NCBI RefSeq assembly: GCF_004054195.1
Contig: NZ_SBIW01000003.1
Location: 434,001-498,000, forward strand
DNA from: Mucilaginibacter gilvus
Lineage (GTDB): Bacteria > Bacteroidota > Bacteroidia > Sphingobacteriales > Sphingobacteriaceae
Reading direction: 5' to 3'
DNA: 64,000 nucleotides
Below the pieces are notes generated by a model. The model did not search any database, was not told the DNA's origin, and was given only the letters and a program-made list of their open reading frames with translations. Below, in pieces: positions 1 through 64,000 of this stretch. Each line of letters opens with the position of its first letter. Positions within the stretch are counted from its first letter, which is position 1. The translations under genes and the position numbers were made by a program.

Positions 1-183
1 AAGGTGGTATCTAACCTCGGTGGCACCGAACCGGTTTATGTAGATGGCGTACTGCAACCCATGTCCCAGGCCGATAAGATATTTTTGAACCCGCATGATG
101 TATGCGTAGATAACGACGAAAACCTGTATGTGGCGCAATGGGCATCGGGCAAGGTTTACCCTTATAAATTTACACGCGTTTAA
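1..183 (+). CDS. C-terminal end of a beta-propeller (NHL-repeat-like) protein, 5' truncated by the window edge
   Basis: Reading frame 1 is open from the first base to a TAA at 181-183, giving the last 60 residues of a protein whose start lies outside the window. The fragment contains the pattern PHDVCVDNDENLYVAQWASG, the alternating hydrophobic/aspartate blade signature of NHL or 6-bladed propeller proteins, and ends VYPYKFTRV. Such proteins in Bacteroidota are usually periplasmic. The next gene, a cytochrome c-domain protein, starts 25 nt downstream on the same strand, so the two are probably co-transcribed. Family assignment rests on one blade only. Confidence 0.6.
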   Translation, partial: KVVSNLGGTEPVYVDGVLQPMSQADKIFLNPHDVCVDNDENLYVAQWASGKVYPYKFTRV

Positions 184-208
184 ACCCTTGCAGCACCACG
201 TTTAATAT

Positions 209-2365
209 ATGAAGAGCAGCCATAAAGGTTTTGCGGACGGGGCGCTTTTCGCGCTGAATGTTTTTATTTTAGTCTTATTACTTGCAGGCGATAGCCTGGT
301 GGTGCCGCAATGGTTGCAACCGGCGGGCAGGCTGCACCCGCTTGTGCTGCATTTTCCCATAGTGATACTGATGCTGGCCATGCTGATGGAGTATTTCCGC
401 TTCCGGCCGGAGTTTATCGACGAAAAACTGTATCAATCTTTTACCAACTATTTGCTGGTGCTGGGGGCTTTGTTTGCTTCGATCACGGTAATTATGGGGC
501 TGTTGCTTTCGCATGAAGCCGGCTACGAGGGGAGCAATCTGCAATGGCATAAATGGTTTGGGGTAGGGGTGGCCTTTGTAGGCTATGGTGTTTACCTCAT
601 ACGCAACCGCGAACGTTACACGGCTACCATCGCTAAAACCGGCGCCTTGGTTACTGTTTTTTGCCTGATCATGGCCGGGCATTTCGGCGGGAATATTACC
701 CATGGGGAAGATTTTGTTTTTGGGCCGGTGATGGATAAGGATAAAAAACAGGTGCCCATTAACGAGGCGCTGGTTTACCAGGATGTGATCGCGCCCATCT
801 TCGAGGCAAAATGTCAGAGCTGCCATAACGCAGCCAAAACCAAAGGCGGCCTAAAACTTACCGACGAGGAATCTATTCTGAAAGGCGGCAAAAAAGGAAA
901 ATTGTTTGTGGCCGGCAATCCGCAAATAAGCCTGTTGCTCCAACGCATCCACCTCCCCGAAGCCGAAAAGAAACACATGCCGCCCATAGGAAAACCGCAA
1001 CTCACCGATGAGGAAAAACTACTTCTTTATTTTTGGGTAAAGAACAACGCCGATTTCAAGAAGAAAGTTATCGATCTCCCTGCTACTGATTCCCTGAGGG
1101 TGATCGCTTCTTCGTTTTTAAAACCTGCGGAAAGTACGGAAGAAGCTTACGCTTTTTCTGCCGCCAGCGAAAATGATATCAAAAAACTAAACAACAACTA
1201 CCGCGTGGTTTACCCACTGGCTGCCGAATCGCCTGCTTTGGCGGTAAACATCTACAATAAAAGCACTTTTAACGTAAAGGCTTTGGAAGAACTTAGCCCT
1301 ATTAGCAAACAAGTGGTATCGCTCGACCTGAATAAAATGCCCGTAAAAGATGCCGACCTGAAAGCCGTTGCCAAACTGGAGAACCTGCGCCGGCTGGTGC
1401 TCAACTTTAGCGATGTAACCGGGAAAGGGCTGAAAGAGCTGAGCGGATTAAAAAACCTTCACAGCCTTTCTTTGGCAGGAGTGAAGCTAACCCTTGCCGA
1501 TATCAAACAATTATCCGCTATAAAAAGCCTTACCGAACTGGCCGTTTGGGACACAGGCCTGAAGCCTGACGATTTTAAATCGTTACAAGCTGGCAATAAA
1601 CAGCTAAAAGTATTAACCGGGTTTAAAGATGATGGCAAGCCGGTTAAGCTGACTAACCCAGAGTTGAAAAATACGGCGGTGATATTCAGCGAGAGCTATC
1701 CGCTACAACTTGCTAATCCCATCAAAGGAGTTGAGATCCGCTACACCACAGATAATAGCGCGCCGGATAGCGTCCGTTCCCAATTGTACAAGCGCGTTAC
1801 GGTTATTACCCAAAGTACGGTTATAAAAGCGCGCGCGTTTAAAACCGGGTGGTTAGGCAGCGATGAGGTGCAGTTCAACGTTTACAAATGCCGCTACACG
1901 CCGGATAGCGTGATGTTTATCACCCGCCCGGATGATAAGTATAAAGGCGATGGCGCAAAAACCATTATTGATAAGGACCTTGGCGGCACTGGTTTCGGTA
2001 ATGGGAAGTGGCTGGCCTCGCAAAAGGATTTAGAGATGATGATGTGGTTTAATAAACCTATCGAAATGCATTCCTTAGAACTAAACACCATGCGCAATAT
2101 AGGTTCGCAGATCTTTTTAGCGGCCAGCATAGAAGTATGGGGCGGGGCAGATAAAGATCACCTGAAACTGCTAAGCATCCTAAAAACCGCCACGCCACTT
2201 AAAGCAGATGCATTCGGTTTAGTGCCGTTAAGCTGTAAGCTTAAAACGCCGCAGAAGGTGGCTTGCATTAAACTAATTGCCAAACCAATTAAAGTAGTCC
2301 CCGATTGGCATTCAGCCAAAGGAAAACCGGGCTGGGTGTTTATGGATGAGTTGTTTATAAATTGA
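209..2365 (+). CDS. Membrane-anchored c-type cytochrome with LRR and C-terminal carbohydrate-protein-like domains
   Basis: A 718-residue multidomain protein. Residues about 10-170 hold four hydrophobic helices, including HPLVLHFPIVILMLAML, which resembles the DUF2231 membrane domain. A single haem motif, CQSCH at residues 202-206, sits in a planctomycete-type cytochrome c (PSCyt1) domain that ends near the MPP motif about 50 residues later, a plausible distal Met ligand. Leucine-rich repeats follow at about 370-470, then a chitobiase-C-like segment (IRYTTDNSAPDS) near 510, and a discoidin-like tail. The family is thought to be periplasmic and often neighbours sugar oxidation genes. It follows the propeller gene by 25 nt. 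A c-type haem needs the Ccm system, part of which is encoded at 15640-19130. Substrate unknown. Confidence 0.75.
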   Translation: MKSSHKGFADGALFALNVFILVLLLAGDSLVVPQWLQPAGRLHPLVLHFPIVILMLAMLMEYFRFRPEFIDEKLYQSFTNYLLVLGALFASITVIMGLLLSHEAGYEGSNLQWHKWFGVGVAFVGYGVYLIRNRERYTATIAKTGALVTVFCLIMAGHFGGNITHGEDFVFGPVMDKDKKQVPINEALVYQDVIAPIFEAKCQSCHNAAKTKGGLKLTDEESILKGGKKGKLFVAGNPQISLLLQRIHLPEAEKKHMPPIGKPQLTDEEKLLLYFWVKNNADFKKKVIDLPATDSLRVIASSFLKPAESTEEAYAFSAASENDIKKLNNNYRVVYPLAAESPALAVNIYNKSTFNVKALEELSPISKQVVSLDLNKMPVKDADLKAVAKLENLRRLVLNFSDVTGKGLKELSGLKNLHSLSLAGVKLTLADIKQLSAIKSLTELAVWDTGLKPDDFKSLQAGNKQLKVLTGFKDDGKPVKLTNPELKNTAVIFSESYPLQLANPIKGVEIRYTTDNSAPDSVRSQLYKRVTVITQSTVIKARAFKTGWLGSDEVQFNVYKCRYTPDSVMFITRPDDKYKGDGAKTIIDKDLGGTGFGNGKWLASQKDLEMMMWFNKPIEMHSLELNTMRNIGSQIFLAASIEVWGGADKDHLKLLSILKTATPLKADAFGLVPLSCKLKTPQKVACIKLIAKPIKVVPDWHSAKGKPGWVFMDELFIN

Positions 2366-2404
2366 TGAAATAATAAGTATAAAAAAGCGGTGGCTTGTGC
2401 GATT

Positions 2405-2503
2405 CCCCTCTTGAGAGGGGTGGAGGGGTGTGTTTCTTAGGTTGCAAAGTGACGAACACACCCCGCCACCACACATGCCGGCACTCGCCCCTCTCAAGAG
2501 GGG
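2405..2503. repeat. Palindromic intergenic element between convergent genes
   Basis: Two perfect 16-nt arms, each itself palindromic (CCCCTCTTGAGAGGGG at 2405-2420 and CCCCTCTCAAGAGGGG at 2488-2503), enclose a second nested inverted repeat (GGGGTGTGTT near 2425 and AACACACCCC near 2455). It separates the 3' ends of a plus-strand and a minus-strand gene, so the folded RNA could act as a bidirectional terminator. This G/C-block palindrome is of the kind dispersed in many copies in Sphingobacteriaceae genomes. Confidence 0.7.
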
Positions 2504-2526
2504 AATTAAAAAAAAATTCGCAGCAA

Positions 2527-3861
2527 CTATCTCACAAAGCTCATCCGCTGCCCGTAGGTGCCTTCTGCCACTTTTCCGCCCTCGTAAACAACATTGCCGC
2601 AAACAATGGTATGTGTTACACTCGAACCGAATTGCTGCCCCTCAAACGGCGACCAGCTGCATTTATATAAAATATTGCTTTTGTTCACGTTCCATACCTG
2701 GTTCAGGTCAACGAGAACCAGATCCGCCCAATAGCCTTCGCGGATGAATCCACGTTTTTCTATCTGGAAACATTTGGCAACATTGTGCGCCATTTTTTCG
2801 GCAATTTGCTCCAGTGTTATTTTGCCTTGTTTGTAAAGTTCTAGCATAGCCACTAACGCGTGTTGCACTAAGGGGCCACCGCTTGGTGCTTGCAGATAGG
2901 CCTGGGCTTTTTCTTCGCTGGTATGCGGGGCGTGGTCAGTGGCAATTACATCTATGCGGCCATCCAGTACGGCGGCTAAGATTCCGTCGCGGTCCTCCGC
3001 CGTTTTAACGGCTGGGTTCCATTTAATGAGGTTGCCTTTTGTTTCGTAATCGGCATCGCTAAACCATAAATGATGGATGCAGGCCTCGACGGTTATGCGT
3101 TTCTCTTCCAGTGGGATCTCATTACTGAATAAATGCGTTTCCTTCTCCGTAGAGATATGCAAAATATGCAGACGGGTATTGTGTTTCTTGGCCAGTTCTA
3201 CTGCCATGCTGGATGACAGGTAACAGGCCTCCGCGCTCCTTATCTTGGGGTGAAGTTTTATCGGGATATTCTCGCCAAGTAATTGCTTATAATGTTCCAG
3301 GTTGCTTTTGATGGTTGCCTCATCTTCGCAATGCGTAGCGATGAGCATAGGGGAGTTGGCGAACAGGTTCTCCAGCGTGGTAGGATTATCCACCAACATA
3401 TTGCCGGTTGATGAACCCATGAACACTTTTATGCCGCATACGTTTTTGGTATCGGTACGCAGCACCTCCTCCAAATTATCATTGCTGGCACCCATATAAA
3501 ACGAGTAATTGGCCGGCGAGTTTTGCCCCGCTATGGCATACTTATCTTCCAGTAATTCGCGGGTAAGCGTATTGGGTACGGTGTTGGGCATCTCCATAAA
3601 AGAAGTGATGCCGCCTGCTACCGCCGCGCGCGATTCAGTATAAATATTACCCTTATGCGTTAGTCCAGGTTCGCGGAAATGCACCTGGTCATCTATACAG
3701 CCAGGGAAAAGGTGAAGCCCTTCGGCGTTGATCTCTCTGTCGGCTGTTGCATTGATGGTGCTATCGATACGGTCGATGCGGCCGTCTTTCACAAGTAGAT
3801 CGGCAACAAATTGTTTGCCTTCGTTAACAATGGTGACTGCTTTAATGAGGATAGTTGACAT
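2527..3861 (-). CDS. pyrC: Dihydroorotase
   Basis: A 444-residue amidohydrolase that interconverts N-carbamoyl-L-aspartate and L-dihydroorotate in de novo pyrimidine synthesis, in the cytosol. The metal-binding HxH-type motif appears as DDQVHFREPG near residue 60, followed by the conserved THKGNIYTES. Further metal ligands lie in ATHCEDE (about 177), LHILHIST (about 233) and ATDHAPHTSEEK (about 310), the last diagnostic of the class I dihydroorotase/AllB group. Length fits class I enzymes. Allantoinase is the alternative, but no purine catabolism genes are nearby. The ATG at 3861 is supported by a TATCTTTG box five nucleotides upstream. Its 3' end faces the preceding cytochrome gene across a palindromic element. 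Confidence 0.9.
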   Translation of the reverse strand: MSTILIKAVTIVNEGKQFVADLLVKDGRIDRIDSTINATADREINAEGLHLFPGCIDDQVHFREPGLTHKGNIYTESRAAVAGGITSFMEMPNTVPNTLTRELLEDKYAIAGQNSPANYSFYMGASNDNLEEVLRTDTKNVCGIKVFMGSSTGNMLVDNPTTLENLFANSPMLIATHCEDEATIKSNLEHYKQLLGENIPIKLHPKIRSAEACYLSSSMAVELAKKHNTRLHILHISTEKETHLFSNEIPLEEKRITVEACIHHLWFSDADYETKGNLIKWNPAVKTAEDRDGILAAVLDGRIDVIATDHAPHTSEEKAQAYLQAPSGGPLVQHALVAMLELYKQGKITLEQIAEKMAHNVAKCFQIEKRGFIREGYWADLVLVDLNQVWNVNKSNILYKCSWSPFEGQQFGSSVTHTIVCGNVVYEGGKVAEGTYGQRMSFVR

Positions 3862-3866
3862 AGAGG

Positions 3867-3874
3867 CAAAGATA
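3867..3874 (-). promoter_or_regulatory. Bacteroidota -7 box (TATCTTTG) of dihydroorotase
   Basis: On the minus strand TATCTTTG matches the TAnnTTTG consensus of the primary Bacteroidota sigma factor and ends exactly 5 nt before the ATG. Transcription normally begins a few bases after this box, so the mRNA would be nearly leaderless. No clear -33 TTTG is visible. Confidence 0.55.
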
Positions 3875-3883
3875 GAGGGATAG

Positions 3884-3977
3884 AGTCAAGAATCAAGAGA
3901 CAAGAATTAAGATAGAAGTGTTAGTATTCCTTCGTCTTAGCTCTTGATTCTAACGTCTTGTCTCTTGATTCTAATTC
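3884..3977. repeat. Inverted 'CAAGAATCAAGAGACAAG' repeat
   Basis: The left arm near 3886-3910 (tandem caagaatcaagagacaag units) is the reverse complement of sequence at about 3954-3972 (gtcttgtctcttgattct), with a further partial copy at about 3934-3952. A fragment of the same motif, gagtcaagaattcaggatacaag, occurs near 23415. The repeat abuts the 3' end of the decayed beta-barrel gene. Confidence 0.65.
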
Positions 3978-4427
3978 TTCCCTCCCCAATAATAATTCAA
4001 ACCTAAGCTAAAGTTGTTATTCAGCGACAGGTTTAATGTTGTGCCATTGGTTTGGTAGTTGTAGTTATAGTTGAGGTTGCCGAAGCCCATATTGATACGC
4101 AGTTTTTTTTGTTGGGAAGAAAACCACATTAGGGCCGCCGCCGACATTGAGTGAGCCTACCAAAAAATTGTTCAGCACATGATTGCTGCTGATGCCCATT
4201 TGAGGGTAAATGCCAAACTTGTCGCACAGCATCCAGTAGTAGTAGCGCAGGTTAATTGCCAGACCAATGATATCTGTGTGGTACTTATGTACATAAGTGT
4301 AGTTGTTTAAAGGGTTGGTGGCCGAGTAGTAATAGCTGGTTTCGGTGCCCGATAAACGCGAATAACCGGGCTGGATGCCTATAGTCCATTTATTGCCTAA
4401 AAAGAAGCCAAACTCCGCGTTAGCCAA
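3971..4427 (-). pseudogene. Decayed outer-membrane beta-barrel protein gene (5' truncated, frameshifted)
   Basis: The minus strand encodes an aromatic-rich barrel fragment (IGIQPGYSRL, GLAINLRYYYWM, LGLNYYWGGKN). The first part reads from a TTG at 4427 to a run of 8 A (plus-strand T at 4103-4110). Beyond the run this frame turns to nonsense and ends at 4065, while the frame one base away continues naturally (LRINMGFGNLNYNYNYQ) to a TAG at 3971. One A too many explains the break. Upstream, the frame meets a stop inside a dispersed repeat at 4431-4433, so signal peptide and start are missing. Either genuine decay or an assembly error at the homopolymer; the missing 5' end favours decay. Confidence 0.75.
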
Positions 4428-4489
4428 CGGTTAAGTTGAAACCCGAGAATTGGCTTTAGCCGAAAATTGCCAACCCTGAAATTTAAAAG
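4421..4489. repeat. Dispersed 'TTGGCTTTAGCCGAAA' element, copy 1
   Basis: This stretch aligns with 15340-15407 over about 68 nt: both contain TAGCCAACGG, then AAGTT, then AATTGGCTTTAGCCGAAA, then GCCAA and TGAAATTT. It replaces the 5' end of the decayed beta-barrel gene and lies just upstream of the helicase promoter. Confidence 0.7.
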
Positions 4490-4539
4490 CGATTTCCCGG
4501 GTGTTTTCTTCCTTCATTCCTCCTCTAAAACAAAAACCT

Positions 4540-4547
4540 TATCTTTG
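4540..4547 (+). promoter_or_regulatory. -7 box (TATCTTTG) of the helicase operon
   Basis: TATCTTTG matches TAnnTTTG and ends 5 nt before the ATG at 4553, the same spacing as at dihydroorotase, ccmB and queG. No convincing -33 element. Confidence 0.55.
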
Positions 4548-4552
4548 CCACC

Positions 4553-5914
4553 ATGGGCATACCCTTTGAAGATTTTAAATTTAACCGGCAGATATTGAAT
4601 GCTATCGCCGATGCCGGTTATACCGAAGCTACGCCGATACAGGAAAAGGCTATCCCGCCGATAATGAACGGGCAGGATGTAATGGGCATTGCACAAACAG
4701 GTACGGGCAAAACCGCCGCTTACGTGTTGCCGATATTAATGAAGCTGAAATACGCGCAGGGCGATAGTCCGCGCGCGCTCATTGTTTCGCCAACGAGAGA
4801 GTTGGCCATGCAGATAGAAGAGAACATTAAAGCCTTCGCGGCAAATACCGATCTGCGGGTTGTGGTGCTTTACGGCGGCCTCGGCCCAAAAACACAGATA
4901 GAGCAGATAAACAAAGGCGTTGATATTATTGTAACCACACCGGGGCGTTTGCTGGATATTTATTTAGCAGGCCACATTGTTACCAAAACCTTGCAGGTGC
5001 TGGTGCTTGATGAAGCCGATAAGATGATGGATATGGGCTTTATGCCGCAGATAAACCGCATTTTAGAGGTAGTACCGGTTAAACGCCAAAACCTGCTGTT
5101 CTCGGCAACTATGTCGGAGAAGATCCAGGAGTTGTCGCATAACTTTTTGGAATTTCCTACCGTGATAGAGGTAACCCCGCAGGCAACTACGGCCGAAACG
5201 GTTACCCAGCAGTTATACCACGTACCAAACAACAAAACCAAGATCAACCTGCTGAAGGCCCTGATGGATAAAGAAGGCGACATCAAAAAACTGATGGTGT
5301 TTTGTAAAACCAGGGTTGCTGCGGAGGATGTATACAAATTCCTGCTACGTAAATACGGAGAGGATGGCGTTAAAGTACTGCATGCCAATAAAGGGCAAAA
5401 TACCCGCATCAACTCTATCAATTCGTTTAAAAACGACTTGGTGAAGATATTGGTAGCTACAGATGTGGCATCGCGCGGTATTGATGTAAGCGATGTAAGC
5501 CACGTAATAAACTATGATGTGCCGGTGGTGATAGAAGATTATGTACACCGTATTGGCCGTACCGGCAGGGCATACAACTCGGGTGTGGCTATCACATTCG
5601 CGGTGCCTTCTGAGGAGTACTATGTAAATAAGATCCAAAAGCTCATCAGGCAAACCATCCCGGTTTATAATATCCCGGAGGGCGTATTTATAGAGGAAAC
5701 CCCGTACGAGGAACGCCAGGAGCAGGCCAAAGAGATAGATCTGCAAAAACGCAAAGAAGATCCCGACTTTAAAGGTGCTTTCCACGAGAAGAAATCATTG
5801 GCGCAGATCAAAAAATTTGAAGCTGCCAAAGCAAAAAAACAACCTAATCACCCAACCAACAAGAAACCCATAAAAAAATATGGAAGCCAAAATAGATCCG
5901 GCAAAAAACGCTGA
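4553..5914 (+). CDS. DEAD-box ATP-dependent RNA helicase (RhlE/CshA-like)
   Basis: A 453-residue superfamily 2 helicase with all core motifs in order: Q motif (GYTEATPIQEKAIP, about 21-34), motif I AQTGTGKT (about 46), Ia PTRELA, Ib TPGRLLD, II DEAD (about 150), III SAT, and in the second RecA domain ARGIDV and HRIGRTGRA. The tail after about residue 385 is basic and low in complexity (KKPIKKYGSQNRSGKKR), as in helicases that unwind structured RNA during ribosome assembly or decay. ATG at 4553 follows a promoter box directly. It heads an operon; the following membrane-protein gene overlaps its 3' end by 35 nt. Confidence 0.92.
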   Translation: MGIPFEDFKFNRQILNAIADAGYTEATPIQEKAIPPIMNGQDVMGIAQTGTGKTAAYVLPILMKLKYAQGDSPRALIVSPTRELAMQIEENIKAFAANTDLRVVVLYGGLGPKTQIEQINKGVDIIVTTPGRLLDIYLAGHIVTKTLQVLVLDEADKMMDMGFMPQINRILEVVPVKRQNLLFSATMSEKIQELSHNFLEFPTVIEVTPQATTAETVTQQLYHVPNNKTKINLLKALMDKEGDIKKLMVFCKTRVAAEDVYKFLLRKYGEDGVKVLHANKGQNTRINSINSFKNDLVKILVATDVASRGIDVSDVSHVINYDVPVVIEDYVHRIGRTGRAYNSGVAITFAVPSEEYYVNKIQKLIRQTIPVYNIPEGVFIEETPYEERQEQAKEIDLQKRKEDPDFKGAFHEKKSLAQIKKFEAAKAKKQPNHPTNKKPIKKYGSQNRSGKKR

Positions 5915-6188
5915 TCAACCACGTAAATTTAGGGTAAGCCCGTTAAATTTTGCCACCGCAGGTTTTTTTATACTGGCTGCTTACATTTTTATAAACGGCG
6001 CTAAAATTACAGGCACCCCTTACGAACATTGGAGCGGTACCATCACCTGGATATTTATACTGTTTGGCATCGTTGTGTCATTGCTGGATATAATTTTCCG
6101 TAATTTCTTTGCCGAAACCAAAAAACTATGGATTGTAGAGCTAAGCTTTATAACTTTGGTGGCGATCATATTTTTAATTGTTAAATAG
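5880..6188 (+). CDS. Small three-helix membrane protein, function unknown
   Basis: A 102-residue protein with a polar N-terminus (KIDPAKNADQPRKF) and three predicted membrane helices, at about 24-40 (FATAGFFILAAYIFI), 54-74 (ITWIFILFGIVVSLLDIIF) and 86-101 (ELSFITLVAIIFLIV). I do not recognise a named family. The start codon lies inside the 3' end of the helicase gene, a 35-nt overlap in another frame, which implies translational coupling. gldC follows after 5 nt. Confidence 0.7.
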   Translation: MEAKIDPAKNADQPRKFRVSPLNFATAGFFILAAYIFINGAKITGTPYEHWSGTITWIFILFGIVVSLLDIIFRNFFAETKKLWIVELSFITLVAIIFLIVK

Positions 6189-6193
6189 AACTG

Positions 6194-6523
6194 ATGAAGA
6201 CTGCTGAAATAAAGCTGACTGTACAACTCGACGATAATAACATCCCTGAAAAAATTCTTTGGGAATCAACCGATTCAAAAAATAAAGAGGCCTTGCCTGT
6301 ACAGGCGTTTATGCTTTCCTTATGGGATCAGAGCTACCAAAATACCCTGAAAATAGACCTTTGGACAAAAGATATGCCGGTTGATGAGATGAAACGTTTC
6401 TTTTACGAAACCCTGCAAACCATGGGCGATACCTTCTTACGTGCCACCGGTGAGAAAAACATGGTAGAAGACCTGCGCGATTACTGCGCCCACTTTGCCG
6501 ATAAAATGGATATCAAAAAATAA
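6194..6523 (+). CDS. gldC: Gliding motility protein GldC
   Basis: A 109-residue soluble protein matching GldC in length and in conserved stretches (EIKLTVQLDDNNIPEKI, FMLSLWDQ, LKIDLWTKDMPVDEMKRF, and the end DLRDYCAHFADKMDIKK). GldC was defined in Flavobacterium gliding, where it assists but is not strictly essential. It is retained in many non-gliding Bacteroidota, so its presence does not prove motility. No other gld genes are visible in this window. It sits 5 nt after the small membrane-protein gene in the helicase operon. Confidence 0.88.
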   Translation: MKTAEIKLTVQLDDNNIPEKILWESTDSKNKEALPVQAFMLSLWDQSYQNTLKIDLWTKDMPVDEMKRFFYETLQTMGDTFLRATGEKNMVEDLRDYCAHFADKMDIKK

Positions 6524-6527
6524 CGTA

Positions 6528-6962
6528 ATGCGCCTGCCCTCACTCTTATCACTTATCGGTTTTATAGTACTTATTGCCGCTACGTATTGCCCCATGCTAA
6601 GTGCCTTTGGCCTCGTTACCATGGATGTTTACAAAATGAACCAACCCTTCGGCTTGTTGCTCTTGCTGGTAGGCACCATAGGCATATTGTGCACGTTTTT
6701 TAACCAAAACAAGGTAACAAGGTTTACCGCTTTTATGTCTTTGGCGCTGGTAGCCTTGCTTTTGCTGGCGGCGTTTCTAAAGGTTACAACCACTTTTAGC
6801 TTTATCCCCTTCAAGAGTATCAATGCCTTCCTCACCAGTAAGATCAAATTTAAATGGGGGTGGTATGTATTGTTTGCCGGCCCGTTGCTGGCGGTACTGG
6901 GTGCCTTGTTTCCTAAAAGGATGCTTAATGTGCCGGCTAAGTCATCTGCTGCTACGGTATAA
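6528..6962 (+). CDS. Four-helix membrane protein, function unknown
   Basis: A 144-residue hydrophobic protein beginning MRLPSLLSLIGFIVLIAAT at the ATG at 6528, 4 nt after the gldC stop. An open frame extends back to 6495, but that would overlap gldC without a better start. Four membrane helices are apparent, near residues 5-25, 40-60 (GLLLLLVGTIGILCTFF), 66-84 (AFMSLALVALLLLAAFL) and 112-130 (WYVLFAGPLLAVLGALF). No family recognised. It is the last gene of the apparent helicase operon; the next gene has its own 99-nt leader. Confidence 0.65.
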   Translation: MRLPSLLSLIGFIVLIAATYCPMLSAFGLVTMDVYKMNQPFGLLLLLVGTIGILCTFFNQNKVTRFTAFMSLALVALLLLAAFLKVTTTFSFIPFKSINAFLTSKIKFKWGWYVLFAGPLLAVLGALFPKRMLNVPAKSSAATV

Positions 6963-7061
6963 TTACTCCGAATGGGTTTAAAGGTTGTTTTCGTTGCAAT
7001 ATATTTAGTTACGAATAAATTTTTAAACATATTTGTAGCACATTAAACCACATTTTACTAA

Positions 7062-10000
7062 ATGTTAAAGCTTTCCTTTCGCAACCAGGTATTAGCAGGC
7101 TTTGTTGTTTCCATTGTATTGGTATTATTTATTGGCATACTTTCTTTTAACAGCATTAAACAGTTAGAGGACGATACCGTTTGGGTAAACCATACCCAAA
7201 ATGTAATAAAAACCACCAATAATTTACTGCAAAATTTAATAGATGGCGAGACTGGGATGCGCGGTTACGGTGCCACCGCCAATAAGGCTTTTTTAGACCC
7301 CTATAACGTTGCCGTACCCCGCATTAACGAGAATTTAAGTCAACTTGGCGACCTTATTTCCGATAATCCGTTACAAGTAAAACGTATTGATTCGCTTAAA
7401 GAACTTGTGGCACGCCAAATGGCCGTTTTAAAACTAAACATTGATACCCGCGAAGCCAAAGGGCTTGACTATATGGTTGCCCGCCACATGTTTTTGGCTG
7501 GCAAAGGCAATATGGATAGTATCCGCGATCTTAAAAACCGCGTAATAGAAACCGAAAACAGCCTGCTTGTACAGCGTAAAGTAGCTTCAGATAAGGCATC
7601 CAACGAAGCCATATGGGTTATTGTCATTGGTTCAACCGTTTTCCTGCTAATTATCTTCATCATGTTCTTCTACATTCAGGGAACATTTGCAAGGCAGAAA
7701 AAGATAGAGGATGAAGTGAAAATTGCCAATATTCAACTGGAAAAGGTACTGGCAGAGAATGAGGCCAAAAGCTGGCTGCTTATAGGTACCGGTACCCTGA
7801 ACGATAAAATGCAGGGCCAGCAAAGCGAAAAAGAACTAACAGAAAATATACTGGCCGAAGTTGGTAAATACGCCGGCGCGCTAACAGGCACCATGTACTT
7901 GTTTAACGAGGCCGAGGAGCGGTTAGACCTGTATGCATCTTACGCCTACAACGACCCCGCATCGTTAAAAAAATCTATCCGCATCTCGGAGGGCTGGATA
8001 GGGCAGGCAGCAAAAGACGAACGCGCCGCGGTAGTAAAAGGTAAACTGAATGATAAGCTGGAACTGGGCTCATCTATCGTAAGCGAAGAGATTATAGAAA
8101 CCTTCATCGTCCCTTTCTTCTTCGATAAAAAATTGAAGGGTGTAATGGAGATAGGTTTCCGCGGCGAACTGCGCGAACAGGTGAAAGATTATATCCTTTT
8201 GGTGGCAAATGATATTGGCATATCGGTAAACACCGCCCAGGCGCGTACCATTATGCACGATCTGTTTGAGGAAACTCAACAGCAGGCAGAAGAACTGGAA
8301 GCACAGCAGGAAGAAATGCGCGTTACCAACGAAGAGTTGATGAACAAAACAGAAATGTTGCAGGCATCAGAAGAAGAGTTGCGCGTACAACAGGAAGAGT
8401 TGCGCACCATTAACGCCGAACTGGAAGAAAAGGCCAGTTTGCTGGAAGAAAAGAATCAGGCCATTGAAGAAGCCCGCCAAAGCGTCACTCAAAAAGCCAA
8501 CGAGCTGGAGATCACCGGTAAATATAAATCGGAGTTTTTGGCCAATATGAGCCACGAACTGCGCACCCCGTTAAACAGTATTTTGGTACTGGCGCGCATT
8601 CTTAAAGACAACAAACCGCTAAACCTGAGCGAAGATCAGATTAAATACGCCAGCGTAATTTTTAACGCCGGTAACGATCTGCTGACGCTGATAAACGACA
8701 TTCTCGACCTTTCTAAAATAGAATCGGGTAAGCTGGAGATGCAGAACGAGGATATCCGGGTATCCGAAATTCTGGGCGATGTGCAATCGCTGTTTGCCGA
8801 AATGGCGATGAATAAGAATATCACCTTTAAAACCCATGTGCTGGATGTGCCCGCTACTTTCTTTACCGATAAGCAAAGGGTGGAGCAGGTTATTAAAAAC
8901 CTGTTATCAAACGCGTTTAAATTTACACAGGATGGCGGTTCCATTTCGGTTACGGCAAAGCCGGGTGTATTAACCAAAACCATCAGTTTCAGCATAAAAG
9001 ATTCGGGCATTGGTATCCCCGCCGATAAGCAGAAGATAATATTCGAGGCGTTTCAGCAGGCCGATGGCTCTACCAGCCGTAAATATGGCGGTACCGGATT
9101 AGGCTTATCCATTAGCCGCGAACTGGCAAGCCTGCTTGGCGGGCACATTACCCTTACCAGCGAGCCGGGCGAAGGCAGCGAGTTTACACTTACCCTGCCA
9201 TTGGAGGCCCAACGTGTTGAGGAAGAAACCCTGCCAACGGTTGAAACCTTTAAACCGGCCGCCAGTTTCCTGAGTACCATCGCTAAAAAACCGGAGAGCG
9301 GCCGCGAACCAACCGTAGTAATTGTAGAGGACGATAAAAATTTCGCCAATATTTTGCAGGATTACGCCAAAGACCATGGCTACAAAGCTATTATGGTGCA
9401 CGAAGGCACAGGCGCTTTTGAAATAATAAAAGAAAAGCAGCCGGACGCGGTTATTCTGGATATTATGCTACCCGGTAAAGATGGCTGGCAGATATTGAAG
9501 GAACTGAAGAACGACCCGGAAACCCTGGGTATCCCGGTACACCTTATGTCGGCAGGCGAGGCGGCGGCAAACCGTGTGCGTAAAGAAGGAGCTATCAGCT
9601 TCCTTAAAAAGCCGGTGGATACCGAAACGCTTGATAAACTGTTTACCGATATTATGGTGAACAGCGGTACCCGCTTTAAGCAGATACTGTTGGTAGAAGA
9701 CCATAAGGCCCAAAGCCAGGCCCTGAAAGACCTGATGCAAAGCCAGGGCATCACCGTTGACCAGGCGTATGATGGCGAGTCGGCTTTCCGGATGCTGCAT
9801 GAGAACGAATACCAGTGCGTGATACTTGATCTGAACCTGCCGGATATCTCCGGGCTCGACCTTTTAGATAAAATAAAAGAGGTGGATAAGTTTGCCGCGC
9901 TGCCGGTGATCATTAACACCGCTATGGAATTGGATAAAACATCTGTAAACAGGCTGATGCATTATGCCAACGCCATGGTGGTTAAAACCAATAAATCATC

Positions 10001-10493
10001 AGACAGACTAATAGACGAGGTGAACCTCTTCCTGAACAAAATAAGCGAATCAACCGGCACGCCGCATGCATCTGCCCCTATATCGCCCAAAAAATCGATA
10101 ACAGCAAATAAAGATAGCCTCAAGGGCAAAAAGGTGTTGGTGGTAGATGACGATATGCGTAATATTTTCGCCCTTAGCAGCGCATTGGAAAGTTACGATC
10201 TGACCGTTGTGATAGCCAATGACGGTGAAGAGGCGATAGCGAAGCTGGAAGAGATAACAGATATTGATATTGTGCTGATGGATATCATGATGCCAAAAAT
10301 GGATGGCTACGAGGCTACCAGGTATATCCGCAAGCAAAACAAATGGGCCAAATTACCTGTTATTGCGTTAACCGCAAAAGCAATGAAGGACGACCGCGAA
10401 AAATGCATAGCTGCAGGGGCTAATGATTATATCACAAAGCCGGTAGATATGGACAGACTCATTTCATTGATGCAATTGTGGCTGGATAGCTGA
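7062..10493 (+). CDS. Hybrid sensor histidine kinase, CHASE3-GAF-HisKA-HATPase-REC-REC-REC
   Basis: A 1143-residue inner-membrane hybrid kinase. A membrane helix at about 10-28 and a second at about 182-205 flank a periplasmic CHASE3-type helical sensor (NLLQNLIDGETGMRGYGAT). Then come a cytoplasmic GAF domain (about 225-400), a long glutamine/glutamate-rich coiled coil (about 400-485), HisKA with phosphoacceptor His498 (FLANMSHELRTP) and a HATPase (DSGIGIP, GGTGLGLS). Three receiver domains follow, with Asp800, Asp923 and Asp1074 (VLMDIMMPKMDG) as phosphoacceptors. The gene heads a four-gene run: cheR starts one base after its stop. The architecture suggests a multistep phosphorelay whose output may be the CheR/CheB pair or a diffusible regulator elsewhere. 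Ligand unknown. Confidence 0.93.
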   Translation: MLKLSFRNQVLAGFVVSIVLVLFIGILSFNSIKQLEDDTVWVNHTQNVIKTTNNLLQNLIDGETGMRGYGATANKAFLDPYNVAVPRINENLSQLGDLISDNPLQVKRIDSLKELVARQMAVLKLNIDTREAKGLDYMVARHMFLAGKGNMDSIRDLKNRVIETENSLLVQRKVASDKASNEAIWVIVIGSTVFLLIIFIMFFYIQGTFARQKKIEDEVKIANIQLEKVLAENEAKSWLLIGTGTLNDKMQGQQSEKELTENILAEVGKYAGALTGTMYLFNEAEERLDLYASYAYNDPASLKKSIRISEGWIGQAAKDERAAVVKGKLNDKLELGSSIVSEEIIETFIVPFFFDKKLKGVMEIGFRGELREQVKDYILLVANDIGISVNTAQARTIMHDLFEETQQQAEELEAQQEEMRVTNEELMNKTEMLQASEEELRVQQEELRTINAELEEKASLLEEKNQAIEEARQSVTQKANELEITGKYKSEFLANMSHELRTPLNSILVLARILKDNKPLNLSEDQIKYASVIFNAGNDLLTLINDILDLSKIESGKLEMQNEDIRVSEILGDVQSLFAEMAMNKNITFKTHVLDVPATFFTDKQRVEQVIKNLLSNAFKFTQDGGSISVTAKPGVLTKTISFSIKDSGIGIPADKQKIIFEAFQQADGSTSRKYGGTGLGLSISRELASLLGGHITLTSEPGEGSEFTLTLPLEAQRVEEETLPTVETFKPAASFLSTIAKKPESGREPTVVIVEDDKNFANILQDYAKDHGYKAIMVHEGTGAFEIIKEKQPDAVILDIMLPGKDGWQILKELKNDPETLGIPVHLMSAGEAAANRVRKEGAISFLKKPVDTETLDKLFTDIMVNSGTRFKQILLVEDHKAQSQALKDLMQSQGITVDQAYDGESAFRMLHENEYQCVILDLNLPDISGLDLLDKIKEVDKFAALPVIINTAMELDKTSVNRLMHYANAMVVKTNKSSDRLIDEVNLFLNKISESTGTPHASAPISPKKSITANKDSLKGKKVLVVDDDMRNIFALSSALESYDLTVVIANDGEEAIAKLEEITDIDIVLMDIMMPKMDGYEATRYIRKQNKWAKLPVIALTAKAMKDDREKCIAAGANDYITKPVDMDRLISLMQLWLDS

Positions 10494-10494
10494 T

Positions 10495-11334
10495 ATGAAA
10501 GAAGTTTTAGATAAGGATAGTAATTTAACAACCCCGCAATTAACCGAACTGATAGATCTTGTGAAAAAGATCCACGGATTCGATTTTGGTGATTACACCA
10601 AAGCTTCGCTAAAAAGGAGGCTGGCGCGGATCATGATGCTTAAAAAACTTTCCTTTTACGATCTGAAACATATCCTGGTGAACGACCAGGCCTTCTTCCA
10701 GGAATTTTTGGAAGAGATTACGGTTAACGTAACCGAGATGTTTCGCGATCCGTCCTTTTATAAAGCCTTAAACGCGCAGGTTATCCCTTACCTTTCTACC
10801 TATCAGTATACCAAGATCTGGTGCGCGGGTTGCTCATCGGGCGAAGAGGTTTACTCGCTGGCAATCCTGTTGAAAGAGGAGGGCTTGGGCAAAAAATCGT
10901 TCATTTACGGTACCGATATCAATACTGAAGTTTTAAAAGAAGCGCGCAAAGGCATTTACAGTTTACGCAAAATAAAAAGCTACGCAGAGAACTACCTCTT
11001 CACAGGCTTGCCCGGTTCTATAACCGACCATTTTACCATTATGTACGATGCCGCTGCTATTCACAGCGAATTGAAACAAAATACGCTATTCTCCGTACAC
11101 AACCTTATTTCTGATACGATATTCAATGAATTTCAGATGATAAGTTGCCGCAATGTTTTTATTTATTTTGAAACAGAATTGCAGGAACGCATCCTCGACC
11201 TTTTTTACAAAAGTCTCTGTCCGTTAGGTTACCTTTGTTTAGGCAACAAGGAAACCATCCGCAGTGATAACTTTCGTAAGAAGTTTAAGGTGATCAATCA
11301 AAAGGAAAATATATACCAAAAAATTGGCTCTTGA
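10495..11334 (+). CDS. cheR: CheR-type protein-glutamate O-methyltransferase
   Basis: A 279-residue SAM-dependent methyltransferase. The N-terminal helical CheR domain (LVKKIHGFDFGDYTKASLKRR, about 22-42) is followed by the catalytic Rossmann domain with the SAM motif WCAGCSSGEEVYSLA (near 104-118; most CheRs have P where this has V) and the late motif ISCRNVFIYFE (about 219). CheR normally methylates glutamates on chemoreceptors. No receptor, cheA or cheW is in the window, so the substrate may be a membrane or coiled-coil segment of the neighbouring kinases; that is inference. ATG at 10495 follows the kinase stop by one base and the cheB start overlaps its end. Confidence 0.9.
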   Translation: MKEVLDKDSNLTTPQLTELIDLVKKIHGFDFGDYTKASLKRRLARIMMLKKLSFYDLKHILVNDQAFFQEFLEEITVNVTEMFRDPSFYKALNAQVIPYLSTYQYTKIWCAGCSSGEEVYSLAILLKEEGLGKKSFIYGTDINTEVLKEARKGIYSLRKIKSYAENYLFTGLPGSITDHFTIMYDAAAIHSELKQNTLFSVHNLISDTIFNEFQMISCRNVFIYFETELQERILDLFYKSLCPLGYLCLGNKETIRSDNFRKKFKVINQKENIYQKIGS

Positions 11335-11917
11335 TAACCAACTGATCCGGCGATTTAACAAATCGAAAATGCTGCTTTTGGGCGGCTCGGCGGGTTCTTT
11401 TAAATTGTTGTTTAGGCTGGTAAAATTATTACCACACGATTTTAACAAGACAGTTATTATCATTATTCACAGAAAAAAGAACTTTTTTAGCGAAATTGAA
11501 AAACTGTTCGCCGAAAACAGCCGTATGTTACTCAGGGAAATTAGTGATAAAGACCCTATAGAAAGCAACGCTATTTATATAGCACCGGCGAACTATCATA
11601 CCCTGCTGGAAAAAAAAGGATATTTTAGTTTGGATGTATCAGAAGCAATATGGTATTCAAAGCCATCGATAGATGTAACCTTTGAGAGCGCTGCCGATGT
11701 TTTTGGCAAAAGCTGTACAGCTATATTGTTTTCGGGAGCAAACCAGGATGGGGCAGAGGGTTTGTTAAAGCTGCGTCAAAGCGGGGCATTAACCATTGCC
11801 CAACACCCTGAGGATGCTGAAATGGCAGAAATGCCAAACGCGGCCATTAGTATTAACGGTGCCGGATACATATTACGGACTACAGAGATATTTGAGCTAT
11901 TACAGAACGGCACTTAA
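11324..11917 (+). CDS. cheB: CheB-type methylesterase domain protein without receiver domain
   Basis: A 197-residue stand-alone CheB catalytic domain. The triad is visible: Ser22 in LLGGSAG, His49 in IIIIHRKK, and Asp in SGANQDGAEG near 142. The classic CheB receiver domain is absent, so activity cannot be set by direct phosphorylation; such short forms occur beside hybrid kinases. The best start is a TTG at 11324, overlapping the end of cheR by 11 nt; an ATG at 11369 would begin only six residues before the catalytic serine and is less likely. It presumably reverses the methylation carried out by the adjacent CheR. The second hybrid kinase starts 16 nt after its stop. Confidence 0.85.
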   Translation: MALDNQLIRRFNKSKMLLLGGSAGSFKLLFRLVKLLPHDFNKTVIIIIHRKKNFFSEIEKLFAENSRMLLREISDKDPIESNAIYIAPANYHTLLEKKGYFSLDVSEAIWYSKPSIDVTFESAADVFGKSCTAILFSGANQDGAEGLLKLRQSGALTIAQHPEDAEMAEMPNAAISINGAGYILRTTEIFELLQNGT

Positions 11918-11932
11918 CGCCTTACATATTAA

Positions 11933-13870
11933 ATGACCCCTATTAATATTTTGATCGTTGACGACAGGGAAGAAAATATAGTTGCCCTTGAAGCACTTCT
12001 TAAGCGTAACGATATACGCTTGTTTACTACAACATCGCCAAACGATGCCTTAAAAATTGCCTGGGAGAATCATATTTCCATTGCCCTGGTTGATGTACAG
12101 ATGCCCGAAATGGACGGCTTTGAGTTGGTAGAGATGCTAAAATCAAACCCACGTACCAGAGACATCATGGTAATTTTTGTAACCGCGATATCCAAAGAAA
12201 GCAAGTATGCCGTTAAAGGCTTTGGTGCCGGCGCCGTAGATTACCTTTATAAACCGCTCGACCCTTACATCACCTCTGCAAAAGTCGATTCGTTTATACA
12301 GCTTGCACGCCAGCAAGACGAGATAAAAGCCAAAAATATAGAATTGGAGGACTACGCGGTGGTAGTGAAAAACAGTGCCGACCTAATATGCTCTGTTTAT
12401 GCTACCACCCTGCGAATAAAAACCGTTAACCCGGCAGTAGAAAAAATATTGGGTTACCGGCAATCAGAGGTACTTAATAGCAGCATATTAGATTTGGCAA
12501 TTGATGCGGATAAAGAAGCCTTTAAAAAGAAAATTAGCGAGATAATTAAAGATAACCTGCAATTCTCGGTGTTCGAGTTTCAGTTTAACACCTTTGATAA
12601 GCGCACTATATGGGTAGATTGCCGCGTATCGTACCGCAATAAGGTTCTTTTTATGAACATAAGCGATTGTACGCCGCAAAAAAGTTATCAGGAGCAACTT
12701 ATCAAATCTAAAGAAGCGGCCGAGTACGGTAAAAAAGTAAAGGAAACATTTTTGGCCAACATGAGCCACGAACTGCGCACTCCTGTGAATGGCATTATAG
12801 GCATCAGCAATTTGCTGCGCAAAACAGGTGTAACCAACCAACAGGGCAACCTGCTGGATATGCTGGAAATATCGTCGCGATCGTTACTGGGGGTTATAAA
12901 CGACGTGCTGGATATTTCTAAAATAGAGGCAGGTAAGTTTAATATAGTTAGGTCCCCACATAATTTGCGCACTATTATCGAATCGGTACATGGCTTGCTT
13001 AAATTTAGCGCCGACGAGAAAAGCATTGAGTTTGAGCTGGAGATTGATGAGGGTATACCCGAGGTTTTGCTGATAGATTCGTTACGGATCAATCAGATCC
13101 TGATGAACCTGTTGAGCAATGCCATTAAATTTACAGATAGGGGTACGGTTAAGCTTAAGGTTGCATTGCTTCAAAAAACCGGCGATAAGGTACACTTGAA
13201 ATTTAGCGTGGAGGATAGCGGTATCGGCATCCCTGCTGACCGCCTTTCGAGAATATTTGAATCGTTTGAGCAAGCCGAAGATGATACTGCCAGCAAATAT
13301 GGCGGTACTGGTTTGGGGCTAACCATTGTTAAAAAGTTAGTTGAGTTAAAAGGCGGAGAACTTACGGTAAGCAGCAGGATAGGGAAGGGCAGTGTGTTTA
13401 CTTTTACCAACTGGTTTGAGATAGCTAAAATGCCCGAGCATAAAGCCGTTAAACCAGCCGCAGCGCTCACCTCTTTTGAAGGTTTGAATGTTTTGGTGGC
13501 CGAGGATAATATGATAAACCAGTTTATGCTGGTGAAGATGTTAAAAGACTGGAAAGTAAATGTAATGGTGGCCGATAACGGTACCAGCGCCATCGAAAAG
13601 TTTAAAGAGCACGACTACGACCTGGTTTTAATGGATACCCACATGCCCGGCCTTAATGGTTATCAAACTACAAAAGCCATCCGGATGGATTTTGCTGAGC
13701 CTAAACGGAGTGTGCCTATCATATCGCTATCTGCTGCCGCTTATGAGCACGAGCATAAAGAAGCCATAGCTGCCGGTATGAACGATGTTTTACCAAAACC
13801 ATTTGAAGCGCATGAACTGCACAGTAAAATTTTAAAACTGGTAGGCGATAAGCTTAAAAAAACAGTTTAG
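11933..13870 (+). CDS. Soluble hybrid histidine kinase, REC-PAS-HisKA-HATPase-REC
   Basis: A 645-residue protein with no membrane segment. An N-terminal receiver (Asp54 in LVDVQMPEMDGF) is followed by a PAS domain (about 140-250), HisKA with His279 (FLANMSHELRTPVNG), a HATPase with DSGIGIPADR and GGTGLGLT, and a C-terminal receiver with Asp568 (LVLMDTHMPGLNGY). The leading receiver is well placed to accept phosphate from the first hybrid kinase of the operon, making this a relay node that also senses a cytoplasmic cue through PAS. It is the last gene of the kinase-cheR-cheB-kinase run, 16 nt after cheB, and its end overlaps the convergent ogt gene by 17 nt. Confidence 0.92.
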   Translation: MTPINILIVDDREENIVALEALLKRNDIRLFTTTSPNDALKIAWENHISIALVDVQMPEMDGFELVEMLKSNPRTRDIMVIFVTAISKESKYAVKGFGAGAVDYLYKPLDPYITSAKVDSFIQLARQQDEIKAKNIELEDYAVVVKNSADLICSVYATTLRIKTVNPAVEKILGYRQSEVLNSSILDLAIDADKEAFKKKISEIIKDNLQFSVFEFQFNTFDKRTIWVDCRVSYRNKVLFMNISDCTPQKSYQEQLIKSKEAAEYGKKVKETFLANMSHELRTPVNGIIGISNLLRKTGVTNQQGNLLDMLEISSRSLLGVINDVLDISKIEAGKFNIVRSPHNLRTIIESVHGLLKFSADEKSIEFELEIDEGIPEVLLIDSLRINQILMNLLSNAIKFTDRGTVKLKVALLQKTGDKVHLKFSVEDSGIGIPADRLSRIFESFEQAEDDTASKYGGTGLGLTIVKKLVELKGGELTVSSRIGKGSVFTFTNWFEIAKMPEHKAVKPAAALTSFEGLNVLVAEDNMINQFMLVKMLKDWKVNVMVADNGTSAIEKFKEHDYDLVLMDTHMPGLNGYQTTKAIRMDFAEPKRSVPIISLSAAAYEHEHKEAIAAGMNDVLPKPFEAHELHSKILKLVGDKLKKTV

Positions 13871-14339
13871 TTTGCCCCACGCCCATAACGCGGGCTTCAT
13901 GGTCAAGCAGCCATTGTTTGCGCCACAGCCCACCCGCATAGCCGGTTAAGCTGCCATCGCTGCCAATAACGCGGTGGCAGGGCACCACTATCCACAGCAT
14001 ATTTTTACCGTTAGATGCCGCTATGGCGCGTATGGCCAGCGGGTTTTTCATTTGGTTGGCCAGTTGCAGGTAGCTCATGGTACTGCCATATTTTACGGCA
14101 AGCAGGTTCTCCCACACTTCTTTTTGAAAATCGGTACCGGCTTGGTTAAGCGGCAGTTCGAATTGCCTCCTGATTCCCTCAAAATATTCATCCAGTTGTT
14201 TAATGGCGAGGTTGATCAACGGCGAATCTGGTGGTGTTTCTACGCATTCCTCGTCGCGGATGCTGATGGAAACAATATGCGTTTCATCAGCCCTGATGCG
14301 GACAAAACCAACCGGCGTTTTATGGAATGCCTCGTACAT
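13854..14339 (-). CDS. ogt: Methylated-DNA--protein-cysteine methyltransferase
   Basis: A 161-residue suicide DNA-repair protein that transfers O6-alkyl groups from guanine to its own cysteine. The active site VPCHRVIGSDGSLTGYAGG near residue 125 contains the PCHR motif and the downstream glycine-rich loop. The N-terminal half is the short ribonuclease-H-like domain of Ogt, without an Ada-type zinc domain. Length is typical. The 3' end overlaps the convergent hybrid kinase by 17 nt. The downstream boundary of the SDR gene lies 4 nt from its start on the same strand, so the two probably form one transcript. Confidence 0.92.
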   Translation of the reverse strand: MYEAFHKTPVGFVRIRADETHIVSISIRDEECVETPPDSPLINLAIKQLDEYFEGIRRQFELPLNQAGTDFQKEVWENLLAVKYGSTMSYLQLANQMKNPLAIRAIAASNGKNMLWIVVPCHRVIGSDGSLTGYAGGLWRKQWLLDHEARVMGVGQTKLFF

Positions 14340-14343
14340 ACTA

Positions 14344-15153
14344 TTATAAACTTTCTGCTTTAAGCAAGGCTTTGTAATACACCTTGCCCATGTTTTTGGT
14401 GATAAACTTGCGCGGCATAAAACTCATAAATACGTTGCCCACCCGGTTTAAAAAGCCCGGGATATGCACATGCTTGCGCGATATAAAAGCGTTTAGTCCT
14501 TCAATAGCCGCCTGTTCAACTGGCATCAGCCAGCTTTTAAGGTCGTTAAAGTTTTTACCTTCGGTCATTTCTGTGGCAATGCCGCCGGGGGCGTAAACAG
14601 TTAAAGAAAGCGCCGGATTTTTTATCTCTACAGATAAAGCATTGGCAAAAGCCATAATGAAAGCCTTGGTTGCAGAATACACTGCCTGGTAAGGCACCGG
14701 GAAAAACGCCGCCATGCTGGATACGATCATAACCCCACCTTCTGTTTTAGCCTTTTCGAAATGAGCGACCAGCTGGCTGGTCATATATACCACGCTGTTC
14801 ACGTTGGTTTTCATTATGTTCTCGGTTTGTTCCCAGGGCATATCACTGTGGCGGCCAAAGTAGGTTACGCCCGCGTTTAATATAGCGCCGTAGAGTGTGC
14901 CATCGGCCAGGGTATCGTCTATCATCCGCACCACATCTTCGTGTACAGACAGATCTGCAACCATTACCTTTACCTTAATGCCTGCGGATGCTTCCAGTTC
15001 GGTTTTAAGCTGATCGAGTTTGTCTTTACGGCGTGCGGCAATGATGAGGTTTGCGCGGTGTTTTGTGGCCAGTTGTTTGGCCATTTCCTTCCCCAAACCG
15101 GATGAGGCACCGGTAACCAATATCCATTTATCCGTTAAGTCTAATTTCTCCAT
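14344..15153 (-). CDS. Short-chain dehydrogenase/reductase
   Basis: A 269-residue classical SDR. The cofactor loop TGASSGLGKEMA lies near residues 13-24, the NAG motif appears as LNAGVTYFG near 90, and the catalytic Ser (SSMAAFF) and YSATK come near 140-160. It therefore probably oxidises or reduces a small alcohol or ketone with NAD(P). The substrate cannot be told. The frame is open 52 codons further upstream, but that stretch lacks SDR sequence and crosses intergenic repeat-like DNA. The ATG at 15153 gives the usual SDR N-terminus (MEKLDLTDKWILVTGAS) and has TACCTTTC, close to the -7 consensus, 4 nt upstream. ogt follows after 4 nt. Confidence 0.88.
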   Translation of the reverse strand: MEKLDLTDKWILVTGASSGLGKEMAKQLATKHRANLIIAARRKDKLDQLKTELEASAGIKVKVMVADLSVHEDVVRMIDDTLADGTLYGAILNAGVTYFGRHSDMPWEQTENIMKTNVNSVVYMTSQLVAHFEKAKTEGGVMIVSSMAAFFPVPYQAVYSATKAFIMAFANALSVEIKNPALSLTVYAPGGIATEMTEGKNFNDLKSWLMPVEQAAIEGLNAFISRKHVHIPGFLNRVGNVFMSFMPRKFITKNMGKVYYKALLKAESL

Positions 15154-15331
15154 GATGAAAGGTAAAACTAAGGAAATATTGGGAAAGTATAGATTTTTGC
15201 GAAAGGTATGGGGGGAATAGCTTTTAAACTTTTTCGTTGATTTTGGCTGAAGCCAGGGATCTGAATATGTAATCCGCCCCCTAAAGGGGATGGCAATATT
15301 TAGACACAATGCTTTTTCAGGTCCAATGCCG

Positions 15332-15407
15332 TTCGGCTTTAGCCAACGGATAAGTTAAAACCAACGGAATTGGCTTTAGCCGAAATCGCCAATCTTGAAA
15401 TTTTAAG
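15332..15407. repeat. Dispersed 'TTCGGCTTTAGCCAA' element, copy 2
   Basis: TTCGGCTTTAGCCAA at 15332 and TTGGCTTTAGCCGAA at about 15370 form an imperfect inverted pair. The unit aligns with 4421-4489. Such GGCTTTAGCC elements look like REP-type or miniature mobile repeats. Confidence 0.7.
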
Positions 15408-15433
15408 AAAGGCGGCTCTGGGAAAATATGACA

Positions 15434-15460
15434 TATAAAGTGTTTTACTTTATACTTTTG
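15434..15460 (+). promoter_or_regulatory. Inverted repeat overlapping a -7 box (TACTTTTG)
   Basis: TATAAAGT (15434-15441) and ACTTTATA (15447-15454) form a perfect 8-bp inverted repeat with a 5-nt loop, and TACTTTTG at 15453-15460 fits TAnnTTTG. A regulator bound here could control a transcript running toward ccmB. No -33 motif seen. Confidence 0.35.
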
Positions 15461-15590
15461 TAAGTTCTACTTTTTTATTTAATTTATTAATTATCAAATT
15501 TTTATATAAATAACCTAAAGTACATGGATGTTCCAAAGTGTTTCACGAAAAACTGTAAAGCACCGATAATCAAATGAGTTTTTAAAATAG

Positions 15591-15615
15591 GTGTTCCACA
15601 TTCTAAGTGGAACAC
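15591..15615. promoter_or_regulatory. Perfect 9-bp inverted repeat upstream of ccmB
   Basis: GTGTTCCAC (15591-15599) and GTGGAACAC (15607-15615) are separated by 7 nt and end 24 nt before the ccmB start, where an operator would lie. The arms equal the half-sites of parS variants; a related TGTTTCACG lies at 15539-15547. Confidence 0.45.
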
Positions 15616-15626
15616 TTACAAGTTGC

Positions 15627-15634
15627 TATATTTG
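15627..15634 (+). promoter_or_regulatory. -7 box (TATATTTG) of ccmB
   Basis: TATATTTG fits TAnnTTTG and ends 5 nt before the ATG at 15640. Confidence 0.5.
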
Positions 15635-15639
15635 CCCCA

Positions 15640-16323
15640 ATGAGGCTTTTTAACGAGACCTATAACTTATTAAAAAAGGAGATCATCCTGGAATGGCGCT
15701 CCAAATACGCCTTTAACGGGGTGTTGCTGTACATCGTTTCTACGGTTTTTATCTGCTATATCTCCTTCAACTTAAATCCCGGTTTTAAAAGCAGCCAGGG
15801 GTATCCCATCGTTTGGAATATCCTATTTTGGATCATTATGCTTTTTGCATCGGTTAATGCCATTGCCAAAAGCTTTATGCAGGAGAGTAAGGCCCGTTTG
15901 CTGTATTATTATACCATTGCCCGCCCGCAAGCCATCATTCTATCCAAAACCATCTACAACGCCATGCTGATGGGCTTGCTAAGCATACTGGCGTTGCTGG
16001 TATATATGCTCTTTTTCACCAACACGGTAGGCGACCTATTCTTTTACTTCATCACCGTGCTGATAGGCAGTATCAGTTTTTCTACGGTGTTCACCATGAT
16101 ATCTGCCATAGCCTCCAAGGCGGGTAATAACGGTACGCTGATGGCTATATTGAGTTTCCCGGTGATCATCCCGGTGATACTGCTGCTGATAAAAGTAAGC
16201 AAAGCCGCCATGGACGGGATAGACCGCGGGCACAGCTACGGCACCATCGGTGTGCTGGTTGCCATCAATGTTATCGTGATCACCACCTCATTAATATTGT
16301 TCCCGTTTTTGTGGAGGGATTAG
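15640..16323 (+). CDS. ccmB: Haem exporter subunit CcmB
   Basis: A 227-residue inner-membrane protein with six hydrophobic helices. The start (NLLKKEIILEWRSKYAFNGV) is typical of CcmB, the permease subunit of the CcmABC(D) complex that helps load haem onto CcmE for c-type cytochrome maturation. The ATG at 15640 is preferred over an upstream in-frame GTG/TTG option at 15607 because a TATATTTG box sits 5 nt before it and the family N-terminus begins here. ccmC and a ccmD-like gene lie 1.9 kb downstream, separated by one unrelated gene and repeats. ccmA, ccmE and ccmF are not in the window. Confidence 0.85.
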   Translation: MRLFNETYNLLKKEIILEWRSKYAFNGVLLYIVSTVFICYISFNLNPGFKSSQGYPIVWNILFWIIMLFASVNAIAKSFMQESKARLLYYYTIARPQAIILSKTIYNAMLMGLLSILALLVYMLFFTNTVGDLFFYFITVLIGSISFSTVFTMISAIASKAGNNGTLMAILSFPVIIPVILLLIKVSKAAMDGIDRGHSYGTIGVLVAINVIVITTSLILFPFLWRD

Positions 16324-16346
16324 CTTAAACAAGCCTCCGCTTCGTA

Positions 16347-16481
16347 GACTCACCCCGACGACGCTACGCTGGTCGGCCCTCTTTGCTCCGCAATGAGGGC
16401 AAAGAATACAATTGACCTGGCTTTCACCCTCTTTACCGCAGGTAGAGAGGGTCGGGCAGCGAAGGGAACCCGGGGTGAGTC
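16347..16481. repeat. 135-bp dispersed element with terminal inverted repeats
   Basis: It begins GACTCACCCC (16347-16356) and ends GGGGTGAGTC (16472-16481), a perfect 10-bp terminal inverted pair. Internal complementary blocks (GGTCGGCCCTCTTT and the reverse arm near AGAGAGGGTCGGGC) allow a long cruciform. It has no coding capacity and lies between ccmB and the next gene. It looks like a MITE or REP-type element. Confidence 0.65.
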
Positions 16482-16592
16482 AACCACAGTGATAGGTTAT
16501 CCCCTGTATCTTTTTAATTACCATCCATTTTTTTCATCTCTGCTTCATAAATTATATCTTTATTAGCGTCCTCTAAAAAATTTAAAAGAACA

Positions 16593-17777
16593 ATGCGCCG
16601 TAGCTGGTTTATACTGATGTTTTTATGGCTGCCCCTAATGGCGGCAGCGCAGGCTGGGTTTATAAGCGGTAAAATAACTGCTGCCGGTACGCACAACCCG
16701 GTTGCAAAGGCCAGCGTGTTCCTCAGTAACGCCAGTTATGGCACAGCCACCTTAGATGATGGCACCTTCACACTTAATGCCATAAAACCCGGGCAGTATA
16801 ACCTGGTGGTAACTACACTGGGTTACGAAGAATATTCCAAACAGGTACTGGTTGGCAGCCAGCCCATTAACCTGGTTATTGAAATGACGCCCAAAGTAAT
16901 GATGATGCGGGCAGTTACCATCACCAGTAATGCCGACTGGAAAAAGAACTACGAGCAGTTTAAAAAAGATTTTATAGGCACTACCGAAAACGCTAAACAG
17001 TGCAAGGTGACCAACCCGCACGTGCTGGATCTTACCTACATCCGCAGAAAGCAAACGCTGGAAGCATCGTCTGATGAGTTTTTGGTGGTGGAGAACAACG
17101 CCCTTGGCTATCGTACCAAGTTTTTGCTGAACAGCTTTAGCAGCGATAATTTGTCGCATACCATTTCCTACGCCGGCAAGGCGCTTTTTGAAGAACTGCC
17201 GGGCAGCGAATCCCAAAAGAAAAAGTGGAAGGCCAAACGCGAGGACGCCTACTATGGGTCGGCACAGCATTTTTACAGGTCACTTTATAAAAATAAACTT
17301 GCCGACGAGGGTTTCCTCATCTATAATTACACCCGCATCCTCAACCCAAACCGTTACCAGGAAGGCTTTATTCAAAAGAAGATAAAGCATTTTGAGATGG
17401 TTAACCGCGATTCCGCAAGGTATTGGATAGACCAGCAAAACGTACCTAAATGGGCCCAGGAGAATTTGATAAAACCGCCGTTGAAATCTATCGATGTGCT
17501 ACGCGTTACGGGGCAGGAGGGCATCTTTGCTATTACGTTCCCGGCTTACCTGTATGTGGTGTACACCAAAAAGCACGAGGAAGAGAACTTTAGGGATATA
17601 TACCGCCCGCTGGATATGGAGAATTTTGAAACCAGCGTGGTAAGCCTTTACAGCAAACGCTACGCTATTTTTGATATGAATGGCATTGTGATCGCCGAGA
17701 GTCCGCTTTACGAAGGTACCTGGAGCAAATCAAAGCTATCTAACCTGCTGCCGGTAGATTATGAGCCGGGGGATTAG
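16593..17777 (+). CDS. Exported protein with N-terminal carboxypeptidase regulatory-like domain
   Basis: A 394-residue protein with a signal peptide (FLWLPLMAAAQA, cleavage near residue 20). Next is a CarboxypepD-reg-like beta-sandwich (GFISGKITAAGTHNPVAKAS ... LDDGTFTLNAIKPGQYNLVV, about 21-105). In TonB receptors this domain precedes the plug, but here no barrel follows. The remaining 290 residues are soluble and unrecognised, with many aromatic and charged residues. Probably a periplasmic or surface protein of Bacteroidota; function unknown. ATG at 16593 gives the signal peptide directly. It stands between ccmB and ccmC but shows no link to haem handling. Confidence 0.75.
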   Translation: MRRSWFILMFLWLPLMAAAQAGFISGKITAAGTHNPVAKASVFLSNASYGTATLDDGTFTLNAIKPGQYNLVVTTLGYEEYSKQVLVGSQPINLVIEMTPKVMMMRAVTITSNADWKKNYEQFKKDFIGTTENAKQCKVTNPHVLDLTYIRRKQTLEASSDEFLVVENNALGYRTKFLLNSFSSDNLSHTISYAGKALFEELPGSESQKKKWKAKREDAYYGSAQHFYRSLYKNKLADEGFLIYNYTRILNPNRYQEGFIQKKIKHFEMVNRDSARYWIDQQNVPKWAQENLIKPPLKSIDVLRVTGQEGIFAITFPAYLYVVYTKKHEEENFRDIYRPLDMENFETSVVSLYSKRYAIFDMNGIVIAESPLYEGTWSKSKLSNLLPVDYEPGD

Positions 17778-18225
17778 GGTGGTTCATTAGTTCAGTTGTT
17801 CATTAGTTCATTGGTGGATTTGTTTATTAGTTAGGAAGGTATCATCAGCGTAATCTCAAAATCATTAAAACGGCAAAGCCTTCTTGAGTATCTTAGAAAA
17901 ACAAATTATAAACGAAAAATCAGCGGTTCGGAAGCGATAGGGATTGGAAGGGTTTAGCCCGAAGGGCCGGAGCGCAGCGCAGCCCTGCAAAGCCCGGGCC
18001 GCAGGCATCGCCATTATTTATTGTCTGAACCCGAGTTTAAAGAACTGAATGAATTTTTAGAATTTAAAACAAAAGGAAGCAGGTTAGTATTCCACAACTC
18101 ACCGCTAACCCTGCCATTTTCTCAACGCTTATAACTTAAATAAAATAACATTATAACTGTTAAAGCCTCGCACTGCAACAATACTAATTATACATAAACG
18201 CGCTATTCTTCAACAAACAAATAAT
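17778..18225. other. 448-nt intergenic region with low-complexity repeats and possible gene debris
   Basis: No intact gene. Near 17783-17832 there are tandem TTCATTAGTTCA-like units. From about 17856 a short frame reads SKSLKRQSLLEYLRKTNYKR and stops at about 17959, inside a G/C-rich palindromic repeat at about 17937-18010 (TTTAGCCCGAAGGGCCGGAG). A second frame (LSEPEFKELNEFLEFKTKG) runs to a TAA at 18132-18134. The two pieces could be one small gene split by the repeat; I cannot name it. Confidence 0.45.
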
Positions 18226-18233
18226 TACCTTTG
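18226..18233 (+). promoter_or_regulatory. -7 box (TACCTTTG) of ccmC
   Basis: TACCTTTG fits TAnnTTTG and ends 9 nt before the ATG at 18243. Confidence 0.5.
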
Positions 18234-18242
18234 CCGCACAAT

Positions 18243-18917
18243 ATGAAATTCATTTATCAAACCTGGTGGAAAGTATTGGCCGTTGTGCTGATATTTTATA
18301 CACTCACAGCCGGTTTTTTGATAGGCGTACCCCGACTGCCTATCCTGCATGAAACAATACGCAACACGTATTTTCACGTACCTATGTGGATAGCCATGTT
18401 TACGGTGTTCACCATATCGGTAGTTTACAGCATCAGATACTTACAAAGCGGTAAAGAGGAGCACGACCTCATAGCTGTGGAATGCGTAAATACCGGGCTT
18501 TTCTTTTTTGCCCTTGGGCTGGTAACCGGCATGCTTTGGGCCAAATACGCCTGGGGCGAGTACTGGAGCAACGACCCTAAACAAAACAGCGCCGCCATAG
18601 CCTTTTTACTATACTGCGCCTACCTGGTGCTGCGCAACTCGATAGACGAGGAACAAAAGCGCGGCAAGATCTCGGCCATCTACAATATTTTCGCATTCCC
18701 TATAATGGTGGTGCTGATAATGGTTCTGCCTCGCCTAACCGACTCGTTACACCCCGGCAACGGTGGAAACCCTGCCTTTGGCAAATTGGATATGGACAAC
18801 CGGATGCGTATAGTGCTGTACCCGGCTTTTATCGCCTGGGCGCTTATTGCGGTTTGGATTGCTACCCTGCGCTACCGCATACGTTTAATAGAATTTAAAA
18901 AGAACGCGATAAATTAA
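18243..18917 (+). CDS. ccmC: Haem exporter/handling protein CcmC
   Basis: A 224-residue membrane protein with six helices. The tryptophan-rich haem-handling signature of the CcmC/CcmF/CcsA superfamily is present as WAKYAWGEYWSNDPK near residue 100 (family WGxxWxWDxR/P). Conserved histidines that could ligate haem occur in YFHVPMW near 44 and in the loop DSLHPG near 168. CcmC hands haem to CcmE in the periplasm. The ATG at 18243 is chosen over an in-frame TTG at 18231 because that TTG is part of the TACCTTTG promoter box. The ccmD-like gene starts 3 nt after its stop. ccmB lies upstream, not contiguous. Confidence 0.88.
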   Translation: MKFIYQTWWKVLAVVLIFYTLTAGFLIGVPRLPILHETIRNTYFHVPMWIAMFTVFTISVVYSIRYLQSGKEEHDLIAVECVNTGLFFFALGLVTGMLWAKYAWGEYWSNDPKQNSAAIAFLLYCAYLVLRNSIDEEQKRGKISAIYNIFAFPIMVVLIMVLPRLTDSLHPGNGGNPAFGKLDMDNRMRIVLYPAFIAWALIAVWIATLRYRIRLIEFKKNAIN

Positions 18918-18920
18918 GAG

Positions 18921-19130
18921 ATGAAGAAACTGATATTTTTAGTGGCTATGCTGCTTAGTTTTGTTACTGTGAACGCCCAGCCGGGGAATGATGTACAAAT
19001 GGCAGACGCGCTTCGTACATCGGGTATGATCTATGTAGTGGTGATCACCATTGTTATAATTTTTACGGGGCTGGCCATTTACTTGTTTAGTATTGATCGC
19101 CGACTGAAAAAAATAGAGAAGGAGAATTAA
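18921..19130 (+). CDS. CcmD-like small membrane protein
   Basis: A 69-residue protein with a signal-like N-terminal hydrophobic stretch (FLVAMLLSFVTVNAQ), a short periplasmic segment, one membrane helix (IYVVVITIVIIFTGLAIYLF, about 36-55) and a basic tail (RRLKKIEKEN). Its place 3 nt after ccmC and its size fit the CcmD family, which holds CcmC and CcmE together. The cleavable-looking leader ending in AQ is typical of the Bacteroidota version. Sequence similarity within CcmD is low, so position carries much of the call. Confidence 0.7.
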   Translation: MKKLIFLVAMLLSFVTVNAQPGNDVQMADALRTSGMIYVVVITIVIIFTGLAIYLFSIDRRLKKIEKEN

Positions 19131-19207
19131 ACTAATCCCCCTTAATACTGTTTAAACTTTGATTTCGAATTTTCTTTACATTTTAAACAGATACTGTCTT
19201 TTAAAAA

Positions 19208-19239
19208 TTGTATTATTCGCAAAAAAAGAACCAACTTTG
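19208..19239 (+). promoter_or_regulatory. Likely promoter of glutamate dehydrogenase
   Basis: TTG at 19208-19210 and CAACTTTG at 19232-19239 (one mismatch to TAnnTTTG) are 21 nt apart, near the expected spacing. The leader would be about 35-40 nt. Confidence 0.4.
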
Positions 19240-19281
19240 CGCAGTTTTTTGAGAGATTAATTTTTTATCCAATTCTAAATT

Positions 19282-20718
19282 ATGAATATTAATAATCCGA
19301 CTGCAGATCAGGATACTCACTTTTTTGGTGACGTATGTAAAAACTTTGATCATGCAGCGCAGTTTACCCAACACGATGCCGGTTTGTTAGACCAGATAAA
19401 ATCGTGTAACAGCGTGTACCGTTTCCGTTTCCCTATCCGCAAAGGAAATGGTTTCGAGGTGATTGATGCATGGCGCGTAGAGCATTCGCACCACCAAAGC
19501 CCAACAAAAGGCGGTATCCGCTACAGCGAAATGGTGAATGAGGACGAAGTGATGGCACTTGCAGCCCTGATGACCTATAAATGCGCTATTGTGAACGTAC
19601 CTTTTGGCGGTGCCAAGGGCGGGATCAAAATCAATCCTAAAAATTACACTGTTAGCGAGCTGGAGAACATTACCCGCCGTTACACGGTAGAATTAATTAA
19701 AAAGAATTTTATTGGCCCCAGCATTGACGTGCCAGCACCGGATTACGGCAGCGGCGAGCGCGAAATGAGTTGGATAGCTGATACCTATGCCACCATGAAC
19801 CCTGGTCAGTTGGATGCTTTAGGCGCTGTAACAGGCAAGCCTATTGCGCTGCACGGTATTGCCGGCAGGAGAGAAGCTACCGGTCGTGGCGTTGCCATAG
19901 CTATCCGCGAGTGTGTGGGCGTTGCCGAGGATATGCAGAAGATTGGTTTAACCACCGGCCTTAGCGGAAAAAAAATAATTGTACAAGGCTTGGGTAACGT
20001 AGGTTACTATTCGGCTAAGTTCCTGTCGGAATTTGGTGCGCTTATCGTAGGCCTTTGCGAGTTTGAAGGCGCTATTTACAACGAGGATGGGCTTGATGTA
20101 GAAGCGGTTTTTCAACACCGTAAAGCAACGGGCTCTATCTTAGGCTATGCCGGCGCTAAAAAGGAGTTTAAAAATACCATGGACGGACTGGAGCAGCCAT
20201 GCGATATATTGGTGCCTGCTGCTTTGGAGAACCAGATCACCGCGCAAAACGTAGGCAGCATTAAAGCAAAAATTATTGCCGAAGGCGCGAACGGCCCAAC
20301 ATCGCCGGAAGCGGAAGCAGCGTTCTACAAAAACGGTGGTATGATCATCCCGGATATGTATGCCAACGCGGGCGGTGTAACCGTATCGTACTTTGAGTGG
20401 TTAAAAAACTTGAGTCACGTAGCATTTGGCCGTATCAACCGCAGGTTTGAGGAAAACTCGAACCTGAACCTGGTGAATATGGTAGAAGGCATCACCGGCG
20501 TAGCTTTAACGCCAATGCAGCGTACAACCATCGTTAAAGGTGCATCTGAATTAGAATTGGTAAACTCCGGTTTGGAAGATACCATGATCCGTTCGTACCA
20601 CGAAATCCGCGAGATATTAAAGAGTAACCCTAAGGTGGAAACTCTGCGTAACGCGGCTATGGTAGGTGCCATCAACAAAATAGCGGTATCATACATGAAT
20701 TTGGGTGTATGGCCGTGA
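19282..20718 (+). CDS. Glu/Leu/Phe/Val-type (glutamate) dehydrogenase
   Basis: A 478-residue oxidative deaminase, most likely NAD(P)-dependent glutamate dehydrogenase, joining amino acids to 2-oxoglutarate. The substrate lysines lie in [10 protein letters not shown] (about 75) and [11 protein letters not shown] (about 112). The family hinge signature reads [15 protein letters not shown] (about 153), and the Rossmann loop is [12 protein letters not shown] (about 234). Length is at the long end for bacterial enzymes, owing to a C-terminal extension after about 400. It is monocistronic: a leader of about 150 nt with a promoter precedes it and a strong terminator follows at 20778. Substrate preference (Glu over Leu/Phe/Val) is inferred. 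Confidence 0.88.
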
Positions 20719-20777
20719 TTTGGGATAGAGATTGAAGGTTTGAGATTAGAGAATAGTTTTTCAAATTCGATATCAAA

Positions 20778-20816
20778 GAGGCTGTATCATAAAAAGATAC
20801 GGCCTCTTTTTGTTTT
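20778..20816 (+). terminator. Rho-independent terminator after glutamate dehydrogenase
   Basis: GAGGCTGTATC (20778-20788) pairs with GATACGGCCTC (20796-20806), with one G-U pair and a 7-nt loop, and is followed by TTTTTGTTTT. Confidence 0.85.
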
Positions 20817-21048
20817 AGAGGTTCTCGCCGGCTAGTCCCTGCCCTTTATTGGAGGCATTTTGCGGCTGCGGATTCTCCAGTTCTTCGTTATCATTATCAG
20901 GCGTAACGGTAGGTATTTCTTTTTGCTTTTCGGTGTCGTCTGTTTCCGGTTTCAGCATCTCGCTATCAGCGCTCGCAATATTCCCTTTAATATCGTGGTT
21001 TTTGCCCTGGTTGTTTGCGCGGTCGAATTTTTCAATTGTAGTTTCCAT
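20815..21048 (-). CDS. Small, highly charged hypothetical protein
   Basis: A 77-residue soluble protein starting METTIEKFDRANNQG at the ATG at 21048. A longer frame opens 11 codons earlier but begins with a weak start. It is rich in Glu, Asp, Asn and Gln with no hydrophobic core (KPETDDTEKQKEIPTVTPDN), so it is probably disordered. I recognise no family; similar short acidic proteins occur in Sphingobacteriaceae. Its stop codon lies in the T-tract of the glutamate dehydrogenase terminator, so the two convergent units share the 3' region. Low but real likelihood of being expressed. Confidence 0.5.
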   Translation of the reverse strand: METTIEKFDRANNQGKNHDIKGNIASADSEMLKPETDDTEKQKEIPTVTPDNDNEELENPQPQNASNKGQGLAGENL

Positions 21049-21181
21049 ATCTGTATAATTTAAGGTTGATACTATTCTCATTTACCTGTGTTGTATTTTG
21101 CGCGAGCTAATTAATATAGAATAGAAAAAACCGTACCAGTAATTATAATCCTTGATTTTATTTTCGCGGTATGCCTTTATT

Positions 21182-21201
21182 CCGTCGGTTAAAACCGACG
21201 G
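21182..21201. repeat. CCGTCGGTTAAAACCGACGG palindrome
   Basis: Two perfect 9-bp arms (21182-21190 and 21193-21201) with a 2-nt loop. It is of the kind of short palindrome dispersed in Mucilaginibacter-like genomes. It lies between the acidic protein gene and queG. Confidence 0.6.
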
Positions 21202-21243
21202 CAAGGAAGCGGTAAACGCCTGAAATGCATCAAAACAAAGCCT

Positions 21244-21251
21244 TATCTTTG
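21244..21251 (+). promoter_or_regulatory. -7 box (TATCTTTG) of queG
   Basis: TATCTTTG ends 5 nt before the ATG at 21257, identical in sequence and spacing to the helicase box at 4540. Confidence 0.55.
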
Positions 21252-21256
21252 CAGCC

Positions 21257-22189
21257 ATGCAAAACCGACATGCATATTCGCAAATGATCAAAACCGAGGC
21301 CAAAAACCTGGGCTTTTTATTTTGTGGTATAGCCAGGGCTGAGTTTTTGGAGGAGGAGGCACCCCGGCTGGAAACATGGCTTAATAAAGGCATGCACGGC
21401 GAAATGCGCTACATGGAAAACTACTTTGATAAACGGCTCGACCCCCGTTTGCTGGTGGACGGCGCCAAATCGGTTATCTCCCTTGGGCTCAATTATTATT
21501 CCAACGAGTTACAGTTCGATCCCTCCGCTCCCAAGATCTCAAAGTATGCTTATGGATCTGATTATCACTTGATTATTAAAGATAGGCTGAAGCAGCTTTT
21601 ACAGGTTATTAACGAAAAGGTAGGCGAGGTTGGAGGCCGTGTCTTTGTAGATTCGGCGCCGGTATTGGACAAGGCCTGGGCAAAAAAGGCCGGACTTGGC
21701 TGGATAGGTAAAAACTCAAACCTGTTAAGCAAGCAAGTCGGCTCTTTCTTTTTTTTAGCGGAGCTGATCGTGGATATCGAGCTGGAGTACGATATAGAGC
21801 CAACCGCAGACCATTGCGGTACCTGCACCAAATGTATCGACGCCTGCCCTACAGACGCCATTGTAGGCCCTTATGTTGTAGATGGAAGCCGTTGTATCTC
21901 CTACCTCACCATCGAATTAAAGAACGAGATCCCGCAGGAGTTTAAGGGCAAAATGGATAACTGGATGTTTGGCTGCGACATCTGCCAAGATGTGTGCCCC
22001 TGGAACCGCTTCTCTGTACTCCACACCGAACCATCATTTACACCGCACCCCGAACTCCAGGGATTAAAAAAGGAAGATTGGCAGGACATCACCCGGGATG
22101 TATTTCAAAAAGTGTTTAAAAACTCCGCTGTAAAGCGCACAAAGTTTGATGGACTGAAAAGAAATATCGATTTCCTGCGCCCCATTTAG
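21257..22189 (+). CDS. queG: Epoxyqueuosine reductase
   Basis: A 310-residue cobalamin- and 4Fe-4S-dependent enzyme that reduces epoxyqueuosine to queuosine in the wobble base of tRNAs for Tyr, His, Asn and Asp. The family N-terminus ([20 protein letters not shown]) is followed by [12 protein letters not shown] (about 45) and the conserved [20 protein letters not shown] near 131. Two iron-sulfur clusters are marked by [16 protein letters not shown] (about 187) and [14 protein letters not shown] (about 238). Length is that of the short QueG form without a HEAT-repeat extension. The start follows a promoter box by 5 nt. The DUF4249 gene follows after 31 nt. Confidence 0.93.
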
Positions 22190-22220
22190 TTATATTTGAG
22201 ATACCAATTATATTGCCTTT

Positions 22221-23399
22221 ATGAAAAAAAAGCTTTTTGCGTTTTGTGTTTTACTGATAACTATGGTTGCCTGTAGAAAAGCGTTTTTGCCTGTTTTAAA
22301 TGATAACAGTACCGGCTTGCTGGTGGTGGAAGGTGTTATTAACAGTGGCGCCGATACTACGCTGATTACCCTAAGCCGCTCTATAAAGTTGGACAGCGTG
22401 AACCGTAAGTATGAAAAAGGGGCGGCGGTGGTCGTGGAAAGTGATAAAAACGATAAATACACTTTAACAGAAGTGGCTGCCGGCCGCTATCGTGTGGTAG
22501 GATTAAACCTGCCTGCTGATAGGAAATACCGCCTGCATATTTTAACCGCAGGCAACGCCGAGTACACATCCGACTTTGTAGAAAACAAGATCACCCCGCC
22601 TATAGATAGCGTTACCTGGCAACCTGATAACAATGGTGTACACCTTTATATGTTTGCTCATGACGATGCAGCCAAAACTCGCTACTACCGTTGGGACTAT
22701 GATGAAACCTGGACCTATCAAGCGCGCTACAATTCGCTGTATGATTATGATGAGCAGAATAATAAGTTAATACCAAGGCTTAGAGATAGTGTAATAAACG
22801 AGTGTTATCATTATTCCACACCCTCAAACAATATTTTCCTTGGTTCTACCACCAAGTTAAGCGCCGATGTAATCTCCAGGACGCCTGTTGGCTATGCTAT
22901 TGCCACTACAGGCCGGTTAGACCATGTTTATAGTTTCCATGTAAGGCAATACGCTTTAACAAAAGAAGCTTATGATTATTGGAACGAATTGCAGCAGAAT
23001 ACAGAAAAGTTAGGGTCGATATTTGATGCTTTGCCGTCATCATCGTTTAGTAACCTGCATTCGGTAAATAGCCCTAAGGAGCCGGTTATTGGCTATATAA
23101 GCGTATCAACCATTACAACTAAACGAATATTTATAGAGGGGCGTACGCTGCCTTTCTTTGTATCGTATCGTACCGGCCCGAATGAGGAAGCCTGTAGAAA
23201 GGTGGTATTAGATCAGCAGCCATTGCGTGATTTTGATGAAAGGCTAAGAGTGGTAATGTCTACCAAGGAATTTATATTTACCGGCCCCTATGACAATCCA
23301 CTCACATTAGAACGCCTCGGATATATTTATGCGCCAAAAGCATGTGTAGATTGCCGTCTGCAAGGTGGAACAATAGAAAAACCACCGTATTGGCCGTAA
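22221..23399 (+). CDS. DUF4249 lipoprotein
   Basis: A 392-residue protein with a lipoprotein signal (FCVLLITMVAC, Cys18) followed by the DUF4249 pattern: a beta-strand-rich start (LLVVEGVINSGADTTLITLSR) and late cysteine pair KACVDCRLQGG near the C-terminus. Members of this family are outer-membrane-associated in Bacteroidota and are usually encoded next to a TonB-dependent receptor. Here no receptor neighbours it; the upstream gene is queG and the downstream gene is convergent. Role unknown. A TATATTTG box at 22192-22199 lies 21 nt before the ATG, so it may be transcribed alone. Confidence 0.82.
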   Translation: MKKKLFAFCVLLITMVACRKAFLPVLNDNSTGLLVVEGVINSGADTTLITLSRSIKLDSVNRKYEKGAAVVVESDKNDKYTLTEVAAGRYRVVGLNLPADRKYRLHILTAGNAEYTSDFVENKITPPIDSVTWQPDNNGVHLYMFAHDDAAKTRYYRWDYDETWTYQARYNSLYDYDEQNNKLIPRLRDSVINECYHYSTPSNNIFLGSTTKLSADVISRTPVGYAIATTGRLDHVYSFHVRQYALTKEAYDYWNELQQNTEKLGSIFDALPSSSFSNLHSVNSPKEPVIGYISVSTITTKRIFIEGRTLPFFVSYRTGPNEEACRKVVLDQQPLRDFDERLRVVMSTKEFIFTGPYDNPLTLERLGYIYAPKACVDCRLQGGTIEKPPYWP

Positions 23400-23442
23400 C
23401 ATCAATAGAAAAGGAAGAGTCAAGAATTCAGGATACAAGAAA

Positions 23443-23463
23443 GCCCGCTATTGTTTAACGGGC
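23443..23463 (-). terminator. Probable terminator of the exonuclease gene
   Basis: GCCCG (23443-23447) and CGGGC (23459-23463) form a hairpin. On the minus strand it is followed by TTTCTTGT, a weak T-tract, 39 nt past the exonuclease stop. Confidence 0.45.
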
Positions 23464-23501
23464 CTCCCTATTTATACTTTTATCTTTTCGTTTATTGCCC
23501 C

Positions 23502-24521
23502 TTAAAGCCCTTTTCCAAACTTGCTTGCCAATTGTTTCAGCATATCGTCATCAACAGGTTTGGCGGGTTCTTCCTTCTTTTTAAAAGGCTGGCTGTTATA
23601 TGGTTTGTTTAATTGAGGGCTTGTTTTGGGTGCATTGTTGGTGAATGCCGCCTTGGGCTCTGTAGCAGGTGCAGATGCAGTTTGCGCGGGTCTGGCTGCC
23701 TGCCTTTCGGCTGTTTTTTTGGCGCTCCAGCGTTTGTGTATCTCTTCCAGTTTGCGTTTAGTGTAAAGCGGGAAATCGCCCTGCATCATCCACGAGTAAT
23801 AGCTTGGCTCTACATTCAATACATCTTCTACACGTTTACCTTTATGCTTTCCAAAGTTTATCGTTTCTTCACCCTCTTCATTATAAACCATTCGGCCGGC
23901 AAAGTCAACCGGGCGGCTCAGGTTGGTGAATTTATGCAGGGCCTCCACATCGCCCACTACGGGCTTGCTGCGGTTACCTTTTTTATCTTCGTATTCGGTA
24001 TCAACATAACGCTCTACCTGGGCAAGTAAAACTTCCATAGTAGCGCGGGTGTCCGCCTCGGCAGAGTGCGCGTTAATAATCTCTTTTTCGCAATAAAATT
24101 TGTAAGCGGCTCTTAGCGTACGCTGTTCCATCTGGTGAAAAATGTTCTGCACATCTACAAAATAGCGATTTTCCAGGTCGAAGACTACGCCTGCGCGCAA
24201 GAATTCTTCCATCAGCATGGGGATATCAAACTTATTACTATTGTACCCGGCAAGGTCGCTGTCGCCAATAAAAGCGGCGATATGCTCACCTAATTCATGA
24301 AAACGCTTCTCATCTTTTACATGCTCATCGTAAATACCATGTACCATAGATGACTCCAGAGGGATAGGGATGCCGGGCTGTATGCGCCAGGTCATAACTT
24401 CCTCGCTGCCATCAGGGTTAAGTTTTATAACAGATATTTCTACAATACGGTCGGCACCAATATTTATACCGGTAGTTTCAAGGTCGAAAAAGGCGAGAGG
24501 CCGTTTTAAGTTTAATTTCAT
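23502..24521 (-). CDS. 3'-5' exonuclease of the DNA polymerase III epsilon (DEDD) type
   Basis: A 339-residue protein. The DEDDh exonuclease core carries Exo I FFDLETTGI (about 12-20), Exo II YNSNKFDIPML (about 94) and Exo III HSAEADTRATM (about 151). A second domain near 210-265 (FGKHKGKRVEDV, YYSWMMQGDFPLYTK) matches the C-terminal module seen in exonuclease X-like proteins, and the tail is proline/alanine-rich. It probably degrades single-stranded DNA in repair or proofreads. The coupling to Pol III is not shown, so no gene symbol is given. It stands alone, divergent from the DUF3857 pair. Confidence 0.85.
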   Translation of the reverse strand: MKLNLKRPLAFFDLETTGINIGADRIVEISVIKLNPDGSEEVMTWRIQPGIPIPLESSMVHGIYDEHVKDEKRFHELGEHIAAFIGDSDLAGYNSNKFDIPMLMEEFLRAGVVFDLENRYFVDVQNIFHQMEQRTLRAAYKFYCEKEIINAHSAEADTRATMEVLLAQVERYVDTEYEDKKGNRSKPVVGDVEALHKFTNLSRPVDFAGRMVYNEEGEETINFGKHKGKRVEDVLNVEPSYYSWMMQGDFPLYTKRKLEEIHKRWSAKKTAERQAARPAQTASAPATEPKAAFTNNAPKTSPQLNKPYNSQPFKKKEEPAKPVDDDMLKQLASKFGKGL

Positions 24522-24598
24522 TGGTTGTTTATCAGGAATGCAAAGGTGGCAAAAACCTTAAAATTATCGGCTTTTATTTTTATGAATAAATTGTAAGG

Positions 24599-24606
24599 TA
24601 ATTTTG
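24599..24606 (+). promoter_or_regulatory. -7 box (TAATTTTG) upstream of the DUF3857 gene pair
   Basis: TAATTTTG fits TAnnTTTG and lies 36 nt before the ATG at 24643. It would drive both coupled genes. Confidence 0.45.
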
Positions 24607-24642
24607 CTATTTTCATAGCACCTAAATCAATTTAAACCTGAT

Positions 24643-26622
24643 ATGAATAAATTTTTACCTGTAGTTTTCTGTTTCATCCTCTTAAGTTCGCTGGCACATA
24701 GCCAGGATTTTACTTACGGCGAAAATTCTCCCGAGGAGTTGGGCATGAAAAAGTATAATATAGATACAGCCGCCCGCGCCGTTGTGTTAAACGAGTATGG
24801 TAAGGCCCGCATAAGCGATGACAGCGAAGGCAATATCAGGCTGTCGCTGGATTATCACATTAAAATAAAATTATTAACCACCAAAGGGTTTGATAAAGCT
24901 AAAGTAGAGATCCTATTGCGAATACTCTCGAACTCGGAAGAGGAAGCCAGCGATATAAAGGGTTACACTACCTATGTGGACGACAATGGTACACATCAAA
25001 CGGTAGAGCTGGACTCAAAATCAATTTTTACCACAAAAGAAAACAAGTACTGGAAAACCGTTAAATTTACTTTGCCAAACCTGCGCCCTGGCTGTATCAT
25101 TGAGTATAAATACACCACAAAATCTGCGGCTTTGGGGTCGTTTCCTTCGTGGAAACTGCAGGATGATATCCCAAAAGTGAACTCCAAATATGATGTTCAC
25201 ATCCCTGCTTTCTGGAATTTTAACGTGTCGTTGCGCGGCCCTTTAAAACTCACCAAAAATACCGCCGAATTTGAAAAGGAATGCTTTACCTGGTACGGCG
25301 CTAAGGCCGATTGCTCTTTTATGGTTTTCCAGATGGATAATATACCAGCTTTTGTGGAAGAGGATTACATGACGTCGCCAAAAAACTTCATGTCGGCGGT
25401 TTACTTTGAACTATCTGATTACACCAACCCCAACACAGGGCAAAAAATAAAGGTTTCCAAGGCATGGACAGATATTGACCTAAACCTTAAGCGATCGGAT
25501 TATTTTGGTTCTCAAATAAAAAAGAAAGATCAGCTAAAACCCTACATAGCACCGGTAATTGCCGGTAAAACCGATGACCTTGAGAAAGCAAAGGCCGTAT
25601 ATGCTTATATCCAAAAAAACATTAAGTGGAATAAAATAACCTCTACGGGCAGCGAGAATGTACGCAAGGCACTTGATAGCCACAGTGGAACCGTTGGCGA
25701 TATTAACCTGGCGCTGGTAGCTGCGCTAAACGCCGCAGGGATAAGAACCGAGGCAGTACTGCTGAGTACCCGCTCCAATGGCTTTATCAATAAACTTTAC
25801 CCGGTAGAAGATGATTTTAACTACGTGGTTGCCCGGGCAAATATTGGTAATGAAACTTATATGCTTGATGCCACCGACCCATTGCTTGGGTTTGACATGC
25901 TGCCATTAAAATGTTTGAACGATCAGGGCCGGGTTATGAGCTTAGATAAGCCAAGCTTTTGGATCGATATGCTATCATTATCAAAACAGCGTAAATCGCA
26001 AACCAGCTCTTACAATCTTACGTTGCAAAACAATGGGAAGCTAAAAGGCACCATCGTAACTTATTATAACGGGTACGAGGGTTATGAGAAACGAACCGCT
26101 ATAAAAAAATTCAACACACAGGATGAGTATATAGAAGACCTGGATGAAAGGCTTGTTAAAACCAAAATACTTTCTTTGGATATTACCAACCTGGATAGCC
26201 TTGACCAGCCGCTGGTTGAGAAGATGGAAGTGGAAATAGACGCATTTGATAATTTAAACCACAATAAGCTGGCGTTTAACCCCTTCTTTTTTGACAGGAT
26301 AACTAATAACCCTTTTAAATTGAACGAACGTAATTACCCGGTAGATAAGGGTATGCCATCAGATGATCGCTTTATGCTAACCGTACACCTGCCTGCAGAT
26401 TACGTAGTGGACGGCACGCCCCAGGGCGTGGCGATGAGCCTGCCTAACAAAGGCGGTAAATTTATTACCAACTTTGAGGCAGTAGGCAACACATTCACTT
26501 TCTCCAACGTGTTGCAGTTTACAAAAAGCGTATACGAGGCCGAAGAATACCCTTACCTAAAAGAATTTTACAATAAGGTCATAGCAACAGAGAAGGCAGA
26601 AATTGTGTTTAAAAAGAAGTAA
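24643..26622 (+). CDS. DUF3857 protein with a degenerate transglutaminase domain
   Basis: A 659-residue exported protein (signal peptide ending ALAHSQ-like, about residue 20). DUF3857 occupies about 55-220 (LRPGCIIEYKY). A transglutaminase-like fold follows near 320-420 (KAKAVYAYIQKNIKW). In this fold the catalytic Cys should follow the GD of the loop, but here it reads GTVGDINLALVAAL, and the catalytic His is replaced in FNYVVARA; only the Asp motif (MLDATDPLLG) remains. It is therefore predicted to be catalytically inactive, perhaps a binding partner of the next protein. The stop codon is directly followed by the ATG of the second DUF3857 gene, so the two are translationally coupled. Confidence 0.82.
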   Translation: MNKFLPVVFCFILLSSLAHSQDFTYGENSPEELGMKKYNIDTAARAVVLNEYGKARISDDSEGNIRLSLDYHIKIKLLTTKGFDKAKVEILLRILSNSEEEASDIKGYTTYVDDNGTHQTVELDSKSIFTTKENKYWKTVKFTLPNLRPGCIIEYKYTTKSAALGSFPSWKLQDDIPKVNSKYDVHIPAFWNFNVSLRGPLKLTKNTAEFEKECFTWYGAKADCSFMVFQMDNIPAFVEEDYMTSPKNFMSAVYFELSDYTNPNTGQKIKVSKAWTDIDLNLKRSDYFGSQIKKKDQLKPYIAPVIAGKTDDLEKAKAVYAYIQKNIKWNKITSTGSENVRKALDSHSGTVGDINLALVAALNAAGIRTEAVLLSTRSNGFINKLYPVEDDFNYVVARANIGNETYMLDATDPLLGFDMLPLKCLNDQGRVMSLDKPSFWIDMLSLSKQRKSQTSSYNLTLQNNGKLKGTIVTYYNGYEGYEKRTAIKKFNTQDEYIEDLDERLVKTKILSLDITNLDSLDQPLVEKMEVEIDAFDNLNHNKLAFNPFFFDRITNNPFKLNERNYPVDKGMPSDDRFMLTVHLPADYVVDGTPQGVAMSLPNKGGKFITNFEAVGNTFTFSNVLQFTKSVYEAEEYPYLKEFYNKVIATEKAEIVFKKK

Positions 26623-28536
26623 ATGAAACTAATTTGTACAACGGTTTTTATGCTGATGCTTGTAACCCTGGCCAAAGCACAGCCCAATTATGATGTAAGC
26701 CTTCTACCAAAAGAACTGATGCCTTATGCCAGTGCAGTGGTGAGAAACGAGGAAATCAGCTACGAGGTTAAAGACCTGGATAATGTTATTTACCACCTTA
26801 AGAGGGTTGTTACAGTACTAAATAAGAATGGTGATGATGAGGGTTCTATAGAAGTCTCCTATGATAAAAATACTTCGATAAAGTATATAAAAGGGATGAT
26901 ATATAATGAATTCGGCAAGCCCTTAACCAAATTTGGTGAGAAGGATTTTTCGGACAATGCTGCGATAGATAATTCTACCTTGTTTGCAGATGACCGGTTT
27001 AAATTTTACAGGTCGGCAACCGGCGGATACCCCTATACCGTGGAGTATGAATACGAATTGCGTTGCAAATTTTCTCTTACCATTCGAGATTGGACGCCCA
27101 TCAGTTCTACAAATATGGCCATCGAAAAAAGCTCTTACCAGTTTATTTGCAAACCTGATTTTCTTATCCGGTATAAGCAGCTAAATCTGGATAGCCCGGT
27201 AGCCATTGGAAACAATACCGAAGGGCTTAAAGTGTACACCTGGCAGGCACTTAATAAAAAAGCATTAAAAAGCGAACCATACAGCCCGAGCCCCCGGTAT
27301 TTTTTACCCCGGGTAATTGTTGCCCCCGAAACATTTATGTATGGAAATATTAATGGCTCGTTTAATAACTGGGAAGGGATGGGTAAATGGATAAACGAAA
27401 AATTATTATTTAAGCGCGGCGATATTCCAGCAGCTACCATAGCTTATTTAGCAGAACTAACCAAAGGAATAACTGACCCAAAGCTTAAAGCTAAAAAAAT
27501 ATACGAATACATGCAGGAAAAAACGCATTATATAAGTGTGCAGGTTGGCATAGGGGGCTATCAGCCGTTCATGGCATCGGAGGTAGACCGCACAGGCTAC
27601 GGCGACTGCAAGGCCCTGGTAAACTACACTAAAGCCTTATTAGATGCGGTAGGGGTAAATTCGTGGTATTGTATTGTTAATGGCAACCACGATTATAAAA
27701 TTAGTTTTGCTACCGACTTTGCAACCATGGGCCAGGCAAATCATGTTATACTGTGCCTTCCTTTTAAAAACGACACTACTTTTTTAGAATGCACCGACCA
27801 GAAGATACCATTTGGTTATTTAAGCGATTTTACTGACGACCGTACTCTGCTTGCCTGTACCCCGCAGGGAGGCAAGTTAATGCATACCCCTGCTTACGGC
27901 GCCCAAGTTAACCTGCAGGCACGTAAAGCAGGCTTTACTATTGATAATAATGGCCTGCTTACCGGTAGTATTAATACCGTTTTTAAAGGTATTCAATATG
28001 ATAACCGCGAGGATATATTGGATGAGCCGGTATCCGAGCAACGTAAACTGTTTCCGAAGCTGTACCCCGCTATTAATAACCTCGATGTGGAAAATTACAA
28101 TTTTAAGCAGGATAAACAGGTGTTGCCTTCCATCACCGAGGATATTAAACTGAATGCCCGCGATTTTGCCACTACCGATAATGGCAAGCTTTACTTTTCG
28201 CTGAATCCACTAAACCGTACCGGCCGTGCCCCCCGCGATGTACGCAATCGCTTAACGCCGTTGTATATAAATCAGGGGTATACCGATGATGACGAGATAA
28301 CTTATAAGTTGCCAGCTGGCTATAAACTTGAATTTAGCCCGATGGATATAACCCTGGAAACGCCATTTGGAAAATTCACGGCAAATATGGTTATTGAAGG
28401 CGATAAACTGGTGTTTAAAAGGTATATACAACTAAAACAAGGCACGTACAGCAAAGAGCTATACAGCGAATTTGTGAACTTTTACCAAAAAATAGCCGAC
28501 GCCGATAATTATAATGTGTCGCTGGTGAAGAATTGA
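26623..28536 (+). CDS. DUF3857 protein with an intact transglutaminase-like triad
   Basis: A 637-residue exported protein (signal peptide ending TLAKAQ, about residue 19). It has DUF3857 at about 40-210 and a transglutaminase core whose three residues are visible: Cys in GYGDCKALVNY (about 328), His in GQANHVILC (about 373) and Asp in LECTDQ (about 391). Such proteins are periplasmic and may act as cysteine proteases or peptide ligases; substrate unknown. The start lies immediately after the stop of the preceding paralogue, with no gap. A catalytic and a non-catalytic member encoded together suggests a heteromer. The minus-strand 40-codon gene ends one base after its stop. Confidence 0.85.
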   Translation: MKLICTTVFMLMLVTLAKAQPNYDVSLLPKELMPYASAVVRNEEISYEVKDLDNVIYHLKRVVTVLNKNGDDEGSIEVSYDKNTSIKYIKGMIYNEFGKPLTKFGEKDFSDNAAIDNSTLFADDRFKFYRSATGGYPYTVEYEYELRCKFSLTIRDWTPISSTNMAIEKSSYQFICKPDFLIRYKQLNLDSPVAIGNNTEGLKVYTWQALNKKALKSEPYSPSPRYFLPRVIVAPETFMYGNINGSFNNWEGMGKWINEKLLFKRGDIPAATIAYLAELTKGITDPKLKAKKIYEYMQEKTHYISVQVGIGGYQPFMASEVDRTGYGDCKALVNYTKALLDAVGVNSWYCIVNGNHDYKISFATDFATMGQANHVILCLPFKNDTTFLECTDQKIPFGYLSDFTDDRTLLACTPQGGKLMHTPAYGAQVNLQARKAGFTIDNNGLLTGSINTVFKGIQYDNREDILDEPVSEQRKLFPKLYPAINNLDVENYNFKQDKQVLPSITEDIKLNARDFATTDNGKLYFSLNPLNRTGRAPRDVRNRLTPLYINQGYTDDDEITYKLPAGYKLEFSPMDITLETPFGKFTANMVIEGDKLVFKRYIQLKQGTYSKELYSEFVNFYQKIADADNYNVSLVKN

Positions 28537-28659
28537 TCAGCTAAAGATGATGATGCCGAGGATGATGCCAACGATCATGATGATGTAGAGCATGATCTCG
28601 GTACCCGCAAAACGCTTATATTTAGTCCAGAAAGAATAATCCTGTTTTGGTTTTTCCAT
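28537..28659 (-). CDS. 40-residue single-helix membrane peptide
   Basis: The minus strand has an ATG at 28659 and a TGA at 28537-28539, encoding a polar N-terminus (MEKPKQDYSFWTKYKRFAG) and one hydrophobic helix (EIMLYIIMIVGIILGIIIFS) with a GxxxG-like spacing. The composition (charged aromatic head, clean 20-residue helix, immediate stop) is that of a genuine small membrane protein. TATTTTTG, a TAnnTTTG match, lies about 9 nt upstream on the same strand. It abuts the end of the DUF3857 gene tail to tail and is divergent from the TMEM175-like gene. No family recognised. Confidence 0.65.
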   Translation of the reverse strand: MEKPKQDYSFWTKYKRFAGTEIMLYIIMIVGIILGIIIFS

Positions 28660-28692
28660 AACACCACAAAAATATACAAATTATATTTAGCT

Positions 28693-29430
28693 ATGAATAT
28701 AACCGAAGAAGAAGAAATAAAGAAAGAGTTTCAGCTGGAGCGAGTAGTGCTGTTCAGCGATGCGGTGTTTGCCATCATCATCACCATTATGGTTTTGGAG
28801 ATGAAACTCCCCGAAAGCATACGGCATGCTAACGAAGGGCAGGTGAAAGGGGCCATCATCGATTTGCTGCCCAGGTTTTTGGCGTACATTTTAAGCTTCT
28901 TCCTTATTGACGTTTTTTGGGTTCGGCACCTTCGCATGTTCAGTATTTTAAAGGATTATGATAAGGGTTTGATCATACTTAACCTTGCCTTTCTGTTCTT
29001 TGTATCGCTCTTTCCTTTCGCCGCGTCGCTGATAGCGCTAAACCGCAAAATGATGATGTACTCCTGGGGCTTCAATATCTACTTTGGTATCATACTGATG
29101 ATAACCGTGGCGCAAACGGTACTTATCCATTACCTGATCATCAAAAAAAATACGCTTTGCATTAAAAACGCCAAAGTAGAGAATATATTGGAGTGGCGTG
29201 TACAGCGGCTTAATTACGTTGCGGTGCCGGTTGTTTTTGCGGGAATGTGGGTGATCTCTTATTTCTCGGTATACCCGCAGACTGTGGTGTACGTATTTGC
29301 CATTTTCGGCATCGTGATGGGCAGGTTAAAGCGGAGATATTATCCCAAAAATGACAGCCAGCCATTTTTAAGCAGGTTATTCACATCGCGCAAAAAGCTG
29401 GTTCCCAAACCTATTGAAATAGTTGAGTAA
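28693..29430 (+). CDS. TMEM175-family (DUF1211) potassium channel-like protein
   Basis: A 245-residue membrane protein with six helices. The family hallmark FSDAVFAIIITIMVLEMKLP at about residues 20-39 contains the FSD motif of helix 1 that lines the pore in bacterial and human TMEM175 channels. Bacterial members form homotetrameric K+-permeable channels. The C-terminus is basic and soluble. It stands alone, divergent from the 40-residue peptide gene, and converges on the NlpC/P60 gene with 44 nt between the two stops. Confidence 0.85.
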   Translation: MNITEEEEIKKEFQLERVVLFSDAVFAIIITIMVLEMKLPESIRHANEGQVKGAIIDLLPRFLAYILSFFLIDVFWVRHLRMFSILKDYDKGLIILNLAFLFFVSLFPFAASLIALNRKMMMYSWGFNIYFGIILMITVAQTVLIHYLIIKKNTLCIKNAKVENILEWRVQRLNYVAVPVVFAGMWVISYFSVYPQTVVYVFAIFGIVMGRLKRRYYPKNDSQPFLSRLFTSRKKLVPKPIEIVE

Positions 29431-29474
29431 CGTATTATAACGCTGCGGCTCTATCGCTTAATTACAAGCCGGCG

Positions 29475-30083
29475 CTAATTCCCCGGTGTTGTTAAAGCTG
29501 GATCGATAACCGAGCCCGCGCGGGAAAAATATTGATAGATGCCGTTATCGTGCAGTTTTACAATTACCACACCGCGCCGGGTGCTGGCATGTACAAAGTA
29601 ACCGTTTTGCAGGTAAACGCCCACGTGGCTAAATTGCTTGCCATCAAAATCGAAGAAAACCAAGTCGCCTTCTTTTAATTCTTCTTCGTATTTACGCTTG
29701 ATGTTGTTTACCTGCATTGCACAGGTGCGCGGTACCGGCTGGTCGTAAACCTGCAGTTGCAGTAGAAATACCAGGCCAGAGCAATCAATACCATCCTTAT
29801 CCATGCCACCAAAGCGATAAGGGGTTCCCATCCATTCGTCTATAAAACTGTAAAGCCTGCCGTTTTGGATATCGTTGCGTTTAAGGCCCATTATCGTGGC
29901 GTACTTATCGGCTATTTCCTTCTCCGGCTTCACTATTACATACGGGCCACGGTTTACCCTCACCGGCATATTTACGCCGCCGTTGTTGCTATTTCGAACC
30001 GTTAGTTTATGGGAATGGCAGGCGCTTAAAAGTATCGCGGCAGCAAAAACAAAGGCAAAATTGGTATGGCGTTTTAAGAACAT
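29475..30083 (-). CDS. NlpC/P60 (C40) cell-wall peptidase lipoprotein
   Basis: A 202-residue protein with a lipobox LLSAC (Cys21), so anchored in the envelope. The NlpC/P60 catalytic core shows Cys in DGIDCSGLVFLL (about 100), His in FSHVGVYLQNG (about 152) and a third polar residue in FVHAS (about 164). It starts after a short domain containing ADKYATIMGL. These enzymes cleave D-Glu-diaminopimelate bonds in peptidoglycan stem peptides. Alone on the minus strand, convergent with the channel gene. Confidence 0.9.
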   Translation of the reverse strand: MFLKRHTNFAFVFAAAILLSACHSHKLTVRNSNNGGVNMPVRVNRGPYVIVKPEKEIADKYATIMGLKRNDIQNGRLYSFIDEWMGTPYRFGGMDKDGIDCSGLVFLLQLQVYDQPVPRTCAMQVNNIKRKYEEELKEGDLVFFDFDGKQFSHVGVYLQNGYFVHASTRRGVVIVKLHDNGIYQYFSRAGSVIDPALTTPGN

Positions 30084-30332
30084 GCACTAAAGATATCGCT
30101 AAACGGAAAAACGTTACAGCGGATGTTATAAACATTTCAACAATGGATCCTCGTATTCAACATGGAGGGTAGGGTCATCCTATGTTTGTCCAAGGATGTG
30201 CGGCCGGCCTACCCGCTATGGTTCGACAATCTCACTATGACTCACCACACTATTTGTGGGTATGGCTAAACAATGACGCTTGGTTATGGCAATCTGCACA
30301 TCTGAAATCTGCATACCTGCACATCAAGAAGC
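30084..30332. other. 249-nt intergenic region with an imperfect cruciform
   Basis: No gene. GGGTAGG near 30168 pairs with CCTACCC near 30211, with an inner pair CATCCT/AGGATG. Downstream lies GGTTCGACAATCTCACTATG, which resembles a repeat dispersed in Sphingobacteriaceae, and then short ATCTGCACATC-like tandem units before the mutS stop. Confidence 0.45.
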
Positions 30333-32945
30333 TTATCCTTTTATCACCCGCTGTATTTCGTCTAACTTCATCAAAGCCTCTACCGGGGTAAGCGTATTTA
30401 CATCCAGGTTATTTAATGTATCGCGAATCTTCACCAGCACCGGATCGTCTATCGAGAACATCTGCATCTGCACAGCTTGCTTTTGCACCTTGCGGATGCT
30501 TTCTTTAATGTGTTCGCCGCCGGTACGTTCGTTTTCCAGTTTCTTCAAGATCTCGTGCGCGCGGTTGAGCACCTTTTGCGGCATCCCCGCCAGTTTGGCC
30601 ACGTGGATCCCAAAGCTATGCTCGCTGCCACCTGGCACCAACTTGCGCAGGAAGATGATCTGCTGCCCGACCTCCTTTACCGATACATTGAAATTCTTGA
30701 TGCGGTTAAAGCTGTTGCTTAGTTCGTTCAGTTCGTGATAGTGCGTGGCAAAAAGGGTTTTCGCCTTTGCCGTTGTCTGGTTATGCAAATATTCGGCTAT
30801 CGACCAGGCGATGGAGATCCCATCATAAGTGGAAGTTCCACGGCCTATTTCATCCAAAAGAATCAGGCTTCTGTCTGATAAGTTATTGAGGATACTTGCC
30901 GTTTCGTTCATCTCCACCATAAAGGTAGATTCGCCGGACGATAGGTTATCCGACGCACCCACGCGGGTGAATATCTTGTCAACCAAACCAATGGAAGCCG
31001 CTTTAGCCGGTACAAAACAGCCCATCTGTGCCATCAGAACAATCAGGCCGGTTTGCCTCAGCAAGGCTGATTTACCCGCCATGTTTGGCCCTGTAATGAT
31101 GATGATCTGCTGCGAATCCGAATCGAGGAACACATCGTTGGTGATGTACTCTTCGCCAAGTGGCAGGTTCTTTTCTATCACCGGGTGGCGGCCGCCTTTA
31201 ATATCCAGCACGCGGCTATCGTTTACGTTTGGCTTTACGTAATAGTTCTTGATCGATATGGTAGCGAAGTTTAGCAGCACGTCCAACCTTGCTATCAGCT
31301 GCGCGTTCAGCTGAATAGGTTTGATATATTCCGAGAGCGAATAAAGCAGGTCGTTATACATCCGGGTTTCCAGCGCCAGTATTTTTTCTTCGGCACCTAA
31401 TATCTGCTCTTCATATTCCTTTAATTCGGGGGTGATGTAGCGCTCGGCATTCACCAGTGTTTGCTTGCGAATCCATTCTGTGGGTACCTTTTCGCGGTGG
31501 CTATGGGTAACCTCCAGGTAATAACCAAAAACGTTATTGAATGATACTTTTAGCGATGGTATGCCTGTAGCTTCCGCTTCGCGCTTTTGAATTTCCAGCA
31601 GGTAGCCCTTTCCGCCAAAGGCGATCTTACGCAACCTGTCGAGTTCTTCGTTGATACCCTCGTTCATTACCGAACCTTTTACCAGCATTACCGGCGGCTC
31701 GGGGTGCAGTTCGCGGGCTATTTTTTCGCAGATAGTAGGGCATGGGTTTAGCTGTTCGCCAATGGCCCGTAATGGTTCGCTATCGGTAGCCTCTGTTATC
31801 TTTTTTATTTCCGCAATGGCCAGTAATGCTTTCTTCAACTGGCAAACCTCGCGCGGGTTGGCGCGCTGAAGCCCAATTTTGGAAATAAGCCTTTCCAGGT
31901 CGCTTATCTGGCGGATGTATTGCTGCAGGGTTTCACGCAGTTCTTCCTGCGCAATAAAATGTTCCACAACGCCAAGGCGGTCGTTTATGGGTTTAATTTC
32001 TTTCAACGGCATCACAATCCAGCGGCGCAACAAACGGGCGCCCATGGGCGAACAGGTATGGTCGAGCACATCAACCAGCGTTAAGGCGTTCTCATTGGCC
32101 GAGCCAACCAATTCCAGATTGCGGATGCTGAACCTATCCAGCCACAGGTATCGGTCTTCTTCAATTCGGCCTATAGCGCTGATGTGCTGTAAGTTGCGGT
32201 GCTCGGTCTCATTTAAATAATGCAGTGCCACACCGGCCGCTACGATGCCTAAGTTCAGCTTATCAATCCCAAACCCTTTGAGCGTCTTTACGCCGAAATG
32301 CTTGAGTAGGGTTTCCTGGGCGTAATCGCCGCTGTAAGGCCAATCATCCAGGGTGTAGGTGTAAAAGCGGTCGCCGTAATTGTCTTTAAAATCGTGTTGC
32401 CTGCTTTTGGGAAATATAACCTCGCTTGGCGCGTAGCTTTGCAGCAGTTTATCTATATAACCCACGTTGCCCTGCGCGGTTAAAAACTCACCGGTAGAAA
32501 TATCTATCAGGGCAATGCCAATACTGTTCTTTTCGAAATGTAAGGACGCGAGATAATTATTGCTCTTTTGTTGCAGAATGTTATCACTTATTGCTACACC
32601 CGGCGTAACCAATTCGGTAACGCCACGTTTTACAATAGTTTTGGTGGTTTTAGGGTCTTCCAGCTGGTCGCAGATGGCCACGCGCTGCCCGGCACGTACC
32701 AGTTTGGGCAAATAAGTGTCCAGCGAATGGTGCGGGAAGCCCGCTAATTCGATGAAAGTAGCAGCGCCATTACCCCGGCGGGTGAGCGTAATGCCCAAAA
32801 TGCCGGCGGCTTTAATGGCATCTTCGCCAAAAGTTTCGTAAAAATCGCCCACGCGGAAGAGCAGCAGCGCACCAGGATATTTCACCTTGATGGCATTGTA
32901 CTGCTGCATTAGGGGCGTTTCTTTGGTTTCGGTAGTTTTGGCCAA
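30333..32945 (-). CDS. mutS: DNA mismatch repair protein MutS
   Basis: An 870-residue MutS. The mismatch-wedging Phe-x-Glu motif is in RVGDFYETFG near residue 33-37. The core and lever domains follow. The ATPase carries Walker A ITGPNMAGKSALLRQ (about 618), the signature SSGESTFMVEM, Walker B LILLDEIGRGTSTYDG (about 697) and the His of FATHYHEL. The C-terminal helical tail ends QRVIKG. It recognises base mismatches and small loops and recruits MutL. Length is that of the MutS1 type. It stands alone; no mutL nearby. The ATG at 32945 begins MAKTTETKETPLMQQY, as is usual in the family. Confidence 0.97.
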   Translation of the reverse strand: MAKTTETKETPLMQQYNAIKVKYPGALLLFRVGDFYETFGEDAIKAAGILGITLTRRGNGAATFIELAGFPHHSLDTYLPKLVRAGQRVAICDQLEDPKTTKTIVKRGVTELVTPGVAISDNILQQKSNNYLASLHFEKNSIGIALIDISTGEFLTAQGNVGYIDKLLQSYAPSEVIFPKSRQHDFKDNYGDRFYTYTLDDWPYSGDYAQETLLKHFGVKTLKGFGIDKLNLGIVAAGVALHYLNETEHRNLQHISAIGRIEEDRYLWLDRFSIRNLELVGSANENALTLVDVLDHTCSPMGARLLRRWIVMPLKEIKPINDRLGVVEHFIAQEELRETLQQYIRQISDLERLISKIGLQRANPREVCQLKKALLAIAEIKKITEATDSEPLRAIGEQLNPCPTICEKIARELHPEPPVMLVKGSVMNEGINEELDRLRKIAFGGKGYLLEIQKREAEATGIPSLKVSFNNVFGYYLEVTHSHREKVPTEWIRKQTLVNAERYITPELKEYEEQILGAEEKILALETRMYNDLLYSLSEYIKPIQLNAQLIARLDVLLNFATISIKNYYVKPNVNDSRVLDIKGGRHPVIEKNLPLGEEYITNDVFLDSDSQQIIIITGPNMAGKSALLRQTGLIVLMAQMGCFVPAKAASIGLVDKIFTRVGASDNLSSGESTFMVEMNETASILNNLSDRSLILLDEIGRGTSTYDGISIAWSIAEYLHNQTTAKAKTLFATHYHELNELSNSFNRIKNFNVSVKEVGQQIIFLRKLVPGGSEHSFGIHVAKLAGMPQKVLNRAHEILKKLENERTGGEHIKESIRKVQKQAVQMQMFSIDDPVLVKIRDTLNNLDVNTLTPVEALMKLDEIQRVIKG

Positions 32946-33147
32946 GTTTGTCCTTTTAATAATCTGCTAATTTAATCCATTGCCTTTGTATTAATGCCAT
33001 TGTGGAAAAGTTGGGGGAATGTTAGTTAAGTGGTGAGCGGTGAATGGTGAGTGGTTTTGCTGAAACACGATCAGCGAGTTGACATGATAATTCTGCCCAG
33101 TTAATATATTATGCTAACCTTGCTATATTAGCGCATCACTACCAGCT

Positions 33148-34230
33148 ATGAATGTTTTTAGTATAACCCAATTACGACTTCAAAACCAGCATTTAATAAA
33201 CCAGGAGTTTACAAGCCCTGCCAATATTGTAAAGCAGATGGGCGCGGTGCAGTCGCAGGATTATGCGGGCGCGAAATGGGCATTGGGTCAGCGTTAAAAA
33301 AACAGTACCGATAAATTGATGGACAAAGCCTTGGCAGATGGCGATATCATCCGTACCCATGTAATGCGGCCCACCTGGCATTTTGTATATCCTGATGATG
33401 TAAGATGGATGCTGCACCTCACCGCCGGCCGTATCCAGGCTTCAGCCGCATCGAGGCACAGCGAGTTAAAACTGGATGAGAAAATACTCACCCGATGCGA
33501 AAATTTGGTTGTTAAGGCGATGGATGACAAAGCGCAACTTTCGCGCGATGAGATTGCTGCGCTGCTGAATCAGCATGGTATAGCCACTAACGAACAGAGG
33601 CTTGTACACATCATGATGCACATGGAACTGGAACAATTGGTGTGTAGCGGCGGGCGCGAGGGTAAAGCATTTACCTATGCTTTATTTGATGCGCGGGTTC
33701 CTAAAACGAAACTCCTTGAAAAAGAGGAAGCTATTGCCATTCTTGCCGAACGTTATTTCATATCGCATGGCCCGGCAACCGTAGCCGATTTTGCCTGGTG
33801 GAGCGGCTTAACCAATACCGAGGCTAAAGCCAGGCTGGAAGCCGTTATATCGAAAGTGAGCAGCCATGAGGTTGAAGGTAATACTTACTGGTTTACAGAG
33901 CCGGGATTAGCCACTGCTAAAGCAAACCCCGTTCATCTGCTACCTAATTATGATGAGTACATTGTAAGCTATAAAGACCGCGGCGCTACCATGGATGCCA
34001 AACACATCAGCGAAGCCGACCCGCGGGGAACGATTTTTAACCATACCATCCTTATCAACGGCAAAATTGAGGGGCTTTGGAAGCGCGCCATAAAAAAGGA
34101 CCTGCTGGAAATAGAGATAACGCCTCTTAAACCCTTAAGCCTGAATAATTTAAAGGCGATTGAAAAAGTTTCTAGGCAGTATGCGATTTTTTTTGGACTG
34201 AAGAAAGGGATCGTGCAGACTAAGCCTTAG
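33148..34230 (+). pseudogene. AlkZ-like DNA glycosylase gene interrupted by an in-frame stop
   Basis: The frame starts at the ATG at 33148 (MNVFSITQLRLQNQHLINQ) and carries the AlkZ-like QxQ motif (AVQSQDYAGAKWALGQR, Gln35 and Gln37). It then meets TAA at 33295-33297, codon 50. The same frame continues without shift for 310 codons (KALADGDIIRTHVMRPTWHF ... KKGIVQTKP), matching the winged-helix family used to unhook interstrand crosslinks. Restoration needs only TAA to TTA, which would give Leu. A restart at 33319 would omit the QxQ residues. Upstream, 33020-33060 is a GGTGAATGGTGAGTGG-like low-complexity tract. Either a real null allele or a sequence error. Confidence 0.85.
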
Positions 34231-35452
34231 TTTGCAGCCGCTTCGCCACCTTGCCAATAGTTAACCCCTGCACCAAAATGGAGAATACGACTACGATGTA
34301 GGTGATGAGTACAAACTCGTCGCGGTACATATTTGTGCCGAGGGACAAGGCCATTGCTACGGAAAGGCCCCCGCGTAAACCGCCCCAGGTAAGAATAGCC
34401 ACCACATTATCTTCGAATTTTATTTTATAGCGAAGTAACGATACCGGGATAAAAACCGAGATCCATCGCGCCAGCAAAACAACGAGGATAGTAATTCCTC
34501 CAATGATCATCATTACCGGGTTTATTTTGATGATCAGCATCTCCAAACCAATGAGCAGAAAAAGTACGGCGTTTAGGATCTCATCTATTAGTTCCCAAAA
34601 CTTATCCAGATAATCGCGGCTCACGTCAGACAGTCCCTCGTGCCTTTTGTTGCCTGTAATAATACCTGCAACCACCATAGCCAGCGGGCCAGATATGTGC
34701 AGACGCCCAGCCAGAAAATATCCTCCCATTACAATAGCGAGGGTGATTAAAACCTCTACCTTATAATCATCTACAGATCGCAACGCCCAGAAACCCGCAT
34801 AGCCAAGTATAGCGCCAAACACCAGGCCGCCAACCGCTTCCTGCAAAAATAGCTTGCTTACGGCCACTGCAGAAAAATCGCCGGAGCGCGCCACCTCTGC
34901 AATGCTAATAAAGATAACCACCGCCACGCCATCGTTAAACAGCGATTCGCCCGATATTTTAAGTTCGAGAGAGGCTGGTATCTTGGCTTGCTTTAATATC
35001 GCCAGAACGGCTATGGGGTCGGTAGGGGATATCAACGCGCCAAACAGCAGGCAATAGACAAAGGGTACACTGATATGAAACAGGATGAAGAGGTAGTACA
35101 CCATGCCACCTACCAAAAAGGTAGAAATGAGCGTGCCCGCCGTAGCCAGTAATAAAATGGGCCAGCGTTCTTTTTTTAGTTTGGCGGCGTCGATATGGAT
35201 AGCTCCGGCAAAAAGCAGGAAGCTAAGCATAAAGTTCATCAGCACATCCTGAAAATCTACCGAAGTGGCTAATTGAATAGCTTTTGCCGATAGTAACGAT
35301 TGCGAACTACCTAACGTTGCAAGTAAAACCGAAGAAAACAGCGAGAGCACCATAATGCCGATAGTGGGCGGCCATTTTATAAACCTGTTGTTGATGTAGG
35401 CAAATAAAGCAGTAAGTACAATGGTAATGGTAATGATCTCCTGGGTGCTCAT
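34220..35452 (-). CDS. CPA1-family Na+/H+ antiporter
   Basis: A 410-residue membrane protein with about 12 helices. The ion-binding core is recognisable in [17 protein letters not shown] (about 138-154), where the TDP unwound region lies, and [14 protein letters not shown] (about 167-180), the ND motif of electroneutral CPA1 exchangers. A third conserved stretch is [18 protein letters not shown] near 355. It exports Na+ (or K+) in exchange for protons. No soluble C-terminal regulatory domain follows. It overlaps the convergent AlkZ-like pseudogene by 11 nt. Confidence 0.9.
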
Positions 35453-35540
35453 ATATGCGCAATTTACCCATAATATAGCTCAATCAAGCGAATAAAACAA
35501 ATGGAATACGTTATTTGCCCGAACGCTGATGCCGGGCTAA

Positions 35541-36956
35541 TTAATTATAAACGGTACGTGCCGATGCTTCGTTGGCCATATCGATGATCACGGTATCCAG
35601 CCTCTCCAGTTCGCCGGAGATATAATCAAGCACAACCTGGTCTGTGGGGTCGTTCTTTAGGATCTGTACAAGCGCCTTCAGGTTGGCCAGGGGGCTGCGG
35701 ATAAGGTGCGACTGTTTCCAGGCCATATCCTTAATGCTTTCTACATGGTGTTGGATGTTTTCATAAGCTTGCTGCAGGTGCTGCTCAGATCGCTTATGGT
35801 CTGATATATCGGTAGCCGCAAATACAAGTCCTAAAATGTGCTTATGGTGGTTTGCGATAGGGAACATGCGTACATGGTACCATTTTGGATAGCCATCCGG
35901 TTCGGGGTAGCTTACTTCATAGCTTATCGGGTCGCCATTTAAAACCATGGCGATGTATTCACTGAATTTGGGCAAACGCTCCACAGGGATCTGGGCAATA
36001 AGGTTTTTGCCCGACGCCGGGTTGTAATTAAACTCCTTTTGCGCATAGCGCAGCGCCATGTTATTGTATTCGATAATATTGAGCGCGGTATCTAAAAGCG
36101 CGTAGGCGGTATCGGTGTTGTTAATTATAGTTTGCAAATTAGCCTCAGACCGTAGCAACGATTCCCGTTCCGTCAGGATCTGTTCTTCGGCCTTTTTACG
36201 TTCGGTAATATCCAGCATGGTGCCGATGATGGATGGCACATTATCCAGCATTACCCTACTGCCATAAAACTCCACCCAGTTGTTGCTGCCATCTTTGCGC
36301 AGGCCAACAGTCTCGTAATGTACGCTTTCAATTTCGCCGCTGAGGCGGGCGCGGATGCTTTCGTTTACTTTATCACGGTGATCGGGGTGAATAATAAGGT
36401 TAGAGGGGTATTCGCCGTTAAGTTCTTCTGTGGTGTAGCCAAAAACCTCGGCAAAGCGGGGGTTTATGTATACAAATTTACCGCCCTGCACAATGTAAAT
36501 GCCCACCATGGATTTATCCGCAATGGTGCGGAACTTCAGCTCGGCGTTCTTTAAGTCCATCTCCATCGCTTTTCGGACAGTAATGTCTCGAGCTATCACC
36601 ATCACCCTGTCATCGGGGAAGGTTTTAACATTTACCTCTACATCAAACGCCTGCCCGTTTTTGTGCATAAACCGTCTTTCGCGCACTGTTGAAGTTTCTG
36701 GTGCAGATCGCGGGACATACTTAAGCGGGTCAATTTTAAGCTGTTCGGGGTCTATTGTGTCGGCTACTTTCATCTTAAGCAACTCTTCGCGGGTGTAGCC
36801 AAGCAATGCGCACATGCTTTGGTTCACATCTATAAAATCCCCGGAATGGTTAAGAAGGTATATGGCATCCGATGCTTGCTCTATAAGCTGGCGGTATTTT
36901 TCCTCGCTTTTTTTTAGCTGGTCTAATAAATCAAGCAACTCGGCCTTCTCTTTCAT
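35541..36956 (-). CDS. Triple-PAS sensor with a DHp-like helix but no kinase ATPase domain
   Basis: A 471-residue soluble protein. PAS domains lie at about 15-135, 138-258 (FRTIADKSMVGIYIVQGG, with the PAC motif LDITERKKAEE) and 270-395. A dimerisation helix pair follows with a possible phosphoacceptor in KQSHLIRSPLANLKAL near residue 417. The protein ends about 55 residues later (ASARTVYN) without any HATPase motif, and the downstream sequence offers none. Known kinases with this HxxRxPL box normally carry a HATPase. It may therefore be a phosphotransfer or dimerisation partner that is phosphorylated in trans. No response regulator is adjacent. Confidence 0.85.
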   Translation of the reverse strand: MKEKAELLDLLDQLKKSEEKYRQLIEQASDAIYLLNHSGDFIDVNQSMCALLGYTREELLKMKVADTIDPEQLKIDPLKYVPRSAPETSTVRERRFMHKNGQAFDVEVNVKTFPDDRVMVIARDITVRKAMEMDLKNAELKFRTIADKSMVGIYIVQGGKFVYINPRFAEVFGYTTEELNGEYPSNLIIHPDHRDKVNESIRARLSGEIESVHYETVGLRKDGSNNWVEFYGSRVMLDNVPSIIGTMLDITERKKAEEQILTERESLLRSEANLQTIINNTDTAYALLDTALNIIEYNNMALRYAQKEFNYNPASGKNLIAQIPVERLPKFSEYIAMVLNGDPISYEVSYPEPDGYPKWYHVRMFPIANHHKHILGLVFAATDISDHKRSEQHLQQAYENIQHHVESIKDMAWKQSHLIRSPLANLKALVQILKNDPTDQVVLDYISGELERLDTVIIDMANEASARTVYN

Positions 36957-37098
36957 GGTGATGTTGTGCTAAACCTTATGGTATCATTGCGTAACGGATA
37001 TGGTGATAAACCTAAAATTAGCAATAAATTAATTAGATAGCGTAACGGGACGAAAATAGAATTTGGGATAAAAATTGTGATGGAACTAACGTTTTCAA

Positions 37099-37815
37099 TT
37101 ATTGAATTTTGCCCAGCTCTGCCCAGCTTGTCTCTACGGGTAACCCGGCCCTGCTAAATTCAATATGAATCACCTTGCGGGGCTTGTGATTGGTTGTACG
37201 GCTAGAAGCGTGGAGTAACAAAGGCCGCATTACCATAATGCCGCCTGCCTTCACCTCACAGGTAGTTTCGGTTTCTACATCCCAATCGATCGTTTCGGGC
37301 CGGTAGATGCCTTTGAGATGGGAGCCGGGCACCACCTTTAATGCGCCGTTACCTGCATCTGCATTATCCAGGTGGATGCGAATGGTAAAATTATCCTCTA
37401 AAATATTTAATGGGGGCTGTACGCCGAACTGATCTTGTTTAGTAGTCCACGGTCCAAAGCCTGGCAGGTCGGTTCGCTTATCTACTGAGATGGTGAGGTC
37501 CTGGTGCCAGGCTACAAACCAGTTGGATTCTTCGGGTTTGTCGAAATAAATAGATTTCACCACGAAGTAACCATCGCCAAATAAAGCTGCTATGGTTGCC
37601 TTTAGCTTTGCGTTGAAAATAAGTGACTTTGCTGCCGGGATCTCTTTAAGGAATTGCCTGATGGCAAAAAGCCCGGCTGATTTACGGAATGTGCTTTTGT
37701 TAGCGTCGGCTTTGCTGATCTCGTGCAAAACAGAACGGATCTCATCTTCGGCGAAAACATCATCTACAACGGTGAATCCATTGTTAGCAATGTTTTGAAG
37801 ATGAGATCCGTACAT
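37099..37815 (-). CDS. Phytanoyl-CoA dioxygenase (PhyH) family protein
   Basis: A 238-residue Fe(II)/2-oxoglutarate oxygenase. The facial triad is visible: His and Asp in WFVAWHQDLTIS (about 98-109) and a distal His in RPLLLHASSRTTNHKPRKVI (about 200-219), with the Arg that binds 2-oxoglutarate nearby. The jelly-roll stretch IRIHLDNADAGNGALKVVPG is typical. PhyH members hydroxylate diverse small substrates and the target is not predictable. It lies 19 nt after the polysaccharide deacetylase on the same strand, so may be co-transcribed with it. Confidence 0.88.
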   Translation of the reverse strand: MYGSHLQNIANNGFTVVDDVFAEDEIRSVLHEISKADANKSTFRKSAGLFAIRQFLKEIPAAKSLIFNAKLKATIAALFGDGYFVVKSIYFDKPEESNWFVAWHQDLTISVDKRTDLPGFGPWTTKQDQFGVQPPLNILEDNFTIRIHLDNADAGNGALKVVPGSHLKGIYRPETIDWDVETETTCEVKAGGIMVMRPLLLHASSRTTNHKPRKVIHIEFSRAGLPVETSWAELGKIQ

Positions 37816-37834
37816 GGCTTATGCCTAAGTCTTT

Positions 37835-38746
37835 TTAGAAGCTATTTCTAACGCTGTTGCTGAAGGTTTTGGTGCTCCAGTAACCACTATCCAATATGCG
37901 GCGAACAGTTAGTAGAGGATAGTCCGGGTCGCGTTTGTCAGCAAGTTGAAAAGCCAATTTGAATCCTCTTTTTTGAATCTCAGGCAATACTGGTTTTTTC
38001 CAGACCCCAAATGGGTAGGCAAAGTAAACGATCTCTTTACCGGTTATTTCTTCCAGTTTTTTGGTTGGCTTATCTATCTGGGTAACCCAATCATCAACAG
38101 GGCGGTTGGTTATTTTGCCGTTTTTGCCTTTTATCACCAATACGCCGTTATGCGTGTACTTGTCTACACGATGGTGATCCCAGGTGTGGCTGGCAATTTG
38201 GTTACCATCGTCTGATAGTTTTTTAACCATATCGGCAGTCATGTAATGGGGGCGGCCGATAGATACCGTCATCACAAAATAAACGGCTTTAAAACCATAT
38301 TTCTTCAACTCCGGGGCAGCAATGGTGAACTGATCAAGGTCCGTATCATCAAATGTAAGCATGATGGGTTTCTTAGGCAATGCAGCACCTGTAGTTAAAT
38401 AATTATATAACTGATTTGGCAGAATAGTGTGGTAACCGCTATCGGCCAGCATTTTTATGTGCTCTTTAAAAGCCGCTATTTGTACAATATAATCTTTAGC
38501 ACCTTTGCTGTCAGTAGCTTTCCAGTCGCGTATTTGGTGGTAGCAAACAATGGGTACTTGTTTGCGGGCCATTACAGCAGCGTTATCTACCGGGCCTGTT
38601 GCCAGTTTGGCCACTACATCGGGCGAGCTGGTTTGTGTGGTGGAAACGGTATCGTTTGCTTTTTTATCGGTTGATGATGGTTTGGACTGGCAGGAAACCA
38701 TGCCTAAAACGAACAATGGTAACAGGGCAGAAAATTGTTTTAACAT
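37835..38746 (-). CDS. Polysaccharide deacetylase (NodB-fold) lipoprotein
   Basis: A 303-residue lipoprotein (lipobox MVSC, Cys19) with a serine/threonine-rich linker, then a NodB-homology carbohydrate esterase 4 domain. Motif 1 is LTFDDTDLDQF near 130 (canonical TFDDG, here T replaces G), and motif 2 SHTWDHHRVDKY (metal-binding HxxxH, near 187). The late motif is YFAYPFGVWKKPVL near 247. It would remove N- or O-acetyl groups from an extracellular glycan. Its position, after the GH92/Sus genes on the same strand, suggests but does not prove a role in that locus. Predicted metal-dependent. Confidence 0.85.
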   Translation of the reverse strand: MLKQFSALLPLFVLGMVSCQSKPSSTDKKANDTVSTTQTSSPDVVAKLATGPVDNAAVMARKQVPIVCYHQIRDWKATDSKGAKDYIVQIAAFKEHIKMLADSGYHTILPNQLYNYLTTGAALPKKPIMLTFDDTDLDQFTIAAPELKKYGFKAVYFVMTVSIGRPHYMTADMVKKLSDDGNQIASHTWDHHRVDKYTHNGVLVIKGKNGKITNRPVDDWVTQIDKPTKKLEEITGKEIVYFAYPFGVWKKPVLPEIQKRGFKLAFQLADKRDPDYPLLTVRRILDSGYWSTKTFSNSVRNSF

Positions 38747-38832
38747 AGCGATAGATGATTGTTTATAGTTAGGGCGCTAAAATAATACAATTCTAAAGGA
38801 TATATTATTAACTGTTAATAAATAAAATAGAA

Positions 38833-39960
38833 TTATAGAACTATCCGCTTGCCCTCCGCAATGGAGCGTTTGGCCGCATCAAGTATCTGCATCACAGTCA
38901 TGTTATACTTTAGCGAAGAGCGATCATTAATACCCAGCAGGCGATTTTTAAGCACCAGTTGCAGGTAGGTAACCGGGTTATCCAGTGGTGCTTCCAAAGC
39001 GTTGGTGATGTTAGCGTTGATTACGTTATCGTTTACCCTTGTCGTGATTTTACTTCGGTCCAGCGCGTGTATATAGCCTTTATCGCCAAAAACTTCAAGG
39101 TCTTTTATGGAGAACGGCCAGTTCCATGATGCTTCTATGAGGCCTGTCGCGGTTGGGTATTCTATTAAAATGTTAACGTCGTCTTCCACTTTGGGGTAAA
39201 CATTGAGCTTAAAGTGACGGGCAACGGCGGTTACTGCAATTGGTTTCTGGCCTTCCATTAGCCAGGTCATCAGGTTGGCACCGTAGCAGCCAAAGTCGAT
39301 GAGTACGCCGCCGCCGTTTAGTTCCGGGTCGGTGAGCCAGCTTAAAAACTCCTTGCTGCAGCCAATTTCTTTTGGCCCCTGGTGCCCGTCGTGTACCACC
39401 ATTTTGCGGATGCGCCCAATGCTGTCCTTCGACGCCATATTGTACACGTGCTGGTAGGAGGGGTACCAGGTAGTTTCGTAGTTGGTAAGCAGTTTTATGT
39501 AATACTTCAGCGCCAAAAATTCCATGCGCTTGGCCTGCGCAAGAGTAGCAGCCAGCGGTTTTTCCACCATTACGCTGATCCCCAAAGGGGCGCAGATCTC
39601 CACCACATCGATGTGTTTTGCAACGGGGTTATAACCCAGCACCGCATCGGGTTTGGTGGTTACGGCCATCTTCTTCAGGTCGTCGAAAAAGATAGAATCG
39701 GGCAGATGGTATTTTTCCTGGTATTTGGCACGGAGCGCTTTATCTGCTTCGGCAATACCAACAATGATCACCTTGCCTTGCTGGTAATCGTTCAGAATGC
39801 CGTTTACATGATCGTGCGACATGCCCGCAATGCCAAGCCTAAGCGTACTCATCAATACCGGCGGTGTAAATTTTGCCTTTACCGTATCCTGCGCAAATAA
39901 AACTGATCTAAATACAGCCGAAAGTATGGCCAGGAAAAATAAAAATCGCGTTAATTTCAT
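38833..39960 (-). CDS. Exported Gfo/Idh/MocA-family oxidoreductase
   Basis: A 375-residue protein whose N-terminus (FLFFLAILSAVFRSVLFAQ) is a Sec-type signal peptide, followed by a Rossmann domain with LRLGIAGMSHDHVNGIL where the usual GxGxxG is altered. The conserved EKPLA motif appears as MVEKPLAATLAQ near 131, and the C-terminal alpha/beta domain holds VVHDGHQGPKEIG and GGVLIDFGCYGANLMTW. If exported, NAD must be bound before or during export; family members known to hydrolyse glycosides use bound NAD this way. An internal ATG at codon 37 would give a cytoplasmic form. It starts 21 nt after the GH92 gene on the same strand, so it belongs to that transcript. Confidence 0.85.
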   Translation of the reverse strand: MKLTRFLFFLAILSAVFRSVLFAQDTVKAKFTPPVLMSTLRLGIAGMSHDHVNGILNDYQQGKVIIVGIAEADKALRAKYQEKYHLPDSIFFDDLKKMAVTTKPDAVLGYNPVAKHIDVVEICAPLGISVMVEKPLAATLAQAKRMEFLALKYYIKLLTNYETTWYPSYQHVYNMASKDSIGRIRKMVVHDGHQGPKEIGCSKEFLSWLTDPELNGGGVLIDFGCYGANLMTWLMEGQKPIAVTAVARHFKLNVYPKVEDDVNILIEYPTATGLIEASWNWPFSIKDLEVFGDKGYIHALDRSKITTRVNDNVINANITNALEAPLDNPVTYLQLVLKNRLLGINDRSSLKYNMTVMQILDAAKRSIAEGKRIVL

Positions 39961-39981
39961 GCTACTAATATATCCTCTTTT

Positions 39982-42264
39982 TTACTTTTCTGTTGATAGT
40001 GAATACGGTACATCCTCGGCTTTGATGCCTCTCGCTTTATTTGGCATTGCCGACATGCTGAAATTCAACACCCCGCCCTGTTGTAAAGCAGCATGACTCA
40101 GCCAGTTGTAATCGTACAGCTTGCCGTTTACTGTCAGAGTGTTTACATAACGGTTAGCATCGCTGTTGTTTGGCGCGTTAATAACCACTTTTTTGCCGTT
40201 CTCCAAAGTAAGCGTTAGTTTTTTAAACAAAGGCGTACCCAAAACATATTGTCCGCTGGATGGGCATACCGGGTAAAAGCCCATTGCCGAAAACACATAC
40301 CAGGCAGATGTTTGCCCGTTATCCTCATCACCGCAGTAACCATCAGGGGTAGCTTTGTACAGCTTATTCATTACATCGCGCACGTGCAGCTGGGTTTTCC
40401 ACGGCTGGCCTGCGTAGTTGTATAAGTAAGGCATGTGCTGGATAGGCTGATTGCCGTGCGCGTACTGCCCCATTCCGGCTATTTGCATCTCGCGGATCTC
40501 GTGGATAACTTCACCATAGTAACTGTCATCAAATACCGGCGGTAAAGACCATACCGAATCTAACTTGGTCACAAATTTTTCCTTGCCGCCCATTAGACCG
40601 ATAAGCCCGTTAATATCATGAAAAACGCTCCAGGTATAGTGCCAGCTGTTGCCTTCGGTAAATGCATCGCCCCATTTGAAAGGATTAAACGGAGACTGAA
40701 ATTTACCGTCCTTGTTTTTACCGCGCATTAAACCTGTTTGCGGGTCGAACAGGTTTTTGTAGTTCATGCTGCGTTGTTTATACACGTCGGTTTCAGCTGT
40801 TGGGCGACCCAGGGCTTTGCCTAATTTGTATATGGTAAAATCGTCATAAGCATACTCCAAAGTACGCGCGGCGTTCTCGTTTATTTTTACGTCATAGGGT
40901 ACATAACCAAGCGAATTGTAATAGTCAACACCATCACGGCCGGTAGCACGAGGCCCATCATTATTGGCACCATGGGTTAGGGCTTCGTAAAGCGTATTGA
41001 TATCGTAACCGCGGCCACCCTTAAGGTAAGCATCAGACACTACCGACGCGGAGTTGTTACCAACCATAACGTCCGAGTAACCCGGGCTGCTCCACTCCGG
41101 CAGCCAGCCGCCTTCTTTATAGTCGTTCACCAAGCCCGCCTGCATCTCTTTGTTGATGGCCGGGTAAACCAAATTCAGGAAAGGGTACAAAGCACGGAAG
41201 GTATCCCAAAAGCCCGTACCAGCAAATTTATAGCCGGGTTTTACCGTGCCGTCCTGTGCGCTCCAGTGCATAATTTGCCCTTTAGCGTCTACCTCATACA
41301 TCTTGTTAGGGAAGAACAACATCCGGTAAAGGCAAGAGTAAAATGTGCGGGTTTGGTCAACCGTGCCGCCTTCAACCGCCAAACGGCTCAGTGTTTTATT
41401 CCAGGTAGCTTTGGCCTTAGCTTCGGTAGCATTAAAACTATCTTTACCCACTTCTCGTTGCAGGCTTATTTCTGCTTGTTCTATGCTGATGAATGACGAA
41501 GCCACACGCAAGTGTACTTTCTCGCCTTTGGTAGTTTTGAAACCGATGATCGCGCTCACGTGTTTTGCGGTGAGTTCGCTACCGTCGTTCAATGTACTAT
41601 CGCTGTAAAGCTGCGCCAGACCGATAGGTTTATCTACATAAATAACAAAGTAGTTTTTAAAATTTTTTAGTGGCCCGCGGGCGTACTTGGTAGAGTAACC
41701 CACAATTTTGCCTTCGCCACGAAATACTTTAATGTATGAACCTTTATCAAAGGCATCTATCACAATGAATGAGCTATCTGATTTTGGGTAAGTGAACCTG
41801 AATTGCGCGCTTCGCTCGGTAGGGGTTATCTCGGTAGTAACATCATGGTCGGCCAGGTAAACGCTGTAGTAGTAGGGTTTGGCTATCTCTGTTTTATGCG
41901 AAAACCAGCTTTGACGACCGTTTTGCGTAACTTTTAGCTTACCAGTTGCGGGCATAATGGCAAATTGCCCGTAGTCATTCATCCATGGGGATGGCTGGTG
42001 GGTTTGTTTAAAGCCGTTTATCTTATAAGCATCGTAAGTGTACTGCCATCCGTCGCCCATTTTACCGGTTTGTGGGGTCCAAAAGTTCATTCCCCAGGGC
42101 AGGGCGATAGCAGGGTAGGTATTACCGTTGCTCAGGTCGTATTTAGATTGGGTACCCATCAGTGGGTTTATCCATTCAACCGGGTCGGCTATTTTTGGTG
42201 CCTGCTGGGCAAAAGTTGTGGTGGCTAAAAGTATCGAGCTAAAAAAGAGGAATCTTTTTTTCAT
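39982..42264 (-). CDS. GH92 alpha-mannosidase
   Basis: A 760-residue exported glycoside hydrolase (signal peptide ending TTFAQ, about residue 19). GH92 family stretches are DPVEWINPLMGTQSKY (about 27), YPAIALPWGMNFWTP (about 51), GFKQTHQPSPWMNDYG (about 85), GTGFWDTFRALYPFLNLVYP (about 343) and the late QTSAWYVFSAMGFYPVCP (about 667). These are Ca2+-dependent inverting exo-alpha-mannosidases acting on alpha-1,2/1,3/1,4 linkages of mannans or N-glycans. The exact linkage is not predictable here. It follows susD by 82 nt that contain a strong hairpin, so it may be partly uncoupled from susCD. Confidence 0.93.
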   Translation of the reverse strand: MKKRFLFFSSILLATTTFAQQAPKIADPVEWINPLMGTQSKYDLSNGNTYPAIALPWGMNFWTPQTGKMGDGWQYTYDAYKINGFKQTHQPSPWMNDYGQFAIMPATGKLKVTQNGRQSWFSHKTEIAKPYYYSVYLADHDVTTEITPTERSAQFRFTYPKSDSSFIVIDAFDKGSYIKVFRGEGKIVGYSTKYARGPLKNFKNYFVIYVDKPIGLAQLYSDSTLNDGSELTAKHVSAIIGFKTTKGEKVHLRVASSFISIEQAEISLQREVGKDSFNATEAKAKATWNKTLSRLAVEGGTVDQTRTFYSCLYRMLFFPNKMYEVDAKGQIMHWSAQDGTVKPGYKFAGTGFWDTFRALYPFLNLVYPAINKEMQAGLVNDYKEGGWLPEWSSPGYSDVMVGNNSASVVSDAYLKGGRGYDINTLYEALTHGANNDGPRATGRDGVDYYNSLGYVPYDVKINENAARTLEYAYDDFTIYKLGKALGRPTAETDVYKQRSMNYKNLFDPQTGLMRGKNKDGKFQSPFNPFKWGDAFTEGNSWHYTWSVFHDINGLIGLMGGKEKFVTKLDSVWSLPPVFDDSYYGEVIHEIREMQIAGMGQYAHGNQPIQHMPYLYNYAGQPWKTQLHVRDVMNKLYKATPDGYCGDEDNGQTSAWYVFSAMGFYPVCPSSGQYVLGTPLFKKLTLTLENGKKVVINAPNNSDANRYVNTLTVNGKLYDYNWLSHAALQQGGVLNFSMSAMPNKARGIKAEDVPYSLSTEK

Positions 42265-42300
42265 GTGTGAATTGATATTAGAGGAATTAAACCGGCTGTA

Positions 42301-42339
42301 AATATAAAAGACTGGCGGGTATTGCCAGTCTTTTATATT
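42301..42339 (-). terminator. Perfect 16-bp hairpin between susD and the GH92 gene
   Basis: Arms 42301-42316 and 42324-42339 are exact reverse complements with a 7-nt loop (GACTGGC stem core, TTTTATATT outer arm). On either strand it ends in a T-rich arm, so it can terminate transcription in both directions. Placed after susD, it probably limits read-through into GH92. Confidence 0.75.
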
Positions 42340-42346
42340 GATTTTG

Positions 42347-43846
42347 TTACCAACCAGGGTTTTGGGTGAGTTTTGTGTTGGTGTTTATTTCCCGCTGCGG
42401 TATTGCCCACAGGTAGTATTGCTGCTTCATGGTTACACCCTGTTCGTTAGGGGTGGAGGTAGCCTCTCCGAAGGAGTTATTTTTTACATTATACACCTTG
42501 TGTGTACGTTGAATATCGAAGTATGCTTTATCCTCATACGCCAGCTCGTGATAACGCTCTCGCCAAACAGCTTCTCTGAACGCTTCCTTTGGTAACGCGC
42601 CTACAGGTGCCAGCTGTGCGCGGGCCCTTATTTTATTAAGCTGGGCAATAGCTGTGGCATTCGGGCTGCCTTCGGCTTCGTTGCTTGCTTCGGCATATAT
42701 CAGCATTGCTTCCGGTAAACGCAGCAATGTCCAGTTTTCATCAGAACTGCCATTGCCTAATGCACTTTCTACATGAAAAAACTTGTACAAAGCGTGTTCG
42801 CCAAATTGTATGATGGTGTTTGGGTCTTTATCCTTCGGATAACTGGAGAAATAAAATTGTCTTTCCTTCGCACGTAAGTCACTGCTCTCGTAGCTTGCCA
42901 CAAATTCATCGGTGGGGATCATGGCTCCAAGGTGGTCACCGTAGGCACCTACCTGTAAATTAAATGGTAATGTAAGTTGCGGAATGGCATTGGTGCGTAC
43001 ACCCAGCAGGTAATTTATCTGGAAGATAAGTTCGCCAGTGTTTTTGTGGGCGTTATCGTGCAAATAATCGTATTTATCAAACAGCGTGTATTGATTCAAT
43101 ACGGGTAAAACCTCCTGTGCAGCCAATGCGTAATTTTCCGGTTTATTTAAAGGGAAGCCAGCCATCGTTAAGTATACGCTGCCCAATAATGTGCGTACAG
43201 CTCCAAGCGATGCGCGGCCCGTTTCTTCCTTTTCATCTATACCCGAAGCTTTGGCTGCCTGCAGGTCGCTTACAATCAAAGTATACACGTCGGCGATCGG
43301 GGTACGGGTAGGGTAAAGATTCTCGCTGTTTATAGCTACCGGTTCGGTAATCAAAGGCACATCGCCATAAAGCCTTACCAGGTGGAAGTAGAAGAATGCC
43401 CTTAAAAAGTATGCTTCGCCAAGTAGTCGTTTTTTATCCGCATCGGGCATAGTGATCTTGGGAATATTAGCGATGGCGATGTTGGCGTTTGAAATAGCGT
43501 TATAACTATTAGCCCAAACCGTTTGAAAACCCGGGTTGACCGAACTGGTAGTTTGTGTAATAACGGCCCGGTTGTTTACGCTTTGCCCAAGTGAGGTAGC
43601 ATGCCCGGCAAATAATTCAAGCGTAATAAAAGGGCTCTCGCCATAGGCATCACCGTTTTGGAACATATACAACGAGGTATAAATACCATTTACAAAGGTT
43701 TGGGCCTGCGATGCGGTTGTAAAGTAATTATCCTTTACAAAGTTGCCTTTATTTTCCTCATCGAGGTATTTTTTGCAGCTGCCAAGCGGCGCAGCAAGGA
43801 TCAGTATTAACAAACCGACCCTGTATTTTTTTAAGTTAAACTTCAT
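42347..43846 (-). CDS. SusD/RagB-family glycan-binding lipoprotein
   Basis: A 499-residue lipoprotein (lipobox LGSC, Cys24, followed by KKYLDEENKGNF). The N-terminal SusD-like region contains the tetratricopeptide-type helices that contact SusC (AYFLRAFFYFHLVRLYGDVPLI near 150). The RagB/SusD domain runs to the C-terminus, ending EINTNTKLTQNPGW. It sits on the outer face and closes over the SusC barrel as a lid, capturing oligosaccharides. It lies 25 nt after susC on the same strand. The ligand is presumed to be an alpha-mannan from the adjacent GH92. Confidence 0.93.
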   Translation of the reverse strand: MKFNLKKYRVGLLILILAAPLGSCKKYLDEENKGNFVKDNYFTTASQAQTFVNGIYTSLYMFQNGDAYGESPFITLELFAGHATSLGQSVNNRAVITQTTSSVNPGFQTVWANSYNAISNANIAIANIPKITMPDADKKRLLGEAYFLRAFFYFHLVRLYGDVPLITEPVAINSENLYPTRTPIADVYTLIVSDLQAAKASGIDEKEETGRASLGAVRTLLGSVYLTMAGFPLNKPENYALAAQEVLPVLNQYTLFDKYDYLHDNAHKNTGELIFQINYLLGVRTNAIPQLTLPFNLQVGAYGDHLGAMIPTDEFVASYESSDLRAKERQFYFSSYPKDKDPNTIIQFGEHALYKFFHVESALGNGSSDENWTLLRLPEAMLIYAEASNEAEGSPNATAIAQLNKIRARAQLAPVGALPKEAFREAVWRERYHELAYEDKAYFDIQRTHKVYNVKNNSFGEATSTPNEQGVTMKQQYYLWAIPQREINTNTKLTQNPGW

Positions 43847-43871
43847 AATAATGATCTATTAAATTGTTTAA

Positions 43872-46800
43872 TTAGAAACTTGCGTTTACACCAAGCAGGA
43901 ATGTTCTTGGTTTTGGATAATCATAAAACTGGATGCCTTGGGTAAAGTTGCTGTTACCGTTGTAGGTAGATACCTCAGGATCGTAACCGGTGTATTTGGT
44001 TATCAGGAACAGGTTTTGCCCTTGTGCATAAACCCTCAGCCTGCTCATTTTTAATTTCTTAAGAATGTTATTCGAGAAGTTGTAACCCAGTGTTACCGCC
44101 CTGCCGCGTATGAACGATCCGTTTTCTACCTTGGTAGAATAGATCTCGGTTTGATACCTCACATAGGCTGGCCTGTTTTCGGCTATGCTGGTGTTTTGGT
44201 TTTCCGGTGTCCACGCGTTTAATACAGTGGCGTAGCTGTTTGCCTGGCCGGTACGGTCCTGGCCCGAGTGGCGGGTTAGGTTCATAATCTGGTTCCCATA
44301 GTTAAACTGCAACTCTACACCCAAATCGATGTTTTTATAGCGGAAGTTGTTGGTTAAGGTACCGTAACCATCCGGAGTTGATTTTCCTAATACTTCGCGG
44401 TCGTCGGCACTGATCTTGCCGTCGCCATTCAGATCCTTTATTTTCAGATCACCCGGAAGCAGGTTGTATTTAGCCGCTTCAGTAGCTTCGCTGGTACCCC
44501 AGGTGCCTAACACCGTGTAACCGTAAAAGCTGCCGGGAGCAAGCCCAACGCGCATCAGGTTAAAGTCTGAAAGGAAGCCCGGCGACAGGTAGATATCGTC
44601 GTTATTAGCACCCAATGCAATGATCTTGCTTTTTAACAGCGAAATATTGAAGGAAGAGTTCCAGCTGAAATTATCGGTTTTTATATTTTGTGTGCTGATG
44701 GTGAACTCCAAACCCTTGTTTTGCAGCCTGCCAATATTTTTATAAACACTGCCAAAGCCACTGGTTTGCGGTAATGGCGCATTCAGCAGCAAGGCCTGGG
44801 TTTTCTTTAGATAAGCGTCGGCTTCCAACGTAACACGGTTGTTAAATAAGCCAAGTGATACACCAAAGTCTATCTCGGAATTTTTCTCCCATGACAGATC
44901 TTCGTTACCAATAGTGGTTTGGTGCGTGCCAATGGCTTGCGCGCCGCCAAAAATATAGTTGGTGGTCTCAATTCTGGCCTGCGATTGATACTCTCCAATC
45001 TCTGAGTTACCGGTTAGCCCGTAGCTTAAGCGGAACTTTAGGTCGGATATGGTTTTGTTATCCTTCAGAAAGGCTTCCTGCGATGCGCGCCACGCCAAGG
45101 CGGCAGAAGGGAAGAAACCATATTTAACGTTTTTACCGAAGCGGGATGAACCATCTTCACGACCGGTAACGGTTAACAAGTATTTCTCCTTGAGATTGTA
45201 ATTGATCCTGCCGAAAAACGACTGCATTTGCCACGCGTCGTAATTAGAGCCAGGTATGCCTGGGATTTTACCTGCTGCAAGGTTGTAATAACCATAAAAA
45301 TCGTCAGATAAGCTGCCAGTTGATGCGCCGAAACCTGTTTGCTTAAAATTTTGACGTTCGAAACCTGCCACCACGTTGATCTTGTGGATGTCGTTGAAGG
45401 TTTTATCGTAGGTGAAGTGATTTTCCCATTGCCAGAACGTGTTGTTACGCTCGCTGATAGAAGCCGAACTGTACTTCTGATCGGCAGTTGCGCCTCCAAC
45501 CAAACCTGTTTGCGAATTAGGGAAGTAATTTGCGGAGGTGGTTATTCCCAGTGTACTGCGGAATTGCAGGCCTGGCAATAGGTTGAAGTTTAAATAACCG
45601 TTACCGCTAAACACGCGGATCTTATTAAGGTTTACAATTTCGTTTGCCTGCGCAACGGGGTTATCGCCGCCCTCCATATTGGGGTAGTCGGTACGTTTGC
45701 CGTAGCTGCCGTCGGCGTATTTTATAGGGATGATAGATGGCATTTCAATTAACATACGCGGGATGTTGTTACCACCGGTACCATTATCCTGCAGGCGGCC
45801 ATCCTGCGCGTTGTAGTTTAAAGTAGCGCCAACTTTTAACCACGATTTTACCTGGTTATCAAAAGTTAGTCGGGCGTTATAGCGTTTTAAGTAGCTGTTA
45901 ATGATGATGCCCTGGTCGTCGGCATAGTTTAAGAACAAACCGTAATTCAGCTTTTCCGTGGCACCGGTGAACGAGAGATTATGGTTCTGGCTAACCGCGG
46001 TACGGGTTGTTGCATCCTGCCAGTCTACATCATATAGCGGCTGTAAATTACTATCGAATAGCTTACCTATTAATGCGGTGCGAATCACCTTTGGGTCTTT
46101 TTCGGCATAGTCACCTTTCGCCCAGCCAACCGGGTCGTATTTTTTGATGTTAGCATATGATTGGTCTTCCACCGCTAAAAATTGTTTCGCATTTAGCACC
46201 GGGATTTTGCGTGCCATTTTGCTTACGCTTACATAGCTATCATAACTTACGGACGACGGCGCTCCTTTGTTGCCACGCTTAGTGGTTACCAAAATAACAC
46301 CGTTTGCACCGCGTGTACCGTAAATAGCGGTAGACGATGCATCCTTCAATACATCGATAGATTCTACGTCATTAGGGTTAATGGAGTTACCGCCTTCTGT
46401 CCAAACCACGCCGTCGACAACGTACAATGGGTCGGTATTGGTGTTGATTGAGCTGTACCCACGGATGCGAATTTTGGTAGCACCACCTGGTGCACCCGAG
46501 TTGGTAGATACGTTTACACCGGCAATTTTACCGGCGAGTTCCTGCTCCAGGTTGGTTTGCGGCCTGTCCTGCAATTGGCGGCCGCTTACGCTGCCTACCG
46601 AACCGGTAAGGTCCACACGTTTTTGAGTGCCGTAGCCCACTACAACCACCTCACTTAGCGCCTGTGGCTGCTCTGCCAATACTACGTCAATGGTGGTGCG
46701 GTTATTAATGGTAACTTCCTGCGAGTTGTAGCCAATAAAGCTGAATACCAATGTGCCGTTCCCCTCTGGTACGGTGAGCTTGTATTTGCCGTTAACATCG

Positions 46801-47276
46801 GTTACTGTACCGGTTGTGGTACCTTTAAGCTTTACATTTACACCAGGCAAAGGGCCTTTGGCATCTGTAACTGTACCAACAATGTCTACTGCTTTAATTT
46901 CAACAGGGTTGTTATCGGCATCCTTCTTTTTTACCACAATGGTCTCCTGGAAGATCCTGTAGGTAAGGGGTTGGCCTTCAAAGGCTTTGTCGAGTGCTTC
47001 GGAAATGGTGACCTTAGATACTTCGATATTTATAGCACCCACTCTTGATACATCCTGCTTATCATACATAAAATGATAACCGGTTTGTTTTTCTATCTGG
47101 CGCAGGATCTTTTCAACCGAGGTATTCTTTTGTTTTAAAGAAACCACCTGGCTGTAAGTTTTGGCGCTGATGTTGGTGAGGGCTGCAATTATTAAAATGG
47201 CAGTGAGTTTCATAACCAAAATAATTTTGGAAAGTTTAGGCCACGCCAAGGGCATGGCCTTAGAATTAAAATTCAT
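43872..47276 (-). CDS. SusC/RagA-family TonB-dependent outer-membrane transporter with STN domain
   Basis: A 1134-residue importer. After a signal peptide (TAILIIAALTNISAKTYSQ), a secretin/TonB short N-terminal (STN) domain lies at about 50-120, then a carboxypeptidase-regulatory-like domain (GTVTDAKGPLPGVNVKLKG, about 133-205). The plug carries VVVGYGTQKRVDLTGSVG (about 212) and IRIRGYSSINTNTDPLYVVDG-type sequence, and the barrel follows. The STN domain is the part that contacts a FecR-type anti-sigma protein; the matching FecR and sigma genes lie just upstream on the same strand. It thus both imports the glycan with SusD and signals its presence. ATG at 47276 assumed. Confidence 0.94.
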   Translation of the reverse strand: MNFNSKAMPLAWPKLSKIILVMKLTAILIIAALTNISAKTYSQVVSLKQKNTSVEKILRQIEKQTGYHFMYDKQDVSRVGAINIEVSKVTISEALDKAFEGQPLTYRIFQETIVVKKKDADNNPVEIKAVDIVGTVTDAKGPLPGVNVKLKGTTTGTVTDVNGKYKLTVPEGNGTLVFSFIGYNSQEVTINNRTTIDVVLAEQPQALSEVVVVGYGTQKRVDLTGSVGSVSGRQLQDRPQTNLEQELAGKIAGVNVSTNSGAPGGATKIRIRGYSSINTNTDPLYVVDGVVWTEGGNSINPNDVESIDVLKDASSTAIYGTRGANGVILVTTKRGNKGAPSSVSYDSYVSVSKMARKIPVLNAKQFLAVEDQSYANIKKYDPVGWAKGDYAEKDPKVIRTALIGKLFDSNLQPLYDVDWQDATTRTAVSQNHNLSFTGATEKLNYGLFLNYADDQGIIINSYLKRYNARLTFDNQVKSWLKVGATLNYNAQDGRLQDNGTGGNNIPRMLIEMPSIIPIKYADGSYGKRTDYPNMEGGDNPVAQANEIVNLNKIRVFSGNGYLNFNLLPGLQFRSTLGITTSANYFPNSQTGLVGGATADQKYSSASISERNNTFWQWENHFTYDKTFNDIHKINVVAGFERQNFKQTGFGASTGSLSDDFYGYYNLAAGKIPGIPGSNYDAWQMQSFFGRINYNLKEKYLLTVTGREDGSSRFGKNVKYGFFPSAALAWRASQEAFLKDNKTISDLKFRLSYGLTGNSEIGEYQSQARIETTNYIFGGAQAIGTHQTTIGNEDLSWEKNSEIDFGVSLGLFNNRVTLEADAYLKKTQALLLNAPLPQTSGFGSVYKNIGRLQNKGLEFTISTQNIKTDNFSWNSSFNISLLKSKIIALGANNDDIYLSPGFLSDFNLMRVGLAPGSFYGYTVLGTWGTSEATEAAKYNLLPGDLKIKDLNGDGKISADDREVLGKSTPDGYGTLTNNFRYKNIDLGVELQFNYGNQIMNLTRHSGQDRTGQANSYATVLNAWTPENQNTSIAENRPAYVRYQTEIYSTKVENGSFIRGRAVTLGYNFSNNILKKLKMSRLRVYAQGQNLFLITKYTGYDPEVSTYNGNSNFTQGIQFYDYPKPRTFLLGVNASF

Positions 47277-47283
47277 AAGTTTG
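47276..47283 (+). promoter_or_regulatory. Possible -7 box (TAAGTTTG) of an antisense transcript
   Basis: TAAGTTTG on the plus strand fits TAnnTTTG and overlaps the susC start codon. It lies about 70 nt before a plus-strand terminator. No -33 motif was found. Confidence 0.3.
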
Positions 47284-47289
47284 TAGAGT

Positions 47290-47386
47290 TTGGGTTAAAC
47301 ATTAAGTTTCAATTCGTCAGATTGCGATGGTTGGGGAACCCAGATGCTTAGCCGGAGAAGTGGTCGAAACACTTCCCGGTTTTTTT
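47290..47386 (+). ncRNA. Possible antisense small RNA opposite the susC leader
   Basis: A plus-strand transcript starting just after the TAAGTTTG box and ending at the terminator at 47380-47386 would be about 97 nt, fully complementary to the susC 5' leader and containing no plus-strand gene. Cis-antisense RNAs at exactly this position, between the sigma/anti-sigma genes and susC, are known in Bacteroides (for example DonS of B. fragilis). The ends are inferred from the box and hairpin only. Confidence 0.35.
47352..47386 (+). terminator. Plus-strand rho-independent terminator in the susC leader
   Basis: CCGG-A-GAAGTG (47352-47362) pairs with CACTTC-CCGG (47370-47379), ten base pairs with one bulged A, and is followed by seven T (47380-47386). 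All adjacent genes are on the minus strand, where no T-tract follows, so it faces an antisense transcript. Confidence 0.7.
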
Positions 47387-47518
47387 ATGATCTGTTGGCA
47401 TGTTTAGCCCAACCGGGTTCGCTTTGCGGGCTAACTTGGCTGTCGTCGTAGTGCTTCAATCATGGTGTGTTTTTTAAGGTGAATATTGGTAATGTATATT
47501 GGGTGTTTTTTTGGCTGT

Positions 47519-48712
47519 TTATAGAACAATAATGTTCTTTCCTTCAATTTTTAATTTTACGCCCGTGTACTCCAGCATGTTAAGTAACTCGGATGCCTTT
47601 ACGCTGCGTGCTATACGGCCATTAAATTCCCGGTGGGGAATGGTACCTTTGTAGATCACATCCACATCGTACCAGCGTGATGCCTGGCGCAATATCATAT
47701 CTATCCCCGCGTCCCTGAACTGAAAGATGCCGTTCTTCCATGCGGTTTCGTCGTCTACATCCACATCATCAACCACTTTGCTTTGGCCGTTGGCGGTTAT
47801 TTGTGCCTGCTGGCCGGGTTTAAGCCTGGCGCTAAAGTTTCCGCTTTTAATGTTTACCGCGCCTTCCAGCAGTGTTGTTTTCATCGTGGTTTCGTCGTCA
47901 TAAGCCATTATGTTGAAATGTGTGCCCAGTACCTCAATTTCGGCACGGTTGGTTTTAACCTTAAAAGGCATCGCAGCGTTTTTCGCCACCTCGAAATAAG
48001 CCTCGCCGGTTATATCCACCTCTCGGGTTTTGCCCGTAAAAAATATAGGAAAACGCAAGGACGATGCAGCGTTCAACCAAACTTTGGTGCCGTCGGGTAA
48101 AATAACCTGGTATTGCCCGCCGCGTGGCGTTACGATGGTATTGATGGATGGGGTAGGGCTGTTGTCGGCCATGGCGGCGGCGTTATACAGCAACTGCCCG
48201 TCGGCAGTTTTTTTAACTACGGTAGCGCCTTGCTTAGCAAGTGTGCCGTTTTGGGCGTTATCCAGAATAATGGTTTTGCCATTGGCGAGGGTAAGTATGG
48301 CCTTGTTACCGCCGGGTAAAGCATCATGCGCAGGGTGTTTAACTGCTTTGGCCACCGTTTGCACTGGCTGTTGCTGGCGTAAATAGTATTGAACACAAAA
48401 CCCTACGAAGAGCAACATCACTGCCGCCGCTGCAATTTTACCCCATAAGATCAACGTTCGACCGGGCTTCAGGCTGTTATCGGTATCGGCGGAGCCCAGT
48501 ATGTTTTTTAAAATGGCATTTGATTTATCAACATTAAATAAAGGCTCACCTGGTTTGATCTCCTCCCAGGCCTGGCGGATATACCTGGACAGTTCTTCAT
48601 CGCACTTGCCGTCATCTATTATAGCAAACAACTCGTCGCACTCCTGCGGAGTGGCCGTTTTGTTATAATATTTATCAAAAAGGTATTGCAACCTCACGCT
48701 GGATGTTTTCAT
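47519..48712 (-). CDS. FecR-type anti-sigma factor
   Basis: A 397-residue inner-membrane protein. A cytoplasmic anti-sigma helix bundle (TPQECDELFAIIDDGKCDEEL, about 18-38) precedes one membrane helix (IAAAAVMLLFVGFCVQYYL, near 93-111). The periplasmic FecR domain follows (GGQYQVILPDGTKVWLNAA, near 198; TGEAYFEVAKN, near 239; EVLGTHFNIMAY, near 262) and a C-terminal DUF4974 module ends EGKNIIVL. It holds the ECF sigma factor inactive until the STN domain of SusC reports substrate. The sigma gene ends 88 nt upstream; susC starts 242 nt downstream. Confidence 0.92.
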   Translation of the reverse strand: MKTSSVRLQYLFDKYYNKTATPQECDELFAIIDDGKCDEELSRYIRQAWEEIKPGEPLFNVDKSNAILKNILGSADTDNSLKPGRTLILWGKIAAAAVMLLFVGFCVQYYLRQQQPVQTVAKAVKHPAHDALPGGNKAILTLANGKTIILDNAQNGTLAKQGATVVKKTADGQLLYNAAAMADNSPTPSINTIVTPRGGQYQVILPDGTKVWLNAASSLRFPIFFTGKTREVDITGEAYFEVAKNAAMPFKVKTNRAEIEVLGTHFNIMAYDDETTMKTTLLEGAVNIKSGNFSARLKPGQQAQITANGQSKVVDDVDVDDETAWKNGIFQFRDAGIDMILRQASRWYDVDVIYKGTIPHREFNGRIARSVKASELLNMLEYTGVKLKIEGKNIIVL

Positions 48713-48800
48713 TAAATGTTGTTCAATAATTGGCAGTGTATAAAGCCGGGGAGCTTTATGTTAAAGACACAAAAGGCAAATAAAAAGGGGGTATCGCTTC

Positions 48801-49394
48801 TTAACTTTTTTTCAAAATAATTGCAGCAAGCGCAATTACTACCGACATATCCATGTTCGACTGCACAAAGATGGTGATAGAATGGGTAGAAGCCTGCAGG
48901 TATTTTTTAACAGTTTCGCGCGACAGGCCCATCTGGCTGGCTATCTCATCGTATTTTAAGCGTTTATGGCGGCTAAGCAGGTATACCTTTTGCTGCTGCG
49001 GCGGCAGGTGGTCAATGGCCTCGTCCAGCAGGCTGTAGTAGGTATCTAAGCCGCTGTTATCTTCAGGGATCAGTGCCATCGCGTTTTCTTCGATGGTTTT
49101 TTGGCGGAGGCGTTCTTTTGCGAGTTTTCGCAAGCAGTTGAGCGCATGATTTTTAGAAATTACAAACAAATAGGCTTTGAAGTGCTGTATCGCGGCAAGG
49201 CTTTCGCGGCTAAGCCAAATTTTAAGGAAAACGTCCTGCACCACTTCTTCTGCAAGTTCGGCCGAACCGGTTATACGGTAGATATGAGTACCTAAAAGCT
49301 GATGATGGGTGTTGAACAGTTCACTAAAGGCGTGTTCATCTCCGCCGGCAACTCTCAGGAGTAACTCGTTTTCGCAAGGTATTACGTCTAACAT
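48801..49394 (-). CDS. ECF-type RNA polymerase sigma factor
   Basis: A 197-residue group IV sigma factor. Region 2 binds the -10 element (AFSELFNTHHQLLGTHIYR, then AEEVVQDVFLKIWLSRESL, near 47-65). Region 4 is an HTH (LPPQQQKVYLLSRHKRLKYDEIASQMGLSRETVKKYL). The last residues form a hydrophobic end (MSVVIALAAIILKK), which is common in Bacteroidota sigma factors paired with FecR. It is expected to direct transcription of the downstream susCD-GH92 genes. ATG at 49394; it lies alone at the head of the locus. Confidence 0.92.
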   Translation of the reverse strand: MLDVIPCENELLLRVAGGDEHAFSELFNTHHQLLGTHIYRITGSAELAEEVVQDVFLKIWLSRESLAAIQHFKAYLFVISKNHALNCLRKLAKERLRQKTIEENAMALIPEDNSGLDTYYSLLDEAIDHLPPQQQKVYLLSRHKRLKYDEIASQMGLSRETVKKYLQASTHSITIFVQSNMDMSVVIALAAIILKKS

Positions 49395-49558
49395 AGGCTG
49401 TTATTGGTGCAGGCAAGTAATGAAAAATTAACTACAACCGCAACCCCAATAATGTTTTGATGTTAAAAAAGTATCACAATGTGTAAAATAGACACTTTTT
49501 AATTTCCTAATTGGTAAATATTTAACCAATGATAAATACAGCCCGTCGCGCAATTATG

Positions 49559-50581
49559 TTAAAATAATGACGGATTGCCCCCCAGTTTTATCCTTCCTAA
49601 ATGCTTATAAGCGGCTTCTGTAGCTTCGCGGCCACGGGCTGTTCGCATTAAAAAGCCCTCCTGTATCAAAAAAGGTTCGTAAACTTCTTCAATGGTACCT
49701 TCTTCTTCGCCAACGGCGGTCGCTATGGTTTTCAGGCCAACAGGGCCGCCCTTAAATTTATCTATGATCGTCGTCAGGATTCTGTTATCCATCTCGTCAA
49801 GACCGTGTTCATCCACATTAAGGGCGTTCAAAGCATATTTGGCAATGGCGGTGTCAATGTTGCCGTCGCCTTTTATCTGGGCAAAATCTCGTGTGCGGCG
49901 CAACAGCGCGTTTGCTATACGGGGTGTACCACGGCTTCGGCGGGCAATTTCATAAGCGCCCTCGTCGCTAATGGGAGTTTTTAATATGGATGAGGAGCGC
50001 AGAACAATGGTGGTTAACAGTTTCGCGTCGTAATATTCCAGCCGGGCGTTTATGCCAAACCTTGCCCGTAAGGGAGCGGTAAGCAAACCGGAGCGTGTGG
50101 TTGCGCCAACGAGGGTGAAAGGGTTAAGCGAAATCTGCACAGAACGTGCGTTTGGCCCGCTCTCCAGCATAATATCTATCTTAAAATCTTCCATGGCCGA
50201 ATACAAGTATTCTTCTACGAGGGGGCTTAAACGGTGAATCTCGTCTATAAAAAGAATATCGCCCGTTTCCAGGTTGGTGAGCAGGCCGGCGAGGTCGCCT
50301 GGTTTATCAAGCACCGGGCCCGATGTTATTTTAATGCCTACACCCATCTCGTTGGCCACTATGTGCGAGAGGGTAGTTTTGCCCAGCCCCGGAGGGCCGT
50401 GCAGCAACACATGATCTAACGCTTCGCCACGTTGGCGGGCTGCTTGTACAAATATTTTTAAGTTGGCTAATATCTTATGCTGCCCCGTAAAATCTTCAAA
50501 AGCCTGCGGGCGCAATACTTTTTCTATATCGCGTTCGGCAGGAGAGAGGTGCTCACGTTCCGGATCAAGATTTTCATTCAT
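49559..50581 (-). CDS. ruvB: Holliday junction branch-migration helicase RuvB
   Basis: A 340-residue AAA+ ATPase that, with RuvA, drives Holliday junction migration in recombination and replication repair. Walker [12 protein letters not shown] lies near 60, Walker [19 protein letters not shown] near 109, sensor 1 [10 protein letters not shown] near 157, and the C-terminal winged helix ends at [12 protein letters not shown]. The start is set at the ATG at 50581 ([14 protein letters not shown]), the usual RuvB N-terminus; an in-frame TTG lies two codons upstream. A near-consensus TAATTTCG box precedes it. ruvA and ruvC are not nearby. Confidence 0.96.
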
Positions 50582-50600
50582 TGCCAACGAAATTAGTATT

Positions 50601-50701
50601 TTTTAGTTAGATGTTAGATACGAGATTTGAGATTTGAGACAAAAATGCTTAGCAGCAAGGCATTATCTCACATCTGACATCTCACATCTCACATCTCAAA
50701 T
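50601..50701. repeat. Inverted 'ACATCTCACATCTCA' repeat between ruvB and the glycosyltransferase
   Basis: GATGTTAGATACGAGATTTG near 50609 is complementary to the CATCTCACATCTCACATCTC block at about 50671-50697. The element resembles the CAAGAATCAAGAG repeat at 3884 in style but not in sequence. It might act as a terminator for the minus-strand genes on either side. Confidence 0.5.
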
Positions 50702-51433
50702 CTATCCTTCCGGATACTTCCTGAAAATGCTATTGAATTTCATTTGCAGTACGCCAAACACGGCTTCTTTAAAAATTCCTTTAGACATTTTGGAGGTGCC
50801 GGCGGTGCGGTCGGTAAAGATGATTGGGATCTCTTTTACCCTGAAACCATGTTTAATAGTGGTGAATTTCATTTCTATCTGGAACGCGTAACCTACAAAT
50901 TTTACCTTATCCAGTTCGATGGTTTCCAGTACCTTACGCCTGTAGCACATAAAGCCTGCGGTGGAATCCTGGATGTCGATACCGGTAATAAAACGCACGT
51001 AAACCGATGCGAAATAACTCATCAACACCCGGCTCATGGGCCAGTTAACAACGTTTACACCTTTGATATACCGCGAGCCAATAACCGCGTCGTTATCATC
51101 TATACAGGCCTGGCGCAGGCGAAGCAGGTCATCGGGGTTATGCGAAAAATCGGCATCCATCTCAAAAACATAATCGTAATGGTTGGCAATGGCCCATTTA
51201 AAGCCGTGGATGTAGGCTGTGCCTAAACCCAGTTTACCCGCTCGTTCTACAATGAAAAGTTTTTCGCCATAATCGCGCTGTAAGGATTTAACAATCTTTG
51301 CGGTACCATCGGGCGAACCGTCATCCACAATAAGTAAATGGAAATCGTGCACAAGCGAAAACACTTTGTGAATCATCCTTTCGATGTTTTCCTTCTCGTT
51401 GTAGGTTGGTATAATTACTATACTATCCGGCAC
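50702..51433 (-). CDS. DPM1-like polyprenol monophosphomannose synthase
   Basis: A 243-residue family 2 glycosyltransferase of the dolichol-phosphate mannose synthase type, transferring mannose (or a related sugar) from GDP-sugar to a polyprenyl phosphate. The GT-A core shows VIIPTYNEKENIE (about 6-18), LIVDDGSPDGTA (about 34), the metal-binding MDADFSHNP (about 92), and the late QDSTAGFMCYRRKVLE (about 155). The short length and lack of C-terminal membrane helices match soluble Dpm1. It may supply mannose for envelope glycans or protein O-mannosylation. Gene neighbours do not indicate the acceptor. Confidence 0.85.
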   Translation of the reverse strand: MPDSIVIIPTYNEKENIERMIHKVFSLVHDFHLLIVDDGSPDGTAKIVKSLQRDYGEKLFIVERAGKLGLGTAYIHGFKWAIANHYDYVFEMDADFSHNPDDLLRLRQACIDDNDAVIGSRYIKGVNVVNWPMSRVLMSYFASVYVRFITGIDIQDSTAGFMCYRRKVLETIELDKVKFVGYAFQIEMKFTTIKHGFRVKEIPIIFTDRTAGTSKMSKGIFKEAVFGVLQMKFNSIFRKYPEG

Positions 51434-51498
51434 TTATCAATAATTGAAATGAGGTAAATGTAAACGGCTAAAATAATCCAATTTATATTGGTTCAACA

Positions 51499-51529
51499 CA
51501 AAAAAACAGGAAAGCTGCTGCAATCCTGT
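51499..51529 (-). terminator. Terminator of the peptide transporter gene
   Basis: On the minus strand ACAGGA and TCCTGT form a 6-bp stem with a 12-nt loop, followed by seven T. It lies 73 nt beyond the POT gene stop. Confidence 0.65.
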
Positions 51530-51601
51530 ACTTTTTAGGTAATATTTTCTTTACACGCTATCTTTTGCCTTAAATGCAAACGGCTTAGGCGAGTAAATAT
51601 T

Positions 51602-53107
51602 TTACACGATAGGGTTATCGGGATGAATTTTGCTGGTGTGATCGTCGCGGATATCCATGCCTTTTGCCAACACATCTGCCGCTAAGTAGGCTTTCTCTTT
51701 GATGAATGGGCTTACAAAAACAAATATCAACACAAAACCAAAGCAGATAGCCACAAACAGCCAGAAGAAAGATGCGCCTGTAAAACCCTTAAACATACCA
51801 CCACTTGCAATGCTGTTGGTTACAACTGCATTAAAAAACGACCCCACCGAATAGGTGAAATACCAAATGGCTGTCATCGTGCTTTTCATGGACGGCGGTG
51901 ATTGGGTGTAGGCATACTCCAGGCCAGTGATTGAAACCAGTACTTCGCCGGCAGAAAGGATTGCAAACGCCAATATTTGCCACCACACGGATGGATGCTG
52001 GCCTGCGTCAACTTTTACCTGCAGTAAAGCGATAATAACAAAACTAAACCCGGTAATAAACAAGCCGGCCCCAATTTTGCGCAACGCCGTGAGTTTAATG
52101 CCCAGTTTTGCTACCAATGGGTACAATACATAGTTGAAGAGCGGTATAAACGCAAGCAGAAAAACCGCGTTTACGGTTTGTATTTGCGAAGGAAGAATAG
52201 TCCAGTTGCTGATGCCAAGGCCAAGGTCGAGTTTTTCGGATTGCAGCACCCACTCGGCACTGTTCATATCCCAAAGCGACCAAAATACAGGGATAAAGGC
52301 AAATACCGCCATAACGCGCCAAACTGCTTTTATGCCGTCAACTTTTTGTTCGCTGTATTTTGCCTCAGCGCATTCCCAGGCGGTTTTACCGGTTGCTTTT
52401 GCTTTGCCGTTGAATTTACACATCATTGCATAAAAACTAACGGATACAAAATTGTCTTTGTTAATGCCTTTTGGAGGTAGTTTTACATAACTTTTTCTTC
52501 CCGAGAAAAAGATGATAGTGGCCAACGCCATCAGGATGCCCGGTACGCCAAATGCCCATGATGCTCCCCATTTTTCGTAAATAAGGGGGATGAGAAACAA
52601 GCTTACCATAGAGCCCGCATTGATACTGAAATAAAACCAGCTGTAAATGCTGCTCATTAAATGCTGGTTGCTATGGTCGAACTGGTCGCCCACGTTTGCG
52701 GATACGCAGGATTTGATGGCACCTGCCGAAAACGCGATAATAATTAAACCTGTTTGAAAACCGCCGAGGCTGGTATCAAACATTGAAAGTAAAAAGTGCC
52801 CGATCGTATAAATAAGGGAACCGATAAGGATAACGCGATATTTACCAAAGAACCAATCGGCCAGGATAGCCCCCAATAGTGGAGTAGCATAAACCAGTGT
52901 AGAGAACATGTGATTTATGCTACTTGATTTTGCATTGGCGATTGCGGTAGCATCGTGACTGAAAAACTGGTGTACCAGGAACACAGCCAATATGCTGCGC
53001 ATTCCGTAAAAGCTAAAACGTTCGGCAAATTCGTTGCCTATAATAAAAGGTACACTTCTTGGGATCCTGCCTTTCGGCTTTTCTGATGCTATCGGGGTTT
53101 CCTGCAT
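51602..53107 (-). CDS. POT-family proton-dependent oligopeptide transporter
   Basis: A 501-residue major facilitator with about 12-14 helices. The POT signature is clear: the ExxER-like motif FAERFSFYGMRSIL (about 28-41), the conserved EKWGASWAFGVPGILM (about 176) and the second POT motif GEVLVSITGLEYAYTQSPPSMKS (about 385-407). It imports di- and tripeptides with protons. The tail DDHTSKIHPDNP is hydrophilic. Alone on the minus strand with its own terminator. Confidence 0.93.
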   Translation of the reverse strand: MQETPIASEKPKGRIPRSVPFIIGNEFAERFSFYGMRSILAVFLVHQFFSHDATAIANAKSSSINHMFSTLVYATPLLGAILADWFFGKYRVILIGSLIYTIGHFLLSMFDTSLGGFQTGLIIIAFSAGAIKSCVSANVGDQFDHSNQHLMSSIYSWFYFSINAGSMVSLFLIPLIYEKWGASWAFGVPGILMALATIIFFSGRKSYVKLPPKGINKDNFVSVSFYAMMCKFNGKAKATGKTAWECAEAKYSEQKVDGIKAVWRVMAVFAFIPVFWSLWDMNSAEWVLQSEKLDLGLGISNWTILPSQIQTVNAVFLLAFIPLFNYVLYPLVAKLGIKLTALRKIGAGLFITGFSFVIIALLQVKVDAGQHPSVWWQILAFAILSAGEVLVSITGLEYAYTQSPPSMKSTMTAIWYFTYSVGSFFNAVVTNSIASGGMFKGFTGASFFWLFVAICFGFVLIFVFVSPFIKEKAYLAADVLAKGMDIRDDHTSKIHPDNPIV

Positions 53108-53217
53108 TATTGTAGTGGGGATAAAATTTGCGCTAAAAATACTATAATTATACTAAACCAAAATTTTATACCGAAATTATTACAGAATGGTATATCAATG
53201 ATGGTTAATTGATTTGT

Positions 53218-54144
53218 TTACTGCTGTATTGTTTTTCTTACAGGCACCTGGTCTCTATCTATAATAGCCTGCTTTTTGGGGTCTATAATGTCAATATCCT
53301 CGGGCTGGGGAATGTTGCGCATATCCAGGTTCTCTACAAAAAACCATTTGCCGTCTTTTAGTTTATAGCCATCGTAACTCAGGTCGGGGCCAAAGGTATC
53401 GGGCTTATCCTTCATTTTTGGGTCGGGCGGGGCCAGGTGGTCAAAAACGATAACACCCTGTTCGGGTACGTAACGCAGCAGCATAGATGCCTGCCGGGTA
53501 TACTCAAACACCACACGCTTACGGTTTTTGCCGTTGCCATTAAAAACGCCCATGCCCATTGCCGGTTTATTTTCCCGGTTAAACGAGATCACATCTATTA
53601 CCTTTTTATTGGACCGAACGGTGCTGCCTTTCCAACCCAGTAAAACGTAGTAGGGGTTATTGGTATCTACCCGGATGATCTTATAATACTGGGCACCGTA
53701 CCATTTGCGGTTATCGGTGAGGCTGTCTTCCGGGTTTTTTAGTAGCGGGGAGTAATCTTCCAGGGGGTACATTACCAGCTTATCGCCGGTGTTCATTTGT
53801 ATGGTGCCGTAAAAGCGATAGCTGCCGTCGGCGTTCATAATATGCCAGCTGATGATACGGAAACGATTATCGGGCGCTTTAATGATGCTAACACTTTTTA
53901 CCGAATCGAACGGGAAACGGAATGAATTGTTAACTCTTAAGGCAGCTACCAGCGTAGGGATGAACTTATAGTTGGCCGCTTTACGGGCCAGGTCGTCGGT
54001 ATCGTTTATAAAGCGTTTGCCCAGGTTGGCCAGGCTATCCTGGTACATGCGCAGCAGTTTTTGATTGCCACTGTCATCTGAATGCTGGGCAAAGGAAAGG
54101 GTGGAAACAAATAGGAGGGTAAAAGCTAAAAAGAAAACTTTCAT
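53218..54144 (-). CDS. Exported hypothetical protein
   Basis: A 308-residue protein with a signal peptide (MKVFFLAFTLLFVSTLSFAQ) at the ATG at 54144; a longer frame begins 15 codons upstream but would spoil this signal, so it is not used. The mature part is soluble, aromatic-rich and tryptophan-containing (MNADGSYRFYGTIQMNTGDK, WYGAQYYKIIRVDTNNPYYV). I do not recognise the family with confidence; the sequence is like exported Bacteroidota proteins of unknown function. It is separated by 67 nt from the thiolase on the same strand and has no evident functional link. Confidence 0.65.
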   Translation of the reverse strand: MKVFFLAFTLLFVSTLSFAQHSDDSGNQKLLRMYQDSLANLGKRFINDTDDLARKAANYKFIPTLVAALRVNNSFRFPFDSVKSVSIIKAPDNRFRIISWHIMNADGSYRFYGTIQMNTGDKLVMYPLEDYSPLLKNPEDSLTDNRKWYGAQYYKIIRVDTNNPYYVLLGWKGSTVRSNKKVIDVISFNRENKPAMGMGVFNGNGKNRKRVVFEYTRQASMLLRYVPEQGVIVFDHLAPPDPKMKDKPDTFGPDLSYDGYKLKDGKWFFVENLDMRNIPQPEDIDIIDPKKQAIIDRDQVPVRKTIQQ

Positions 54145-54211
54145 CAATGGGTTTACAATAAAAAATCTAACGTTAACAATAAGATTCACCTAAAATACAG
54201 CTAATTCCCTG

Positions 54212-55390
54212 TTAACGTAAATTTTCAATAATCATTGCGCTTGCGCCACCGCCGCCGTTGCATATACCCGCCGCGCCAAGCTTGCCGCCATTCTGTTGTA
54301 AAACATGTATCAGCGTAACAATAATACGCGCGCCCGAAGCGCCAAGCGGATGCCCTATAGCCACCGCTCCACCATTTACGTTAACTTTCGCGGGGTTTAA
54401 ATTTAATAATTTGTTGTTCGCAATTGCAACCACGGAGAAGGCCTCGTTTATTTCGAAGAAATCAATCTGATCTGCCGATACTCCAGCTTTATGCAATGCC
54501 AGTGGGATCGCTTTTGAAGGGGCGGTAGTAAAATATTCCGGTGCTTGCTGTGCATCGGCGTAAGAAACTATTTTGGCTAAAGGCTTTATACCCATCGCTT
54601 CGGCTTTTTCTTTACTCATTAATACCAGCGCCGCAGCGCCGTCATTAAGGGTAGAAGCATTGGCGGCGGTAACGGTACCGTCTTTTTTAAACACCGGTTT
54701 TAGCGTGGGGATCTTATCGAATTTCACGGCAGCAGGTTCCTCATCATTGCTAAATAAGCTTACTTCGCCTTTTTTATCTTTTAGCTCTACCGGGGTTATC
54801 TCGTCGGCAAACTTCCCGGCAGCTTGCGATGCCTGCGTGCGTTTGTACGATTCTATCGCGAAAGCATCCTGGTCTTCGCGGGTAACGTTGCAATCTACAG
54901 CGCAAAGTTCGGCAGCGGATCCCATGTGGTAGTCGTTATATACATCCCATAGGCCGTCTTTCACCAAGCCATCGGTTATCTGGCCGTTGCCTAAGCGGTA
55001 ACCATTGCGGGCCTTATCCAAATAATAGGGCACATTGCTCATGCTTTCCATACCGCCTGCCAGTACAATATCGTTATCGCCATTGGCGATGCTTTGGGCG
55101 GCCAGCATTATAGCCTTCATGCCCGAAGCGCAAACCTTATTAACCGTAGTAGCGGGCATAAAAGGCAGGCCGGCAAATATTGCGGCCTGGGTAGCAGGTG
55201 CCTGGCCCAAATTGGCCGACAATACGTTGCCCATATAAACTTCCTGGATATCGGAGGGTTGCAAACCGGCTTTTTCAACTGCCGACTTAATAACCACAGC
55301 GCCCAAAGCCGTAGCCGATAAATTTGCAAGGCTGCCGCCGAAACTGCCGATAGGGGTACGCGTTGCCGATACGATATGTACTTCTTTCAT
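54212..55390 (-). CDS. Acetyl-CoA C-acetyltransferase (thiolase)
   Basis: A 392-residue thiolase that joins or splits acyl-CoA by Claisen chemistry. The acyl-accepting Cys lies in VNKVCASGMKAIML (about 88), the active-site His in AIGHPLGASGARI (about 346), and the second Cys in GAAGICNGGGGASAM (about 376). The NEAF motif is INEAFSVVA (about 315). Length and the VCASG motif fit the biosynthetic, acetoacetyl-CoA-forming group; a beta-oxidation role cannot be excluded. The promoter box TAACTTTG lies 30 nt before the ATG. Independent of neighbours. Confidence 0.93.
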   Translation of the reverse strand: MKEVHIVSATRTPIGSFGGSLANLSATALGAVVIKSAVEKAGLQPSDIQEVYMGNVLSANLGQAPATQAAIFAGLPFMPATTVNKVCASGMKAIMLAAQSIANGDNDIVLAGGMESMSNVPYYLDKARNGYRLGNGQITDGLVKDGLWDVYNDYHMGSAAELCAVDCNVTREDQDAFAIESYKRTQASQAAGKFADEITPVELKDKKGEVSLFSNDEEPAAVKFDKIPTLKPVFKKDGTVTAANASTLNDGAAALVLMSKEKAEAMGIKPLAKIVSYADAQQAPEYFTTAPSKAIPLALHKAGVSADQIDFFEINEAFSVVAIANNKLLNLNPAKVNVNGGAVAIGHPLGASGARIIVTLIHVLQQNGGKLGAAGICNGGGGASAMIIENLR

Positions 55391-55420
55391 GATGTTGGAT
55401 GCCTTTTATATTTGGTGGCG

Positions 55421-55428
55421 CAAAGTTA
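55421..55428 (-). promoter_or_regulatory. -7 box (TAACTTTG) of the thiolase gene
   Basis: On the minus strand TAACTTTG matches TAnnTTTG and leaves a 30-nt leader to the ATG at 55390. Confidence 0.5.
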
Positions 55429-55483
55429 TATTTTTTGCTTTAAGAATAACGCGGTGTGGATAATTTATTATGCATGCATAGTA

Positions 55484-55998
55484 TTAGCCAGCATTTATGC
55501 TAACCTGCATCAAGTGTTTTAAACCGGTAAATAGGACGGGAAGAAAGTACGGTGTGGCTGTGTGGCTATCGTCAAAGCTTATACAGATGGAGGAGAGTAT
55601 GTTACCTTCTATTTCCATTAATTTTTTGCCGTCGGCATTATTCCATACATATATCATCCGCCATATGTTGGGTTGGTTCAAAGTTGCTTTAAAGCCATTA
55701 TTTAGCGTGAGTTGGAGCGTGTTGCTGAAGAATTTTGTTTCAGCATAACCCATTATTTTGCCTTCGGAGGTTTTAAAGTGATGTCACCGTTGCCAGCACC
55801 CAGTGCGGTAATGGAATTATCGTCGGTTTGAAGGATTGTTGCCGACGAAAACATCCCTTCGTTGTAAATTTTACCGTACTGGTTTTGCCCGTCGGTTAGG
55901 CTATAGTCGGGTGCGAACCAGCCATTTGTTACCAGCCAGAGTTTGTCGCCTTTTAAATAGATAAATTGTTGTAGGACATTCAGGGTAAATGTTTTTAT
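55484..55998 (-). pseudogene. Decayed gene for a tubby/LURP-like protein related to the gene at 56225
   Basis: Two minus-strand frames join into one product. The first (LKGDKLWLVTNGWFAPDYSL ... GAGNGDITLK) ends in a TAA at 55753-55755. The second (KTSEGKIMGYAETKFFSNTL, NNGFKATLNQPNIWRMIYVW) continues to 55484. Adding one A in the run at 55771-55774 restores GDITLKTSEGKIMGYAETKF, so a one-base loss explains the split. The natural start position, 5 nt after a TATCTTTA box, now reads ATA at 55998. So the gene has at least two lesions. The shared LTDGQxxYGK and NGFxAT motifs tie it to the intact neighbour in the SPFH operon. Confidence 0.7.
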
Positions 55999-56002
55999 AG
56001 CT

Positions 56003-56013
56003 ATAAAGATATC
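56003..56013 (-). promoter_or_regulatory. Shared promoter box, copy at the decayed paralogue
   Basis: ATAAAGATATC on the plus strand is identical to 57647-57657 at the SPFH operon. On the minus strand it contains TATCTTTA, a -7-like box five nucleotides before the lost start codon. Confidence 0.5.
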
Positions 56014-56051
56014 GTGTCGTACTGAAAAAGTTTACACTTTTACTCATCAAT

Positions 56052-56216
56052 TCAATCCTTTTTTTTTCGCGTAGCTTTCTTGCGGCTGGCCAGCGCTTGC
56101 TGCAGCAAATATTCTATCTGCCCGTTGGTGCTGCGGAATTCTTCGGCGCCCCAGGCCTCTATTTCCTTGAGTACCTCGGGGTTTATTCTCAATATAAATG
56201 CTTTTTTCTCTGCCAT
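56052..56216 (-). CDS. Arc-type ribbon-helix-helix DNA-binding protein
   Basis: A 54-residue protein from the ATG at 56216 to TGA at 56052-56054. It starts MAEKKAFILRINPEVLKEIE, the beta-strand-plus-helix pattern of the Arc/MetJ/HicB-type ribbon-helix-helix fold. A second helix (STNGQIEYLLQQALASRKK) and a lysine-rich tail follow. Such proteins bind DNA as dimers; the N-terminal strand reads the major groove. It is the third gene of the SPFH operon, 8 nt after the tubby-like gene, so it could control its own operon. Another possibility is an antitoxin, but no toxin gene is adjacent. Confidence 0.8.
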   Translation of the reverse strand: MAEKKAFILRINPEVLKEIEAWGAEEFRSTNGQIEYLLQQALASRKKATRKKKD

Positions 56217-56224
56217 TACACTCC

Positions 56225-56761
56225 TTATGCCGAAACCGCTGCCGCCGCCTGTGCCTGCCGCAGTAAAATTAAGTTCACACCAATTAAAGTAAACAAAGGG
56301 ATATTAAGATTTACCTTCTGCGGAGATGCATCAATCTGTATCTTAAAGGGCGTTTTTATCCCGAATGGTTTCTGTATGATTTGCAGTATATCGCCCTGTG
56401 CTGCGCTGGCAAGCGTTAAAGCTTTGGTAAATAGCTTTTTGTACAAGTAAGTAGCTTCGAAGCCATTATCCAGCTTTAGTAAAGTGTCGCGTTTCCAGCG
56501 CTGGGGTTCAATGGTGCCAATGGTTTGGTCGTCATCCTTATTCAGCAGCATAGCGCATTTAAACCAACCCTTGTGCTTTATAGTCCAGCTGCCCTCGGCG
56601 GTTTCTATGATTGCGTACTTGCGCCAATGGCTTTTGTAACTCAGTTTACCATATACCAACTGGCCGTCTGTAAGCTCGTAATAAGGGAAGAACCACTTAT
56701 GACGGGTAATAAACAGCTCATTTGTTTTTATCTGGTCAAAATTCCGGAAATTGTTTATCAT
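56225..56761 (-). CDS. Tubby/LURP-like membrane-associated protein
   Basis: A 178-residue protein. A compact run of antiparallel strands (YELTDGQLVYGKLSYKSHW, KYAIIETAEGSWTIKHKGWF, RDTLLKLDNGFEATYLYK) resembles the tubby-C/LURP-one/scramblase fold; the fold call is by pattern only. The C-terminal segment (IPLFTLIGVNLILLRQAQA) is a possible membrane helix. The gene starts 1 nt after the SPFH stop, and the ribbon-helix-helix gene follows 8 nt later, so all three are co-transcribed. Its function may be linked to lipid membranes organised by SPFH. A decayed relative lies at 55484. Confidence 0.6.
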   Translation of the reverse strand: MINNFRNFDQIKTNELFITRHKWFFPYYELTDGQLVYGKLSYKSHWRKYAIIETAEGSWTIKHKGWFKCAMLLNKDDDQTIGTIEPQRWKRDTLLKLDNGFEATYLYKKLFTKALTLASAAQGDILQIIQKPFGIKTPFKIQIDASPQKVNLNIPLFTLIGVNLILLRQAQAAAAVSA

Positions 56762-56762
56762 C

Positions 56763-57620
56763 TTAGTGGTATAAGGTGCCTGTATTCACAACAGGGGAAA
56801 CAGCGCGCTCGCCGCATAATACTACCAGCAGGTTACTTACCATAGCTGCTTTGCGCTCTTCGTCAAGTTCTACAATGTTCTTTTCGGCCATCTTGTTCAG
56901 GGCCATTTCTACCATACCTACGGCACCCTCAACTATGAGCCTGCGCGCGGCAATAATGGCCGATGCCTGCTGGCGCTGCAACATCGCCTGTGCTATCTCA
57001 GGTGCATAGGCCAGGTGTGAGATCCGTGCTTCAACTACTTCGATGCCGGCACGTTCCAGGCGTTCGTTAAGTTCCTGCTCCAGCATGTGGCTTACCTCTT
57101 CGGCGCCGCCACGAAGAGTAATGCTGGCTGTTTCATCTTCAATATGATCATAAGGGTAAGAGTTTGCCAGGTGGCGTACCGCCGCCTCGCTTTGTATATT
57201 TACGTATTGCAGATAGTTCTCTACCGCGAACACGGCTTTAGCGGTTTCTTTTACCTGCCAAACTATTACCGCGGCAATTTCAATAGGGTTACCTACGCTG
57301 TCGTTCACTTTTAATTGCTGCCCGTTGAGGTTAAACGCACGTAAAGAAACTTTCTTTTTTACAGTGAAGGGGTTTACCCAATAAAAGCCACCAGACTTAA
57401 CCGTGCCCATGTAGTTACCAAACAGGATAAGCACGCGCGACTCATTCGGGTTTACCACGATAAGGCCGCAAAGCACTAATACAATATCTACAACCGTGAT
57501 AATCGCCCCCGAAACCGGGTTTTCTGTTACAAAGAAATATGATGCCGCCCCGCCCAGCAAAAAGAACAATAACAATGCTAAATAGCCCGAAGGCGCTGTG
57601 ATAACTTTTTCAGAGTTCAT
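56763..57620 (-). CDS. SPFH/Band 7 domain membrane protein
   Basis: A 285-residue protein with two N-terminal hydrophobic helices ([19 protein letters not shown] and [17 protein letters not shown], about 12-55), then an SPFH/prohibitin domain ([20 protein letters not shown], about 59; [20 protein letters not shown], about 112) and a coiled-coil tail with ALxxR-like repeats ([20 protein letters not shown]). Bacterial members scaffold lipid domains or regulate membrane proteases. It heads an operon with the tubby-like and ribbon-helix-helix genes. The promoter region 57641-57658 carries two GATATCA repeats 11 nt apart. Confidence 0.9.
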
Positions 57621-57640
57621 GGTTTAAATGATTTTAAAAT

Positions 57641-57658
57641 GATATCATAAAGATATCA
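57641..57658 (-). promoter_or_regulatory. Promoter with two GATATCA repeats upstream of the SPFH operon
   Basis: GATATCA occurs at 57641-57647 and 57652-57658, 11 nt apart, about one helical turn. Between and over them lies the plus-strand ATAAAGATATC (57647-57657), whose minus-strand TATCTTTA is the -7-like box, 27 nt before the SPFH ATG. The box is identical at the decayed paralogue (56003-56013). Repeats one turn apart suit two ribbon-helix-helix dimers. Confidence 0.5.
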
Positions 57659-57708
57659 AGTTTGTTTTGATAAAAGCAAGAAAAAGCACATTTAACCGAA
57701 ACTTATAT

Positions 57709-57716
57709 TATTTTTG
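57709..57716 (+). promoter_or_regulatory. -7 box (TATTTTTG) of the HD phosphodiesterase gene
   Basis: TATTTTTG matches TAnnTTTG and ends 17 nt before the ATG at 57734. Confidence 0.45.
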
Positions 57717-57733
57717 ATAGGTTAAACTCGCAA

Positions 57734-59803
57734 ATGGCAAAATTATCATCGTCGCGGCAGAAGGCATTATTGCGCAAATACGCGCTGAATGTTAAATTTT
57801 TTATGATGATAGCCAGCGTGAGCGTTATCGTTTACGCCCTGCCCAAACAAGCCAAATTTGGCTACGAATACGAAAAAGGCAGGATCTGGAATCAAAAGGA
57901 TCTCATATCTCCCTACAATTTCGCCATCTTAAAAACCAACCAGGAGATAGAAGCCGACGAAAAAACAGCGTTGGCTACGGTAACCCCCATTTACCAGTTA
58001 AATACAGATGTGGGAAAGCAATTGGTAGAAGGATTTAAAACTGACCTGGAGATCAAATGGCATACCGCGGGTATTAACGATAAATTCAAAGCCAAATACC
58101 TGCAAACAGGTATTTCCTTACTTACTGATGTTTACACCCGTGGCATTTTTAAGCCAAATTCAAAATATCAGCAGAGCAACCCAAACTACAGGGTAACTAT
58201 ACTGAACAATAACATTGCAACCGAGCGTAATACGGCCGACCTGCTTACCCGCGAAACTGCGATTGCTTACTGTGACAACGCCATTGGCAAAGTACCGTAT
58301 GTTGACAGGGCGTTCCTGCTCAACCTGATGCAAGACAGGTTGCAAACCAACCTTACGTACGATCTGAAACTTACCCAAAGGCTGGAGCAGGAGGTAGTAG
58401 AAAACCTCTCCATTACCCGTGGTATGGTGCAAAAGGGCGAAACCATCATCAGTAAAGGCTCAGTAATAAATGATGAGGCGTTTCAAAAACTGGGCTCCTT
58501 TAAAAAGGCTTTCGAAGATAACGCGCGCATTAACGGTAACCATACGCTGGTGCTACTTGGACAGTTTTTACTGGTGGGCCTGGTTATAACGCTGCTGATG
58601 ATATTCCTTTACCTGTTTAGGCGCGATATTTATGATGACAACCGTTTGGTGAGTTTGATATTGCTTGTGGTGACCGCTATGCTGGCCACACTATCGCTCG
58701 CCATTAAGCTTCAATGGCCGGGTAATTTGTACTACATCCCTTATTGTATTGTTCCTATCATCATCCGCATATTGTTTGATACCCGTTTGGCGCTAAATAT
58801 CCACTTGCTTGTGGTACTTGTGGCCGGTTTTTTTGTACCGAACAGTTTTGAATTTGCATTTTTTGAGATCACGGCGGGGATGGTATCTATTTACAGCATC
58901 AAAAACCTGCTGCGCCGCGAGCAGTTCCTGATATCGGCACTCATTATCACCTTCGCTTACTTTGTTTCCTTTGTAGGGATATCGTTGGTTCGCGAAGGCT
59001 CGTTTAGCGCAATCGACTGGATGGACTTCCTTCCGTTTGCGGGGAGCGTAATGCTAACCTTGCTGGCTTATCCGCTTATATATGCCTTTGAAAAAATGTT
59101 TGCCATCACATCAGATATCACGCTGATAGAACTGACCAATACCAATGCGCCATTGCTGCGTGAGATGGCTTTTAGTGCGCCCGGTACGTTTCAGCATTCC
59201 TTGCAGGTGGCCAACCTTGCCGAGAATGCTATTTACTCGATAGGCGGCAACGCGTTGCTGGTTAGGGCAGGGGCCTTATACCACGATATTGGCAAAATGC
59301 AGAACCCGCTATTCTTTATAGAGAACCAAACCTCGCACTTTAACCCGCACGATAAGCTGCCTTACGAGGAAAGCGCCCAGATCATCATCCGGCATGTAAG
59401 TAAGGGAATAGAAATGGCGCGCAAAGCAAACCTGCCCGAGATCGTGATCGATTTTATTCGCACCCATCACGGCAATACAAGGGTAGACTATTTTTACCAG
59501 TCGTTTTTAAAGAATTTTCCCGAAAAATTCATCAATGAGAATATTTTTCGCTATCCCGGGCCTATACCATTCTCTAAAGAAGCCGGTGTTTTGATGCTTG
59601 CAGACTCCGTAGAAGCCGCTTCGCGCTCTTTGAAGGAGCCGGACGAGGAATCCATCAGTGTACTGGTAGATCGTATCGTGAAATACAAATTGGACCAAAA
59701 CCAGTTGAAAGACAGTAACATAACCCTGAAGGACCTCGAAACGATCAAAACTATCTTCAAACGTATGCTGATGAGTATTTATCACGTAAGGATAGATTAT
59801 TAA
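57734..59803 (+). CDS. PgpH-type (7TMR-HD) HDIG phosphodiesterase
   Basis: A 689-residue membrane protein. One N-terminal helix (FFMMIASVSVIVYAL) is followed by a large extracytoplasmic domain (to about 270), then seven membrane helices (about 275-465), and a cytosolic HD domain. The HD ligands are visible: FQHSLQVANLA (about 490), GALYHDIGK with the HD pair (about 515), and THHGNTRVDYF (about 580). PgpH proteins hydrolyse cyclic di-AMP and respond to osmotic or cell-wall stress. No diadenylate cyclase gene is nearby. The start is placed at the ATG 17 nt after a TATTTTTG box. Confidence 0.88.
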   Translation: MAKLSSSRQKALLRKYALNVKFFMMIASVSVIVYALPKQAKFGYEYEKGRIWNQKDLISPYNFAILKTNQEIEADEKTALATVTPIYQLNTDVGKQLVEGFKTDLEIKWHTAGINDKFKAKYLQTGISLLTDVYTRGIFKPNSKYQQSNPNYRVTILNNNIATERNTADLLTRETAIAYCDNAIGKVPYVDRAFLLNLMQDRLQTNLTYDLKLTQRLEQEVVENLSITRGMVQKGETIISKGSVINDEAFQKLGSFKKAFEDNARINGNHTLVLLGQFLLVGLVITLLMIFLYLFRRDIYDDNRLVSLILLVVTAMLATLSLAIKLQWPGNLYYIPYCIVPIIIRILFDTRLALNIHLLVVLVAGFFVPNSFEFAFFEITAGMVSIYSIKNLLRREQFLISALIITFAYFVSFVGISLVREGSFSAIDWMDFLPFAGSVMLTLLAYPLIYAFEKMFAITSDITLIELTNTNAPLLREMAFSAPGTFQHSLQVANLAENAIYSIGGNALLVRAGALYHDIGKMQNPLFFIENQTSHFNPHDKLPYEESAQIIIRHVSKGIEMARKANLPEIVIDFIRTHHGNTRVDYFYQSFLKNFPEKFINENIFRYPGPIPFSKEAGVLMLADSVEAASRSLKEPDEESISVLVDRIVKYKLDQNQLKDSNITLKDLETIKTIFKRMLMSIYHVRIDY

Positions 59804-59908
59804 TTATTTGGTGAATAGTTAAGTGGTTGATTAAGTGGGCTGTTTGTGGCGTTATACTGGCGTCAAGCTTATTTTCTCTAAAACTCCTCTATATAAAACG
59901 ATTTTTTT

Positions 59909-59939
59909 TTTTGACAACTTGCCCGAATTACTATATTTG
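59909..59939 (+). promoter_or_regulatory. Promoter of tRNA-Ser
   Basis: TTG at 59911-59913 in a TTTTTTG context, an 18-nt spacer, and TATATTTG at 59932-59939 give a full -33/-7 pair. Transcription should start near 59946, about 29 nt before the tRNA. Confidence 0.75.
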
Positions 59940-59974
59940 CAATCCCGAAAAATGGTACTTTATTATTAATACCT

Positions 59975-60061
59975 GGTGAGGTGCCTGAGAGGCCGAAAGG
60001 ATCAGTTTGCTAAACTGACGTACGGGCAACTGTACCGAGGGTTCGAATCCCTCCCTCACCG
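59975..60061 (+). tRNA. tRNA-Ser (anticodon GCU)
   Basis: The acceptor stem GGTGAGG (59975-59981) pairs with CCTCACC (60054-60060), followed by discriminator G. The anticodon arm TCAGT-TTGCTAA-ACTGA gives anticodon GCU, reading AGC/AGU. A long variable arm (GTACGGGCAACTGTAC) is typical of class II tRNA-Ser. The T arm GAGGGTTCGAATCCCTC is intact. The CCA end is not encoded. Its 3' end is a usual integration site; an integrase start lies 250 nt downstream. Confidence 0.95.
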
Positions 60062-60085
60062 CTTAGACCAGTATCATAGGGTTTC

Positions 60086-60120
60086 AAAAGCCTCTAAATC
60101 AACGATTTAGAGGCTTTTTT
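60086..60120 (+). terminator. Terminator of tRNA-Ser
   Basis: AAAGCCTCTAAATC and GATTTAGAGGCTTT form a long stem with a 3-nt loop, ending in six T. This also separates the tRNA from the adjacent mobile DNA. Confidence 0.85.
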
Positions 60121-60311
60121 ATTTCTGCTGCTATCACAAATCATTCATATAAGCCCAGAATAAAAAAGAGTACTTTAAGGAGTACCTGATTTTGGTTTTA
60201 CTACTCTCTAAAAGTACCATAACTATATGTAAATCAGGATGTTCGATTATCAAACATCTTGTTTTGTAAGTGCTGTGAGTCGAATTTTGTTCACTCTTAA
60301 TTCAGCATTTT
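60121..60311. other. 191-nt region between tRNA-Ser terminator and integrase fragment
   Basis: No gene. It holds two GAGTAC(T/C) units around AAAGAGTACTTTAAGGAGTACC near 60167 and a GAGTCGAATTTTG stretch near 60269. These could be attachment-site or integrase-binding sequence, but I cannot define an att core. Confidence 0.35.
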
Positions 60312-60383
60312 ATGTTAGAGAAAACCTTCAGTTTATTGGTTTACCTGAAAAAACCAAAGTTTAGAGATCTACTCCAACTATGA
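60312..60383 (+). pseudogene. N-terminal fragment of a tyrosine-type site-specific integrase
   Basis: The ATG at 60312 starts MLEKTFSLLVYLKKPK, the exact style of N-termini of Bacteroidota tyrosine recombinases (arm-binding SAM-like domain; for example MLEKSF..LFFLKKPK). The match then stops, and the frame ends at TGA 60381-60383 after seven unrelated residues, because IS21 sequence begins at about 60360. Only the first 16 or so codons of the integrase remain. Its location 250 nt after tRNA-Ser fits an integrase gene at the edge of an element. Confidence 0.6.
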
Positions 60384-60795
60384 ACGTATCGCCCTGCATA
60401 AACGGGCAAAGAACCCTTACGGTTATACGACCGATAAAGACCATATGGCCACTACCCACCGCTTTTTAACTGACTGGACACCTGATAAGTTCCTGGATTG
60501 GGCAGCCTCAATCCATAAGGATGTGCGGCTGTATATCCTTAAGATCCTTGACCGGAAGCAACACCCGGAGCAGGCTTACAAGTCCTGCCTGGGTGTTCTT
60601 GGCTTCGCCAAGAATGCCGGGAACGAGCGCTTAACGATGGCCTGCCAGCGTGCGCTCAGCTATGGTATTCATAACTATAAAACGATACAAACCATCCTGG
60701 AGAATAAGATGGACGGCTATGAGGAAAGTCTGTTTGCCGATGAGCTGCCTATGCCTAACCATGATAATATCCGGGGAAAAGACTATTACAAATAA
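60361..60795 (+). pseudogene. istA: IS21-family transposase IstA, C-terminal fragment
   Basis: About 145 codons of the IstA C-terminus remain, reading LEIYSNYERIALHKRAKNPY, then HRFLTDWTPDKFLDWAASIH, and ending FADELPMPNHDNIRGKDYYK. The DDE catalytic core and the N-terminal helix-turn-helix are missing, so it cannot transpose. The open frame has no proper start in the IS sense; an ATG at 60445 is internal. The IstB gene follows 19 nt downstream. The left junction falls directly in the integrase fragment. Confidence 0.8.
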
Positions 60796-60814
60796 CCATT
60801 AAACAACAAATAAC

Positions 60815-61561
60815 ATGAACACAAGTACATTGGACAAACTGCGGAAGATGAAGTTCTTCGGCATGTTCCATGCCTTCAAAAGCAGCATGGAAACGGGTAA
60901 AACAAATGATTATACAGCGGATGAGCTGCTGGCCCACTTGGTAGATGCCGAGTGGGACGACCGGCAAAACAGGCGTATCGAACGGCAGATACAGTATGCC
61001 AAGTTCCGCTATAAAGCCTCTGTAGAGGACGTTCATTACCATGCCGACCGAAGTATCGACCGCAACCAGATCATGCGCCTGGCAGACTGTACCTTCATTG
61101 ACCGCAATGAAAACATACTGGTTACCGGCAGCACCGGTATCGGTAAAAGCTATGTGGCTTCTGCTATCGGCTATCAGGCCTGTATGCTCGGCTACAGGGT
61201 ATTTTATGCCAGTACGCCTAAGCTATTCGCCAAACTGAAGATGGCTAAGGCAGATGGCTCCTATATCAAAGAACTCGCTAAACTGGAAAGGACACAGCTG
61301 CTCATCCTGGATGACTTCGGTATCCAGCCTTTTGATGCACAAAGCAGGGCTGCGCTGATGGAACTAATTGAAGACCGGCATGGCAAGACCTCGCTGATCA
61401 TTACTTCACAATTACCGGTAAGTAAATGGTTTGAAGTTATCGGTGAAAAAACGGTTGCTGATGCGATCCTGGACCGGATCGTTCATGATGCGCACCGCAT
61501 CGAACTGAAGGGAGAATCTATGAGAAGAAAACGCAACGTTGAACCGGAAACCAGCTACTAA
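60815..61561 (+). CDS. istB: IS21-family helper ATPase IstB
   Basis: A 248-residue AAA+-type ATPase with Walker A GSTGIGKSYVASAIG (about 106) and Walker B LLILDDFGIQPFD (about 163). Sensor I is ITSQLPVSKW (about 194), and the C-terminus RDAHRIEL-like segment (IVHDAHRIELKGESMRRKR) is typical of IstB. Length is complete. IstB loads or controls IstA at target DNA. With istA truncated it is likely inactive as a transposition factor, though it may still act in trans with an intact copy elsewhere. Confidence 0.92.
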   Translation: MNTSTLDKLRKMKFFGMFHAFKSSMETGKTNDYTADELLAHLVDAEWDDRQNRRIERQIQYAKFRYKASVEDVHYHADRSIDRNQIMRLADCTFIDRNENILVTGSTGIGKSYVASAIGYQACMLGYRVFYASTPKLFAKLKMAKADGSYIKELAKLERTQLLILDDFGIQPFDAQSRAALMELIEDRHGKTSLIITSQLPVSKWFEVIGEKTVADAILDRIVHDAHRIELKGESMRRKRNVEPETSY

Positions 61562-61746
61562 TGAAAATACCTTTTAAATAACTATTTTTGTACACGCTTT
61601 TATAGCGTTTGCTGCACGCCCCACGTCAGCTAATTGCCTGGTCAGTTTGGCCCGGAATCAGGTGGTCAACATCTCCATAACATACAGGCTGAGCCTTCAT
61701 AACCAAATCAGACAAAATTTGTACCTCGGTAAGCTGTCGGCCACGT
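61562..61746. other. Right end of the IS21 remnant and spacer
   Basis: No gene. The TGGTCA repeats at 61639-61644 and 61663-61668 mark the IS right end. The rest up to the MarR stop shows nothing I recognise. Confidence 0.5.
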
Positions 61747-62436
61747 TCACATTACAGTTGTATCACCTTCGGTAACACTTTTAAGGTCAGCCTTATTTAC
61801 TATGGTTTTCTTAATATAATGTTCCAGGTGAAAGTCTTCCAATTTTTGCAATAGGTATTGCAATGTGAATTTCTCAGCGGTAGTCAATTTTCCGGTGATG
61901 ATTTTACCTACGTAATTCATATCCACAAATACCTGATAAAGCAAATTTTTGCCTTTTTCGGTGATAGCAATGTGTTTACTTCTTTTGTCTTTAACATCAT
62001 CCCATTGTGTAACCAATTCAGCAGCTATCAGCCGCCGTATTACTTCTGTCCCCGAGGTTTTTTCCTGTAAATTATGGCTGATGAGTTCAGATTTGGAGAG
62101 ATGGTTGTGGGTAAGCAAAATAGCTAAGGCGGTAAAATCTTCGCCGGTTTGCAGCGGCGTACCTTCCAGGGCTTTTTTTATATACAACTTAGCATAGCGG
62201 CTCATAAATACAAACAACCGTCCAATGTTATTATCCAATTGGTAGGCTCTCTCCAACGCAATGGTATCATTGTTTCCAAACCTCACTTCGCTATTGGCAG
62301 TGTTGCCGGTTTGGTCACCAACTGTATTCAACAGAAAACCTGTGAAATCCTGGATGGAAAGCTCCCGTTCCTGGTTTTCCTCTTCCAATTGTTCCACAAG
62401 GCTTATTAATTGATGAATGAGTTGGTATGATTTCAT
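61747..62436 (-). CDS. MarR-family transcriptional regulator
   Basis: A 229-residue protein, longer than the usual 140-180 of MarR because of an N-terminal helical extension (about 1-60, with EQLEEENQERELSIQDFTGF). The winged helix lies at about 100-175, containing LTHNHLSKSELISHNLQEK and the wing AITEKGKNLLYQ. It probably binds as a dimer to the promoter of the neighbouring oxidoreductase genes, and a ligand would release it. The gene is the third in a minus-strand run after the FAD oxidoreductase and MpaB-like genes, 35 nt downstream of the latter. Confidence 0.8.
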   Translation of the reverse strand: MKSYQLIHQLISLVEQLEEENQERELSIQDFTGFLLNTVGDQTGNTANSEVRFGNNDTIALERAYQLDNNIGRLFVFMSRYAKLYIKKALEGTPLQTGEDFTALAILLTHNHLSKSELISHNLQEKTSGTEVIRRLIAAELVTQWDDVKDKRSKHIAITEKGKNLLYQVFVDMNYVGKIITGKLTTAEKFTLQYLLQKLEDFHLEHYIKKTIVNKADLKSVTEGDTTVM

Positions 62437-62471
62437 TTTGTGTGCATACTAGTGCTTATTGGCATTCAAAT

Positions 62472-63536
62472 TTAGTTTATTTTACTTAGTTCAGGGTTTT
62501 GTGTTTTAAAGGTAGCGTAAGCCGCCCGGTATTTTTGCCCGGGATCGGGTTCCGGCTTAAAGCTTTTCAACAGATTAAGCGCTCTAATCAGTGTGAGTTT
62601 ATAGCCAGGTAATTCCGGGGCGTTCACGGCCAGCATATCGGCTACCTCTTTCCCAAGCAGGTAACGCATTAATCCCAATATATCATTAGCGGTAGCCTTG
62701 CTTGTATTAATTTGCAGAATATGGTCGGTTAAGGCATGGGTGAGTTCCTGCCCGTGTGGCGATATGCGGAACTGGCGATGCTTGATAGCGGCATCCAATT
62801 GTTGGGCCATTTTGGGATCTGCAGGGATCAGGTCTTTATGAAGACCGGTGAGGTAACCAATTACCGACCAAATGTGCATAAAAGCATCCTGATCTGCATG
62901 GCTCACGCTAAAACCAAGCATCCGTAACCCCCGTATTACGATGAGTGAGAACGAGAGGTTGGTGCCTGCCATATCTTCCTGGTTAATAGGCACACCCCAT
63001 GAATTGTCCCACTTACCGCTTTGTATGGTATAATAACGAACCGCCGCGTGCATAATGCGTACTTTTAAGATCTCTTTATAAGCATTACCATCGTTGCCGA
63101 AAGCATCTGGCCCCATCACTTCCCATACAAAAACGGCCGTATCATACAGGCGTTTGGTTGTTTGTTTCCGTATCCGTTCAGATAAATGCAGCACCATAGC
63201 ACCATTTGCTGCCGTATAGCAATAAGGGAGCGACAACAGCCCAAGCAAGCTCATGATAATTTCTGAATGCCGGGCAAAGAAAACCGCGCCAGCTTTCAAT
63301 AGCTTTTGGTTTACCCAGGTTGGTAATTGCCCCGCATTTTTTATAAAAAGGAAGCCGGGATAAATTTCTTTTAGCTGATTTAAACCGTCTAAATTTGCTT
63401 TGCCGCTCATCCATTGCTGCAGTTGCAGCTTTTTTTCGGTATCGGCAAATATCTGTTGTATAAATTCATCAGCCTCCGGGTCTCCAAAAAGCCTTTTATC
63501 ATTTAAAAACTCATTGCTGTAAATTGGCTCAATCAT
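62472..63536 (-). CDS. MpaB-like (DUF2236) oxygenase
   Basis: A 354-residue protein of the DUF2236 family, named after the fungal MpaB oxygenase that cleaves a terpenoid chain. Typical stretches are LKAGAVFFARHSEIIMSLLG (about 81), SLPYCYTAANGAMVL and YLTGLHKDLIPADPK (about 227). Conserved histidines (ARHSE, LTGLHKD) would bind haem or iron. The bacterial substrate is unknown. The gene starts 3 nt after the stop of the upstream FAD oxidoreductase, so they form one transcript, with the MarR regulator behind. Confidence 0.82.
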   Translation of the reverse strand: MIEPIYSNEFLNDKRLFGDPEADEFIQQIFADTEKKLQLQQWMSGKANLDGLNQLKEIYPGFLFIKNAGQLPTWVNQKLLKAGAVFFARHSEIIMSLLGLLSLPYCYTAANGAMVLHLSERIRKQTTKRLYDTAVFVWEVMGPDAFGNDGNAYKEILKVRIMHAAVRYYTIQSGKWDNSWGVPINQEDMAGTNLSFSLIVIRGLRMLGFSVSHADQDAFMHIWSVIGYLTGLHKDLIPADPKMAQQLDAAIKHRQFRISPHGQELTHALTDHILQINTSKATANDILGLMRYLLGKEVADMLAVNAPELPGYKLTLIRALNLLKSFKPEPDPGQKYRAAYATFKTQNPELSKIN

Positions 63537-63539
63537 GGC

Positions 63540-64000
63540 TTAATTCATAGTTTTAATAATGGCTTCGGCAGTTAACCTCCCGCTTTTCATGGCTGCATTA
63601 ATAGAACCGTTTAATAAATAATCGCCGCAACAAAAGCAGTTTTCACTTATACGTAAAGTAGATGGTTCGGGGTCATTGCATACATGTTCGTCATTAGGCA
63701 ATGCATATGGGATGAAATAGGTCTTAATGTGCTTCCAGGTCGGTGAACCGGGATACCACTGTTTTAATTCATCCAACACTTTTGGAATTATTTCCGGGGA
63801 AGTATTTGCTTCATCATCGCCAATTAAAGTAACAGAGATCAACGATTGTCCGGTCGAACTATAAGCAGGTGATATTTGATCCATTATCGCCACGTTATTT
63901 ACCAGCTTATTGGATAAAGTATTTAATGCAATAAGCGGTTCGGTAAACGGCGGCTTAGCAGATGCAAAATATATGCATACTACCGAATTCGGTTTTTTGC
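63540..64000 (-). CDS. C-terminal end of a FAD-dependent amine-oxidase-type oxidoreductase, cut by the window edge
   Basis: The minus-strand frame is open from 64000 to a TAA at 63540, giving the last 153 residues. It contains PPFTEPLIALNTLSN near the edge, then YFIPYALPNDEHVC and the FAD-binding end motif ENCFCCGDYLLNGSINAAMKSG, where the GDxxxxGSxxxAxxSG pattern holds the flavin pyrophosphate. This end is typical of amine oxidase or phytoene desaturase-like enzymes. A GTG at 63893 is internal, not the start. It precedes the MpaB-like gene by 3 nt. Confidence 0.8.
   Translation of the reverse strand, partial: KKPNSVVCIYFASAKPPFTEPLIALNTLSNKLVNNVAIMDQISPAYSSTGQSLISVTLIGDDEANTSPEIIPKVLDELKQWYPGSPTWKHIKTYFIPYALPNDEHVCNDPEPSTLRISENCFCCGDYLLNGSINAAMKSGRLTAEAIIKTMN

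Follow-up and report, generated by a model that had tools for sequence, protein, structure and literature searches.

Antisense RNAs encoded in the PULs of Bacteroides usually end at an intrinsic terminator of their own and, by an account of Cao et al. from 2016, reportedly go with susC loci of the ECF sigma/anti-sigma type. Members of the DonS family have a length of 78-128 nt (PMC7366714), and DonS of B. fragilis represses its PUL (PMC7366714, PMC11697453, PMC10994844) by a mechanism that is given as unknown (PMC11697453). An atlas of B. thetaiotaomicron puts the number of PUL-associated antisense RNAs at 32 and asks for functional studies of this class; some of the antisense-susC pairs correlate positively (PMC10994844). 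Antisense transcripts were also detected by RNA-seq in Flavobacterium psychrophilum in a study that cites the B. fragilis case and suggests like functional studies in flavobacteria (PMC9723704). The initial annotation of the locus described here had pointed to antisense RNAs at susC leaders of Bacteroides, with DonS as the example, and the literature agrees on this point (PMC7366714, PMC10994844). For Sphingobacteriaceae no antisense RNA of a susC leader was found in the open-access literature, which was represented mostly by titles and abstracts.

The window, i.e. the whole stretch of 64,000 nt from Mucilaginibacter gilvus that was analysed, contains a candidate for such an RNA in the leader of a susC gene (Table 1). 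A plus-strand terminator with a ten-pair stem and seven T had been claimed for a region in which every gene is on the minus strand; the terminator is present, with one bulged A in addition, and all listed ORFs of more than 200 aa between 35541 and 55390 are indeed on the minus strand. Its 5' arm consists of CCGG (47352-47355), the bulged A (47356) and GAAGTG (47357-47362), followed by the loop GTCGAAA (47363-47369), the 3' arm with CACTTC (47370-47375) and CCGG (47376-47379) and the T-run (47380-47386). The TAnnTTTG box, which had been placed about 70 nt before the terminator and over the susC start codon, lies 68 nt before the stem, and the first T of TAAGTTTG is the pairing partner of the A in the ATG of susC. 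The predicted plus-strand RNA of 97 nt folds with -30.6 kcal/mol (z -2.39; 3 of 200 shuffles were equal or better). It matches no Rfam family at gathering score, the sole such match in the whole window being a tRNA elsewhere, and a simple scan of positions 40000-55000 found 20 terminator-like sites compared to a shuffle mean of 20.3, hence no excess. Taken alone, terminator and box of the window are weak and no better than chance; the finding is significant because the element is conserved in relatives, not through the sequence of the window alone. A box that is only translation-start context next to a chance palindrome would suit the result of the scan, but this reading is very improbable, as it is already contradicted by the family survey, the controls and the pair covariation presented below.

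Table 1 Features of the susC leader and of the host locus in the window
Feature	Positions	Strand	Remarks
Antisense -7 box TAnnTTTG, predicted promoter	47276-47283	+	TAAGTTTG; lies across the start codon of susC
Predicted antisense RNA, about 97 nt	47290-47386	+	5' end predicted from the box
Stem P1	47288-47296 with 47336-47345	+	G-U changes keep the pairs in the antisense reading
Stem P2	47310-47313 with 47321-47324	+	invariant, thus no evidence for or against pairing
Intrinsic terminator of the antisense RNA (P3 and T-run)	47352-47386	+	
Mini-ORF, 10 codons (MIEALRRQPS)	47431-47463	-	upstream of the antisense gene, within the leader of susC
susC, TonB-dependent transporter	43872-47276	-	STN and plug domains; likely target
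susD	42347-43846	-	
GH92 glycoside hydrolase	39982-42264	-	
FecR-type anti-sigma factor	47519-48712	-	
ECF-type sigma factor	48801-49394	-	sigma-70 regions 2 and 4; Sigma70_ECF model itself below its cut-off

The earlier label of a mannan locus is fair, since susD is followed by a gene of GH92, a family of alpha-mannosidases. The GH92 gene is in turn followed by genes for a Gfo/Idh/MocA oxidoreductase and a polysaccharide deacetylase (37835-39960), a combination that would be compatible with an N-glycan or a mannose-rich target. A hairpin with a stem of 18 pairs is located between susD and the GH92 gene (42301-42339) and is possibly an mRNA-stability or partial-termination element. Equivalents of the mini-ORF in the susC leader, with 7-10 codons and typically reading MMEEIPKIS, are visible in 38/38 orthologues; in the 37 aligned loci L048 to L091 they are found approximately 134-230 nt before susC. 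Their stop codon varies (TAA, TAG, TGA), as it would for a translated leader peptide. Some of 51 paralogous leaders have a mini-ORF as well, with no clear rule.

Conservation was assessed in the leaders of orthologous genes. A scan for relatives of the SusC protein yielded 44 loci (39 with Mucilaginibacter in the title), and the alignment comprised 38 sequences, namely the window and 37 loci (36 titled Mucilaginibacter and L063, titled Bacteroidetes bacterium). Seven of the 44 loci, in which the match did not start from residue 1, were left out: L065 and L077, which lie at contig edges, and L070, L082, L083, L088 and L090, in whose leaders, viewed by eye only, no such element was noticed. The comparison of the hairpin across relatives that the initial annotation had proposed thus showed that none of the 38 aligned orthologues lacks the box, the terminator stem or the T-run on the antisense side. 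The box reads TAAGTTTG in 33 of them and TAGTTTTG in the other five, which are sequences with shifted flanks. For the first alignment RNAalifold by itself gave 19 pairs, of which one has a double change. In the named structure, 96.5% of the 846 cells of the orthologue alignment are standard pairs, and changes on both sides occur in 18 cells compared to 6.2 in shuffles. Within the terminator stem, double changes among the 37 distinct sequences replace G-C by A-U in 12 sequences and U-A by C-G in 5. The number of pairs with a double change (3 compared to 1.8 in shuffles, reached by 78/500) and that of further pair types (11 compared to 12.8) show no excess. That the element is kept in 38 orthologues speaks against a chance palindrome.

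A stem can act on either strand, and the hairpin might function in the sense mRNA of susC, as an attenuator or as a hairpin that controls ribosome access. In the sense RNA the stem would be just as stable: the mean energy is -14.1 in antisense and -14.2 in sense orientation, with the antisense value lower in 13/38 sequences, and its paired cells (343 antisense, 337 sense) favour neither strand. The conserved mini-ORF upstream would also fit such a sense hairpin. P1, which links the 5' end of the RNA with its middle, in contrast pairs far better in antisense, with 325/333 paired cells of the orthologue alignment versus 203/333 in sense, although this count is biased toward antisense because P1 was taken from the antisense fold of the same sequences. 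The changes in P1 are G-U when read antisense and would be A-C when read sense. It is this pattern, together with the T-run on the antisense side in all aligned orthologues, from which the antisense strand was assigned. The family survey, which is independent of P1 and applies one rule of energy and T-run to both strands, detected a sense terminator in only 1/87 leaders, and we regard a function in the sense leader as distinctly improbable.

For this survey, 89 Sphingobacteriaceae loci were sampled as higher-ranked STN matches, i.e. not at random and with one place with a 442-aa frame left out, and 87 were counted after omission of L138 (no FecR) and L146 (no start). The start codon was taken as the most upstream ATG, with some likely starts missed (L121, L154), and terminators were accepted at 60-180 nt from the ATG on the antisense side and, more laxly, at 20-180 nt on the sense side. 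Both the rule for energy and T-run and that for the box were fixed after the family loci had been viewed; since the rules were set post hoc, shuffles and controls under the equal rule are the fair comparison. The 87 FecR-linked STN-susC leaders contain a strong antisense terminator in 51, the start-codon box in 58 and both in 40 cases, compared to 0.9%, 2.2% and 0/1740 for dinucleotide shuffles. On the sense strand, one terminator and two TAnnTTTG boxes were present. The 51 leaders with a terminator come from 15 genera, by hand count every genus with loci sampled, and by the rule 36/87 leaders have no terminator and 29/87 no box. For the 40 loci with both elements the predicted RNA, with its 5' end placed from the box, has a median length of 90 nt, with 31/40 at 78-128 nt and 38/40 at 60-130 nt.

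Controls were provided by 45 susC leaders without detectable FecR, of which 25 are from the own genome, where 30 of 32 SusC were examined, and 20 from eight family genomes. They contain no antisense terminator, one box and never both, in addition to five sense terminators. A terminator-like hairpin on the sense strand is seen in four of the 25 own-genome leaders without FecR (within L103-L132) and might represent attenuators or terminators of the preceding gene. The FecR-linked genes of the two control genome sets (n = 15) have five terminators, eight boxes and three times both; the ten contributed by the eight family genomes are partly included in the 87 already counted, and the five from the own genome show a terminator in 2/5 and a box in 3/5 by rule, or three and four by eye. 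The association is confounded: a search for STN that covered the 25 own-genome controls gave no match for 24 of them, although the FecR-linked L121 escaped it too. At least 24/45 controls thus show no STN match, and the tie may be to the STN-type SusC rather than to FecR.

The 11/87 family leaders that have a terminator without a recognised box could indicate that only the terminator matters, by stopping stray antisense transcription that comes from susC before it reaches the FecR and sigma factor genes. Against this stand the box at the start codon in 58/87 leaders, far above the frequency in shuffles and the single case in 45 controls, and the position of the stem, which ends 75-127 nt from the ATG in 47/51 terminator-bearing leaders. 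We consider this explanation improbable.

The position of the box is more in keeping with a promoter than with a translation signal. Measured from the ATG, the 58 family boxes are offset by +1 in 31, +5 in 19, 0 in 6 and -2 in 2 cases, and in the +5 register the box dictates TAT or TAC as the second codon. Several registers argue against a translation signal, which should hold only one, while a promoter need not do so. In the own genome there are only 14 copies of the sequence CAAANNTATGAA, compared to 37 of the reversed control pattern, and four of the 14 are at the start of STN-susC genes with FecR upstream (L104, which is the window gene, L109, L111 and L121, the last with the box at a Met codon that follows the first ATG of the gene). 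This distribution, like the single box among the 45 susC controls that have no detectable FecR, would be hard to reconcile with mere translation-start context. Of the features of a sigma-ABfr-type promoter, the -7 box is conserved at the susC starts, whereas no -33 motif stood out at the expected distance from the 58 boxes, a point against the predicted antisense gene; no -33 element was identified in F. johnsoniae either (PMC7366714). In three loci (L342, L343 and L344) the ATG at the antisense box opens an ORF of 45 codons that overlaps a later susC start about 130 nt from the box; a purine-rich, AGGAG-like stretch precedes that start, and the ORF may be a split-off N-terminus of SusC.

How far the element extends was followed with a covariance model (R1) built from the 38 leaders. 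It finds the window site, which is one of its building sequences, at an E-value of 1.1e-24 and, up to E = 0.001, has matches in 103/149 Mucilaginibacter genomes with up to nine per genome; matches to orthologues are given by construction, those to paralogues are not. A family-wide draw gave matches in 46/121 genomes and 13/20 genera. We inspected 20 of the higher-scoring matches, picked by eye and without an abutting entry among the susC matches listed; some of the 20 look near-identical (L340 and L341). Each of them has, at the 5' end of the RNA or shortly behind it, a frame that resembles STN-susC, and FecR is present upstream in the fetched stretch for 17, the exceptions being L340, L341 and L348. 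In other families of the class, represented by genomes picked for many STN matches and with a terminator window of 50-180 nt (one f47 locus is at 57), terminator, box and both were found in 11, 14 and 10 of 20 leaders (f63), 7, 3 and 3 of 14 (f47), 2, 1 and 1 of 6 (f4) and 1, 1 and 1 of 3 (f2), and no sense terminators in these leaders. A draw from class and phylum with 27 FecR-linked STN loci, of which five (L162, L163, L164, L249 and L250) recur in the other-family survey and one (L255) belongs to Sphingobacteriaceae, had six terminators, two boxes, two times both and one sense terminator. Either the element is less common outside the family or the rule fits worse there. Among the loci of the same phylum only L188 had box and terminator, with a start codon that was chosen to fit the box.

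The antisense RNA over the susC leader that the initial annotation had claimed is the best reading of these data, given its presence in 38/38 orthologues and in 40/87 FecR-linked leaders versus 0/45 without detectable FecR. We think it likely that a cis-antisense RNA of the DonS type, about 97 nt in length and transcribed from the box promoter, restrains susC by pairing with its leader. Anatomy, strand and the link to FecR/STN-type susC are supported by the comparison; transcription, repression and the mode of action are what we infer from it. A housekeeping-type promoter, with its -7 box over the susC start codon, would drive an RNA that runs back through the susC leader and stops at its own intrinsic terminator before FecR. 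Since the ends of the RNA would lie about 13 nt (5') and about 110 nt (3') ahead of the ATG of susC, it would be complementary to the leader only, from about -13 to about -110 of the susC mRNA. Pairing with the leader may then block ribosome entry or destabilise the mRNA, by which susC and the susCD-GH92 unit would be kept low until the ECF sigma factor is freed by FecR and strong sense transcription overcomes the restraint. The positive correlations of some antisense-susC pairs in B. thetaiotaomicron, as reported in the atlas, count against such a restraint (PMC10994844).

The main rival accepts a real antisense gene that acts by transcription itself: the facing promoters or polymerases would interfere with each other, and strong sense transcription would shut the antisense promoter, giving a switch. 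Promoter and target do face each other, the box lying across the start codon. When the own genome was searched at the DNA level for a leader like that of the window, only short matches appeared (best E 0.175), yet box and terminator recur at paralogues. Against this, P1 is kept as an RNA structure in the orthologues, which interference alone would not need. We hold interference as the sole mode of action to be rather unlikely and prefer the restraint by leader pairing. As the arrangement recurs at many related susC genes of the family, the antisense RNA probably serves as a standard brake in the uptake of glycans, of a type already described for gut Bacteroides. A more far-reaching model, which we offer as tentative and somewhat doubtful, is that the antisense RNA forms a standard third part of the ECF sigma/FecR/STN-SusC module across much of the phylum and that the start-codon promoter makes sense and antisense transcription exclusive, giving a threshold or a bistable switch. 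Such uptake genes can be abundant, as 4/41 sampled Sphingobacteriaceae genomes have 30 or more STN-domain matches. If many of them carry their own antisense brake of fixed anatomy, this would amount to a general layer of RNA regulation, for whose detection the sequence would suffice. The comparative set of box, terminator, P1, strand and FecR/STN link provides sites for mutation and predicts which genes have such an RNA.

With the antisense RNAs of F. psychrophilum the predicted RNA shares the occurrence in Bacteroidota outside Bacteroides, with transcripts in that case and a prediction in ours, and the portions of that report consulted describe no susC-leader family (PMC9723704). The likeness to DonS-type RNAs extends further. 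In both cases a short cis-antisense RNA would be divergent to susC at its leader in a glycan-uptake locus, and the predicted length of about 97 nt at the window locus fits the described range of 78-128 nt (PMC7366714). An own intrinsic terminator is present at the window locus and in 51/87 family leaders, and the association with ECF/anti-sigma loci is seen in the same 51/87 FecR-linked leaders with a terminator versus 0/45 without detectable FecR, STN being confounded with FecR in this comparison. With its GH92 gene, the window locus would be suited to an N-glycan or to mannan as the target. Unlike DonS, the element is found in other families of the phylum, as a prediction from sequence, and it was compared with DonS by the description of the latter. 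The rule of a box over the start codon and the tie to FecR/STN-type susC do not appear in the examined part of the literature on Bacteroides antisense RNAs. In these two properties, too, the present element contrasts with DonS: in 58/87 family members its -7 box lies over or next to the start codon of susC, and it goes with susC genes of the FecR/STN type.
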